Assembly (NCBI GenBank): GCA_017403825.1
Contig: JAFRDO010000051.1
Coordinates: 1-43,646 of the forward strand
Source of the DNA: Kiritimatiellia bacterium
GTDB taxonomy: Bacteria; Verrucomicrobiota; Kiritimatiellia; RFP12; UBA1067
Direction of reading: 5' to 3'
DNA: 43,646 nucleotides
This document shows positions 1 to 43,646 of this stretch, piece after piece (the first letter of the stretch is position 1; the number at the start of each line of letters is the position of its first letter). Under the pieces are notes generated by a model. It was not told where the DNA came from. It did no database searches and was given only the letters and a program-made list of their open reading frames with translations. The translations under genes and the position numbers were made by a program.

Positions 1-96
1 CCGCTCACAATGCTCTGCGTTCAGTACAGGGCAGCCGCGCCGGGCAGCGTCACGCCAGCCGACGGAACGATTCTCGCCGATCCGGTAAAGTGGTAG
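1..96 (+). CDS. 3' end of an unidentified gene (partial)
   Basis: An open frame enters from the left edge and stops with TAG at 94-96. The 31 visible residues end in ADPVKW. They are too few to assign a family. The next gene starts 40 bases downstream on the same strand with its own strong ribosome binding site, so the two may be cotranscribed. The frame could also be chance, as no start is visible. Confidence 0.35.
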   Translation, partial: PLTMLCVQYRAAAPGSVTPADGTILADPVKW

Positions 97-136
97 TCGA
101 GTCGGACAAGGGCAAAGGCACGAAGGAGGTTAGGAG

Positions 137-1162
137 TTGAAGAAACTCATCATAGGAGGAATGGCAATGGCCAGTGCGATTATGGCAGGTGCGGCGGAAT
201 TGACGCCGAAGGAAACGGCAATCGTCGATATCGGCGCGTGGACGGCGCGCGGCGAGCAGGACAAGCTCAGCGCGGCGTTCAAGGCAGGGTTCGACACGGG
301 ACTCACGCTCAACGAGGCGAAGGAACTCGTCGGGCAGCTTTATGCCTACTGCGGCTTCCCGCGTGCGTTGAATGCGGCGGGGACGCTGATGAAGATTGCG
401 GGCGAAGTAAAACCAACAGAAGGCCCCGCCGCGTCCATGCCGCGCGGCTCGCTTGGTGGACAAGCCTTGCCTGTCGGGACGGCGAACCAGACGAAGCTCT
501 GCGGCGGGCCGGTCAAGGGCGCGCTCTTCGACTTCCATCCGCAACTTGATGAATACCTCAAGGCGCATCTCTTCGGCGACATCTTCCAGCGCGACAACCT
601 CGACTGGAAGACGCGCGAACTCGTCACCATCGCCGCGCTTGCCGCACGACCGGAGACCGAGCCGCAGCTCAAGGCGCACATCCAGGTCGGCAAGGTGAAC
701 GGCATCTCCGACGAGCAGGCCTCCGCAATCGTGCGACGTGTGCAGAGTCCAGCCGATCCGTCGAACTTGCCGAGCGACTGGTCGCCGATCCCCGTGGGCG
801 AGCCAAACACCGCCTACGCCAAATATTTCAGCGGAAGGAGCTACCTCCACAAGCTGACACTCGGCCAAGTGCCCGCGTTCGGCGTGACGTTCGAGCCGAA
901 CTGCCGCAACAACTGGCACATCCACCACGCCAAGACGGGCGGCGGACAGATTCTCATCGTCACGGCTGGCGAGGGTTACTACCAGGAGTGGGGCAAGGAG
1001 CCTCGCCGAATCAGGAAAGGTGACACAGTGAACATCCCCGCCGGAGTCAAGCACTGGCACGGAGCTGCGGACTGCTGGTTCCAGCACATCGCGCTCGAAG
1101 TCCCAGGCACCGAAACCCGCACCGAGTGGTGCGAACCTGTCGCAACGCATGTCATGGAATGA
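137..1162 (+). CDS. Carboxymuconolactone decarboxylase-like / cupin two-domain protein
   Basis: Predicted 341-residue protein starting with TTG; an AAGGAGG box at 123-129 sits 7 bases upstream and fixes this start. Residues 1-20 look like a signal peptide (MKKL followed by a small-residue hydrophobic run), so it is probably exported. About residues 25-185 resemble the AhpD/carboxymuconolactone decarboxylase family, including the DWKTRELVTIAALAA helix, but no CxxC redox pair is visible. About residues 230-325 form a cupin barrel with the metal-site pattern HIHH and a later PAGVKHWHGA motif. In this family such fusions are usually annotated as decarboxylase/cupin proteins of unknown substrate. 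A GNAT gene follows 13 bases after the stop. The role (detoxification of a small molecule) is inference. Confidence 0.85.
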   Translation: MKKLIIGGMAMASAIMAGAAELTPKETAIVDIGAWTARGEQDKLSAAFKAGFDTGLTLNEAKELVGQLYAYCGFPRALNAAGTLMKIAGEVKPTEGPAASMPRGSLGGQALPVGTANQTKLCGGPVKGALFDFHPQLDEYLKAHLFGDIFQRDNLDWKTRELVTIAALAARPETEPQLKAHIQVGKVNGISDEQASAIVRRVQSPADPSNLPSDWSPIPVGEPNTAYAKYFSGRSYLHKLTLGQVPAFGVTFEPNCRNNWHIHHAKTGGGQILIVTAGEGYYQEWGKEPRRIRKGDTVNIPAGVKHWHGAADCWFQHIALEVPGTETRTEWCEPVATHVME

Positions 1163-1175
1163 AAGGTGTCTTACA

Positions 1176-1667
1176 ATGAACTGTTTGAGCGTAAGAAAGT
1201 ACGAGACCAACGATCTGGATGCCATGATCGCCATTTGGAACGAGGTCGTGGAGGCTGGCGACGCCTTCCCGCAGGAGGAACCGTTGACACGCGAGAGCGG
1301 GGCGGCGTTTTTCGCCTCACAAACGCATGTCGGCGTGGCTGTGGATGAGGACGATGGAATTGTCGGGCTTTACATCCTTCATCCCAACAATGTGGGACGG
1401 TGCGGACACATCGCAAACGCCAGTTACGCCGTGCGTTCCAACTGCCGGGGCCGCCACATCGGCGAGAAGCTTGTTCTGGACTGCCTCGCGCAGGCCAAGG
1501 CGCACGGATTCGGCATCCTCCAGTTCAACGCCGTTGTCGAGGGGAACATTCATGCGCGGCATCTTTATGAGCGCCTTGGCTTCACGCAGCTTGGCACGAT
1601 TCCGCACGGCTTCCGCATGAAGGACGGATCGTTCACCAACATCTGCCCCTACTTCCGCGAGACATGA
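1176..1667 (+). CDS. GNAT-family N-acetyltransferase
   Basis: A 163-residue protein when started at ATG 1176, which has GAAAGGTG 7 bases upstream; an in-frame ATG at 1149 would overlap the previous gene and lacks a binding site. The fold is read from the N-terminal pattern RKYETNDLDAMIAIWNEV, typical of GNAT acetyltransferases, the acetyl-CoA loop SNCRGRHIGEKLVLDCL (the R/Q-x-x-G-x-G/A-like motif A) and the closing motif HARHLYERLGFTQLGT. It should transfer an acetyl group from acetyl-CoA to an amine; the substrate cannot be read. It resembles phosphinothricin-type acetyltransferases in length and C-terminal motif, but that is only a family resemblance. It is probably cotranscribed with the upstream cupin gene. 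Confidence 0.85.
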   Translation: MNCLSVRKYETNDLDAMIAIWNEVVEAGDAFPQEEPLTRESGAAFFASQTHVGVAVDEDDGIVGLYILHPNNVGRCGHIANASYAVRSNCRGRHIGEKLVLDCLAQAKAHGFGILQFNAVVEGNIHARHLYERLGFTQLGTIPHGFRMKDGSFTNICPYFRET

Positions 1668-1756
1668 TCAGGTTGCTCACCATTGTCCCAATGTCACCGC
1701 TCGATACGAGGGGATGAAACTCACTTTTAGAAAGAATACTATTGAAAGGAATTGAA

Positions 1757-2386
1757 ATGGGATTCAGACAAGTCATAGAGAAGCGCCGCACAACGCGGCA
1801 GTTTACGAGCGTGCCTGTTGGCCGCAAGACTATCGAACGCATCATCAAGGCGGGGCTGATGGCACCGTCATTCGACCATGCGCGTAAATGGAACTTCGTC
1901 ATACTTGATGACGCGGAGGCAAAGACGGCGGCGATAGAGTGCATCAAGCCGCTCCCTTGCGCTATCGACAAGCCCACGACGCCGATTGCGGAAATGATAA
2001 AGATTGCGTTCCCGAAGCAGCATTCCATGTTTGCGGAGGCCCCGTGCGTCGCGCTGCCGCTCTCTTCCCTGCTGATGGTCGCGTGCGGGCTGTGCATCTC
2101 GGTGATGTTCGGCGGAATCTTCAACCTGGCGACCGACGGTCTGGGGCGGCTCGTGCCGGTCGCTTCCGGCATCACGATGTCGCTTGTCTCGGGCGGGGCG
2201 CTCCTCGCCGTCATCGGCGTCGTGACGGATCGCTTCGGCATTCTTTCGAGCTGCTGGGTGTTCGCCGGGTTCCTGGCGTACATCCTCTTCTTCGCCGTCT
2301 GCGGCTCGCGCAGCGGCAGATTGTCAATGTCAATTGACTTGCAGTGGGGAGGAGAGGGAAATACATGGCGTCAAAGAAATTGCTGA
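1757..2386 (+). pseudogene. Chimeric frame: nitroreductase N-terminal half joined to MFS transporter C-terminus
   Basis: A 209-codon frame from ATG 1757 (GAAAGGA 6 bases upstream). Residues 1 to about 95 match the start of nitroreductase-family flavoproteins: FRQVIEKRRTTRQF, then LMAPSFDHARKWNFVI and MFAEAP. From about residue 97 the sequence changes abruptly to hydrophobic helices such as LVPVASGITMSLVSGGALLAV and WVFAGFLAYILFFAVCGSR, which match the last helices of FucP-type sugar MFS transporters. The final residues run into the start of the next gene and look non-native. Neither half can be functional: the flavoprotein lacks its second half and the transporter lacks about nine helices. 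A deletion fusing two genes, or an assembly join, at about 2040-2060 is the simplest explanation. Confidence 0.75.
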
Positions 2387-2837
2387 TGCTTTCGTTGGTG
2401 CTTGCCGCAGTCGTGGCGAGGGCCGCGCAAAGCGTTCCTACATGGATAAAGGTCGGGGACGATGGCATCTATGTCGCAGATGTTTCCTACCCGTATACGT
2501 TTCCTTCAAGCGGAGCCGTTCTGAACCGGACGCAGAGCGGCTACAGACTTGACTTGAACGGAATATTGATAAGGCCGGGTGCGTTCGAGGGCAGTTCGAT
2601 ACGGGCGGACGGCGACCTGTCCATTTGTCTTGAAGGCGAAAACTTCATCGAGGGAGGGAGCAGCGCCGGCATATATCTGTCGAGTACGCGAACATGCAGC
2701 CACAACCTTACGATTTTCGGTACGGGGAAGTTGACCGTTATGGCAGATTCGTCATCGTTTCTATCGCATGGCATATACGCCGGTGACGACATTTCCATAA
2801 TGGCAGGAGCGACAGTTTCAGTCTATGGCGGCGGAGC

Positions 2838-2846
2838 GGGGGGGGG
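2838..2846 (+). repeat. Run of nine G inside the InlB-repeat gene
   Basis: A mononucleotide tract GGGGGGGGG at which the coding frame of the surrounding gene switches by one base. Eight (or eleven) G would keep the gene open. Such tracts are common both as slippage-driven phase-variation switches in surface proteins and as sequencing errors. Confidence 0.9.
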
Positions 2847-4008
2847 TAGTTTCGCAATATGGGAATGTGCTTCTCAGCGGTTGCATGGTTGGGGTGTATG
2901 GATCGTCTGGATGTGCAATTCAATCAGACGGCAGCATATCTGTCCTTGCGGCGATGCTTTCCGTCCAGACGACAGATCGTGGCGTCTATGCGCCGGACAA
3001 CATTGTCGTGGATGCGGCGATTGTCAATGCCTTCACCCCTTTGACTTGCTTTTCAAGCAAGGGTTTCTATGCTAGTCATTCATATTTGGCAATGGCTGCA
3101 ACATCTCTGAATGATTGTTCGGTTTTGCACTCCAGCGAGGTGGCATTTGACGGTTGCGTGGCCAAAATCGTCGGGTTTTCGACATCCGATGTGCAGTGCG
3201 CCCGATGCGTGGAAGCCATTGATGTTGCCTTGGGCGAAGGTAATTATTACATCGGACTGAACGCGAGGCGGTTCGCCGGCAACGAGAACAAAATCTCCAA
3301 TTCTTGTGGTATTTTCGCCGATAATTTGGTTGTATGCGGGGGAAATGTTAGTGTCTGCGCTCCGGGTGTGTCGTGCGTCATGGCAAACGTTGATCTTGAA
3401 TCCGGCATGCTGGAAACGTCGAAGAAGTTCGACATGGCGGAAATGTTCAAGTACGATGCTGGAATTGTCGTCGGGTATACTGCGGCCATTGGAGCAGGGC
3501 TGTTCGATGTCTCCACGGCATCAGTTGATTTCTATACGCAATTCTTTCTTGACGCGCTTTCGAATGGATTAATGAGCAACATAGAGGGAGCATCTGCGAT
3601 AGCTGTCAATATTGGCTACGGAGCGTATGTCCAGAATGGTGGAACAGTGATGGGAGGGGGCGCGATCCATGGCATAGTGACTTGCAAATACGCTCCGGTG
3701 CTGAATGGTGGTTCTTGCAATGCGGCGTTTCAACTTGCAGACGTAGGAGGAAGCGGGTGGGTTTATTATGCGACATCTCCATGTTCCGTGCATGATGGAG
3801 TTACGGACACAAACCTCAAGTGCATCGAGTACGCGGTTCCTAACGCGGCGAAATACGACAAGATAACGCAGTCGTGGACCGGCATTCTGCCGGCGTACTA
3901 CGGCACGGGGTCGTTGTATGCAGACGGCGGCGGCAAACTGTATTTTTGGGTGCCGGAGACATGGAGCGTTGGCGAGAAGTCCGGCAATGCCTGCAAGGTG
4001 ACGTTCAA

Positions 4009-4431
4009 CGCGAACGGCGGAAGCGGAGTCATGACAAAGTCGGTCACCAAGGGCAAGGCGGTCGGGACGCTGCCGAAGGCGACGAGGAAGGGCTACAAGT
4101 TCAAGGGCTGGTACACCAAGAAGAGCGGTGGAACGAAGGTCAAGACTTCGACCAAGGTCACGAAGAAGGTCACGTACTACGCGCACTGGACGGCGAACAA
4201 GTACAAGATCAAGTTTAACGCGAACGGCGGCAAGGGCACGATGAAGACGCTGTCCTCGACGTACGGCAAGAGTGTCAAACTGACGGCCAACGCCTTCAAG
4301 AAGTCCAAGTACAAGTTCGCTGGCTGGGCGACGAGTAAGAACGGCGCGGTCGTGTATAAGAACAAGGCCAAGGTTAAGAACCTGACGGACAAGAACGGCA
4401 AGACCGTGACGCTCTACGCCGTCTGGACTAA
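4009..4431 (+). repeat. Two tandem InlB B-repeats (protein level)
   Basis: Two units of about 70 residues, the first beginning KVTFNANGGSGVM and ending VTYYAHWTA, the second beginning KIKFNANGGKGTM and ending VTLYAVWTK. Both are very lysine-rich and use nearly the same codons for FNANGG (AACGCGAACGGCGG), pointing to internal duplication. They form the extreme C-terminus of the protein. Confidence 0.85.
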
Positions 4432-4436
4432 GTAAA

Positions 4437-4607
4437 ATCGTCTATCGTCAAGTCCGCGAAGTCGGTTGCGTCCTTCGCATCAGGGCGGTGATGACGGACG
4501 CGGTCGGCGGCAACACGGCAGTTGGCTTCGTCATTGCGGAGCTGGATGGCGGCGGCTGCCGCATTGAGTCGGAAGACGGCTCGATGTGGGCCGAGTGGCA
4601 TTTATAG
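4437..4607 (+). other. Possible remnant of a gene 3' end in the 395-base gap before hicB
   Basis: Immediately after the InlB-repeat stop, a frame without its own plausible start reads through about 56 codons to TAG at 4605-4607 and ends MWAEWHL. Its composition is protein-like, but no family is recognised; it may be the tail of a gene whose 5' part was lost. The rest of the gap (4608-4789) contains no credible gene; only the short palindrome CATATATG at 4703-4710 stands out. Confidence 0.25.
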
Positions 4608-4789
4608 CCAAGTGCCTTTCGTCCGACACCGATACTCCGCGCCGTTCGCAGGCGTTCGTGGTCGCGCGAAGCGCAAATCGGATTGTTTGGCGCATATGGA
4701 ACCATATATGTGGAATCGCGACGATGCTGGCATGCCGTGTTTTTGTGCATAAAAGTCTCTGTGCACCCGATGCCCGGTGCCGCAGTGAA

Positions 4790-4823
4790 AGCAAAAGCGC
4801 TCAACATCAATTTTTGCTATAAT
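4790..4823 (+). promoter_or_regulatory. hicBA promoter with inverted-repeat operator
   Basis: An extended -10 TGCTATAAT ends at 4823, eight bases before the hicB ATG, so the transcript should be leaderless. Overlapping it is a perfect inverted repeat AGCAAAA (4790-4796) / TTTTGCT (4812-4818), with centres 22 bases apart, i.e. two helical turns on one DNA face. HicB antitoxins usually repress their own operon by binding such a site; that this repeat is the site is inference. Confidence 0.6.
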
Positions 4824-4830
4824 ATGCGCC

Positions 4831-5193
4831 ATGCAGACGCTTGAAAGAACTTTCACCCTTGATCGCGACCTCGCCCGCCGTGCCGACCGCAAGCTGCATA
4901 GATACGGCATGAGCCTTGACGATGCCTTGGAGAAAACGCTTGTATTCGTTTTGTCCACACGTGGCAACCCGTGGGGCGACACTGTGCGCCCCATGCCGTC
5001 GGTCATTGAGTTTGACACGCAGGGTGAGCATTTTGTGGCTGATGTCACGCAAGAAGGCGACAGATATCTTGCTGAAGTGCGCGGACATCCCGAGTGCTTT
5101 ACGGAAGGCGGAAGCGAAGCGGAACTTCGCCAGTATCTTGTTGAAGTAACGGATGGGATGCTTTTTGGTCTTGGCGAGAAGGTCGCCCGATGA
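4831..5193 (+). CDS. hicB: HicB-family antitoxin
   Basis: A 120-residue protein beginning at ATG 4831. Residues 1-45 resemble a ribbon-helix-helix/RelB-type DNA-binding segment (FTLDRDLARRADRKLHRYGMS), and about residues 55-115 the HicB partner-binding fold, read from DTQGEHFVADVTQEGDRYLAEVRGHPECFTEGGS. The antitoxin should neutralise HicA and repress the operon. There is no ribosome binding site: the -10 hexamer ends 8 bases upstream, so translation of a leaderless mRNA is expected. The stop overlaps the hicA start as ATGA at 5190-5193. Gene order is hicB-hicA, the reverse of the commonest arrangement. Confidence 0.8.
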   Translation: MQTLERTFTLDRDLARRADRKLHRYGMSLDDALEKTLVFVLSTRGNPWGDTVRPMPSVIEFDTQGEHFVADVTQEGDRYLAEVRGHPECFTEGGSEAELRQYLVEVTDGMLFGLGEKVAR

Positions 5194-5390
5194 AGCCCCT
5201 GAACTTCAGACAAGTCGAACGAATCCTCAAGACCGCCAACTTCAGGCACGACCGCACAAGCGGTAGCCATTTCATCTGGACAAACGCCGATGGGAAATCT
5301 GTTCCCGTGCCACACCATGGGAATCAACCGTTGCCGCAGGGTACGTTGCTGTCGATTTTCAGATTGGCTGGATTGCCGCCGCCAAGATAG
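5190..5390 (+). CDS. hicA: HicA-family mRNA interferase toxin
   Basis: A 66-residue protein translationally coupled to hicB through a 4-base overlap. It carries the HicA signature: FRQVERILKTANFRHDRTSGSHFIW, with the histidine of GSH that is the catalytic residue in characterised HicA toxins, then PVPHHGNQPLPQGTLLSIFRLAGL. Length is typical. Known HicA proteins cleave mRNA independently of translation until bound by HicB. The pair lies in the worn accessory zone and just upstream of the convergent glycan operon, as is common for mobile toxin-antitoxin pairs. Confidence 0.88.
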   Translation: MKPLNFRQVERILKTANFRHDRTSGSHFIWTNADGKSVPVPHHGNQPLPQGTLLSIFRLAGLPPPR

Positions 5391-5415
5391 CCCGCTCTCC
5401 TTACTCGTGTTTGCG

Positions 5416-6906
5416 TCACTTAAGCGGCGCGCAGTTGACATGGGCGGCGATGAGCCGCTTGCGGTGGACGGCCATGCGCCGCGAGAAGTCCGTGAAGTCG
5501 CGCGGTGCGGCAGGCGAGGTCCATAGCGCCTCCGCGAACGCGCACGCACGCGGCCAGAGCTTGAAGTCGAGGTCGTAGATGTTCCACGTGCATTCGCTCC
5601 ACATGCAGCATTCCGCGCCAAGCACGTGCGGCTTGGCCTTCTCGGACATGCCGGCGAACGGGTCGAACGAATACGCCGTCTCCAGCGTCAGCCACGTTCC
5701 CGGGCTAAGGTAGGTGAAGGGGTCGTCCGGCGTCTTCTGCGGCAGGGAGAAATACGTGCTTTTCAGATCGGAAACAATCGTCGGATGCCCAGCCTCGGCC
5801 GCCAGTAGCCCGAATTTGTTGCCGTGTTGGATGTGCCAGCCGTGTATGATCGTCTCCTTGCCAGGATTCCCGGCGAAAACCTCGTCCCAGCCGATAGCCC
5901 TCCGTCCTTTTTTGGCGAGGTAGTCGGTGAAGTGGCGCGTCACCCATGCTTGGAGCGCGTCCTCGTCCTTGAGACCGAGGGCCTTGATGCGGGCCTGGCA
6001 CTTCGGGCACTCCTTCCACCGCGTCTTCGGGCATTCGTCGCCGCCGATGTGGATGCAGGCGCCCGGAAAGAGATTGCACACCTCGTCGTACACCTGCTCC
6101 ATGAAGCGGATGGCGTCGTTGTTTCCGGCGCACAATACGTCCTCCTCGATGGAATGGATCACATTCGGAACACGCGGGAGGTCGCCCTTGCACGAGAACT
6201 CCGGATGTGCCGCTAGAAGCGCCCGTATGTGTCCCGGCATCTCTATCTCCGGCACCACAGTGATGTAGCGCTCTTTAGCGAACGCCAGTATCTCGCGCAC
6301 GTCATCGGCTGTGTAGAAGAAGGGGCCGTACGGCTCGGTGTTGAACACGCAGTCGCCGCGCTCCGCAAGGCCGGTGTGTCCGTACGCCACGGAACAGGGT
6401 CGCACAGCCCCGTACTTCACAAGTTCCGGAAAGCGCTGTATGTCGAGTCGCCAGCCCTGACATTCGGTGAGATGCCAGTGGAACACGTTGAGCTTGTGGT
6501 CCGCCATCAGCTCCAGCTCGTGCTTCACTACCTCCTTGCCAAAGAAGTGGCGCCCTTCGTCCAGCATGACCCCGCGCCACTTAAAGGCCGGCCAATCCAT
6601 AACCGTCCCACACGGAATACTGTTGCAACCCTCCCACGCCAGCTGCTTCAGCGTCTTTCGCGCGTAGAAAGCGCCCGCGTCGTCCGCGCTCGCCACCGTG
6701 ACGCCGTCCGGAGTGATGTCGAGGCGGTATCCTTCAGGCGGCAGCGCGGCGTCACGCACGCAGCGAATGTCCTTCTCCACGAAAGCACACGTGCCCTCGC
6801 GCCACACCTGCTCCCTGGGAGCCGGCACGAGAGCGATTGCAGAGGGCGTTGCGGCCCCGGCGGCCATTGCCGCCGCCGCGAGAATTGTTCCGCACAGGAT
6901 TCTCAT
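5416..6906 (-). CDS. Secreted GH20 beta-N-acetylhexosaminidase
   Basis: A 496-residue protein whose start at 6906 is set by the signal peptide MRILCGTILAAAAMAAGAA, shared almost exactly with two other genes of this operon. A GH20b-type N-domain (about 20-130, GYRLDITPDGVTVASAD) precedes the GH20 barrel (about 135-480) with LNVFHWHLTECQGWRLDI, PEIEMPGHIRALL and the catalytic Asp-Glu pair in HIGGDECPKTRW, where Glu is the acid/base and Asp assists the substrate N-acetyl group. It should release terminal GlcNAc or GalNAc outside the cytoplasm. It is the last gene of the operon, 10 bases after the DUF1080 gene, and converges with hicA 25 bases away. nagB in the same operon supports an amino-sugar role. 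Confidence 0.93.
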   Translation of the reverse strand: MRILCGTILAAAAMAAGAATPSAIALVPAPREQVWREGTCAFVEKDIRCVRDAALPPEGYRLDITPDGVTVASADDAGAFYARKTLKQLAWEGCNSIPCGTVMDWPAFKWRGVMLDEGRHFFGKEVVKHELELMADHKLNVFHWHLTECQGWRLDIQRFPELVKYGAVRPCSVAYGHTGLAERGDCVFNTEPYGPFFYTADDVREILAFAKERYITVVPEIEMPGHIRALLAAHPEFSCKGDLPRVPNVIHSIEEDVLCAGNNDAIRFMEQVYDEVCNLFPGACIHIGGDECPKTRWKECPKCQARIKALGLKDEDALQAWVTRHFTDYLAKKGRRAIGWDEVFAGNPGKETIIHGWHIQHGNKFGLLAAEAGHPTIVSDLKSTYFSLPQKTPDDPFTYLSPGTWLTLETAYSFDPFAGMSEKAKPHVLGAECCMWSECTWNIYDLDFKLWPRACAFAEALWTSPAAPRDFTDFSRRMAVHRKRLIAAHVNCAPLK

Positions 6907-6916
6907 TTTATTGCGC

Positions 6917-8875
6917 TCATTTCTCTTTTTCGCCAAGAGGACGGATGCGGAGATTGCGGAAGTATGGACGTGCACCGCCATGCATGCCTTGAAGACCGAT
7001 CGCTCCGTGCTTGGGAAGGCTTGCAAGCGGCTTTGACAGCCAAGGCTGTATTGGCGTGCCGTCGGGATTCGTCTTGGCGCTCGTGTAGCGCGAAAGGTCG
7101 TCGTCAACGGTGACAACTCCGTTCACCATGACCTTGATATGGTCACCGCGAGCCCAGATCGTCAGGCTGTTCCACTCTCCAGCCGGCTTGCCGCAGCTCT
7201 TCTCAGGGCCTACATGTCCATAGAGACCCCCGTTCTTCAGCCGGGGAGGGTCGTTCTTCCACTTGTCAGCATAGTCGTCCAGGAGCTGCACTTCCACCGA
7301 ATTGGGAACCCAGTCCTTGACGTCGCTCGTGTAGATGATTACGCCGGAATTCGCGGCGGGGTCGAGCTTGTATTCGAGGTCGAGTGCGAAGTCCGAGTAA
7401 TCTCCCTTGAACCACAGCGCACTGTCCTTCGACGCGGTCAGAACCCCGTCTGAGAAAGTCCATACGCCTTTCTCGAAGTCGGCGGACTCCTCGAGGGCAC
7501 CCGGGATCAAGTCGTTCCAGCATGTCTTGTCCGCAAGGTAATTCGACTCAAAGTTAGAGAGTTCAAGAAGCGCGGCGGCGGATGACTCCATGCAGTTGAG
7601 CCAGTCGTATCTTTCGTTGGACTGGCCAGAATCGTCCGCCCAAAACGTCGGAATGCGGCCCGACGGCTTCTGGACTCGCGTCACCGTGCCCCCGAGGGCC
7701 CTCGCCTTAGCAAGATCCTCTGCACGGCCCTCCACCTTGTATATTGCGAGATAGGCGCAGATCATCTTCGCCGCAGAAGCGTCAATCGGCGTGAAGCATA
7801 CATACTGTTCGAGCACGGATGGCGTCGGCCACTTCACATGGTTCGGCGGCGCGCTCCACACAACAAAGCGCTTTTCACAGAATTCTAGCAGTCGTCTGCA
7901 TTGCGCCAGCCGCGCCTTGTCTTCCGGGAATCGTTCGAGAATGTACATCATCACGTCCATCACGTTGTGCTCGGTGGGGTTCTTGTAGGGCGCGGTGGGC
8001 TGGACGTCCTCGAACTGCCCGTCCCAGTTCCAGTCCCGGAGCGGATGATCCTCCATCCATGCGAATGTCCTGTCGGCCGCCTCGCGCCACTTGTCGTCGC
8101 CAGTCGCCTTGAAGAGCGCCTTGAAGAGAAGAAGCGGGCGTGTCGGGACGAGCGCAGTATCTCCAACGGGTTCGCCTGTTGCAAGCTTCATCTTGAGCGG
8201 CCACGAGCCGTCAGACCTGCGCGTCTTGATATACGTATCGCCGATGCCGACGGCTGCGGCAAGAAACCTTGTGTCTTTCGTCACCGCATGATATGCGAGG
8301 AACGCGCATCCAACGTCGGCCGGATAGACCAGCATCACCTCTCCCCTGTACTTGACGGCGCCATCCGGCTCGTTTCCGACCATGCCCGGCCGCTTGCGGG
8401 GACCGTCCGTCTCAGGATTGAACTCCAGCGGCTTGCGGCCGTATGTCGGCGGCCAGAACGCAAGCGCGGCGTCTGCCGGTTCTAGTTCGCCAAGAAGGAA
8501 CTCCGCCGAAGCCTTCGCAAGGCGCATCGCCTTTTCGCAACACTCCGGCTCCTCCCTCGCCCAGAGCAGCATCGCGTCTATGTGCGCGGCATGCGTCTTC
8601 GACACGTATGCGTTGTGCTGGTACAGGCGATAGGGCCTGCCTGTCTCCACGAGCGCGGTCATCGCGGGAAGCGCCGCCATATAGCGGTACGCGGCTATCG
8701 CTGCTTCGCGCCAGGGCTTCGCCGGCGGCGGATACGCGCCCTCCTCAAATTTTGCAGCCGTCTCTGGCCGCGGCGGACAGAGGGCGTCTATGTCCACTTC
8801 AGAAGCGCCAGCGGCCATCGCCGCCGCCGCGAGAATTGTTCCGCACAGTATTCTTGTTTTCATGATGGGTATCAT
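6917..8875 (-). CDS. Secreted alpha/alpha-toroid protein with C-terminal DUF1080 domain
   Basis: Start chosen at 8875 because AAGGGGGA lies about 5 bases upstream; a second ATG at 8863 is possible. Either way the signal peptide contains ILCGTILAAAAMAAGA. About residues 40-460 are helix-rich with paired motifs (WREAAIAAYRYMAALPAM, VYPADVGCAFLAYHAVT, EHNVMDVMMYILERFP), like the (alpha/alpha) toroids of polysaccharide lyases and unsaturated-glycan hydrolases. About residues 480-650 are a DUF1080/3-keto-disaccharide-hydrolase-like beta-sandwich (FALDLEYKLDPAANSGVIIY, PAGEWNSLTIWARGDHIKVMVNG). A role in glycan or 3-keto-glycoside processing is inferred from the domains and neighbours; the exact activity is unknown. 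652 residues; ends 10 bases before the GH20 gene. Confidence 0.75.
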   Translation of the reverse strand: MIPIMKTRILCGTILAAAAMAAGASEVDIDALCPPRPETAAKFEEGAYPPPAKPWREAAIAAYRYMAALPAMTALVETGRPYRLYQHNAYVSKTHAAHIDAMLLWAREEPECCEKAMRLAKASAEFLLGELEPADAALAFWPPTYGRKPLEFNPETDGPRKRPGMVGNEPDGAVKYRGEVMLVYPADVGCAFLAYHAVTKDTRFLAAAVGIGDTYIKTRRSDGSWPLKMKLATGEPVGDTALVPTRPLLLFKALFKATGDDKWREAADRTFAWMEDHPLRDWNWDGQFEDVQPTAPYKNPTEHNVMDVMMYILERFPEDKARLAQCRRLLEFCEKRFVVWSAPPNHVKWPTPSVLEQYVCFTPIDASAAKMICAYLAIYKVEGRAEDLAKARALGGTVTRVQKPSGRIPTFWADDSGQSNERYDWLNCMESSAAALLELSNFESNYLADKTCWNDLIPGALEESADFEKGVWTFSDGVLTASKDSALWFKGDYSDFALDLEYKLDPAANSGVIIYTSDVKDWVPNSVEVQLLDDYADKWKNDPPRLKNGGLYGHVGPEKSCGKPAGEWNSLTIWARGDHIKVMVNGVVTVDDDLSRYTSAKTNPDGTPIQPWLSKPLASLPKHGAIGLQGMHGGARPYFRNLRIRPLGEKEK

Positions 8876-8900
8876 GTGTGTCCCCCTTTTTGAATTTGCG

Positions 8901-9698
8901 TTATCTGATCGGCGCACAAATACGAAGCTCTATCTTGTCAGTCGTGTACACGAGGTGGAAGTCGGGATGTTCCCAAAGATACGATGCGGGCAAAAATGGG
9001 GTGGGACGTCCTTTCTCTATGATGGCCTTGAGCGGTGCTGTCTGCTCCTTGAAACAGGCGAGTAGCAGGCACTTCTTCGCGGCAAGTATCGGCGCCATCC
9101 CCATTGTTGCCGCATAGCGTGGCACGAGCGAGCTGTCGCCGCCAGCCGTGAGTGCCGTGTTCTGTTCTATCGTCTCCTTGGAGAGCGGAAGCACCCGGGT
9201 CGGGAGAGCAGCGAACGCTTCTTCCGAAATCTCGTCTTCGCACATCGGCTCGTTGAACGCGATATGTCCGTTGAAGCCGATTCCGAGAAGCTGGAGATGA
9301 AGTCCGCCCGCAGCCGCAATCGCCGGGTCGTATGCGTCCGGCATGGCGGGGTCTGGAAAGTGCGCGTTCTCCTCGCGGAAGCCGAGCGCAGGATCGAACT
9401 TTGCAAACAGGTTTTCGTGCATGTACTTCCAGTAGGAAAGCGGATGGTCATGCAGGACAGCGCTCTTGCCGTCAAGCGAATATTCGTCGAGGTTCCATGT
9501 CGAGAGAAGCGAAAGGTCGGATCGCGCTGTGTTGAACTTCTCTGCAATCTGTGCATATAGTTCGATCATAGTGTTTCCTGTGGCCAGCCCGAGATTATAG
9601 CGTTCGCCGCGGGAAAGATGCGCCATCGCGTCGTCAAAGATTATCGAAGCGCCAATGGCGCTCATCGCACCGTAGTCTTTTGCCGATTCAAATTTCAT
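8901..9698 (-). CDS. nagB: Glucosamine-6-phosphate deaminase/isomerase
   Basis: A 265-residue cytoplasmic enzyme; GGAGAAGG sits upstream of ATG 9698. Family motifs are complete: LGLATGNTMIELY (phosphate-binding loop), STWNLDEYSL and GIGFNGHIAFNEP, matching the NagB sequences that carry the ring-opening and catalytic acid residues. It converts GlcN-6-P to fructose-6-P and ammonia. It is the only cytoplasmic enzyme in an operon of secreted proteins, which ties the operon to amino sugars released by the GH20. No nagA, kinase or transporter is present here, so those steps must be encoded elsewhere. It lies 16 bases after the beta-helix gene. Confidence 0.93.
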   Translation of the reverse strand: MKFESAKDYGAMSAIGASIIFDDAMAHLSRGERYNLGLATGNTMIELYAQIAEKFNTARSDLSLLSTWNLDEYSLDGKSAVLHDHPLSYWKYMHENLFAKFDPALGFREENAHFPDPAMPDAYDPAIAAAGGLHLQLLGIGFNGHIAFNEPMCEDEISEEAFAALPTRVLPLSKETIEQNTALTAGGDSSLVPRYAATMGMAPILAAKKCLLLACFKEQTAPLKAIIEKGRPTPFLPASYLWEHPDFHLVYTTDKIELRICAPIR

Positions 9699-9714
9699 TT
9701 GCCTTCTCCATATT

Positions 9715-11757
9715 TTATTTCTGTGTCGCGTTTCTGAGGGAAACCTGCGTCATCACCCGGGCGTCGAACTTGCAACCGTCGATTTCGATGCCGCGCATCG
9801 GCGAAGCCAGGTCCTTCGACCATTTTGTCTTCGTCTTGTCGCACATCCGTATCCACGACGAGATGCCAGTTCCGCAGTCCGAGAAACGGCAGTTCCGGAT
9901 CAGCGCGTTGTAGGGCGGCGGACCTTCCATGTAGTCCCCCAGCGCCCCAAGCCTTATGCTAGAATCGCGAATGTGTCCGAACGAACAGTTCTCGACAAGC
10001 AGGCACGGCGACTGGAGGACAAGCCCCGCAAGGCGGCCGTTCCTGATCGTACAGCCAGAGACAATTGTTCCCACGCCGAATTGCCGGGGAAAATAGAGGA
10101 ACTGGCCATCCGTCGCCTTCGCGGGAAGCGGCGATGTGAAGCGAACGGTGCGATACCAGCCGTCGGGGCGGTAGAATGGCTCGCTCTCCGAGCCAACCGT
10201 GCCGAGGCCGAGATACTGGGCGGTCCACGAGTCGGCGAACGAGGCAACCGAGCCCGTCCGGATGGGGCCGCCGTCGCGCCGCACAATCTCGTCAGGACGG
10301 TCCGTGCGCTTGACCGGTATCGCGTAAGTCCGTGCGTTAAAGCCGTCGTCGCACATCGACTCGAACTGGCAACCGACGAGAATAGACCCCGGCGGGGTGA
10401 AGCAGGCGTCCGCGTTGCTGGCGAGAAGATGTCCGTCGGGCGGGAAGTCCCGGCAGCGGCAATATACGGTGCCGCGAGAGCGCAACCCGTTGAAGGCGCT
10501 CGACCGGCTCGTCCTCACCCACACGTCCTCCACCGTGCAGTGGAAGCTGAAGGCAATGTGCATCGCCCCGTGCGAGTTGGCGCGGTTGGGTATGACGATT
10601 CTATGGCCGGCCCGCGCGGACTCAAGGCAGCTGCGGTAGGTCTTGCCGTTGAACGAGAGCTTCCAGCGGCCGTCGTCAAGCTTCTCGTAATGACGCTCCG
10701 GTCCCCAGTTCAGGAACGCGACATCCCGGATGAACTGTCCTTTCTCGTCGAAGAGAGCCCCAAAGCACTCGCGGTTGCTGGACTTCTCGAAGCGGTTAGG
10801 CGTCCAGCTTTCGTCGTCCGGCGTCAGCGAGCCAGGCGCGAGACGCACAACGCCCGTAAATGTCTTCGGGTCATACTCCTCTAAAACGCCCTCTATGTAC
10901 GGAAGCCGCTCCAAGGAGAGATCGAAGCCGCTGACTTTGCAGTTGCGGCAATTGAGCAGCATGAAAGGCCGGTCGCGAAGCCCCGTGACGAGAAAGGTGT
11001 TCGTAGGCCCGTCGCCCTCGATCCGGCAATTTGCAAGCGAATCGAATACGCAGTAGCCGTGCAGCACCCACGGATCGCCGCAGCTGGCGCCGTTCCAGAG
11101 CTTCATCGGCTTAAGCGTGCGCGGCGTGTTCAGGCGGTACTTGCCGGACGGTATCCGCAGCACGGATGGCTTTCCTCCGAGCGCCCGGACCGCCTCGCAT
11201 GCCCTTGCAAACGCGGCAGAATCGTCGCCTGATCCGTCGCCGCGTGCGCCGAAATCGCGCACGTTCAGCACAATCGGGCGATTTTCGGGCCGTGGCGCGT
11301 CGCGCCAGCACGCTAAAGATTCCTCTATCAGGCCGTTGACCTCTTCCGCGTCTGCAAGCGACTGCGCGGCGAAGCAGAGTCCGTCAACGTCACCGCGACT
11401 GAGTTCGGCCTCGGCAAAGCCGATCGCCCGGTTGCGGAGGAAGCGTCGCCTGTCGATGCAGAAGCGGACGAGTTCGTCCACGTTCGTTCCGCCGAACGCG
11501 GACGCGATTGCCGCGTCTATCTGGTCTGCGTTGCGGTGGCATGCCTGTATCTTGGCTTTAAGCGCGATCGCGACTTCCTGCCGTTTTTCCACGGGCACGG
11601 CCGTCTCGTCAAAAGGGGGCGGCACGGATGCGCTTTCTGCCAGCACCAGCCAGCCCGCCAGCACCACCGCAACTGCAATCATCCACGAAACCGCTGCTGT
11701 TTGGCGGTAGGGCGGTCGCGGGGCGCCCGCCCTGCCATATTCCGCAATCCGCTCCAA
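9715..11757 (-). CDS. Pectate-lyase-superfamily beta-helix protein (membrane-anchored or secreted)
   Basis: About 680 residues from TTG 11757, five bases after the SUMF stop. ATG 11682 is the alternative, but it would leave a signal sequence with no positive residue, whereas the TTG start gives an arginine-rich N-region before the hydrophobic segment MIAVAVVLAGWLVLAES, so I prefer TTG with translational coupling. About residues 160-200 have the pectate_lyase_3 hallmark VRDFGARGDGSGDDSAAFARA. The rest shows parallel beta-helix turns (NCRIEGDG, NCRNCKVSGFDLSLE, GTIVSGCTIRNGRLAGLVLQ, ENCSFGHIRDSSIRLGALG), typical of polygalacturonases and epimerases. The substrate is not readable. Operon position argues for a lyase or hydrolase acting on the same glycan as the GH20. 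Confidence 0.8.
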   Translation of the reverse strand: MERIAEYGRAGAPRPPYRQTAAVSWMIAVAVVLAGWLVLAESASVPPPFDETAVPVEKRQEVAIALKAKIQACHRNADQIDAAIASAFGGTNVDELVRFCIDRRRFLRNRAIGFAEAELSRGDVDGLCFAAQSLADAEEVNGLIEESLACWRDAPRPENRPIVLNVRDFGARGDGSGDDSAAFARACEAVRALGGKPSVLRIPSGKYRLNTPRTLKPMKLWNGASCGDPWVLHGYCVFDSLANCRIEGDGPTNTFLVTGLRDRPFMLLNCRNCKVSGFDLSLERLPYIEGVLEEYDPKTFTGVVRLAPGSLTPDDESWTPNRFEKSSNRECFGALFDEKGQFIRDVAFLNWGPERHYEKLDDGRWKLSFNGKTYRSCLESARAGHRIVIPNRANSHGAMHIAFSFHCTVEDVWVRTSRSSAFNGLRSRGTVYCRCRDFPPDGHLLASNADACFTPPGSILVGCQFESMCDDGFNARTYAIPVKRTDRPDEIVRRDGGPIRTGSVASFADSWTAQYLGLGTVGSESEPFYRPDGWYRTVRFTSPLPAKATDGQFLYFPRQFGVGTIVSGCTIRNGRLAGLVLQSPCLLVENCSFGHIRDSSIRLGALGDYMEGPPPYNALIRNCRFSDCGTGISSWIRMCDKTKTKWSKDLASPMRGIEIDGCKFDARVMTQVSLRNATQK

Positions 11758-11762
11758 TGCGA

Positions 11763-13049
11763 CTACCGCAGCCCAGCGGTACAGACGACGCGGAAACCAG
11801 CGATGTCGAGGCGGTTGTCTGCTGGTATCTCGGCACGATACGCCGATCGACAGTCTCCTGCGTTGCGTTTCCAACACCCACCCCGAACCACGCGGTTTCC
11901 GCCCGACTGCCCAGACAGCGTCTCCGCAGGGGTTGAGGGATTGATGTTCACCATGCCGTCGTACGCTGTGATGTTGGCCTCACTCCAGTCGAGACACCAT
12001 TCAAACACATTGCCGTGCATGTCATAGATGTCCCAGTCGTTCGGAGCGTACGAGCCGACGACCGCCGTGCCGGCCTCCGCCCCGCCGTTGTTAATGTACC
12101 GCCCTAGCAAGTTCAGGTTTTCGTCAGTGTTTGCGTTCATGACGGCAGAGCCGTCGCCCCACTTCGTGCTGCCATTGCCAGCGCGGGCGGCGAACTCCCA
12201 CTGTGCCTCAGAAGGCAGATCGAAAACGATTCCTGTCTTCGTGTGCAACTTGCCAAGGAAAGAGTTGGTGTTTGGGTCGGCAGGCCAGTTGTGCGAGGTG
12301 TCAGCCGTCGTGGAGTTGTTGGAGTTGCGGATTTCGTTATAGCACACTTTTTCCACAGGTCGCATCGCGTGCTTAAAGCTGGATGGCGAGAGGTAGCTTG
12401 GCTGGATCAAATCCCATTGAGCCTGTGTCACTGGATACACGCCAATATAGTAGTTGTTCGTGAGCGTGACCTGATGAGTGGCCTCATTCCCGCCGCGTGA
12501 TGTCTCCTGCGCAGTCGAACCCATTGTCCACATCACGTCCTTTGCCATTATCTTGCGCATAAGGAGCATTGTCATCTTGTAGAGGTCGTTCGTCACGCCT
12601 CCCGGTACGAAGTCGGCCGAAGGGTAGTATTTCTGCGTATTCTGCTGGGCTCCATCGGACACATCTACCGCCATATAGTCGGGAGTGTTGTCGAGCGCCC
12701 ATGCCGTCACGACGGCGCGTATGCCGCTCATAGGAATCTGGTGGTCGGCCCAGCAGGTCGTCGCGTTCCACCTGATCCTGTGCGAGCCGGTCGCGACCAC
12801 CTTCCACACGTCGCCCTGTGCGCCTGAGACGGCCGGTCCGCCGATGGACGCCCATGCTCCGCCTGTCGCGTTCGTCTGTATGTCGAGCGTGATGACGGCA
12901 CTGGCCGCAGAAAGGTTGTAGTTGATTATGGCGTCGCCGTTGGCGTTTTGCGACATGCTCACGTCCGACACTTGCGGAGCGGGCACGCTGGCGCAGAGAG
13001 AAAGGGCGGCTCCAGCCGTCGCAATCGTAAGAATGGCCTTGCAGTTCAT
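11763..13049 (-). CDS. Secreted Ig-like/SUMF (formylglycine-generating-enzyme-like) protein
   Basis: 428 residues from ATG 13049 (AAAGGAA upstream); signal peptide MNCKAILTIATAGAALSLCA. Residues about 20-125 form an Ig-like domain shared with three paralogues at the right end of the window. About 150-425 are a SUMF1/FGE fold: WTMGSTAQETSRGGNEATHQ, LPSEAQWEFAARAG, DMHGNVFEWCLDW and a final RVVRGGCWKRNAGDCRSAYR. True FGEs need two cysteines close to a GGS motif in that last segment; here the cysteines are spaced differently (GGC...DCRS), so sulfatase-activating activity is doubtful. A binding or lectin-like role is inferred. It follows a small secreted protein gene after 32 bases. Confidence 0.85.
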   Translation of the reverse strand: MNCKAILTIATAGAALSLCASVPAPQVSDVSMSQNANGDAIINYNLSAASAVITLDIQTNATGGAWASIGGPAVSGAQGDVWKVVATGSHRIRWNATTCWADHQIPMSGIRAVVTAWALDNTPDYMAVDVSDGAQQNTQKYYPSADFVPGGVTNDLYKMTMLLMRKIMAKDVMWTMGSTAQETSRGGNEATHQVTLTNNYYIGVYPVTQAQWDLIQPSYLSPSSFKHAMRPVEKVCYNEIRNSNNSTTADTSHNWPADPNTNSFLGKLHTKTGIVFDLPSEAQWEFAARAGNGSTKWGDGSAVMNANTDENLNLLGRYINNGGAEAGTAVVGSYAPNDWDIYDMHGNVFEWCLDWSEANITAYDGMVNINPSTPAETLSGQSGGNRVVRGGCWKRNAGDCRSAYRAEIPADNRLDIAGFRVVCTAGLR

Positions 13050-13081
13050 TGTTTGGTTCCTTTTGGTGTTGTGTTGAAAGT

Positions 13082-13366
13082 TCAGTGAATGATGATGCAC
13101 ATTCCATGTATGGGGCATTCGCCGTCTGACACCGCCCACGTGAGATAGCGCGGCTCGATGTCGGCGGACGGCGACGCGCTTGCAGACACGGCGTCGGCGC
13201 CGGACATCGCCTCGGCAGTCTGATTATTGTACCAGAAGCGGTATTTGACGGTAACGCCGTCGCTTTCATATTGTATCTCGTTGCCGTAGACGTCCGTATC
13301 GGCGAATACGGCTGCCGCCGCAAGCGCTGCTGCGGCCGCGAGAATTGTTCCGCACAGTGTTCTCAT
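13082..13366 (-). CDS. Small secreted protein of unknown function preceding a SUMF gene
   Basis: 94 residues; the start ATG overlaps the upstream gene's stop as ATGA (13363-13366), with GAAAGGGAAA upstream. The signal peptide (MRTLCGTILAAAAALAAAAV) is a variant of the one on the GH20 and DUF1080 proteins. The mature part of about 70 residues has no family I recognise. It ends CPIHGMCIIIH, a short hydrophobic tail similar to the ends of three other proteins in the window. A second small secreted protein (40234-40464) also sits immediately before a SUMF gene, so the pairing looks meaningful. It may instead be a truncated relic of a larger protein. Confidence 0.65.
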   Translation of the reverse strand: MRTLCGTILAAAAALAAAAVFADTDVYGNEIQYESDGVTVKYRFWYNNQTAEAMSGADAVSASASPSADIEPRYLTWAVSDGECPIHGMCIIIH

Positions 13367-15504
13367 TTTGTTTCCCTTTCTCCTTTTGGATTGATTTCGA
13401 TTGTTTCCAGCGGCGCGAGGGTGCGCGTTTCGGCGCGGCCGTCGGCGTAGGTGATCTTGAGTTCCGACGGCTCGCGCCGCCAGTTGGAAGCAAAGCCGAT
13501 GCGCTCGCCCTTCGCATTCTCCCAGAACGACGTCAGAACCTCGGTTGTCTCGACGCTCCCCGATTCCCATCCCTCGTAATCGACCTTTGCAGGGCGCGAT
13601 TCGCATCTGACGAACGGACGTATCATCTTGCCTTCAAGCAGGAACGAAGGGTGTTTCTTCCTTATGGCGTTAAGTTTCTTCACAAGAGAAAGGAGGCCAT
13701 CACGCTCCGGGAACGCCTCGTTCCAGAGGGACGGCCATCCGCAGACGGCCTCGCCGCTGTCGTTGAGGACGAGCGAGAACATGTCGCCGTTGTGGAAGCC
13801 GCTCGTCCATCGCCAAAAGGCATCCATGCGCTTCTTCATTCCGCATTGATTGCCTGTGAAATTGCACATCCATTCGTGGAACACGAACGCCGAACCCGGA
13901 ACCGGCCGACCGAAGTACATAAGCCCCGGCATCGGCCTTACGTCGCTGTACGGAAGATATGGTACGTATGGGGTCGCCGCCGTCTGCTCGCAGCCGAACA
14001 CCATTCCGTTCCCCGCCTCGACGAGCCGCTTCTGCAGGGCGACCATCGCATCGACTGCCCACGCTCCGGGAATCGGCGGGTGATTGTGGTGCTTCGCGTA
14101 GCAGAGAAGCCACCCGCCGCCCATGTTCTGGTCGAAGAACTGGCTGTAGTCGATGCCGAAACGCGAGAGCTTCGCAGCTTCCGCCACAACTTCACCAACG
14201 CACCAGTCGTCCGCAAGGCACATGTCGTAACCGAGCTTCGTCGAGTCGAATCCGTTGAGGATGCATGTGGCAATCTGGCCTTTCGGCCCGCGCATCATGT
14301 GGCGGCCGAGATGTTCGTCCTCGAAACGCTGCTCCAGAGAGTACGACGGCACGATGGCGCTTATCTGCGTCCAGGCCGTGCCGGAGCAATAGACGCCCAA
14401 GAGATCGCCGCGCGCGTGGAGCGCATCGCGGAACTTGGCGAGCTCCTCTTCGCCGCCGAAAGGAGGCCACACGTAGGGCGGCGCCCAGGGTGCCGTTCCC
14501 TCCCAGTGCATCAGAAGCGCCATGATCCTTGAATTAAGCAGCTTTCCGTACTTCTCCACTATCGGCATTGCGTTGACATAGGGGAACAAACGGTTTGGCT
14601 TCATGTCCCGTCCGTGGTCGCGGCCGTATCCGCGGACGGGATAGATGAGATTGACGGGAGAATCATACATCCATTTCGGGCGGGTCGGCGTCTTCGCGAA
14701 TTCAGGCAGCGCACGCACCCAATCGCGATAGATTTCGCAGGCCTCCATCCAACCGCCTGCATAAGGACGGAGCGAATAGTGGAACTTCGGACGCCACGCG
14801 CCGTCTTTGTCCAGGTCGCCGCAGAAAGTCTGGAGCGTCAGCCGCACGGTCTTGCCGTCAACTTGTTCCCAGTCGACCGCTTTGGGCGTATGGCGGTCGT
14901 CAACGGCGGAGAAGTAGAGTCCGCATCCGTCCTTGTACGCCGCCATGAACTGCATCTGGGCAAGGCCGGGATAGAGCGAGTTTCCGCCGGGAGGGGCGAA
15001 CCGTTCCCTATATCCAACCGGACGATAATGATGCGCGAACTTCGTCACCTCGATTCCGTCCCATTCGGGCCAGAAGAGCTTCCTGTCCGGCGAAATGCAG
15101 ACCTGCGGGCCGTCGAACCATTCGAGGAGCATGCCGGCAGGGATGCCCTCTACGGAGGGTCTGAAGCGAAACTCGCCGTCGGCGGCGGTTATTTCCATCC
15201 GAACAACAAGACCGTTGCTGTGGTGCCACACGAGATGGCCACTGTCGCACGAAAAGGCGAAGCCGGTCGACTTGAGGCGCGTCGGTTCGCCCTTGCCGTC
15301 GAGAAACTGAAGGGTGAACGCTTCGGCTGCCGCGACGACGCGTTCAACGCCGTCAAGGGCGACGAGCGACTCGACCGCGCCGTTCGCATCGGCGAGCCGA
15401 AGCGTCGCCCCGCCGGACTTGAACTCAATAGACGCAGGCGCGGCGAAAGCGAACGCCGTCGCCAAGGCAAATGCAACCGATTTATGGCCAATCGTCCCCG
15501 TCAT
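13363..15504 (-). CDS. Secreted DUF6259-type glycoside-hydrolase-like protein
   Basis: 713 residues, first gene of the minus-strand operon. Residues 1-22 are a signal peptide. An N-terminal beta-sandwich (about 25-240) is followed by a TIM-barrel-like region with the motifs MALLMHWEGTAPWAPPYVWPP, FGIDYSQFFDQNMGGGW and GMVFGCEQTAATPY, then a C-terminal beta domain. The order and the FDQ / GCE acidic motifs resemble DUF6259 and the alpha-galactosidase-like GH36/GH101 relatives, so FDQN (Asp) and GCEQ (Glu) are the candidate catalytic residues; this is inference. The -10 hexamer ends 8 bases before the ATG, implying a leaderless transcript. Confidence 0.7.
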   Translation of the reverse strand: MTGTIGHKSVAFALATAFAFAAPASIEFKSGGATLRLADANGAVESLVALDGVERVVAAAEAFTLQFLDGKGEPTRLKSTGFAFSCDSGHLVWHHSNGLVVRMEITAADGEFRFRPSVEGIPAGMLLEWFDGPQVCISPDRKLFWPEWDGIEVTKFAHHYRPVGYRERFAPPGGNSLYPGLAQMQFMAAYKDGCGLYFSAVDDRHTPKAVDWEQVDGKTVRLTLQTFCGDLDKDGAWRPKFHYSLRPYAGGWMEACEIYRDWVRALPEFAKTPTRPKWMYDSPVNLIYPVRGYGRDHGRDMKPNRLFPYVNAMPIVEKYGKLLNSRIMALLMHWEGTAPWAPPYVWPPFGGEEELAKFRDALHARGDLLGVYCSGTAWTQISAIVPSYSLEQRFEDEHLGRHMMRGPKGQIATCILNGFDSTKLGYDMCLADDWCVGEVVAEAAKLSRFGIDYSQFFDQNMGGGWLLCYAKHHNHPPIPGAWAVDAMVALQKRLVEAGNGMVFGCEQTAATPYVPYLPYSDVRPMPGLMYFGRPVPGSAFVFHEWMCNFTGNQCGMKKRMDAFWRWTSGFHNGDMFSLVLNDSGEAVCGWPSLWNEAFPERDGLLSLVKKLNAIRKKHPSFLLEGKMIRPFVRCESRPAKVDYEGWESGSVETTEVLTSFWENAKGERIGFASNWRREPSELKITYADGRAETRTLAPLETIEINPKGERETK

Positions 15505-15511
15505 GCCGCAA

Positions 15512-15541
15512 ATCTTACCACAGGCTTCCGTCGGCGGTCAA
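15512..15541 (-). promoter_or_regulatory. Promoter of the seven-gene minus-strand glycan operon
   Basis: On the minus strand: TTGACC (15541-15536), 18-base spacer, then an extended -10 TGGTAAGAT whose hexamer ends at 15512, eight bases before the ATG at 15504. Both elements are good matches to the housekeeping sigma consensus. The spacing leaves essentially no 5' UTR. A 6-bp inverted repeat AATAAA-TTG-TTTATT (15569-15583) lies between this promoter and the divergent one. Confidence 0.6.
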
Positions 15542-15596
15542 TGGCAGAACATGGTTTATAAAGCAAGAAATAAATTGTTTATTGAGCAACACATAT

Positions 15597-15625
15597 TTGC
15601 GGGCCTGATGCTGTTGTGGTATAAT
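15597..15625 (+). promoter_or_regulatory. Promoter of the Y1/SLOG gene
   Basis: TTGCGG (15597-15602), a 17-base spacer ending in TGG, and TATAAT (15620-15625). The expected transcription start is at about 15632, giving a leader of about 12-15 bases with a weak AGAGG box. Confidence 0.65.
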
Positions 15626-15643
15626 ACGAAACCAAGAGGCTCA

Positions 15644-16897
15644 ATGATGGAAACGGCGAGACACGACCTGCAGCTAGGCTGGCACTATGACGAAGACACA
15701 GGCGCGATAATGCGCGACGTGATACATCGCATGGGCCGGCGTTGCTTCAGATGGGATTACTGCGGCAAGGGAACCTACATGATAACGATGACGCTTGCCG
15801 ACAGGTCGAAGCCTCTTTTCGGGCGGCTAGCCGGCGAAAGCGCAGAGACCGCAGCCATTGAACCGAGCGAGCTTGGCCGGGCTGTCGACGCGCATCTTCG
15901 GCGCATCGGCGAATTTACGCCCGAGATAGAACTTCTTGGGGCGCAGCTCATGCCCGAGCATCTTCACGCGGTGCTGCGGGTAAAGCGGCGAATGGCCAAG
16001 CCTCTGGGGCTTGCTCTTCGCGGTTTCAAGGGCGGGGCGTCGCAACTCTTCTGGCGGTTGACACCGCCAGAAGAGACTCGGCGATCGCTCGCCGAGCGCA
16101 CAGATGGCGAGCAAACAGCTAAACGCAACAGCGAGCGCACAGGCAAAGAGCGCAAGCCGCCGCTGTTCGCCGATGGCTACGTCGACAACATACTTGGCGA
16201 CGAACAGGCGATCGAAGGCGCCATTCGCTACTTGGCCGACAACCCTCGCCGCCTTTGGGAGAAGCGCGCCCACCCAGAGCTTTTCAAGGTTTTGCGGGAG
16301 GTGAAACTCGCGCTTCGCAGCGCGAGCGCAACGGCGAGCGCGCCCGCCGTGCCAACGGCGGGTTTATTCTCCGCTATCGGCAATCTCGCGCTTCTCGACG
16401 CGCCCAACGTCTTTCAGGTTCAATGCTCACGCTCTTTCTTCGAGTATCGACGCGCCACGGACGGCTCGCTTCTCAAAGACGCGCCGCCAGCCGTCGAAAC
16501 GCGTGAATTCATCGAAAAGCGCGACGGCTTTCTCGAAGCCGCCGAACATGGCGCAGTTCTCCTCTCGCCATGCATCAGCCACGGCGAGCGTGAAATCGCC
16601 CGTCTCGCGTTCGAAAAGGGCCTAAAGGTGATAATCCTCGCCAACAAGGGCTTCAACCCGCTCTACAAACCGGGCGGGCGGCTCTTCGACCAGTGCGCCG
16701 GCGGCAACCTCCTGATGCTCGCGCCCTCCGCTTGGCCCTATGTTCCAGGCGAGAAGAAAATGACGCGCGTCGACGCCTGCGTCCTGAACCGCATCGGCCA
16801 ATGGCTCTCGGGGGCGGGCGCAGTGGAGATAAAATACCGCGGCGTGGAGCCGAGCCAAGTCGATAGCCTCGCACGCGCAGCGCTGAAAGCGGATTAA
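15644..16897 (+). CDS. Y1 (HUH) transposase-like protein fused to a DprA/SLOG-like domain
   Basis: About 417 residues from ATG 15644 (15647 also possible). The N-terminal half resembles REP-associated tyrosine transposases: GTYMITMTLADRSKPLFG, then the metal-binding HUH-type pair in MPEHLHAVL, RGFKGGASQLFWRL, and the tyrosine helix AIRYLADNPRRLW. After a linker comes FSAIGNLALLD and then a Rossmann-like segment (about 300-400) with VLLSPCISHGEREIARLAFE, VIILANKGFNPLYKPGG and GGNLLMLAPSAWPY, similar to DprA/SLOG folds. From memory, proteins of this architecture occur in Bacteroidota and relatives; their function is not established. Two linker regions carry perfect DNA hairpins and arginine/serine-rich insertions. 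No terminal repeats or target duplications are visible, so it may be domesticated. An AraC regulator follows after 6 bases. Confidence 0.75.
   Translation: MMETARHDLQLGWHYDEDTGAIMRDVIHRMGRRCFRWDYCGKGTYMITMTLADRSKPLFGRLAGESAETAAIEPSELGRAVDAHLRRIGEFTPEIELLGAQLMPEHLHAVLRVKRRMAKPLGLALRGFKGGASQLFWRLTPPEETRRSLAERTDGEQTAKRNSERTGKERKPPLFADGYVDNILGDEQAIEGAIRYLADNPRRLWEKRAHPELFKVLREVKLALRSASATASAPAVPTAGLFSAIGNLALLDAPNVFQVQCSRSFFEYRRATDGSLLKDAPPAVETREFIEKRDGFLEAAEHGAVLLSPCISHGEREIARLAFEKGLKVIILANKGFNPLYKPGGRLFDQCAGGNLLMLAPSAWPYVPGEKKMTRVDACVLNRIGQWLSGAGAVEIKYRGVEPSQVDSLARAALKAD
16046..16096 (+). repeat. Two adjacent perfect inverted repeats inside the Y1/SLOG gene
   Basis: First hairpin: CTCTTCTGGCGG (16046-16057), six-base loop TTGACA, CCGCCAGAAGAG (16064-16075), a perfect 12-bp stem. 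One base later: CTCGGCGA (16077-16084), loop TCGC, TCGCCGAG (16089-16096), a perfect 8-bp stem. They fall in a roughly 30-codon stretch that has no counterpart in the usual transposase core. An 11-base direct repeat CGAGCGCACAG follows (16093-16103 and 16132-16142). Confidence 0.9.
16343..16362 (+). repeat. Perfect 8-bp hairpin in the interdomain linker of the Y1/SLOG gene
   Basis: CCCGCCGT (16343-16350), loop GCCA, ACGGCGGG (16355-16362). It encodes part of the alanine/serine-rich linker between the transposase-like and SLOG-like halves, next to repeated GCGAGCGC words. Confidence 0.85.
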
Positions 16898-16903
16898 CGC
16901 ACC

Positions 16904-18112
16904 ATGAAGCAGTCTTCCAAGCGCATAAGGCGCGTCGCGGTTGTGCTCAGGATGTCCGGCACGGCAGGGCGCGACATCCTGACCGGCATTTTCCATTTCA
17001 CGCGCTCGAACGCAAACTGGCGCACGCGGCTCTTCCAAATGCCCGACGAATTCACCCCCGACGCGTTTCGGACGGAAATGGCTGTGGGTCTCGACGGCAT
17101 AATCGCGAGCGAACCGGGTCCTGACGAAACGGCGCGCCTCGTCTGCAACTCCAGAGTTCCCGTCTCGTTTATCGGCGACCCGGGACCGATTCTCTCCGGG
17201 CGCAAGTCGCACATAGCCTTCACCCGCAACGACGACGAGGTCGTCGGGCGCATGGGCGCCCACTATCTCGCTTCGCTGGGCCAGCGCCGCTCCTACGGCT
17301 TCGTCCCCACCGTCTCAGACCAGTACTGGAGCACGTCGAGGCTAAAGGGTTTCAAAGCGGCGCTTGCAGCAAGAGGGACTGGCGTAGAGGTCTTCGATTC
17401 TCCTGGAACCGCCCCGGGGTCGCGCGAAGACCTTGCTGCGCTCAAGGACTGGCTCGCCGCGCTGCCCAAGCCTGCCGCAGTCATGGCGTCGTGGGACACG
17501 CGTGCGACGCAGGTTCTCGCCATGTGCAAGGACGCGCACATCAAGATACCGAGCCAGGTTGCGGTGATAGGCGTCGACAACGACGAGCTTCTCGATGAAT
17601 CGAGCGACCCGCCGGTTACAAGCATTCTTCCGAACCACGAGCAGCTCGGCTACGCGGCGGCGCGTACGCTGAACAATCTCATGGTGAGGCGTTCCGTCAG
17701 GTCTTCCGCTCCCTTTCTCGTAAAGCCCGTCAAGGTCGTCGAGCGCGAGTCGGCCGTCGCCTCGGCCCCGGCGGCACATCTTCTCTCCCGTGCCACGGCG
17801 TACATACGCAAGAATGCCGTGAAGGGCATAAAGGTGAAGGACGTCGCAGCGTTTCTCGGTGTCTCGCGGCGGCTTGCGGACCTTCGATTCCAGCAGTTCA
17901 GCGGCGAGACGATCAACGAGACTATCACACGCCACAGGCTGGACGCCGTGAAGAAGTTCCTCGCGACGACGAATCGTCCGATAAAGACCATATCGAAGGA
18001 ATGCGGCTACATTGACCCAAGCTTCCTGAAGGTTCTCTTCAAGCGGCGCTTCGGCTGCACGATGCGCGACTGGCGAAGGCAAAACCGCACTCCGGCGGCT
18101 TCAACCGCATAG
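16904..18112 (+). CDS. XylR-type AraC-family transcriptional regulator
   Basis: 402 residues. About 10-280 form a LacI/periplasmic-binding-protein-like sensor: RVAVVLRMSGTAGRDILTGI, GLDGIIASEP, QVAVIGVDNDELLDESSDPP. About 295-395 carry two AraC helix-turn-helices: GIKVKDVAAFLGVSRRLADLRF and RPIKTISKECGYIDPSFLKVLFKRRFGCTMRDWR. Proteins of this architecture (XylR-like) usually sense a sugar and activate a sugar-use operon. The neighbouring candidates are the minus-strand glycan operon, whose promoter is divergent about 1.3 kb upstream, and the Y1/SLOG gene, which precedes it by 6 bases. No clear ribosome binding site is seen; coupling to the upstream gene is likely. Confidence 0.9.
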   Translation: MKQSSKRIRRVAVVLRMSGTAGRDILTGIFHFTRSNANWRTRLFQMPDEFTPDAFRTEMAVGLDGIIASEPGPDETARLVCNSRVPVSFIGDPGPILSGRKSHIAFTRNDDEVVGRMGAHYLASLGQRRSYGFVPTVSDQYWSTSRLKGFKAALAARGTGVEVFDSPGTAPGSREDLAALKDWLAALPKPAAVMASWDTRATQVLAMCKDAHIKIPSQVAVIGVDNDELLDESSDPPVTSILPNHEQLGYAAARTLNNLMVRRSVRSSAPFLVKPVKVVERESAVASAPAAHLLSRATAYIRKNAVKGIKVKDVAAFLGVSRRLADLRFQQFSGETINETITRHRLDAVKKFLATTNRPIKTISKECGYIDPSFLKVLFKRRFGCTMRDWRRQNRTPAASTA

Positions 18113-18146
18113 AAGCGCCTCGGCCTCGGCGACACAAGGGGGCGTT

Positions 18147-20003
18147 TTAAAGGCATAGCGCCCGGAATGACGAGCCATTGGCGAGGGCGAGGGCGATGAT
18201 GCGGTTCGCCGTTGCGCCGATCCGCCATTCGCGGTCGAGGTCGAGCCGGTACATCCCGCCGTCTCGGCGGAGATATTTCGCATCGAGCGGTCTCTCCAGA
18301 CGCTCCGCTGAGGCGGAATCGCCGCAAGCGCGGGCTGCCGCGGCAAGAAACGACGCCGCTACCGTCGGTGGCACCTTAGCAGGGTCGCAGCATGTTTGCC
18401 GGCGGCCCTTGATCGCATCCGCCGGGGCGGAAAACGCCGCCCAGTCGATTTTCTCCGCCGCCGACCGCCAGAGCGCAAGCGCCCTGCCGCGATCCGCCGC
18501 CCATGGTTCGTACCAGAGGAGCGACCAGGCGTCAAGTCCTGAATTGCCGCGTGGATAGAAGAGGCCTGATTTCACGTGATAGACGAGGTTCAGCGCGCCG
18601 CCTCCGAAGAGCGGTTTCGCATAGTGGTCGAGCGCCCACCGTTCCCAGCGGCGGGCGTCCGCGCTCCAGTCGCCATGGCCGAGCTTCGCGAAGATGGCGA
18701 AGGCGACGTGCGGATGGTTGTTGCAAGGGAAGAACATGAGACCGGGTTCGCAGGCAATCCCGCCATTCGGGCCGTGCCGCATCTGATATACCGTCACGTC
18801 GATGAGCTTCTGCACGGTATAGTGGACGGTGCGACCGTCCGTCCAGACGAAGTCGAAACCGTCCGTCCAGTAGCGCTTGTCGCCCGTGAACGTCTCATAG
18901 AGGGCGAGCAGTTGCAGGAGATGTCCTGTGTACATCACGTTCTCGCGGTAGCAAGGGTCTGGCGCCCACGGCTTGAGCCCCCAGTACGACCTGCTCATCG
19001 AATATGCCCATGCGTCACGCTTCAGGTAGCGCTTGATGCAGTTGCCGAGGACGCGTCCTGCAGCCGCCCGCTGCGCCGTATCGCCGCGCATTCCGAGCGC
19101 CGCCGCCGCGTAGCCTGCGAACGCGATGCTGTAGCGTTTCGCGAAAAGGCCGTGCTGGCCGCCGTCTATCTCCCACCAGTCGCGCTCCTCGTCCGGCGGC
19201 AGCGCGCCCGTGACGCACTCCAGCCAGCGGAGCGCGGCGCATTCGTCGGCGCAGAGCGGCTTCGCCGTAGCGTTCGGCGTGTTCCCGGCGATGCCGATTG
19301 CGGCGGCGGAGCCGCCGTGCATGGCGGAATACGATGCGATCAGAAGGAGCGCGGCGCAGATCCCGACGGCCACACGTCGAGATGCAGCAGGGCCGATCGG
19401 CCATACGAGGCGGACTATCCACGCCGCAAAGGAAACGATCAGGGCCTTCTGTGCCGTTGGCACGGCGGGCGCGAACGGGATGACATGCAGGGCGTGCAGT
19501 ACGATGGCAACGAAGAATACGGCGACGACCGAGAGCAGCGCGACAGTCCAGATGCGCGGCGCCGCACGCCTGTCGAGCGCGAGGAGCGCCATGCCTCCGC
19601 CGATGGCCGCGAGCCAGCATCCCGCATTGTGGAACGGAATGTTGACGTTCTCCGGCACAGCTGCGATCGTAAGCAGCCCTGCGACGTTCAGGGCCGTGCC
19701 CCATTCAAGGATCCGGAGCCGCGCACCGTCCACAAACCGCCGGCACGAAAGGAGAGCGACGGATGCGGCCGCCGTCGCCGACAGCATCCCCGCGATGAAA
19801 AGATAATGGCACCACGGCCATCTGACGCCATTGACGTCAGTCCGTCCAAGGGCGCTCAGCATCCGCATCAGCGGATTGTATCCGCCTCCCGGGAACGTCC
19901 ACATCGCCGCCAAGAACGCCGCCGCCGCAAGAATTCCGAAAGCGACCGTCACGCCGAACGGTCGCGACGGCGGAGACGGGTGTGTGGTCTTTTTCGTCGG
20001 CAT
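18147..20003 (-). CDS. Membrane protein with C-terminal linalool dehydratase/isomerase-like domain
   Basis: 618 residues from ATG 20003, which lies 7 bases after an extended -10 (leaderless). About residues 14-255 contain about seven hydrophobic helices resembling DUF998-type membrane domains. About 270-615 resemble the (alpha/alpha)6 fold of linalool dehydratase/isomerase: YSIAFAGYAAAALGM, RENVMYTGHLLQLLALYETFTG (with the histidine of GHL) and GGIACEPGLMFFPCNN, whose two cysteines match the C171/C180 pair of the Castellaniella enzyme as I recall it. Conservation of these residues suggests real chemistry on a hydroxylated or alkene substrate at the membrane surface, but terpene use here would be speculation. 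The gene is isolated and converges with the AraC gene. Confidence 0.7.
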   Translation of the reverse strand: MPTKKTTHPSPPSRPFGVTVAFGILAAAAFLAAMWTFPGGGYNPLMRMLSALGRTDVNGVRWPWCHYLFIAGMLSATAAASVALLSCRRFVDGARLRILEWGTALNVAGLLTIAAVPENVNIPFHNAGCWLAAIGGGMALLALDRRAAPRIWTVALLSVVAVFFVAIVLHALHVIPFAPAVPTAQKALIVSFAAWIVRLVWPIGPAASRRVAVGICAALLLIASYSAMHGGSAAAIGIAGNTPNATAKPLCADECAALRWLECVTGALPPDEERDWWEIDGGQHGLFAKRYSIAFAGYAAAALGMRGDTAQRAAAGRVLGNCIKRYLKRDAWAYSMSRSYWGLKPWAPDPCYRENVMYTGHLLQLLALYETFTGDKRYWTDGFDFVWTDGRTVHYTVQKLIDVTVYQMRHGPNGGIACEPGLMFFPCNNHPHVAFAIFAKLGHGDWSADARRWERWALDHYAKPLFGGGALNLVYHVKSGLFYPRGNSGLDAWSLLWYEPWAADRGRALALWRSAAEKIDWAAFSAPADAIKGRRQTCCDPAKVPPTVAASFLAAAARACGDSASAERLERPLDAKYLRRDGGMYRLDLDREWRIGATANRIIALALANGSSFRALCL

Positions 20004-20009
20004 GGGCGT

Positions 20010-20018
20010 AGTATAGCA
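20010..20018 (-). promoter_or_regulatory. Extended -10 for the dehydratase-like membrane gene
   Basis: Minus strand TGCTATACT with the hexamer ending at 20010, seven bases before the ATG. No -35 match is visible at 16-18 bases, as expected when an extended -10 compensates. Confidence 0.5.
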
Positions 20019-20077
20019 TAAAACCGGGGTCGCCCGATGTGACGAGTGCAACGGCGCTGCAGCGGTTTTTGGCGCGG

Positions 20078-20106
20078 TTGCACGTTCTGGGACATTTTGG
20101 TATAAT
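20078..20106 (+). promoter_or_regulatory. secY promoter
   Basis: TTGCAC (20078-20083), exactly 17 bases including TGG at the end of the spacer, then TATAAT (20101-20106). The expected leader is about 34 bases with AAGGAG at 20131-20136. Confidence 0.75.
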
Positions 20107-20146
20107 TTCACGAAATACTCTTGAAGAACGAAGGAGAATCAGAGAC

Positions 20147-21544
20147 ATGTCGATGATGAAGGGCTTTTCGAACGCATTCCGCATTCCGGACCTGCGCAAG
20201 AAGATATTCATTACGCTAGGCCTGGTGTTCGTAACCAGGCTTGTGTCGCAGATCCCGACGCCTGGCGTCGACTGGCGGGCGCTGCAGGGCGTGATCGAGA
20301 CGGCGAAGCAGACTTCCGGCGGCGGCGGCCTCCTCGACTGGTTTGATGTGTTCACCGGCGGTGCGCTGGGGCAGTGCGCCATCGGCTTCCTCTCGATCTG
20401 GCCCTACATCTCGGCGCAGATCGTGATACAGCTCCTGTCGTCCGTGATCCCGTCGCTCGAGAAGCTGAAGAAGGAGGGCGAGAGCGGGCGTCAGCAGCTG
20501 GCTCAGATCACGCGCTACCTTACGATCTTCCTGTGCGTCGTCCAGTCGTGGGGCATTGCGACCATGCTGAGCCACCCCGGCGCGTTAGGCGCCGCGTTCG
20601 CCGGCACGGAGATCGTCGTGAACCCGGGAATCGGCTTCCAGCTGATGACCGTGATAGGCATGACGTCCGCCGCGCTCTTCGTGATGTGGATAGCCGACCA
20701 GATAACGACCTTCGGCATCGGCAACGGCGCTTCGCTCATCATCATGATCAACATCACCTCGCGCCTTCCGAACGCGATGATCGCGGCGTGGGAGCGTTAC
20801 TTCGGCCTCGGCGGCGTGCAGGCCACGGCTCCGATCGCGGAGCTGCCGATCATCGTGATCTTCTTCCTGCTCGTCGTCATGGGCACGGTGATGCTCACGC
20901 AGGGCGTGCGCAAGGTGACGATCCACACCACGCGCCGGTCGGTTTCGGGCGGCAGCACCTACGGGATGCAGCAGACGTTCATGCCGCTCAGGGTCAACTA
21001 CACGGGCGTCATGCCGATCATCTTCGCGCAGCCGCTCATACAGATTCCGAGCGCAGTGCTCATGAAGTTCACGGACCCGACGTCGCCGGGCCTGAGCGGA
21101 GTCCTTAACCGCTTCGCGCAGGACCTGTCGAACCCGACGCCGCTTCACCTCGTCGTCTATGCGATCATGATCATGTTCTTCGCGTTCTTCTGGGTGGCGA
21201 CGCAGTTCAACGCCGTCGACATATCCGAGAACCTGAAGAAGGACGGCAGCTACGTGCCTGGAATCCGTCCCGGCCGCGCCACCGCCGAGTACCTCGACGA
21301 CATGATGACGAAGATCACGCTCATCGGCGGCACGGGGCTGCTGATCGTCGCCCTGATACCGATGATCCTGATGGGCTGGATGTCGATTCCTTGGGTGATC
21401 GCCTCGTTCTTCGGCGGCACGTCGCTGCTCATCATCGTCGGCGTCGCGCTTGATACGCTGCGCATCATGGAATCGCACCTGCTGGTGCGCAAGTACGACG
21501 GCTTCCTGTCGCACGGGTCGTTGCGCGGGCGCAGCGGCGTCTGA
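20147..21544 (+). CDS. secY: Protein translocase subunit SecY
   Basis: 465 residues from ATG 20147 (AAGGAG 10 bases upstream; ATG 20153 is an alternative). It is the central channel of the Sec translocon, with about ten transmembrane helices. Family motifs: FVTRLVSQIPTPGVDW in the first helix, IGFLSIWPYISAQIVIQLL (plug/TM2 region), GRQQLAQITRYLTI, GIGNGASLIIMINI, RRSVSGGSTYGMQQTFMPLRVN and the C-terminal SYVPGIRPGRATAEYLDD. It is slightly longer than the usual 430-440. It stands apart from ribosomal-protein genes, with its own promoter and a gtrA-like gene 37 bases downstream. It appears intact; I see no second SecY in the window to compare with. Confidence 0.96.
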   Translation: MSMMKGFSNAFRIPDLRKKIFITLGLVFVTRLVSQIPTPGVDWRALQGVIETAKQTSGGGGLLDWFDVFTGGALGQCAIGFLSIWPYISAQIVIQLLSSVIPSLEKLKKEGESGRQQLAQITRYLTIFLCVVQSWGIATMLSHPGALGAAFAGTEIVVNPGIGFQLMTVIGMTSAALFVMWIADQITTFGIGNGASLIIMINITSRLPNAMIAAWERYFGLGGVQATAPIAELPIIVIFFLLVVMGTVMLTQGVRKVTIHTTRRSVSGGSTYGMQQTFMPLRVNYTGVMPIIFAQPLIQIPSAVLMKFTDPTSPGLSGVLNRFAQDLSNPTPLHLVVYAIMIMFFAFFWVATQFNAVDISENLKKDGSYVPGIRPGRATAEYLDDMMTKITLIGGTGLLIVALIPMILMGWMSIPWVIASFFGGTSLLIIVGVALDTLRIMESHLLVRKYDGFLSHGSLRGRSGV

Positions 21545-21581
21545 CGCCGCCGCCGGCGCGGGCAAGGGAGCCGACACAGCG

Positions 21582-22076
21582 ATGGTCGCGGCGGTCAGGC
21601 GGGTGATGTCCCACGATTCGGGACCGTTCTGGCAGTTCGTGAAGTACGGCGTCATAGGCGTTCTTTCGACGCTGGTGCAGACTGCGGTGTTCTATGTCCT
21701 GGCGTCGACGTGCCTCGGGTGCCTTGCTCCGGACGATGTGGCCGTCCGCCTGCTGGGGTTGCCTGCGGCGGAGGTCAGTGACGCCGTGCGTGCGTTCCGC
21801 TTCGCTGTCGCGACGGGAATAGGGTTCGTCGTGGCGAACGTCTTCTGCTGGCTGATGAATCGCGCGTTCGTGTTCCGTCCCGGCAAGTTCAGCTGGTACG
21901 TGGAGCTGGCGATGTTCTTCGGCACGGCGACCGTTGCGACGCTTGTCGCGCTAGGCCTTTCCTCGGCGCTCATACGCTGGTGCGGGCTGATGACTACGAT
22001 TGCTGTGGCCCTTGAGGTTGTGGTTTCGTTCCTCGTCAACTTTTTTGTCCGCAAGTTCTTCATTTTCAAGGGCTGA
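21582..22076 (+). CDS. GtrA-family membrane protein
   Basis: 164 residues with four predicted helices: FVKYGVIGVLSTLVQTAVFYVL, FAVATGIGFVVANVFCWLMN, YVELAMFFGTATVATLVALGL and TTIAVALEVVVSFLVNFFV. The FVKYGVIG start, the NRAFVF motif after helix 2 and the final NFFVRKFFIFKG are typical of GtrA proteins, which are thought to flip or present lipid-linked sugars for glycan modification. The start at ATG 21582 has AAGGGAG 11 bases upstream; ATG 21606 is an alternative. It is probably cotranscribed with secY. The partner glycosyltransferase is not in the window. Confidence 0.85.
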   Translation: MVAAVRRVMSHDSGPFWQFVKYGVIGVLSTLVQTAVFYVLASTCLGCLAPDDVAVRLLGLPAAEVSDAVRAFRFAVATGIGFVVANVFCWLMNRAFVFRPGKFSWYVELAMFFGTATVATLVALGLSSALIRWCGLMTTIAVALEVVVSFLVNFFVRKFFIFKG

Positions 22077-22078
22077 TA

Positions 22079-22087
22079 TGGTATAAT
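22079..22087 (+). promoter_or_regulatory. Extended -10 for the secretin gene
   Basis: TGGTATAAT with the hexamer at 22082-22087. The chosen start ATG is at 22095, eight bases on, so the message should be leaderless. An ATG at 22086 lies inside the hexamer and cannot be used from this promoter. Confidence 0.6.
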
Positions 22088-22094
22088 GTCCAGC

Positions 22095-23573
22095 ATGTCG
22101 AGATACTGTGCAGTCTTGCTGTCCGCAGCCGTCGCCGCTTGCGCCGCGTTTTCGGCCGTTGCCGCCGAGGAGAGCGGGGCGGGCGTTACGTCTGACCGTT
22201 ATAGGATTGACACCCGGGTGTTCCGCCTCGAACACGCGTCCGCGGCGGAGGTGGCCGAGAAGCTTAACGAGATGTGGAACGGGGAATTCGGCCAGAAGTG
22301 GAAGGTCACGAAGATGGCCGTTCCCTTCCAGGAGTCGAATTCGGTGATGGTGACGGCGCCGGAGCCGGTGCTTGAAGCCTGCGAGCGTGCGATTGCCGAA
22401 CTCGACGTCGAGGCCCGCCAGGTCTACATCGAGGCGCGGTTCGTGGAGCTTGGGAACACGGCGTCGCACCGCGTCGGCATCGACTGGACGATGCTGGGCG
22501 GCATGACCGGTACTGCGACGCTCGGCGGCGGCATCCAGAGCTACAACGTCGGCAAGGGCGTGCAGAACTACACGCGCACGGTATCTTCCAAGACCGATGG
22601 CACGATGTCCTATTCGCTGGCCGGAAGCGACAGCGTGAGCGACAACAAGCGGGTGCTCGGGTCGGAGGACGGCACGATCTCCTACTTCAACGGCACGTTG
22701 AACTTCTCGCAGATGTCCTTGACTCTTAAGGCGCTCGACGCGACGGAGGACGCGCGCACGTTCTCGAATCCAAAGATCATAGTGTCCTCCGGCAAGAAGG
22801 CCGTCGTCGACATGACGACGAAGTACCCGAACGTCAAGGTCGCGGCGAAGCGCACGGAAGCCAGCGGCTCCACTTCGCTCGACATCGCGTCGAACATTGA
22901 GGCGATTCCCGGCGAGGACAAGCTCATGTTCGCGAAGGAGGCGTTCTTCAGTTGGGGCATTTCGCTGGAGGTGACGCCGCGCATCAGCACGAACGGCCTC
23001 ATCAACGTGTCGATAGTGCCGACGATCTCCTCGCAGTCCGACTGGGTCGAGACGGGCACAAGCTCCTCCGACGAAGACTCCGGCACGATCTCGTCGCGGT
23101 ATCCGGTGATCGAGGTGCAGCGTCTTGTTACGGAGTTCAGCCTTGAGAGCGGCGCGACCGCCGTCATCGGCGGGCTGTCGGTCACCAAGGAGCGTCAGGT
23201 TGACAACGGCATACCGCTTTTGCGCGAGATCCCGTGGTTCGGTCCCCGCCTGTTCGGTTCGATGGAGCGGGTCAAGGAACAGAAGGAGATCATAGTGTTC
23301 GTGACGGTCGGCCTCGTCAATCCGCGCAACGTTGACCGCGACGTCGGGCTGCCCAAGAACGCGGTCCTCGGTCGCCAGTACATAAAGCGCCAGAAGCTGG
23401 AGCCGGGCGACCGCGAAGAGAAGAACATGGAGGGATTCAATGCCCTTGACCTAAGACTGCTTGAGGATCAGGCCAAGGATCCGCTCAGGATCCAGCAGCC
23501 GCAGAACTTCAGTTTCGGCGACTACGTGCCGTTCCGAAAGGAAAAGGAAAAGAAGGAGAATGGAAATGACTAA
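22095..23573 (+). CDS. Secretin-family outer-membrane channel protein (GspD/PilQ-like), orphan
   Basis: 492 residues. Residues 1-25 are a signal peptide (MSRYCAVLLSAAVAACAAFS). About 35-130 hold one secretin N-domain (FRLEHASAAEVAEKLNEMW ... AIAELDVEARQVYIEARFVEL). About 215-420 are the secretin core with FSNPKIIVSSGKKAVVDMTT, SWGISLEVTPRIS and the terminal signature GIPLLREIPWFGPRLFGS plus EQKEIIVFVTVGLV. It should oligomerise into an outer-membrane pore, implying a two-membrane cell. It is short for GspD (usually over 600) and has a single N-domain. No other type II or type IV pilus component is nearby. Its last 8 bases overlap the DUF481 gene. Confidence 0.88.
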   Translation: MSRYCAVLLSAAVAACAAFSAVAAEESGAGVTSDRYRIDTRVFRLEHASAAEVAEKLNEMWNGEFGQKWKVTKMAVPFQESNSVMVTAPEPVLEACERAIAELDVEARQVYIEARFVELGNTASHRVGIDWTMLGGMTGTATLGGGIQSYNVGKGVQNYTRTVSSKTDGTMSYSLAGSDSVSDNKRVLGSEDGTISYFNGTLNFSQMSLTLKALDATEDARTFSNPKIIVSSGKKAVVDMTTKYPNVKVAAKRTEASGSTSLDIASNIEAIPGEDKLMFAKEAFFSWGISLEVTPRISTNGLINVSIVPTISSQSDWVETGTSSSDEDSGTISSRYPVIEVQRLVTEFSLESGATAVIGGLSVTKERQVDNGIPLLREIPWFGPRLFGSMERVKEQKEIIVFVTVGLVNPRNVDRDVGLPKNAVLGRQYIKRQKLEPGDREEKNMEGFNALDLRLLEDQAKDPLRIQQPQNFSFGDYVPFRKEKEKKENGND

Positions 23574-24582
23574 ACTCTCGCTGACAGTGTTGGCCGCGTG
23601 CGCTGCAGGAGCGGCGTTCGCCGACAAGATAGTGCTTTCATCCGGATCGGTCCTGACCGGTGAGACGGGGGCGATTAGCGGCAATGTAATGAAGTTCAAG
23701 TCCGACGACTTGGGCGACATCGAGATCAAGCTCGAGAAGATCAAGTCGATCGACAAGGCGAAGAACCATGTCGTGCAGTACTTGGACGGGACGAAGGCCG
23801 ACTGCGTGCTTGACATACGCGACGGTGCGTTGTGGACGGGCGACACCAAGCTCGACATGGCGAAGGTCAAGGCCGTGGACCCGGTGCTCGAGACTTGGCA
23901 CGGCAGCATCAACATCGCCTACAACGCCGCCCGCGGCAACACCTACGAGAATTCGGCGGCCGTCATAGCTAACGCCGTGCGCCGGTGGGAGAAGGACCGC
24001 CTGACCGCCGACTTCGGTTACTACTACGCGGATTCCGGCAAGTCCAGCTCGAGCGCTGAGAAGACCAGCGACCGCTGGGAGGCCGAGCTCAAGCACGACC
24101 ACTTCTGGTGGGAGAAGGTCTACCATTACGAGAACGGCCGCTTTGACCGCGACGAGATACAGGACCTTGACTGGCGCTACCGTCTCGGCGTAGGCTTGGG
24201 CTACCAGTGGCTGGAAAACCGCGTCTTCGAGTCGACCGGCAAGTGGAACTTCAACCAGGAGTTCGGCATAAACTGGATCAAGGAGCGTTATGCTGACGGC
24301 TCCGGCAAGGACGGCGGCTTCGCCGCGCTGCGCTACGCCCATCATTTCGGCTACAACCCGAAGTTCTACGAGAACGTCGAGCTTTTCCACAACTTCGAGA
24401 TACTGCCGGAAGTTGATGACTGGGAGAAGCTCTTCGTCAAGACGGACGCCGGTCTCTCCACGAAGATCATAATGGACTTCGACCTCCTGGCCAAGATCGA
24501 GTGGGACTACGACTCCAAGCCGAGCGCCGACCGCAAGAAGAGCGACCTCCGCTATATCGTCGGCCTCGGCTACAAGTGGTGA
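23566..24582 (+). CDS. DUF481-family outer-membrane beta-barrel-like protein
   Basis: 338 residues. ATG 23566 is chosen over 23560 because AAGGAG (23553-23558) then has a 7-base spacing. Signal peptide MTKLSLTVLAACAAGAAFA; then a small beta-rich domain (DKIVLSSGSVLTGETGAI ... DIEIKLEKIKSID, about 20-65) and a repeat of the same theme to about 115; then alternating aromatic strands (RLTADFGYYYADSG, RYRLGVGLGYQWLENR, IVGLGYKW) as in DUF481/YdiY proteins. It ends with an aromatic residue, as outer-membrane barrels do. It overlaps the secretin gene by 8 bases, so the two are coexpressed; a shared outer-membrane function is likely but not known. Confidence 0.8.
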   Translation: MTKLSLTVLAACAAGAAFADKIVLSSGSVLTGETGAISGNVMKFKSDDLGDIEIKLEKIKSIDKAKNHVVQYLDGTKADCVLDIRDGALWTGDTKLDMAKVKAVDPVLETWHGSINIAYNAARGNTYENSAAVIANAVRRWEKDRLTADFGYYYADSGKSSSSAEKTSDRWEAELKHDHFWWEKVYHYENGRFDRDEIQDLDWRYRLGVGLGYQWLENRVFESTGKWNFNQEFGINWIKERYADGSGKDGGFAALRYAHHFGYNPKFYENVELFHNFEILPEVDDWEKLFVKTDAGLSTKIIMDFDLLAKIEWDYDSKPSADRKKSDLRYIVGLGYKW

Positions 24583-24596
24583 TGCTGGCCTGAGCC

Positions 24597-25985
24597 GTGG
24601 CACGGGTCGCGATAGCCTATCCGCCCCTGGAGTGCGAGAAGGGCGTAGCCCTCCTCACGCAAAACCGCCAGTTCCAGTGGTTCTCGCGGCCCACCTACAT
24701 CTTTCCCGTCGTGCCTGCCACGGCGGCGACGATGCTGAAGAATGCCGGTCACGAGGTGCTTTTCCTTGATGGCATAGCCGCCCAGCTAGCGCCGGAGGAG
24801 TTTGACCGCAAGCTCGCCGACTTCCGTCCCGACTATGTGGTCGTCGAGACCAAGACGCCGGTCGTCAAGCGCCACTGGAAGTGGATTGCCGCGCACGACT
24901 ACAAGGTGATCATGGTCGGCGACCACGTGACCGCACTGCCGCAGGAGTCGATTGAGAAGCCGGGCGTCTGGGCGGTCATTCCCGGCGGCGACTGGGACTA
25001 CGGCCTATGCGACTTCCTTGCCGGCGACTGCCACGGCGGCGTCTACCCGTTCGCGCTGCGCGACAGCCTGAAGGACGCTCCATGGATCGACCGCGACCTC
25101 GTTCACTGGGAGTTGTACGCCAAGAAGAACGGCAACTTCAGGCGGACGCCGGGGACATACGTGATGTCTGGTCGCGACTGCTGGCACGGCAAGTGCACGT
25201 TCTGCAGCTGGACGACCCTCTACCCGAAGTACCGCACGCGCGACCCGATCGATGTCGTGGACGAGATAGAGATGCTCGTCACGAAGTACGGCGTGAAGGA
25301 AGTGATGGACGACTCGGGCACGTTCCCCGTCGGCGAGTGGCTTACGACGTTCTGCAACGAGATGATCCGCCGCGGTCTTCCGAAGAAGGTCCGCATCGAC
25401 TGCAACATGCGCTTCGGCCGCCTCACGTTCGACGACTACCGGCTCATGCGCCGGGCGGGCTTCCAGTTCGTGCTGTTCGGCGTTGAGTCGGCCAACCAGG
25501 CCACGCTCGACCGCTTCTGCAAGGCCCTGAAGGTGGAAGATGTCGTGCAGGGCTGCGAGTGGGCGCACAAGGCCGGGCTAGACGTGCACCTTACCTTCAT
25601 GTTCGGTCATGCGTGGGAAGGACCGAAGGAGATTTCCAACACCGTTGCGCTCGCCCGTCGCCTGCTCGCGAAGGGATGGGCGTCCACGCTCCAGTGCACG
25701 CTAACGATACCGTATCCGGGCACGCCGCTCTTCCGCGAGCTGGAGGCGACCGACGGGCTGGTGACGAAGGACTGGGACGAGTACGACATGCGCCGGGCGA
25801 TCACGAAGACTCCGCAGGCGACCGAGGCCGAGATCAAGTGCGCCATCCAGCAGGTCTACCGCGGCTTCCTGCAGCCCGCCGCGCTCTGGCATCGCCTCAC
25901 CTCCACACGCACGCTTTTTGACTTTGGCTTCTACTATCGCGGCGTCCGCTCCCTCATCGGGCATTTGCTCGACTTCCGGAGTTGA
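24597..25985 (+). CDS. Cobalamin-binding-type radical SAM protein
   Basis: 462 residues from GTG 24597, 14 bases after the DUF481 stop. About 1-145 resemble a B12-binding Rossmann domain (RVAIAYPPLECEKGVALL, NAGHEVLFLDGIAAQL, YKVIMVGDHVTALP) without the DxHxxG motif, as in BchE-like enzymes. About 185-400 are the radical SAM barrel. The cluster cysteines are C195, C200 and C203 (DCWHGKCTFCSW), i.e. CX4CX2C rather than the usual CX3CX2C. GVESANQATLDRFCK and DVHLTFMFGHAWE are further family motifs. Members carry out methylations and ring formations; the substrate is not readable. It is the last gene before metK, which would supply its SAM. Confidence 0.88.
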   Translation: MARVAIAYPPLECEKGVALLTQNRQFQWFSRPTYIFPVVPATAATMLKNAGHEVLFLDGIAAQLAPEEFDRKLADFRPDYVVVETKTPVVKRHWKWIAAHDYKVIMVGDHVTALPQESIEKPGVWAVIPGGDWDYGLCDFLAGDCHGGVYPFALRDSLKDAPWIDRDLVHWELYAKKNGNFRRTPGTYVMSGRDCWHGKCTFCSWTTLYPKYRTRDPIDVVDEIEMLVTKYGVKEVMDDSGTFPVGEWLTTFCNEMIRRGLPKKVRIDCNMRFGRLTFDDYRLMRRAGFQFVLFGVESANQATLDRFCKALKVEDVVQGCEWAHKAGLDVHLTFMFGHAWEGPKEISNTVALARRLLAKGWASTLQCTLTIPYPGTPLFRELEATDGLVTKDWDEYDMRRAITKTPQATEAEIKCAIQQVYRGFLQPAALWHRLTSTRTLFDFGFYYRGVRSLIGHLLDFRS

Positions 25986-26013
25986 CGTGCCGGCGCACCG
26001 TTTGTGGTATAAT
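25982..26013 (+). promoter_or_regulatory. metK promoter
   Basis: TGGTATAAT with the hexamer at 26008-26013. A TTGACG at 25982-25987 is 20 bases away, longer than optimal, so the extended -10 probably carries recognition. The predicted start at about 26020 leaves a leader of about 74 bases. Confidence 0.55.
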
Positions 26014-26032
26014 ATGAATCAATCATTTCAGT

Positions 26033-26071
26033 CTGTGACGGGTCGGCGGGTGCCGGACCGTGTGACGGGCG
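26033..26071 (+). promoter_or_regulatory. Structured leader upstream of metK
   Basis: The metK leader holds a hairpin GGTC-GGC / GCC-GACC (26041-26047 with 26052-26059, one bulged G, loop GGGT), framed by two copies of GTGACGGG (26035-26042 and 26062-26069). No known SAM riboswitch class could be matched by eye. A cis-regulatory element is plausible because metK leaders often sense SAM, but it is only inferred. Confidence 0.35.
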
Positions 26072-26093
26072 AAAAAGTCTACAGGGAATGAAG

Positions 26094-27284
26094 ATGAACA
26101 AAGAAGGGCACAGCCACGTCTTTACGTCGGAGTCCGTTTCGGAAGGGCATCCCGACAAGGTGGCGGATCAGATTTCCGATGCAATCCTCGACGCCTGCCT
26201 GAAGGCGGACAGAAACGCGCACGTTGCCTGCGAGACGATGGTCGGGCCGGACGTGGTGGTTAACATGGGTGAAGTCACATGCCGCGGGTTCGAGAAGATC
26301 GACACCGCCGCGATCGCCCGCCGCGTGGCGAAGCGAATCGGCTACGACTGCCCTGGCGAAGGCTTCAGCTGGGACACGTTCAAGTACGTCTCGCACCTGC
26401 ACGGACAGTCTCCCGACATCGCGCAGGGCGTGAACCGCAGCGAAAAGGCGAAGCAGGGCGCCGGCGACCAGGGCATGATGTTCGGCTACGCGACGAACGA
26501 GACGGAGAGCTTCATGCCCGCGCCAGTCGTCTATTCGCACGGGCTGCTGAAGATGTTCGCTACGCTGCGCCACAGCGGTAAGCTGCCGTGGCTCCGTCCC
26601 GACGCAAAGAGCCAGCTGTCCGTCGTTTACGCGGACGGACGTCCGGTCCGTATCGATACTGTCGTTGTCTCACACCAGACCACGAAGGCAGGCGCGACGA
26701 AGAAGAACTACGCGACGCTGAAGAGACTCGCCGCAGAATTTCTCGCCGGCACCGGGCTGCTTACGTCCCGCACCAGGTTCTACATAAACCCGACTGGCCA
26801 GTTCGTAATCGGCGGGCCGTGCGGCGACTCCGGCCTTACCGGACGCAAGATCATCGTGGACACCTACGGCGGCATGGCCGCCCACGGCGGCGGAGCGTTC
26901 AGCGGCAAGGATCCGTCCAAGGTGGACCGCAGCGCGGCCTACTACGCGCGCTACGCGGCGAAGAACATCGTCGCCGCCGGCTACGCGGACCGCTGCCAGA
27001 TACAGGTAGCCTACGCGATAGGCGTCGACACGCCAGTCAGCTTCTGCGTCAAGACGTTCGGCACGGCGAAAAACGGCGCCACCAACGAGCGGCTGGAGCA
27101 GATGCTTGCTTCCGGCAAGGTTTTCGACTTCCGTCCCTACGAGCTTATACGTGATCTCCGCCTCCTTGTTCCGCGCGGCTGGTGCTACGAGGACACTGCC
27201 GCCTACGGACATTTTGGACGCGACGCATTCCCGTGGGAGCGGCTCGACAAGGTGGCGAAGCTGAAGAAGGCACTTGGGCGTTAA
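26094..27284 (+). CDS. metK: S-adenosylmethionine synthetase (methionine adenosyltransferase)
   Basis: 396 residues when started at ATG 26094, which has ACAGGGA 7 bases upstream; ATG 26088 would be only 1 base from it. It makes SAM from methionine and ATP in the cytoplasm. Motifs: SVSEGHPDKVADQISDAILD, QGAGDQGMMFGYATNET (ATP-binding hexapeptide region), GLTGRKIIVDTYGG and GGGAFSGKDPSKVDRSAAYYAR (phosphate-binding loop). Length is normal and all signature residues look intact. It overlaps hemW by 11 bases. Neighbouring radical SAM genes use its product. Confidence 0.97.
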   Translation: MNKEGHSHVFTSESVSEGHPDKVADQISDAILDACLKADRNAHVACETMVGPDVVVNMGEVTCRGFEKIDTAAIARRVAKRIGYDCPGEGFSWDTFKYVSHLHGQSPDIAQGVNRSEKAKQGAGDQGMMFGYATNETESFMPAPVVYSHGLLKMFATLRHSGKLPWLRPDAKSQLSVVYADGRPVRIDTVVVSHQTTKAGATKKNYATLKRLAAEFLAGTGLLTSRTRFYINPTGQFVIGGPCGDSGLTGRKIIVDTYGGMAAHGGGAFSGKDPSKVDRSAAYYARYAAKNIVAAGYADRCQIQVAYAIGVDTPVSFCVKTFGTAKNGATNERLEQMLASGKVFDFRPYELIRDLRLLVPRGWCYEDTAAYGHFGRDAFPWERLDKVAKLKKALGR

Positions 27285-28299
27285 TCTCTACGTCCACTTT
27301 CCGTTCTGCCGCCGGAAATGCGCCTACTGCGCGCTCCATTCGCGGCCCGGCGTTTCCGCCGCGGACAGGGCCGGCTACGTCGCCGCTCTTGTGGAGCGAG
27401 TCCGGCAGCTCGGCTCCTGCGTTGACGGACTCGCTACCGTCTACTTCGGGGGCGGTACGCCCGTGCTCTGCGATCTCTCGCCGCTTCTGAACGCACTGGC
27501 GCCGAAACTCCTGCCCGACGCCGAGTTCACCGTGGAGCTTCATCCGCTGGACGTCGCGCCGGACCTCCTGTCGCGGTTGCGTGACGGGGGCGTAAACCGC
27601 ATCTCGATGGGCGTGCAGTCGCTTGAGGACGATGTGCTGTCCGCGATGGGGCGCGGCTATTCCGCAGACGACGCGGAGCGGGCGTTCTGCCTTGTCCGCA
27701 AGACCTTCGACAACGCCGGGATCGACCTGATTGTCGGCTATCCAGGCGAGCGTGACGACTGGGCGGCCCTGCTGCCGCGCCTTTCCGATTGGGGGTTGTC
27801 GCACTGTTCCGTATATGCGCTGCAGAACGAGCGCGGACTCAAGAACGTCGCCGATGACGATACGGTCCTCTCTCGCCTCGCAGCCGCCGCGTCGCGTTTG
27901 CGCGACCTCGGGCTGGAGCGTTACGAGATATCAAACTATGCCGTGCCTGGACGCGAATGTCGCCACAACATGGCCGTCTGGCGCGGCGAGGACTACTTCG
28001 GACTCGGAGAGGGGGCTCACGGACGTCTCGGCCTTCTGCGGACCATTGACTATCTGGGGCCGTCTGCCGCGACGGAGACCGTCACTCCGGCGGCGGACTG
28101 GGCGGAGCGCAGGCTGTTCCGGCTGCGCACGCGCGAAGGGCTGGACGTGTCGCGTCTCGGCGGCGAACTGCCGCGAGCTTGGGCGACGGCCCTTGCGAAG
28201 CGTGTGCAGGAGGGGCTGCTGGTGCAGGACGGCACCGTATATCGGCTGACGGAGCGCGGCACAGAGGTCTGTGACTCGATACTTGCGGACTTTGTCTGA
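27274..28299 (+). CDS. hemW: HemW-like radical SAM protein (coproporphyrinogen III oxidase-like family)
   Basis: 341 residues from TTG 27274, overlapping the end of metK. The radical SAM cluster motif CRRKCAYC is at residues 12-19, followed by YFGGGTP, RISMGVQSLEDDVL, DLIVGYPGE, RYEISNYAVPGRECRHN and FGLGEGAHG, which together are the HemW pattern. HemW is considered a heme chaperone or delivery protein rather than a true oxygen-independent coproporphyrinogen oxidase. It is slightly short (usual 370-380) because it starts close to the barrel. The tRNA-Ser promoter begins inside its last codons. Confidence 0.88.
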   Translation: MGVNLYVHFPFCRRKCAYCALHSRPGVSAADRAGYVAALVERVRQLGSCVDGLATVYFGGGTPVLCDLSPLLNALAPKLLPDAEFTVELHPLDVAPDLLSRLRDGGVNRISMGVQSLEDDVLSAMGRGYSADDAERAFCLVRKTFDNAGIDLIVGYPGERDDWAALLPRLSDWGLSHCSVYALQNERGLKNVADDDTVLSRLAAAASRLRDLGLERYEISNYAVPGRECRHNMAVWRGEDYFGLGEGAHGRLGLLRTIDYLGPSAATETVTPAADWAERRLFRLRTREGLDVSRLGGELPRAWATALAKRVQEGLLVQDGTVYRLTERGTEVCDSILADFV

Positions 28300-28312
28300 A
28301 AGATGGTATAAT
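28283..28312 (+). promoter_or_regulatory. tRNA-Ser promoter
   Basis: TTGCGG (28283-28288) inside the end of hemW, an 18-base spacer ending in TGG, and TATAAT (28307-28312), 17 bases before the mature tRNA 5' end. Confidence 0.7.
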
Positions 28313-28329
28313 GCCGAATGTCGCGTCAG

Positions 28330-28417
28330 GGAGGGATGGCAGAGTGGTTGAATGCACCGGTCTTGAAAACCGGCGGGCCGCAAGGTCTCGGGGGTTCGAA
28401 TCCCTCTCCCTCCGCCA
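28330..28417 (+). tRNA. tRNA-Ser (anticodon UGA)
   Basis: An 88-base class II tRNA with encoded CCA. Acceptor stem GGAGGGA pairs with TCCCTCC; the anticodon arm is CCGGT-CTTGAAA-ACCGG with anticodon TGA; a long variable arm follows; the T loop is TTCGAAT with a GGGGG/CCCTC stem; the discriminator is G and CCA is at 28415-28417. No integrase or duplicated tRNA end was found around it. Confidence 0.97.
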
Positions 28418-28445
28418 TTCGGGCAGTGCATCTACGACACGGACG

Positions 28446-29648
28446 CTATCGACCGGTCGATTGACTCCTGTATTGACGCATTGTCGCGCCGAAGCGCTTC
28501 TTGAATAACCGCTTTAGGTGGTCCGGGTCGTTGAAACCGCAATCGCGCCCGATCTGGAGGATCGTATGGTCGGTCCTTTCGAGCTGTTGGCATACTTCGG
28601 CAAGACGTACGTCAATGATGTCTTCGTTGATGGACTTTCCGCTTGCCTGCCTAAAGCGGAGGTTGAGGAGGCTTCGCGAAACACCGACGTGCGCGATGAC
28701 GTCGTTTGGGCGGATGCCGTCACATGCGTGCTCGGCTATGTATTCGCGGGCCTTCTCCACAAGCGCTGTGGCCGGTGGGATATGTGCGGAAGATCCTCGC
28801 CCGAACAAGTGCGTGCCCGCGACGTGGATTGTGCGACGTGACGGATTTCTGTGGTGCAGAAGCTTATCCAGCGTTGCGGCCGCCTTGTAGCCAAGTTCGC
28901 GGAACGGCAGCTGGAGGCTGGACAGCGGTGGAATCGTGTTGGAGAAGACTAGCGGATCGTTGTCGCAGCCGATGACCGTCACCTGGCCTGGAACCTTGAA
29001 TCCCAGCTGGTCGCAGACTGTCAGCACTTTTGCCGCGAAGAGATCGTTTGCTCCGAACACGGCAGTCGGCTTTGGGAGGCGGTCGAGCCACGTTGCCAGT
29101 TCATCGAGTGAGATCGTAGGCGCTTCGGGTCCGGTTTGCACAGTGCCGGATTTGCTTTTTGGAAATTCGAAAAGCGGCGTATTGCGAGGCATGGCGGAGC
29201 GGAATCCCTTTTCCCGTTCGATGGACCATGGAAAGCGGATTGCGCCGTGTACGAAACCGTATGACGCAAAACGTCCCAGCGAATTGAAATAGCGCGCGGC
29301 ATCCTTGCCGACGGATATGCTGTCGATCAGGAGCGAACGGCAGTATGGATGTTTGGCGAACAGCGGGACAAGATACTCGTTCGTGACGACAATCTTCAGG
29401 TGTGGGTTTTCGCTGATGATTGTGTCGGCAAGTCGGTCAATGTCGTAGGCGATGTACAGAATGAGTCCGTCGGCACCTTTCAAAGCGTCGTAGAGCGTGC
29501 CATTGACGATGGCGGTACGCATGTTGATGGTTTGCACCATCCAATGGGGATGCTCGCTTACGTAGTCGAACACGCCGGACAAATGTTCGCGTCCGTCGCT
29601 TCCGTTTGTCGGTATGGCGACCACGACATTGGCTTTTGCAGATTTCAT
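28446..29648 (-). CDS. XylR-type AraC-family transcriptional regulator (divergent from LamG/GH97 locus)
   Basis: 400 residues from ATG 29648. About 5-275 are a LacI/PBP-like sensor (NVVVAIPTNGSDGREHLSG, YDALKGADGLILYIAYD, QVTVIGCDNDPLVFSNTIPP). About 295-395 are two AraC helix-turn-helices (GIRPNDVIAHVGVSRSLLNLRF; TILQIGRDCGFNDPDHLKRLFKKRFGATMRQYR). The architecture matches the other regulator in the window. The promoter is an extended -10 TGGTATACT ending 9 bases before the ATG, so it should be leaderless. Two direct repeats lie between it and the LamG promoter and are the likely operator; the expected role is sugar-dependent control of the 29780-36514 hydrolase genes and of itself. Confidence 0.92.
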   Translation of the reverse strand: MKSAKANVVVAIPTNGSDGREHLSGVFDYVSEHPHWMVQTINMRTAIVNGTLYDALKGADGLILYIAYDIDRLADTIISENPHLKIVVTNEYLVPLFAKHPYCRSLLIDSISVGKDAARYFNSLGRFASYGFVHGAIRFPWSIEREKGFRSAMPRNTPLFEFPKSKSGTVQTGPEAPTISLDELATWLDRLPKPTAVFGANDLFAAKVLTVCDQLGFKVPGQVTVIGCDNDPLVFSNTIPPLSSLQLPFRELGYKAAATLDKLLHHRNPSRRTIHVAGTHLFGRGSSAHIPPATALVEKAREYIAEHACDGIRPNDVIAHVGVSRSLLNLRFRQASGKSINEDIIDVRLAEVCQQLERTDHTILQIGRDCGFNDPDHLKRLFKKRFGATMRQYRSQSTGR

Positions 29649-29656
29649 CAGAGGAT

Positions 29657-29665
29657 AGTATACCA
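29657..29665 (-). promoter_or_regulatory. Extended -10 of the AraC/XylR regulator
   Basis: Minus strand TGGTATACT; the hexamer occupies 29657-29662 and ends nine bases before the ATG at 29648. The -35 area falls in the first copy of the direct repeat, consistent with autoregulation. Confidence 0.55.
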
Positions 29666-29671
29666 TAATTG

Positions 29672-29712
29672 TTGGCGTATAAGCCGTGTTTCTTTTGGCG
29701 CAGAAGCCGTGT
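29672..29712. promoter_or_regulatory. Two 18-bp direct repeats, probable AraC/XylR operator
   Basis: TTGGCGTATAAGCCGTGT (29672-29689) and TTGGCGCAGAAGCCGTGT (29695-29712) match at 16 of 18 positions and repeat every 23 bases, close to two helical turns. AraC-family proteins bind direct repeats of about 17 bp with such a period. The downstream copy ends 7 bases before the LamG -35 box, an activating position. Confidence 0.6.
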
Positions 29713-29719
29713 ATTCTAC

Positions 29720-29748
29720 TTGTGGCAAGATGTGTTAAATGGTACAAT
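29720..29748 (+). promoter_or_regulatory. Promoter of the LamG-like gene
   Basis: TTGTGG (29720-29725), a 17-base spacer ending in TGG, and TACAAT (29743-29748). The leader is about 25 bases with TAAGGAG 7 bases before the ATG. Confidence 0.65.
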
Positions 29749-29779
29749 GCTCACTAAACAATAGTTAAGGAGTTGACTT

Positions 29780-31693
29780 ATGCAAAAGTTGATGTGCGCA
29801 CGTGCAAGGCAGAATTGCAGTCGTATTTTGGTTTCACTGATTGTTGCGCTTAGCTGCGCAACGACATTCGGCGCAAGTGTCTGGCAGGATGCGTTGCTCT
29901 GGTTCAACGGCCCCGTCGATGCCAACAACGACGGCAAGTGGACCGGCAACGTCTCTGCCACCGACAGCGGCGTATCCGTTCCGCGCAAGTGCGACGGTAC
30001 GGGTGGTGCCACATGCGAAATGCCCGACGCTCGCCATGGCACCCTTGCATCGTCCAACACGCAGAAGCTGAACTACTCGACTGGCTCCGCGACTGTTTAC
30101 CAGCAGTCAGGCTTCCTAATCCGCACGAACGACGTCCACTTCACGGCATGGGGCAACAAGACCGCCGCGTGGCCCTGCCTGTATCTCCCGCAGGCCGCAA
30201 ACGGGGCTACCTGCTATGCCCAACGCTGGCAGATGTTCGACGGGGCAAAGCTCATTTCCGGCAACCAGTGGACCATCCTGTTCCGTTGCCGCATTGACGA
30301 CTATCTCCTGGAAGGAAACCCGGCTTGGGTCTGGTGCACGAAGACAGACACATCCAAAGGCGGTGCGGAAAAGGAAATCCGCATCGGTTTTGGCAGGAAT
30401 CCCAACAATGCGTCAGACACGAAAAACTATGTCAAGATATGCCTAGGCATAACCCAGCCCGCACTGATCGACCTTTGCGTCGAGACGAACGAATGGCTTG
30501 AAGTCGCCGTTGTCGTGGATGGCCGTGCCGAGGCGCACTCCATCCGCGCCTCGTTGGCGAGACCAAACGACGTTCGCTGGTATCGCGACTATACCGTTCC
30601 CTATGACCATGCGAACTACACCACAAACTTCTATCCGGGCAACGTCTGGCTTGGAGGTCCGCGCTATGGAGCCATAACCTCCAACAAAGACAACTTCCGT
30701 GGCGATGTCCAGATGTTCGCGATATGGAACCGGTGCCTTTCCGACCGCGAGGTCTGCGAGGCATTCGGCGGCGGTGCGCCCAACCGTTTCCGTCTCGGCG
30801 AAGAGGGATGCACAGCGGAGATGTACGGCGGCGCGGCTCCGGCGGCAGACACGACCGTCACGCTCGATCCGCTCGCCAGCGACAAGCGGTCGTTCCCGAC
30901 GACGCTTACGAAAGGAGCGACGTTCCGCATTCCGTTCTCGGTAGACAAGTATGCTGCCAACACGGCGCACTGGGTGCGCTTCAAGGCGCAGACAGGTTCC
31001 GCCTTCGGAACGATAGCCGTAGCCCTCGACGGCGTCGCCCTTGACCCGCTCGACGTCTCCTCCGGTAGCAACGCCTACATCTGGGTTCCCGGCGAGAAGT
31101 TCACAATTGGCGACCACGTGCTGACGCTCACGCGCATCGACAACGACGCCGGCAGTCTCGACTACGACGTGATCGAGCTTGGCGGCAACTGGCACGCTGG
31201 CATTGTGGACGGTAACGCCGGCGACGCGACTTCGGACAGCGTGAAGAACTCCGCGACATCCACCCACGCCCCCGACATCTGGTATCCCGACTCCCTCAAC
31301 CTAAAGGAGTTCGTTCGCTACGTCGGTCGCAACAAGAGCGGTACGCTGCATCGTGCCAAGACGATTGTCTGGAATCTGCCGCAGGGCGCGGCGGAGAAGT
31401 TTGGAATGCAGATGAGCTACAAGTGCCTCTACTACGGCGAGACGCCGCTCACTAACTCACTTGTGACAACCGTGAACGGCACCGTTGTGCATGAGAATAC
31501 TGATGTTCGCGGCAGCCTCGTCTCCTTCAAGATTGAGCCGGGGTCCGGTGTCTTTCGTGGTGGCGAGAACATGATTGTCCTTGACTTTGCTGAACCGACA
31601 CGCACCGACAGCAAGAACGACTGGATTACGCCGGATATGATTGCCATCGAGCCATTGAAACCGAAGAAGGGGTTGGCGATCATCTTTAAGTGA
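29780..31693 (+). CDS. Large secreted LamG-like carbohydrate-binding protein
   Basis: 637 residues; AAGGAG is 7 bases upstream. A long signal peptide spans about 1-33 (ILVSLIVALSCATTFGA). About 35-330 resemble a concanavalin/LamG beta-sandwich (NQWTILFRCRIDDYLL, NEWLEVAVVVDGRAEAHS, RGDVQMFAIWNRCLSDREVCEAFGG); the last phrase is typical of LamG domains. About 345-630 look like two more beta-sandwich modules (PFSVDKYAANTAHWVRFKAQ, LVSFKIEPGSGVFRGGENMIVLDFA). No catalytic signature is seen, so glycan binding is inferred. It ends KPKKGLAIIFK, one of the tails discussed separately. It is the first gene of the regulated hydrolase locus; GH97 follows after 25 bases. Confidence 0.75.
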   Translation: MQKLMCARARQNCSRILVSLIVALSCATTFGASVWQDALLWFNGPVDANNDGKWTGNVSATDSGVSVPRKCDGTGGATCEMPDARHGTLASSNTQKLNYSTGSATVYQQSGFLIRTNDVHFTAWGNKTAAWPCLYLPQAANGATCYAQRWQMFDGAKLISGNQWTILFRCRIDDYLLEGNPAWVWCTKTDTSKGGAEKEIRIGFGRNPNNASDTKNYVKICLGITQPALIDLCVETNEWLEVAVVVDGRAEAHSIRASLARPNDVRWYRDYTVPYDHANYTTNFYPGNVWLGGPRYGAITSNKDNFRGDVQMFAIWNRCLSDREVCEAFGGGAPNRFRLGEEGCTAEMYGGAAPAADTTVTLDPLASDKRSFPTTLTKGATFRIPFSVDKYAANTAHWVRFKAQTGSAFGTIAVALDGVALDPLDVSSGSNAYIWVPGEKFTIGDHVLTLTRIDNDAGSLDYDVIELGGNWHAGIVDGNAGDATSDSVKNSATSTHAPDIWYPDSLNLKEFVRYVGRNKSGTLHRAKTIVWNLPQGAAEKFGMQMSYKCLYYGETPLTNSLVTTVNGTVVHENTDVRGSLVSFKIEPGSGVFRGGENMIVLDFAEPTRTDSKNDWITPDMIAIEPLKPKKGLAIIFK

Positions 31694-31700
31694 GGGGATA

Positions 31701-31709
31701 TGCTATAAT
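31701..31709 (+). promoter_or_regulatory. Extended -10 for the GH97 gene
   Basis: TGCTATAAT with the hexamer at 31704-31709, nine bases before the GH97 ATG. This would give a secondary, leaderless transcript from within the operon. Confidence 0.5.
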
Positions 31710-31717
31710 ATCTCATC

Positions 31718-33766
31718 ATGAAACGCATAGGCCTTTTTTCATTGGTCGCCGCGCTTTGCATAGACGCGGCGGCGGGAGGGCACATGTCCTCGTGTTCCTC
31801 GGTGGCTTCGCCGGATGGAAGTTTGGTGCTTGCGTTTGAAACTGGAACGAACGGGATGTTCTGGTCGCTGGCGCGCAATGGAAAGACTCTTGTCTCGCAG
31901 TCAAGGCTTGGTCTTTCCTTCGCTCTCTTCAAGGTGCGTGGGCGCGAACTGGGCGAAATGCGGATCGTCGAGAAGAAGTCAAGGTCGTCGGACACGGTCT
32001 GGGAGAACAGAATCTACCGTCGTGGTACGGTGCGTGACAGATACAACGAGCTAGAAGTAATGTTGGATGAGGTGGCGGAGCCGCATCGTCGCCTTGGCTA
32101 CGTCTTTCGTGTATACGATGAAGGTGCGGCATTCCGGTATGTCGTTCCCGAGCAGGATGGCGTAGACGGTTTCGAGCTGCTGCGCGAACGCACGGAATGG
32201 CGATTCCCCGGAAAGTGCAAAGGTTGGCTTACGTCTTACGCAAGCGAATTCAATTCAAACGAGAAACCGTTTGTGCTGCGCGAGATTGGCGACGTTACAG
32301 CCGACGAGTTCCTCGGCATGCCTGCAACCGTCGAGGTGAATGGGCAGCATGTCGCGCTCTGCGAGGCTGCGCTCGTAAACTGGGCGGGGTTTTACTTCAA
32401 GACGCCGAAGAGCGGCCAGCCGCCGGATGCATCCGTGTTCGAGGCCTGTCTTACGCCGCTTCCGGCGAGCAACGCTTCGACGCCGGGCACGGCCGTGATA
32501 CGCGAGACTCCGGCGATGAGCCCGTGGCGCGTGGCGATCTGCGCGGATACGCAACTTGACCTTCTGAAAAAGAACGACATTATCGTCAATCTCAACCCGC
32601 CTCCGGAGGACGGCCTTGACTTCAGCTGGGTCAAGCCGGGTGCGACCAGTTGGGACTGGTGGGTCGAATCGAACAATTCGCTTTCAACGGAACTCACGAT
32701 GAAGCTTGTCGATTTCGCGGCTGAGATGGGCTGGCCTTACCATACGATAGACGGCGGCTGGTATGGTTTCGCGCGCCGTCCGAACCATGGGCCGAACGTG
32801 AGACTTGCGCCGCGCAAGAGATTCGATCTGCCGCGAATCGTTGAATATGCCAGAAAGAAGAATGTCGGCATCTGGGTGTGGATACATTGGCAGGAGATCG
32901 ATGATATCGGCATCGAGGAAACGTTCTCCCGCCTTGAGAAGTGGGGCGTGAAGGGCGTGAAGACAGACTTCCTCGACCGGCAGGACCAGTGGATCGTCTG
33001 CTGGTACGAGAAGGTCGCCCGCGCTGCGGCGAAACATCATGTGATGGTCAATTTCCACGGTGCGCACAGGCCGACCGGAACCGAGCGCACATGGCCGAAT
33101 GTGCTGACGCGCGAAGGCATCATGGGCAACGAGATGTCGAAGTTCTCCGGCAAGATTACGCCCGAACATTGCCTGACGCTTCCGTTCACCCGTTTCCTAA
33201 TTGGGCCGGGCGATTTCACGCCCGGAAGCTTTGCCAACGTGTCTGCGGCAGAGTTTGTCACGCAAGGCAAGCGTGGACATCGGTATGGCGACGAGAGCGA
33301 CCGTCGGCAGATTTGGGCCGAGGAGATCGGAACCCGCGCCCATTCGATTGCGCAGTGCATCGCGTTCGACAGTTATCTGACGACACTGTGCGACTGGCCG
33401 GAGCGCTACCGTGGTGCGGACGGCATCGAGGCTTTGCGCAGACTCCCGACCGCATGGAAGAACACGACGCCTGTCGAGGGCGAGTGCGGGAAGTTCTATT
33501 CGGTCGTCCGTGAGACGCATGACGGGCGCTTCTATTTCGCCGGCTTGACCGTCAAGCGGCGCCGTGCGGAACTGAAGCTTGACTTCCTTCCCGAAGGCGA
33601 ATGGAAGATGGACGTCTTTGCAGACGACCTGGAGCGTACGCCAGGCAACTACAAGGCTATACGTTTCGACACGCAACGCGTCGCCAGGGGGCAGTCCTTG
33701 TCGTTCGACATGGTTGACGAGGGTGGCGCCGTCGCCATCTTCTCGCCAGTGCGACAAGGGAGATGA
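31718..33766 (+). CDS. Secreted GH97 alpha-galactosidase/alpha-glucosidase
   Basis: 682 residues; signal peptide of about 20 residues (MKRIGLFSLVAALCIDAAAG). GH97 layout: N-terminal beta-sandwich (about 25-290; VASPDGSLVLAFETG, YVFRVYDEGAAFRYVVP), a TIM barrel (about 300-570; WVKPGATSWDWWV, YHTIDGGWYG, GIWVWIHWQEID, GVKGVKTDFLDRQDQ, GNEMSKFSGKITPEH) and a C-terminal beta domain. The aspartate in KTDFLDRQDQ matches the nucleophile of retaining GH97 enzymes, which favours alpha-galactosidase over the inverting alpha-glucosidase type; this is inference from the family. Export puts it in the periplasm or outside. The next hydrolase gene starts 6 bases downstream. Confidence 0.92.
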   Translation: MKRIGLFSLVAALCIDAAAGGHMSSCSSVASPDGSLVLAFETGTNGMFWSLARNGKTLVSQSRLGLSFALFKVRGRELGEMRIVEKKSRSSDTVWENRIYRRGTVRDRYNELEVMLDEVAEPHRRLGYVFRVYDEGAAFRYVVPEQDGVDGFELLRERTEWRFPGKCKGWLTSYASEFNSNEKPFVLREIGDVTADEFLGMPATVEVNGQHVALCEAALVNWAGFYFKTPKSGQPPDASVFEACLTPLPASNASTPGTAVIRETPAMSPWRVAICADTQLDLLKKNDIIVNLNPPPEDGLDFSWVKPGATSWDWWVESNNSLSTELTMKLVDFAAEMGWPYHTIDGGWYGFARRPNHGPNVRLAPRKRFDLPRIVEYARKKNVGIWVWIHWQEIDDIGIEETFSRLEKWGVKGVKTDFLDRQDQWIVCWYEKVARAAAKHHVMVNFHGAHRPTGTERTWPNVLTREGIMGNEMSKFSGKITPEHCLTLPFTRFLIGPGDFTPGSFANVSAAEFVTQGKRGHRYGDESDRRQIWAEEIGTRAHSIAQCIAFDSYLTTLCDWPERYRGADGIEALRRLPTAWKNTTPVEGECGKFYSVVRETHDGRFYFAGLTVKRRRAELKLDFLPEGEWKMDVFADDLERTPGNYKAIRFDTQRVARGQSLSFDMVDEGGAVAIFSPVRQGR

Positions 33767-33772
33767 GGCAAA

Positions 33773-36514
33773 ATGTCCAAGCGTGCCAAGATGATGCGCG
33801 TTCGGGAAATTTGTCTGACAGTTGCACTTGCGCTCTATGCCTCTGTATCGTTCGCAGGGGCTATTCCTCTTGAGCGCGAGGCGTGGGAGTGCGTCAATCC
33901 GCTCGGCGGCGACTTCACGAACGGCACGTACGTGAGCATGCACAGCGCGGCGCAGGGTTTCGAAATCGCGAAGGGTGTGCCGGTTTCGTCCAATGCCGTG
34001 GTCGAGGCGGCGTTTACCCCGGGGCGAGCAGATGGAACCGGTTTCAAGACTGCTGGCGTGTCGCTCTATGAAACGAACGGACGCTTCTGGCATCTCGCCC
34101 TCGTGGAGTCTCCCGCCAAGTACCGCTACTTTGAGCTTTCGGAAATGCGTGACGGGCGGTGGCTTGCGCACAAAGACCTCAGGGGCGAAATCAACGAAAA
34201 GCATGGCCAATGGAAGACGGGCGAGAAGTATCGTCTGCGTCTGGAGATGGATGGCAAAGGCGTGGAGGGGACTGCGCGCGGCGAAGACGGCAGGCTCGTC
34301 TTCCGTTGCCGCTTCGCGCTGAAGCCCGGCGCTGTTGGATGCGGACGCCCCGCCATCAAGTGTCATTCCCTAGCGGGCGTGTTTTCGGAGGTGCGGGTGG
34401 AGCATGGCGCGGCGGTCGCGACGGAGCGCGACCATCCCGCAGTGATTGCGGTCGCGGCGGAACGCAATCCTCCAACGGCCTTCTACCGCACGATACGCGA
34501 TGGCGAAGGTCGCTGGTGGTTCGTCGATCCGGACGGCAAGCGTTTCTTTCTGAACGGCATAGGCATGGTGAACCACGCAGGGCATCACAGCGCGGCGCTT
34601 GGCTACGCTCCGTACGCGAGGGCGGTGCAGAGAAAGTATCCGACTCTGGAGGACTGGGCAACGAACACGCTTGCGCGTCTCAAGTCGTGGGGCTTCAACA
34701 TGCTTTCTTCGGCGGCCAGCGAACTCTTGAGGCGCGGTATGCCCCATGCGGACGTGCTGGCGATGGGGCAGAGCTTCAGCGAATGCGGCGACGAGTTCGA
34801 CATACTGCCAGGTGACGGCGGACCGTGCGCCGGATTCCCTAACGTGTTCCATCCGAAGTGGGAGGTGTACTGCCGCTTCGTCGCCCGCAAGTGCGCGGCG
34901 AACAGGAATGACCGCTGGGTGCTTGGCTGGTACATAGACAACGAGCTTGCGTGGTGGGGCGACAGGCGGAAGTTCCGCGCGTCGCCGTCGCGCGGACTCT
35001 TCGACGCCTGCGCGCGCAAGTCACAGGGGCATACGGCGAGAAGGGCGCTTGACGCCTTTCTTAAGGAACGTGGCCTTTCCTCGCCGGAGGCGGCTGCGGA
35101 GGATGTCACGCGCGAGTTCGTTCGCCTCGTCGCCTGTCGCTATTTCGAGACGGCGACGCGTGCCATCCGCGAGGCCGACCCGAACCATCTGATTCTCGGT
35201 TGTCGTTTCGCCGGGTTGCCGACGAGCGATCCAGTCGTGTGGGAGGAGTGCGGACGGTTCTGCGATGTCGTATCCGTCAACACATACCCGCTCGTCGATC
35301 TCGACCGTGGCATCGCGCTGAACGGATTGGACAAGAAGGCGCGTCCTATCGCCGATGAAATCGCAGAACATGCAGCACTTGCCGGCAAGCCGCTGATAGT
35401 GACGGAATGGTCGTTTGTTGCGCTAGACTCGGGGCTTCCCTGCATGCATGGTGCGGGACAGCGCTTCTTCACGCAAAAGGAACGCGCTGAGGCGACGTCC
35501 ATACTGTCTCGTACGCTCTATGCGCTGCCGGGATGCGCGGGCTACGTCTACTTCATGTGGAGCGACCTGCCGAAGGTCGGCAAGCACGGCGAGAAGTCCG
35601 AGAACTGCAACTATGGCCTTGTTGACGCGAATGACGATCCGTGGCCCGAGCAGGTCGCAGCGCTTTCCGAAGTGCAGAACAACCCCGCGAAGTGGCGCTG
35701 CTCGCCGCTGCCGCCGGACAGGCCGGTCGTGAAGCCAACGGCAAGTGCGGTCGCAAGGGCTGCTGTTTGCCGGAATGCGCAGTGCCGGTTCAAACGCGGC
35801 GAAGACGGCGCGTTCGAACTTTCCAATGGTCTTGTCAGCCTTGCTGGGCGAATGGGCGGCGAGAACGTCTCTGTGGATGGCATGGGAATGTTCTCGCCGT
35901 CCATCCGAGAATACGCGCGCGGCAGCATGTGGTGGAGCAGTGCGCCGGAGGTGGTGGATGTGCGTGGCGGCGTGAAGGACGGACTTGGCGTCATGGAGGT
36001 CACCTTCCGGGGCAAGACGGCGACTGGCGCGTTCGAAATGGTTGAGAAATTTTATCTGCCGGAAGGAAGTCCATTCTTTTTGGTGGAGGTGTGCAGGATT
36101 GTTAACAGAGGTGAGCGTGCGCTTCCCGTCGATATGGCGTTCTTCCGCCTGGTGCCGCGTGACTGCGATGGCGTTAAGGTTGCAAAAGGCGATGATGCGC
36201 TTGAGCCGCCAAAGGAGGATCAGCCCACGCCCATTCCGCCGCAGCTGTGGCGTCCGTGGCGGGCAGCGGCGTGGGAATTGCCTGATGGAACATGCCTTGG
36301 CCTTGTCACGCCACACCGAACGGGCGTGGACGTAACCTTCTGGAAGGACAAGAACCTTCATCCTGACGCGTGTGTGCGTCTTTCGCGAACTGAGATTGCG
36401 CCCGGTGGGTCGTTTGAGGTGCCGGACCATCCGTTTGTGGCGGGAGCGTGCTGTCCGTCCGGAGCGGACGCTTGGCACAGGGTCTGTGCAGCATTTAGGG
36501 AATGCGTAAGGTGA
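33773..36514 (+). CDS. Secreted clan GH-A glycoside hydrolase (GH50-like)
   Basis: 913 residues with a signal peptide (about 10-28). About 30-215 form a LamG/DUF1080-like beta-sandwich (YETNGRFWHLALVESPAKYR, KYRLRLEMDGKGVEGTARG). About 235-650 are a TIM barrel starting GRWWFVDPDGKRFFLNGIGM; WVLGWYIDNELAWWG supplies the likely acid/base Glu, CDVVSVNTYP is typical of the clan, and PLIVTEWSFVALD supplies the likely nucleophile Glu. About 680-910 are a further beta-rich domain. The pattern is closest, from memory, to GH50 beta-agarases and GH5-type relatives; the substrate is a beta-linked, probably galactose-containing polymer by inference from the GH97 neighbour. The sigma gene follows 54 bases later. 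Confidence 0.8.
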   Translation: MSKRAKMMRVREICLTVALALYASVSFAGAIPLEREAWECVNPLGGDFTNGTYVSMHSAAQGFEIAKGVPVSSNAVVEAAFTPGRADGTGFKTAGVSLYETNGRFWHLALVESPAKYRYFELSEMRDGRWLAHKDLRGEINEKHGQWKTGEKYRLRLEMDGKGVEGTARGEDGRLVFRCRFALKPGAVGCGRPAIKCHSLAGVFSEVRVEHGAAVATERDHPAVIAVAAERNPPTAFYRTIRDGEGRWWFVDPDGKRFFLNGIGMVNHAGHHSAALGYAPYARAVQRKYPTLEDWATNTLARLKSWGFNMLSSAASELLRRGMPHADVLAMGQSFSECGDEFDILPGDGGPCAGFPNVFHPKWEVYCRFVARKCAANRNDRWVLGWYIDNELAWWGDRRKFRASPSRGLFDACARKSQGHTARRALDAFLKERGLSSPEAAAEDVTREFVRLVACRYFETATRAIREADPNHLILGCRFAGLPTSDPVVWEECGRFCDVVSVNTYPLVDLDRGIALNGLDKKARPIADEIAEHAALAGKPLIVTEWSFVALDSGLPCMHGAGQRFFTQKERAEATSILSRTLYALPGCAGYVYFMWSDLPKVGKHGEKSENCNYGLVDANDDPWPEQVAALSEVQNNPAKWRCSPLPPDRPVVKPTASAVARAAVCRNAQCRFKRGEDGAFELSNGLVSLAGRMGGENVSVDGMGMFSPSIREYARGSMWWSSAPEVVDVRGGVKDGLGVMEVTFRGKTATGAFEMVEKFYLPEGSPFFLVEVCRIVNRGERALPVDMAFFRLVPRDCDGVKVAKGDDALEPPKEDQPTPIPPQLWRPWRAAAWELPDGTCLGLVTPHRTGVDVTFWKDKNLHPDACVRLSRTEIAPGGSFEVPDHPFVAGACCPSGADAWHRVCAAFRECVR

Positions 36515-36553
36515 CAACCAATTGCCTTCGAACCACTTGCCCCATTTATGCAT

Positions 36554-36559
36554 TATATT
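36554..36559 (+). promoter_or_regulatory. -10 element of the ECF sigma gene
   Basis: TATATT at 36554-36559, ten bases before ATG 36569. No TGn extension and no clear -35 at the right distance, so this is the weakest member of the promoter set. A binding-site-less start fits a leaderless transcript. Confidence 0.35.
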
Positions 36560-36568
36560 AATGGGGAC

Positions 36569-37468
36569 ATGAAGTCCAACGATACAGTAGAGGAAATACG
36601 CAAAGACCGAAAGGCTGGTGCGGCAAGGCTCGTTGCGGAGTACAGGAATCGCCTGTATGACGTGGCGTGCAGCGTATGTGGCGATTCGGTAGAGGCGGAA
36701 GATCTGGTGTTCCGAACGTTTGAACAAGTCATAGCGAAAATTGGCGAGTATCGTGAGGAAGAGGCGTTTTTTGCTTGGATGTGCACGATTCTGCGCAACT
36801 ACTATCGCATGTCTATTCGCGGCAACGTGACCAGGAATACGGTTCCTTCCGGTGGTTTGGATGAATTGGCCGGAATCTCTGGTGAAGTAGGTGACGAGGA
36901 TATAGCCAAGGCGTTGGACGGGGACATCCTGCGCAAGGCTGTCGATGAGTTGCCGCCGAAGTTGCGCGAGACCGTAGTCCTTCACTATTTCATGGATCAG
37001 CCGGTGCGCAAAGTCGCCAAGATGCTGTCCGTCTCTGATGGAACTGTCAAGTCTCGTCTCTATTACGCGCGTGTGGTGTTGGGGACCAGGCTTTGCGCCG
37101 CTGTGAAGAAGCCGACTGTGGCATTGGTCTTCGCCGTTCTTTTTGTCGTTGCCGCAGTTTCGGCTGTCTCGTTTGCCGTTTTCGCCCCTCCGCAGGTTGC
37201 GGAGGTGGATGAGCCAGTGTTCCTCAACGATGCTCCGCTAGAAGAAGACGCCGATATGCTGGAGTCGTGGGGGGGCGTGCCGATGGTACCGGTCAATTCT
37301 GCGGCCGTCACGAAGGCGGGTACGTCTTCCGGAGCGCCCGAGCCTAGGCGCTCGGCAAAGACGGCGATCATACCTGCGTTTCGGTCGGATGGAAAGGATT
37401 CGCGAAAAGTTCCCGTTCCCTCGTTCAATTCGGTCCCGAACAGTGTGAAGGTCATAATATCCCGTTAG
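36569..37468 (+). CDS. ECF-type sigma factor with transmembrane helix and secreted C-terminal tail
   Basis: 299 residues from ATG 36569 (an in-frame ATG at 36548 would overlap the -10). About 10-85 are sigma region 2 (RLVAEYRNRLYDVACSVCGD, AEDLVFRTFEQVIAKIGEY, FFAWMCTILRNYYRM). About 125-180 are region 4 (ELPPKLRETVVLHYFMDQPV, KMLSVSDGTVKSRLYYARV). Then comes one transmembrane helix (VALVFAVLFVVAAVSAVSFAVF, about 191-212) and about 85 residues outside, ending FNSVPNSVKVIISR. The extracytoplasmic part could act as a built-in sensor, replacing a separate anti-sigma factor; none is encoded nearby. Its C-terminus resembles that of the small secreted protein at 40234. A SUMF gene starts 5 bases after the stop, implying a shared mRNA. 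Confidence 0.85.
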   Translation: MKSNDTVEEIRKDRKAGAARLVAEYRNRLYDVACSVCGDSVEAEDLVFRTFEQVIAKIGEYREEEAFFAWMCTILRNYYRMSIRGNVTRNTVPSGGLDELAGISGEVGDEDIAKALDGDILRKAVDELPPKLRETVVLHYFMDQPVRKVAKMLSVSDGTVKSRLYYARVVLGTRLCAAVKKPTVALVFAVLFVVAAVSAVSFAVFAPPQVAEVDEPVFLNDAPLEEDADMLESWGGVPMVPVNSAAVTKAGTSSGAPEPRRSAKTAIIPAFRSDGKDSRKVPVPSFNSVPNSVKVIISR

Positions 37469-37473
37469 CCGTA

Positions 37474-38700
37474 ATGCCGATGCGCAAGGAGAATGCCAGA
37501 TCATTGCTGATGATTGCGACGATGGCCGCGGCGGTCGCGGAAGCCGCAGCCCTTCCGCAGTTGACGCATGTTCGCGTATCCCAGGATGCCGTGACGCAGT
37601 GCGTCACAGTGGATTACGCCTTGGACGCCCCTGCAATCGTGACGCTCGACGTGCTGACTAACGGCGTCTCGATCGGCGCGGCGAACGTCACTTGCGCATA
37701 CGGCGACGTAAACCGTCTCGTAGGCGGTGGAGCTCACAGGCTGTGCTGGCCTGCGGCGAAGAGCTGGCCGGGCTTCAGGTTCTCCGACGACACCGTTTCG
37801 GTGGAGGTGTCGGCGTGGGCGCCCGACTTGCCGCCGGACTACATGGTCGTTGACCTTGTCGTGAACAAGGGCGAGCGTACTTGGTACGTCGCGGCAGATC
37901 AGCTGCCGGGCGGCGGCCTTCAGAACGACAAGTACAAGACCGACTACCTCGTGATGCGCCGCATCCCCGCCGAGGGCAGGACCTTCCGCATGGGGTCGCC
38001 TGGCGATGAGCCGGGCCGCAAGCAGAACGAGACGCTCCACTACGTGACGCTCACCAATGACTTCTATATGTCCGTCTTCGAGCTTACGCAGGGACAGTAC
38101 AAGAACGTGGTCGGAGAGCTGAACCCGCTCAACACGAAGTACGGGTTTGACGCAGTCCGTCCGCTCGACTGGCTTGTGTACGACAGGTTTCGCGGGACAA
38201 CAAAGCAGTGGCCGCAGGCCGGACATGAAGTGGAGTCCGGCTCTCCAATGGACGTGTTCCGATCTGTGCTGAAAATGCCGTCTCTCGACCTGCCGACGGA
38301 GGCGGAGTGGGAGTTCGCCTGCCGAGCAGGCACGCTGTCGGCCAGATACGACGGCACGGACTTCCCTGCGTCGGCGGCCGGCATTGCGTGGCTCGGCGAA
38401 GGTAGGGTCCGCCCTCATGCAGTCGGGCTGCTCAAACCGAACGGCTACGGGCTGTACGACATGTACGGCAATGTAGACGAGTATTGTCTCGACTATTATG
38501 CTGACGACCATACATACGTGGCGGTTGGATCTACCGTGGTCGCGCCACAGGGGCCCGCGAACGGGACGGAGCGCGTTATTCGCGGTACTGGGTCGTGGTG
38601 GTCGGCAAAGGGTGACAATGCACGTTCGGCGTTCCGTCAGTCGTACACGGCATCGGGGCCGTGGATGTGCGTAGGGTATCGGCTGATCTGCCGGCCTTAA
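37474..38700 (+). CDS. Secreted Ig-like/SUMF protein 1 (after the sigma gene)
   Basis: 408 residues; start ATG 37474 or 37480, five bases after the sigma stop and lacking a good binding site, so translational coupling is likely. The signal peptide runs to about 28. The Ig-like domain (about 30-125) includes DVLTNGVSIGAANVTCAYGDV, near-identical to its paralogues. The SUMF domain (about 150-405) has FRMGSPGDEPGRKQNETLHY, LPTEAEWEFACRAGT, GLYDMYGNVDEYCLDYY and a final RVIRGTGSWWSAKGDNARSA. The last segment has no cysteine pair near the GS motif, so formylglycine-generating activity is not expected. Probably a surface binding protein, by inference. Confidence 0.85.
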   Translation: MPMRKENARSLLMIATMAAAVAEAAALPQLTHVRVSQDAVTQCVTVDYALDAPAIVTLDVLTNGVSIGAANVTCAYGDVNRLVGGGAHRLCWPAAKSWPGFRFSDDTVSVEVSAWAPDLPPDYMVVDLVVNKGERTWYVAADQLPGGGLQNDKYKTDYLVMRRIPAEGRTFRMGSPGDEPGRKQNETLHYVTLTNDFYMSVFELTQGQYKNVVGELNPLNTKYGFDAVRPLDWLVYDRFRGTTKQWPQAGHEVESGSPMDVFRSVLKMPSLDLPTEAEWEFACRAGTLSARYDGTDFPASAAGIAWLGEGRVRPHAVGLLKPNGYGLYDMYGNVDEYCLDYYADDHTYVAVGSTVVAPQGPANGTERVIRGTGSWWSAKGDNARSAFRQSYTASGPWMCVGYRLICRP

Positions 38701-38708
38701 GGGGGGGG
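38701..38708 (+). repeat. Run of eight G forming the ribosome binding site of the metallophosphatase gene
   Basis: GGGGGGGG directly follows the SUMF TAA stop and ends two bases before the ATG at 38711. It is the only Shine-Dalgarno candidate; its length would change the spacing to the start codon. Confidence 0.8.
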
Positions 38709-38710
38709 AT

Positions 38711-40198
38711 ATGGACAGAACGGAGACTTCAATCGGTTTCAGCATGGAAAGGCGCGGATTCTTGAAAGGGGCGGGAGCGTGTGCCGTTCTTGGAGCCCCC
38801 GGCATCTTCTCGAAAAAGAAAGAGAAGGCAGAGCTGACTCTTGGCGTTATCTCCGACACCCATATCGGCACGCTGGCGTCAGCTGTGACTCTTGAACGGA
38901 CTCTCGCGTTCTTCCGCGACCGTAAGGTGGACGCTGTCATGATCTGCGGCGACTTGGCGGACTGGGGGCTTCTTAGCGGACTCAAGTACGTTGCCGAGAC
39001 GTGGGAAAAAGTGTTCCCGCACGGCAAGGGTGCCGGCGGCAGGCCGGTTCAGAAGCTCTTCTGCACGGGCAATCACGATTACGAGGGCTGGTGGTATGGA
39101 GACATGACTGCCGAGATGCACGCGCTCGGCTATGACGAGGATGAGGCGCTTGTGAAGCTCGGCATGAAGAAGTGCTGGGAGGAGGTGTTCCAGGAGGAGT
39201 TCGATGCCATACGCAAGCGGACGGTGAATGGATTTGACTTCATCAGCGCGGAATGGACCGGCTACGACAATGCGCCGGGCTATGACAGGACTGCCGACTG
39301 GTTCAAGATGCATGGCGGCGAAATCGATCCTTCCAAGCCGTTTTTCTTCTACCTCCACCAACCTCCGGCCGGGACGACCTCGGGCAGCTGGGAGACTAAG
39401 TTTGCGAGGATGCAGACTGATTCGCTTATGCCTTACCCGAACGCTGTGGCGTTCTCGGGCCACACGCACTGGACTCTGAATGACGAGCGCTCCATCTGGC
39501 AGGGGGCGTTCACCGCCGTCTCGGTTCCTTCTCTCTCCTGCACTGGCGTGATGGACGGATATGAGAACGGCGCGGACGTGCGCAATGGAACGACGACGCG
39601 TGCGATGCCTATGATTCCAGCCCGCTTCCGCATGGAGGAGCCGCAGGGACTAGTGGTGTCGGTCTATCGCGACAGGATGGAGATGGAGCGTTACGACTTC
39701 AAGAAGTTCGTCCACACGGCACCGACGTGGAACGTTCCGCTGCCGCTTGCGGACTCCGCTCGCCCATATGCATTCTCCGCGCATTCGGCTCGGATTCCCG
39801 TGCCGGAGTTTCCGTCCAGGGCTCGGCTTTCGCTTTTCACGCGCAACACGGAGACGCGCGGTGGGAAGTGGCAGATCGTGATGGTGGCAGGCTTTCCGTC
39901 TGCGAAAGGCGTGCCGGAGGCGCGTGCGTTCGACTACGAGCTGCGCGCCGTGCTGGTGGACGGCTCGGTGGCGACGTGCAAGCGATTCCTCTCTCCGGCA
40001 TTCCACAAGCTGAAGGAGGACGAGCCGGACCGCATGACGTTCTGGCTGAATGTTCTCGACCTGCCGCAGGACGTGGAGTACCACATCGAGGTCTATCCGC
40101 GCAACTGCTTCGGCGTGTGCGGCAGGCCGCTCGTGTCCGCACCGCGTCGCGGCAAGCCGGGCGGCGCCCATGCGCGCGGCTATCCGAAAAAGGCGTAA
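38711..40198 (+). CDS. Tat-exported calcineurin-like metallophosphoesterase
   Basis: 495 residues. A Tat-type signal is visible at about 12-34 (MERRGFLKGAGACAVLGAPG). About 43-330 are a calcineurin-like phosphoesterase with the full metal set: GVISDTHIG (Asp and His), ICGDLADWG, CTGNHDYEG, HQPPAG and FSGHTHWTL. About 360-480 are a beta-rich C-terminal domain. It should cleave phosphomono- or diesters outside the cytoplasm using two metal ions. It lies between two SUMF genes, 10 bases after the first; only a poly-G run precedes the start. The substrate is unknown; acting on a phosphorylated glycan would fit the locus but is inference. Confidence 0.88.
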   Translation: MDRTETSIGFSMERRGFLKGAGACAVLGAPGIFSKKKEKAELTLGVISDTHIGTLASAVTLERTLAFFRDRKVDAVMICGDLADWGLLSGLKYVAETWEKVFPHGKGAGGRPVQKLFCTGNHDYEGWWYGDMTAEMHALGYDEDEALVKLGMKKCWEEVFQEEFDAIRKRTVNGFDFISAEWTGYDNAPGYDRTADWFKMHGGEIDPSKPFFFYLHQPPAGTTSGSWETKFARMQTDSLMPYPNAVAFSGHTHWTLNDERSIWQGAFTAVSVPSLSCTGVMDGYENGADVRNGTTTRAMPMIPARFRMEEPQGLVVSVYRDRMEMERYDFKKFVHTAPTWNVPLPLADSARPYAFSAHSARIPVPEFPSRARLSLFTRNTETRGGKWQIVMVAGFPSAKGVPEARAFDYELRAVLVDGSVATCKRFLSPAFHKLKEDEPDRMTFWLNVLDLPQDVEYHIEVYPRNCFGVCGRPLVSAPRRGKPGGAHARGYPKKA

Positions 40199-40233
40199 TT
40201 TATAAACTGCAAAATGAAAGGAAACATGAACGT

Positions 40234-40464
40234 ATGAAAATGAAACTATTACTCGTGTCTGTGGTGACGCTGCTGACAACGGCGCCGCTAGAGGCCGAGA
40301 ACGTAAACGGCTTCGAGAACTTCGTGCTGTCGCGGAACGACTTCAAGTCGACCCAGTCAAGCACCATTGCCAACTTCTCGTCCCGGACGCGCATGACGAT
40401 TTCGCCTACGCTGGTTCATTTCAATTCGTACAAGCCGTCCGGCGCCATCATCACGATCCGCTGA
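40234..40464 (+). CDS. Small secreted protein preceding the second SUMF gene
   Basis: 76 residues from ATG 40234 (or 40240). Signal peptide MKMKLLLVSVVTLLTTAPLEA, then about 54 residues rich in S, N and T, ending FNSYKPSGAIITIR. The last 34 residues align without gaps to the end of the ECF sigma factor, with nine identities including FNS and the final R. A four-codon frame ATGAACGTATGA (40226-40237), better spaced from AAAGGAAA, overlaps its start and may couple translation. The next SUMF gene starts 19 bases downstream. No known family is recognised. Confidence 0.65.
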   Translation: MKMKLLLVSVVTLLTTAPLEAENVNGFENFVLSRNDFKSTQSSTIANFSSRTRMTISPTLVHFNSYKPSGAIITIR

Positions 40465-40483
40465 CAGAAAGGGGAGTGCCGTA

Positions 40484-41779
40484 ATGAGAAAATCACTAGC
40501 TTGCATCACCGCCGCCTGTGCGGTGTTGGCTGCGCTTGCCGATCCGAACGACCCTCAGATCACGCTTGTCGGCAGCAACCAGGGCTTTGACCGCGTCGTG
40601 ACTGTCCGATACACGCTGGACGAGCCGGCCATCGTCACGTTTGACGTGAAGACCAACGGCGTCTCGATCGGCGCGGAGAACCTCAAGCTTGCATACGGCG
40701 ACGTGCACCGCGTGGTCGCCGCCACGGGACAGGGAGAGACCCGCACTCTTTTCTGGCCTGCCCATGAGGCATGGCCGGATCATCGGTTTGGTGAAAACGT
40801 CGTGTCCGTAGAGGTGACGGCGTGGGCGACCAACTCGCCGCCGGACTACATGGTGATAAAGCTCGTCGGCGAAGACAAGGGCGCGCGCACGTTCTACACT
40901 GCGCCTGAACAGCTGCCGGGCGTCGGCGGAGTCACGAACGACATGTACAAGACCGACTACCTCGTCATGCGCCGCATTCCTGCCGCTGGTGCTACCTTCC
41001 GCATGGGCGCACCAGCTGATGAACCAGGCCGCCATGGTAGTGAAACGCTCCACTACGTCACGCTCACCAACGACTTCTACATGGCGGTGTTTGAATTGAC
41101 TGTGGGTCAATTCAAGAACATCGTGCAGAACTTCACCGACGTGGCAAGCGGCTTGAGTGCGTACAGCAGCAGCAAGTTGTGCGTTTCGACCGAGACCCCG
41201 AATTGTCCTGTAGATTGTTTCGGGTGTGACGTATTTCGCGGTACTGGAAAACTCTGGCCAGGCGACGGTCATGACGTTGACGCTGCGTCTCCGCTGGCGA
41301 TGTTCCGCATTGCGCTTGGGCTGCGGACGCTTGATTTGCCAACGGACGCAGAATGGGAGTTCGCCTGCCGTGCTGGCACCATGTCCGGACGCTATGACGG
41401 CACTGAATATGTTGCGGCGAACGATGCTGGCGCCGCTCTGCTCGGTTGGTTTGGGAGCAGCTGGTCATCTCGTCCACAGGCAGTCGGGCTTCTCAAGCCA
41501 AATGGCTATGGACTATATGATCTGTATGGAAATGTCTTCGAATGGTGCCTTGACAGATTCACCTGGTACACGGCATCCACCGGCTCTACGCTTTTGGCGC
41601 CGGTTGGCCCCGCCAATTCCGATACTGGCGCGGAACGTGTTGTCCGCGGGGATCGTTCCAATGCCAACGGAAGTGGAAAGAATGGGCGATCCGGCTTCAG
41701 GTACAACATGGAGTACGCCTATGTCGCAACCGATGTCTGGGGCTACGTGTGTGGCTATCGGCTTGTCTGCACCTTTTAA
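40484..41779 (+). CDS. Secreted Ig-like/SUMF protein 2
   Basis: 431 residues; GGGGAG 7-8 bases before ATG. Signal peptide to about 20 (MRKSLACITAACAVLAALA). The Ig-like domain (about 22-125) has VTVRYTLDEPAIVTFDVKTNG. The SUMF domain (about 150-430) has FRMGAPADEPGRHGSETLHYV, LPTDAEWEFACRAGTMSGRY, NGYGLYDLYGNVFEWCLDR and an asparagine-rich RVVRGDRSNANGSGKNGRSG segment where an FGE would carry its catalytic cysteines; none is present. Nucleotide words such as AACGGCGTCTCGATCGGCG are shared with SUMF 1, showing recent duplication. It is separated by 29 bases from SUMF 3. Confidence 0.87.
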   Translation: MRKSLACITAACAVLAALADPNDPQITLVGSNQGFDRVVTVRYTLDEPAIVTFDVKTNGVSIGAENLKLAYGDVHRVVAATGQGETRTLFWPAHEAWPDHRFGENVVSVEVTAWATNSPPDYMVIKLVGEDKGARTFYTAPEQLPGVGGVTNDMYKTDYLVMRRIPAAGATFRMGAPADEPGRHGSETLHYVTLTNDFYMAVFELTVGQFKNIVQNFTDVASGLSAYSSSKLCVSTETPNCPVDCFGCDVFRGTGKLWPGDGHDVDAASPLAMFRIALGLRTLDLPTDAEWEFACRAGTMSGRYDGTEYVAANDAGAALLGWFGSSWSSRPQAVGLLKPNGYGLYDLYGNVFEWCLDRFTWYTASTGSTLLAPVGPANSDTGAERVVRGDRSNANGSGKNGRSGFRYNMEYAYVATDVWGYVCGYRLVCTF

Positions 41780-41808
41780 TCAAGCGCATCGAGAAAGGAG
41801 ATTTCAAA

Positions 41809-43245
41809 ATGAACAGCAAGTTGTCTTTGGGCCTTTTTGCCGTGCTTGCGGCAATGGCGGTGTTCGCCGATCCGACGGTTACGAACGTAAGCGTTTCGCA
41901 AGATCCCCTCACTCATCTTGTGACGGCAACGTATCAGCTTGACGAACCTGCGGTTATCACCTTTGATGTGAAGACTAACGGAGTATCCATTGGTGGCGCG
42001 AACCTCACCCACGCTTTCGGCGATGTTCATCGCGTTGTTGATGCTGGACCCCACACGCTATATTGGCAGTCAGACAACGCCTGGCAGGAATATCATCGTT
42101 TTGCATCTGTGGATTTTTCGGTGGTTGCATGGGCGACCAACGCGCCGCCAGATTACATGGTTGTCAAACTCCTCGGAAACCATAAGGGAGAACGCACCTA
42201 CTACATAGCCCCCGAACAGTTTCCGGGCGAAGGTGGCATCACGAATAAGATGTACAAGACCGATTTCCTTGTCATGCGTCGTATCCCCGCCAAGGATGCC
42301 ATCTTCCCGATGGGATATAATGCGGCTGCGGAATACCAATACTGCCTGTACCATCGCGTGAAGCTCACGAACGATTTCTACATGGCCGTTTACGAACTGA
42401 CGCTCGGTCAGATGAAGAACGCGATAGGAGAATCCCCTGCCAATCTGGTGACCTATTACAACTATACCTCTTTCCCTGAGGAATACAAGGCGTATACGAA
42501 CAACTTGGCGAACCCGCTCCCTGAAACGCCGTATTACAAGTTTAGGGGCTACACCGGGTCGCTATGGGGCGGGAACTTCAACCACGAGATTGCCGATACG
42601 GGTTCCTATCTCTATCAGTTGCGCAACGCGCTAAATCTCCCATCTCTCGACCTGCCAACGGATGCTGAATGGGAGTTTGCCTGTCGTGCCGGTACGGCTG
42701 CGAACCGCTATGACGGGACGTGGAGTTATGATGTTTCGGCGGACGCCATCGCGTGGACGGCGAATAATTCCACGAGATTTGAGCTTTGGGGCTACTACTA
42801 CTATCTGCCGCACGAAGTGGGATTGCTGAGACCTAATGCATTCGGCCTTTACGACACACTTGGCAACGTCAGTGAAATGTGTCTCGACCTGTACAACGAA
42901 GGGACTGCCTACACAGAGGGTGCCGTCATCAACGACATGAATGCCGAGCCGATTGTGGCGCCGACAGGGCCGGTGATGGATATTGCGGGCAAATATGACG
43001 GGTGTTCGCGCGGCAGTTACTCCAGTTACACTAAGGGTGGCCTTTGGGCCGAATGGAAAAGCGGAGAGGGCGACACGAACTCTACGTGTCGGGTGGCGCG
43101 TGGCGGAAACGTCTCCTATACTGGTTGGGGCATCATGGCATACTATCGCTTCCCCATCGGGTCGAGCAAGTGCATGACGGAATGCGCCGACTACAATCAC
43201 GACACGCGCGGTCCCTACGGCTATCGTCTCGTCTGCCTGCCATAA
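41809..43245 (+). CDS. Secreted Ig-like/SUMF protein 3
   Basis: 478 residues; GAAAGGAG 8 bases upstream of ATG 41809. Signal peptide MNSKLSLGLFAVLAAMAVFA. Ig-like domain about 22-125 (VTATYQLDEPAVITFDVKTNG). The SUMF domain (about 150-475) has LPTDAEWEFACRAGTAANRY and AFGLYDTLGNVSEMCLDLYN; it is longer than the paralogues because of tyrosine- and asparagine-rich insertions in the middle and before the final RVARGGNVSYTGWGIMAYYR. Again no catalytic cysteine pair at the FGE position. It is the last gene before the hairpin terminator at 43284. Confidence 0.87.
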   Translation: MNSKLSLGLFAVLAAMAVFADPTVTNVSVSQDPLTHLVTATYQLDEPAVITFDVKTNGVSIGGANLTHAFGDVHRVVDAGPHTLYWQSDNAWQEYHRFASVDFSVVAWATNAPPDYMVVKLLGNHKGERTYYIAPEQFPGEGGITNKMYKTDFLVMRRIPAKDAIFPMGYNAAAEYQYCLYHRVKLTNDFYMAVYELTLGQMKNAIGESPANLVTYYNYTSFPEEYKAYTNNLANPLPETPYYKFRGYTGSLWGGNFNHEIADTGSYLYQLRNALNLPSLDLPTDAEWEFACRAGTAANRYDGTWSYDVSADAIAWTANNSTRFELWGYYYYLPHEVGLLRPNAFGLYDTLGNVSEMCLDLYNEGTAYTEGAVINDMNAEPIVAPTGPVMDIAGKYDGCSRGSYSSYTKGGLWAEWKSGEGDTNSTCRVARGGNVSYTGWGIMAYYRFPIGSSKCMTECADYNHDTRGPYGYRLVCLP

Positions 43246-43283
43246 CGCCTTTTGCTGACGCGAAGGCGGATTCAGTGGGAGGG

Positions 43284-43306
43284 GAGGGGCGAAAGTCTCG
43301 CCCCTC
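43284..43306 (+). terminator. Hairpin terminator after the SUMF cluster
   Basis: A perfect 9-bp stem GAGGGGCGA / TCGCCCCTC with loop AAGTC, 38 bases after the last SUMF stop, followed by an AT-rich stretch (TTGAATATATTTAA) rather than a strict T-run. Confidence 0.75.
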
Positions 43307-43458
43307 TTGAATATATTTAACCTCTTTCTTCGTATAGCTCTTCTCGTACGGCTCTCCTCGTGATTCCGGAAGCGCAATAGCGCCGGAGAATAGTGTTGGA
43401 GGAGTTGGCGAACTTGATCCAAATATGTCGGTGTCATTGTTGTATTTCGTTGACACCG

Positions 43459-43488
43459 TCCAAGAATTTTCCGCATAGAATTCTCATT
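43459..43488 (-). other. Decayed copy of the shared signal-peptide start, in the 320-base gap before 43566
   Basis: Read on the minus strand, 43488-43459 begins ATGAGAATTCTATGCGGAAA, closely matching the start of the minus-strand genes at 6906, 8863 and 13366 (MRILCG...), but the frame is broken after a few codons. The remaining gap (43307-43458) shows no gene. Confidence 0.4.
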
Positions 43489-43490
43489 TA

Positions 43491-43499
43491 TGGTATAAT
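43491..43499 (+). promoter_or_regulatory. Extended -10 for the gene starting at 43566
   Basis: TGGTATAAT with the hexamer at 43494-43499. No -35 is visible at a normal distance. The leader would be about 60 bases and purine-rich, with GAGGAG before the start codon. Confidence 0.5.
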
Positions 43500-43565
43500 G
43501 TGCGGCAGGCGGGGGAGGGAAATCTCGCCGGGCAACGAAGGAACAGTGACGGGGAGGAGCGGAAG

Positions 43566-43646
43566 ATGGCAAGGGAGAGATATTCACATTCGGCGTACTG
43601 GTACGCGAAGAACTACGGGTACACCCGCAGCGACAGGGAGACGTTC
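43566..43646 (+). CDS. 5' end of an unidentified gene (partial)
   Basis: 27 codons from ATG 43566 to the edge, preceded by a GGGGAGGAG box at a good distance and an extended -10 promoter. The visible residues (MARERYSHSAYWYAKNYGYT) are basic and tyrosine-rich, not a signal peptide. No family can be named. Confidence 0.6.
   Translation, partial: MARERYSHSAYWYAKNYGYTRSDRETF

Follow-up and report, generated by a model that had tools for sequence, protein, structure and literature searches.

Membrane-tethered fused ECF sigma factors are already known. IutY of Pseudomonas putida (ECF243) is a sigma-TM-anti-sigma hybrid (TM, transmembrane) that is described, in the available parts of two reports, as being cleaved by Prc and then by RseP (PMC8999054, PMC9249621). 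It contains a FecR-like domain and takes its signal from a siderophore receptor. The ECF48/52/53 proteins (e.g. SCO4117) are fusions of sigma, zinc finger and TM segment, and Dma is an anti-sigma/TM protein with a long outer part and a C-terminal beta-barrel, placed solely in Bacteroidota by the available part of its description. In-frame genes that give two polypeptides by means of an internal start are described for phage endolysins (PMC9430671, available part). The locus reported here appears to be a variant of the tethered sigma factors, with a shared C-terminal tag, a payload in cis or in trans and a link to SUMF proteins.

The locus lies in a stretch of 43,646 nucleotides from a Kiritimatiellia bacterium (GenBank assembly GCA_017403825.1, contig JAFRDO010000051.1), referred to below as the window. 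This lineage is little studied; the assemblies in which it is represented here come from rumen and other metagenomes. The features are as follows:

36569..37468, + strand: ECF sigma factor of 299 aa with one predicted TM helix and a short tagged ectodomain (Pfam regions 2 and 4, hydropathy, 26 aligned relatives)
37118..37174, + strand: predicted TM helix, sigma residues ~184-202 (hydropathy peak 2.78; helix 182-205 in a low-confidence model)
37202..37216, + strand: EVDEP just outside the membrane, sigma residues 212-216 (invariant in the 27 rows of alignment A3)
37364..37465, + strand: C-terminal tag of the sigma factor, its last 34 residues, with two F-x-S repeats and a terminal Arg (Ser288 and Arg299 invariant; matches the small protein)
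37474..38700, + strand: secreted SUMF protein 1, with a signal-peptide-like start, an N-terminal region without Pfam match and a SUMF domain (PF03781, 97.1 bits, residues 168-405)
38711..40198, + strand: Tat-signal calcineurin-like metallophosphatase (PF00149, 47.2 bits; TIGR01409, 18.0 against a cut-off of 16.7)
40234..40464, + strand: small secreted protein of 76 aa carrying the C-terminal tag of the sigma factor (38 other relatives; score 11.1 with the tag position weight matrix, PWM)
40360..40461, + strand: C-terminal tag of the small protein, its last 34 residues (tag PWM, relatives, comparison with the sigma tail)
40484..41779, + strand: secreted SUMF protein 2
41809..43245, + strand: secreted SUMF protein 3 (PF03781, 69.5 bits)
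43282..43308, + strand: terminator-like hairpin at the operon end, with an 11-pair stem
13082..13606, - strand: tag-ending ORF just upstream of the fourth SUMF gene, ending IHGMCIIIH, start uncertain (tag score 2.8)
11763..13049, - strand: the window's fourth SUMF gene, belonging to the same family

The gene order from the sigma factor to the terminator-like hairpin (sigma, SUMF, Tat phosphatase, small secreted protein, two SUMF) agrees with the original prediction, the hairpin being weak taken alone, as the region has 6 terminator-like sites against a mean of 8.7 in shuffles. Five bases separate the sigma stop codon from the start of SUMF 1 (37474), directly before which no Shine-Dalgarno sequence was seen.

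Sigma70_r2 (residues 21-85; PF04542, 37.7 bits) and r4_2 (residues 120-168; PF08281, 42.8 bits) both exceed the Pfam cut-off in the window sigma factor, and TIGR02937 scores 79.7 against a cut-off of 42.9; with sigma-70 regions 2 and 4 only, the protein is an ECF sigma factor. Its frame is readable from 36548, and the start was set at 36569 as the closest relative, P0041, begins MKSND. The two sigma regions and the single TM helix bear out what had been predicted, but the ectodomain is approximately 95 residues long, not 85. The hydrophobic stretch is kept in the aligned relatives, and Ser288 and the final Arg299 are retained in 26/26 of them. Listed relatives number 27 (49-88% identity); P0052 (261 aa) was omitted from alignment A3, as were P0068-P0075. 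These last are less close relatives with untagged C-termini (P0068-P0070), longer tagged forms (P0071-P0073 and P0075), and a partial sigma factor that runs into a SUMF-like start (P0074). The structure model of the sigma factor (pLDDT 54.9) is too low in confidence to use, and the tail has no confident predicted structure.

Like IutY, this protein is predicted to be a single chain in which an ECF sigma domain is joined to one TM segment and a part in the periplasm, and it probably needs proteolysis to act. Unlike IutY, it has no Pfam match to a FecR-like domain (E<=1), and its family is set apart by a common C-terminal tag, a payload that is optional and neighbouring SUMF genes. The arrangement of sigma, TM segment and outer domain in one chain also recalls ECF48/52/53: a zinc-finger-like segment can be seen by eye in one relative (L105) and a separate anti-sigma protein (L050) scores 21.3 bits for zf-HC2, just under the cut-off of 22.2, whereas the window sigma factor has no Pfam match to a zinc-finger anti-sigma segment. 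The common tag and the internal start of the fused genes (below) do not figure in the available part of the ECF48/52/53 description. The anti-sigma arm of the family (L050, L307-L311) resembles Dma in joining an anti-sigma/TM part to a long outer part; the family differs from Dma in its tag of ~9 residues, and, judged by length alone, the window sigma ectodomain has no beta-barrel.

SUMF 2 and SUMF 3 are 59% and 51% identical to SUMF 1, respectively. The domain has the fold of formylglycine-generating enzyme (FGE/SUMF), PvdO and the GldK/PorK family, a fold search giving FGE/PvdO-like matches for SUMF 2 (rows mainly over residues 129-431). These proteins differ from the FGE family in their extra N-terminal region, in an operon that includes a tagged small protein and a sigma factor, and in the active-site cysteine pair, which we take to lie between the RG and GYRL motifs. 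By inspection the corresponding region of SUMF 1 and SUMF 2 lacks this pair, and the C-x3-C of SUMF 3 is in another place; on this assumed position, the earlier description of the SUMF proteins as inactive-looking holds.

The 34-residue tails of the sigma factor and the small protein had been reported to align with 9 identities. They do so with a BLOSUM62 score of 19, which was reached by 9/20,000 shuffles, and the family-level evidence is stronger. For the small protein, searches gave one sub-threshold Pfam match (E 0.16) and zero NCBIfam matches. Judged from sequence, the tag is common to sigma, anti-sigma and free predicted-secreted proteins. It is short and variable, its terminal residue mostly Arg, Lys or His. 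PEP-CTERM/LPXTG-like sorting signals consist of a motif followed by a TM helix and a basic end; this architecture was not seen in the tagged proteins, where only ~6 hydrophobic residues come before the end. A strict form of the tag pattern has no match in the window's own genome, and outside the family it gives 14 matches in 181 genomes of the class, equal to the 14 for a reversed-pattern control; the strict tag thus looks confined to the family. The shared tag would predict an as yet uncharacterised sorting or assembly machine there. A search for such a tag-reading machine found none, SprA (T9SS) being detected in 0/5 genomes with its control likewise silent.

In the own genome and in a second genus tagged ends accompany SUMF genes closely, and the original prediction that the tail occurs both fused to a sigma factor and free, adjoining SUMF genes, is upheld there. 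With a PWM trained on relatives only, a tag-scoring (>=0) neighbour or member was found at 17/17 SUMF arrays examined in the own genome, compared with 16/131 control genes. These arrays were delimited by hand, excluding SUMF fragments on C59 and C90 and a match on C68; at L040 a single ORF (7474-7800) was counted for each of the two arrays, and the first array's own upstream ORF (4107-4571) scores 0.3. In a second genus, using a PWM trained on own-genus tails and none from the tested genus, a tagged neighbour was present at 18/20 SUMF arrays (a selection among the SUMF matches, not all of them), and 22/2543 control ORF ends score at that threshold. All of these are counts over related sequences rather than independent events.

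This adjacency, together with the SUMF gene behind each of the 11 short tagged sigma or anti-sigma proteins described below, is what speaks for a tail that SUMF proteins recognise specifically, as a ligand or docking peptide, in a surface self-recognition circuit. We consider this unlikely. Long proteins end in the tag too, as do long sigma/anti-sigma fusions that have no SUMF neighbour, among them sigma-TM fusions from SUMF-poor genomes. The tag is thus not just a ligand of SUMF proteins, and the SUMF specificity first proposed for it does not stand. One such genome (G044) has 2 PF03781 matches, at least 15 sigma matches and 9 strict tag matches; it counts, with G047 and G053, against an exclusive ligand, as do G022 and G034 of the own genus, where only 1/4 SUMF places has a tagged neighbour within ~1.5 kb and three have none. 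Even some SUMF proteins have the tag fused to them (L037, L280). The last ~9 residues of the tail must have a more general role than SUMF docking.

What does separate the proteins with a SUMF gene behind them is the length of the outer part. A SUMF gene lies directly downstream of 11/11 short-ectodomain tagged sigma/anti-sigma-TM proteins examined and of 0/26 long ones (>=634 aa; two of the 26 untagged). For sigma forms alone the counts are 8/8 short and 0/24 long (two of the long ones, L082 and L086, untagged), so that the co-occurrence of tail and downstream SUMF gene expected from the original prediction is seen in the short forms and fails in the long fusions. Five anti-sigma forms fetched afterwards repeat the rule (3/3 short, 0/2 long). 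The comparison set comprised 39 proteins among the matches listed (37 fusions, the window sigma factor and L198), less those cut by a contig edge (L083, L087, L108), those with <1 kb downstream (L090, L112, L201) and L097, a direct sigma-TM-SUMF fusion with SUMF in cis. On the reading frames and their neighbours, then, the payload appears to be carried either in cis, as a large outer domain, or, in short forms, in trans, as the SUMF gene behind. This division would give a purpose to the dozens of SUMF genes without assigned role (in the own genome PF03781 has 37 matches) and makes SUMF docking on the short ectodomain plausible.

The best reading is of a modular membrane-tethered sigma factor that would monitor tagged surface proteins and be freed by proteolysis, by analogy with IutY. 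In the short form, the ectodomain would dock the SUMF protein from the next gene, tail and SUMF together substituting for a fused payload, and the last ~9 residues would act as a sorting or assembly tag for a periplasmic or outer-membrane machine. Failed or completed handling of the tag would leave the tail open to cutting, first by a C-terminal protease and next by a site-2 protease, the sigma factor being released after both cuts, as IutY is by Prc and RseP. The window protein, whose predicted place is the inner membrane, is quite possibly such a one-protein sensor of tagged surface-protein handling, which once cut free would transcribe the downstream SUMF genes; if so, a single chain would link the cell surface to RNA polymerase, with sensor and sensed protein coming from the same gene or operon. 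One crude gapped-word count with hand-set starts found no shared promoter motif above null upstream of 17 own genes, leaving autoregulation unsupported.

The tail could instead be a signal for a Prc/Ctp-type C-terminal protease that fixes the lifetime of the sigma factor and the other tagged proteins, with no part in sorting. The cleavage of the IutY periplasmic part by Prc and then RseP, in the parts of the reports available, is a precedent (PMC8999054, PMC9249621). The corresponding proteases have matches here (S41 in 4/5 genomes, M50 in 5/5), but such matches are common in control genomes (S41 10/14, M50 14/14) and their presence says little. Long, apparently stable surface-type proteins would all bear a degradation signal, and Prc prefers nonpolar ends, whereas the tag mostly ends in Arg, Lys or His. 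We regard this explanation as improbable, and place it after SUMF docking.

To return to the tethered sensor, the long forms suggest how the sensed protein might come from the same gene. In 34/37 fusions examined, an internal start in the same frame is accompanied by a signal-peptide-like segment (there is no candidate in L082, L090 or L200), and a Shine-Dalgarno sequence of at least 4 nt at a spacing of 4-11 precedes 33 of the 34 candidates, compared with 50/448 other in-frame ATGs; the start chosen was the one with the best Shine-Dalgarno among signal-peptide-like candidates, a choice that favours the result. Dropped from the initial 37-ORF set were the window sigma factor, which has no internal start, the untagged sigma-TM-cyclase-like L091, L092, L093 and L096, and L098, L113 and L118, whose over-long frames have the sigma domain at their C-terminal end; the cyclase-like L204 was left out too, and L045, L050, L199-L203 and L205 were added. 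An internal start with its own Shine-Dalgarno in most fusions suggests that one gene may make both a sigma-linked and a free secreted protein. This resembles the endolysin genes in the in-frame internal start and shared stop, as far as the available part of that report goes (PMC9430671), and differs from them in the predicted products: the longer would be a regulator, and the shorter would have a signal-peptide-like start of its own.

We propose, tentatively and with some doubt, that surface-protein genes have a sigma or anti-sigma factor of their own encoded in the same frame. The internal start of one ORF would yield the free tagged surface protein and the full-length product its membrane-tethered, sigma-linked twin; the family-wide tag would let the twin read the export and assembly of its own product, and SUMF would be the same payload in trans. 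If true, this would be a new class of envelope signalling. The signal peptide within the full-length fusion would have to cross the membrane uncleaved, an unusual demand.

The same retained signal-peptide-like start and Shine-Dalgarno of the downstream gene, and the occurrence of the tag on unlike payloads, would fit an origin without sensing, in which the stop codons of sigma genes that precede surface-protein genes were simply lost; the fusion would be tolerated as the downstream start still works, and the tag would be a structural last beta-strand. However, the open frame across TM segment, linker and payload has persisted in many paralogues and in several genomes, the window sigma tag is conserved in all aligned relatives with no downstream start inside, and the division between payloads in cis and in trans stands against it; we rank this third, as a poor prospect. 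It is highly improbable that a diversity-generating retroelement has the SUMF arrays as its variable proteins: the own genome (90.8% complete) has two reverse transcriptases, one retron-like by eye, neither with the SQ motif that marks such retroelements, and SUMF 2 and SUMF 3, 59% and 51% identical to SUMF 1, show no near-identical variable block by eye.

The order sigma-SUMF-phosphatase recurs in the rumen MAG RUG11810 (L198; phosphatase recognised by eye from its C-terminus), and the order sigma-SUMF recurs in L202.

The window's sigma factor has a single hydrophobic helix (approximately residues 184-202) and shares a conserved C-terminal tag of about nine residues with a small secreted protein of the same operon, which also contains SUMF genes (PF03781, FGE/PvdO-like fold):

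36569-37468, +, sigma factor, regions 2 and 4 over Pfam cut-offs
37474-38700, +, first SUMF gene, 5 bases past the sigma stop codon
38711-40198, +, Tat-signal metallophosphatase
40234-40464, +, secreted protein of 76 residues, tagged
40484-41779, +, second SUMF gene
41809-43245, +, third SUMF gene
43282-43308, terminator-like hairpin closing the operon

Shine-Dalgarno sequences precede the small secreted gene and the two later SUMF genes. None was seen just 5' of the first SUMF gene (37474), whose start lies 5 bases past the sigma stop codon, so this gene probably depends on translational coupling to sigma. The ribosome-binding region of sigma is covered by a perfect 7-bp inverted repeat (CCCCATT/AATGGGG, 36540-36566), which inspection by eye did not find 5' of the sigma relative in the rumen MAG RUG11810. 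A secreted-looking 913-residue protein without a Pfam match (33773-36514, +) is encoded 54 bases 5' of sigma, and its gene may be part of the same transcript.

The tails of the sigma factor and the small protein share 9 identities over 34 residues, and 9 of 20,000 shuffles score at least as high. For the small protein, 38 relatives other than itself are listed, among which the only one with a named source is from a Kiritimatiellae MAG. The conserved part of the small protein runs from NVNGFENFVLSRND through F-S/N-S-x-K-P-x-G, with a final Arg in nearly all rows. The sigma factor has 27 listed relatives (49-88% identity), 26 of which were aligned. All aligned sequences keep EVDEP directly after the transmembrane (TM) helix, one Ser in the last F-x-S, and the final Arg; conservation is lowest between EVDEP and the tag. 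The tag is absent from the ends of the next sigma relatives listed, P0068-P0070 (54-55% identity over two thirds). The order sigma-SUMF-phosphatase recurs in RUG11810 (phosphatase recognised by eye), and sigma is followed by SUMF at a further locus, L202.

When ORF ends were scored against a nine-residue C-terminal profile derived from relatives' proteins only, each of the 17 SUMF arrays examined in the window's own genome had a neighbour or member on the same strand with a score of at least 0, versus 16 of 131 control genes; at a score of at least 5, the counts are 12/17 and 9/131. In 400 kb of control sequence, 8 ORF ends score at least 7, seven of them on ORFs of 765-1297 residues. In a second genus, a tagged partner is present at 18 of 20 SUMF regions (16 small proteins, one 629-residue protein and one tag fused to SUMF); the two regions without one, L293 and L296, are both cut by the contig edge on their 5' side. 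By contrast, in two other genomes of the window's genus, G022 and G034, whose SUMFs are more distant, only 1 of 4 SUMF places has a tagged neighbour (approximately 1.5 kb examined). Across 57 genomes of the family, a strict DNA pattern for the tag gives 27 matches, which fall in 10 genomes and none of them in the own genome, versus 2 matches for the reversed pattern; outside the family, 181 genomes of the class give 14 versus 14. By these sequence measures, the tag is a feature of the family. Twenty of the 27 matches end frames of at least 434 residues in the examined DNA, and at least 4 of these 20 are sigma fusions.

Elsewhere in the window, an ORF of 637 residues (29780-31693, +) opens with a signal-peptide-like segment and ends in KPKKGLAIIFK (tag score 8.3), and a further SUMF gene, paired with a tag-ending neighbour (11763-13606, -), forms the same module on the opposite strand. 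The tag is joined directly to a SUMF protein end at L037:2808-4247 (-) and L280:4603-6096 (-).

In a sigma search of the family, many ORFs were longer but began with the same sigma-TM part. When the outer parts of ten fused proteins were scanned with Pfam, L104 had a strong glycine-rich match, and matches below cut-off were to DUF5123 (L106), CBM_35 (L084) and a cyclase (L091; PF13243, 24.5 bits, cut-off 26.1); the others gave nothing beyond sigma or zf-HC2. L091, L092, L093, L096 and L204 constitute a separate, untagged group in which sigma-TM is joined to a squalene-hopene-cyclase-like domain.

SUMF neighbours divide by protein length. Among 39 sigma- or anti-sigma-TM proteins, a SUMF gene lies directly downstream of 8 short ones (at most 476 residues) and of 0/24 long ones (at least 634 residues, each with at least 1 kb downstream examined); the count leaves out six proteins too near an edge and L097, whose SUMF domain is fused in cis. 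At L094 the SUMF match starts 603 nt downstream, its open frame approximately 36 nt away. Five additional anti-sigma forms, all tagged, comprise three short ones with SUMF and two long ones without. From this split we read the sequences as one module, regulator-TM-payload-tag, with the payload either fused (cis) or supplied by the next gene (trans). In G034, a 5'-open frame (L176:2-925, +; end GGGAGFMLILK, tag score 10.2) precedes a SUMF pair, and the contig has a sigma match nearby; this frame resembles the short anti-sigma forms and was left out of these counts.

The original observation that the tail occurs both fused and free has a likely basis in gene structure: 34 of 37 fusion ORFs contain an in-frame start codon 15-140 residues past the TM helix that opens a signal-peptide-like segment. 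With the best candidate taken per ORF, the Shine-Dalgarno reaches 4 nt or more (spacing 4-11) at 33/34 internal starts versus 50/448 of the remaining in-frame ATGs in these ORFs, and 6 nt or more at 13/34 versus 6/448. Such a start is also present, by eye, in four of the five additional anti-sigma forms. One ORF can thus encode free and sigma-linked forms as two putative products. No internal start is present in the window sigma or its aligned relatives, which retain only the TM helix, EVDEP, linker and tag.

Beyond the anatomy, conservation, gene neighbourhood, cis/trans rule and internal starts shown above, the proposed mechanism involves a predicted membrane topology for the window sigma: SUMF would dock on short ectodomains, the tag would be read by a putative machine, proteolysis would free sigma, and the operon may be regulated by its own sigma factor. 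Among studied proteins, the nearest in working principle is IutY, a sigma-TM-FecR-like hybrid cleaved by Prc and RseP (PMC8999054, PMC9249621); the window sigma has no Pfam match to a FecR domain. ECF48/52/53 proteins carry a zinc-finger segment, to which the window sigma likewise has no Pfam match, and Dma is described as ending in a C-terminal beta-barrel, in place of the tag of about nine residues here. A review of ECF regulation notes that many C-terminal extensions are still unstudied (PMC8103513). Among titles and abstract starts of open-licence papers on Kiritimatiellae sigma/C-terminal sorting, SUMF with sigma, and sigma-surface fusions, no paper on this arrangement was found; we file it as a variant of membrane-tethered ECF signalling.

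The own genome also carries two reverse transcriptases (L278 and L279), one of them retron-like by eye and located between gyrase-like and sigma54-activator-like genes.
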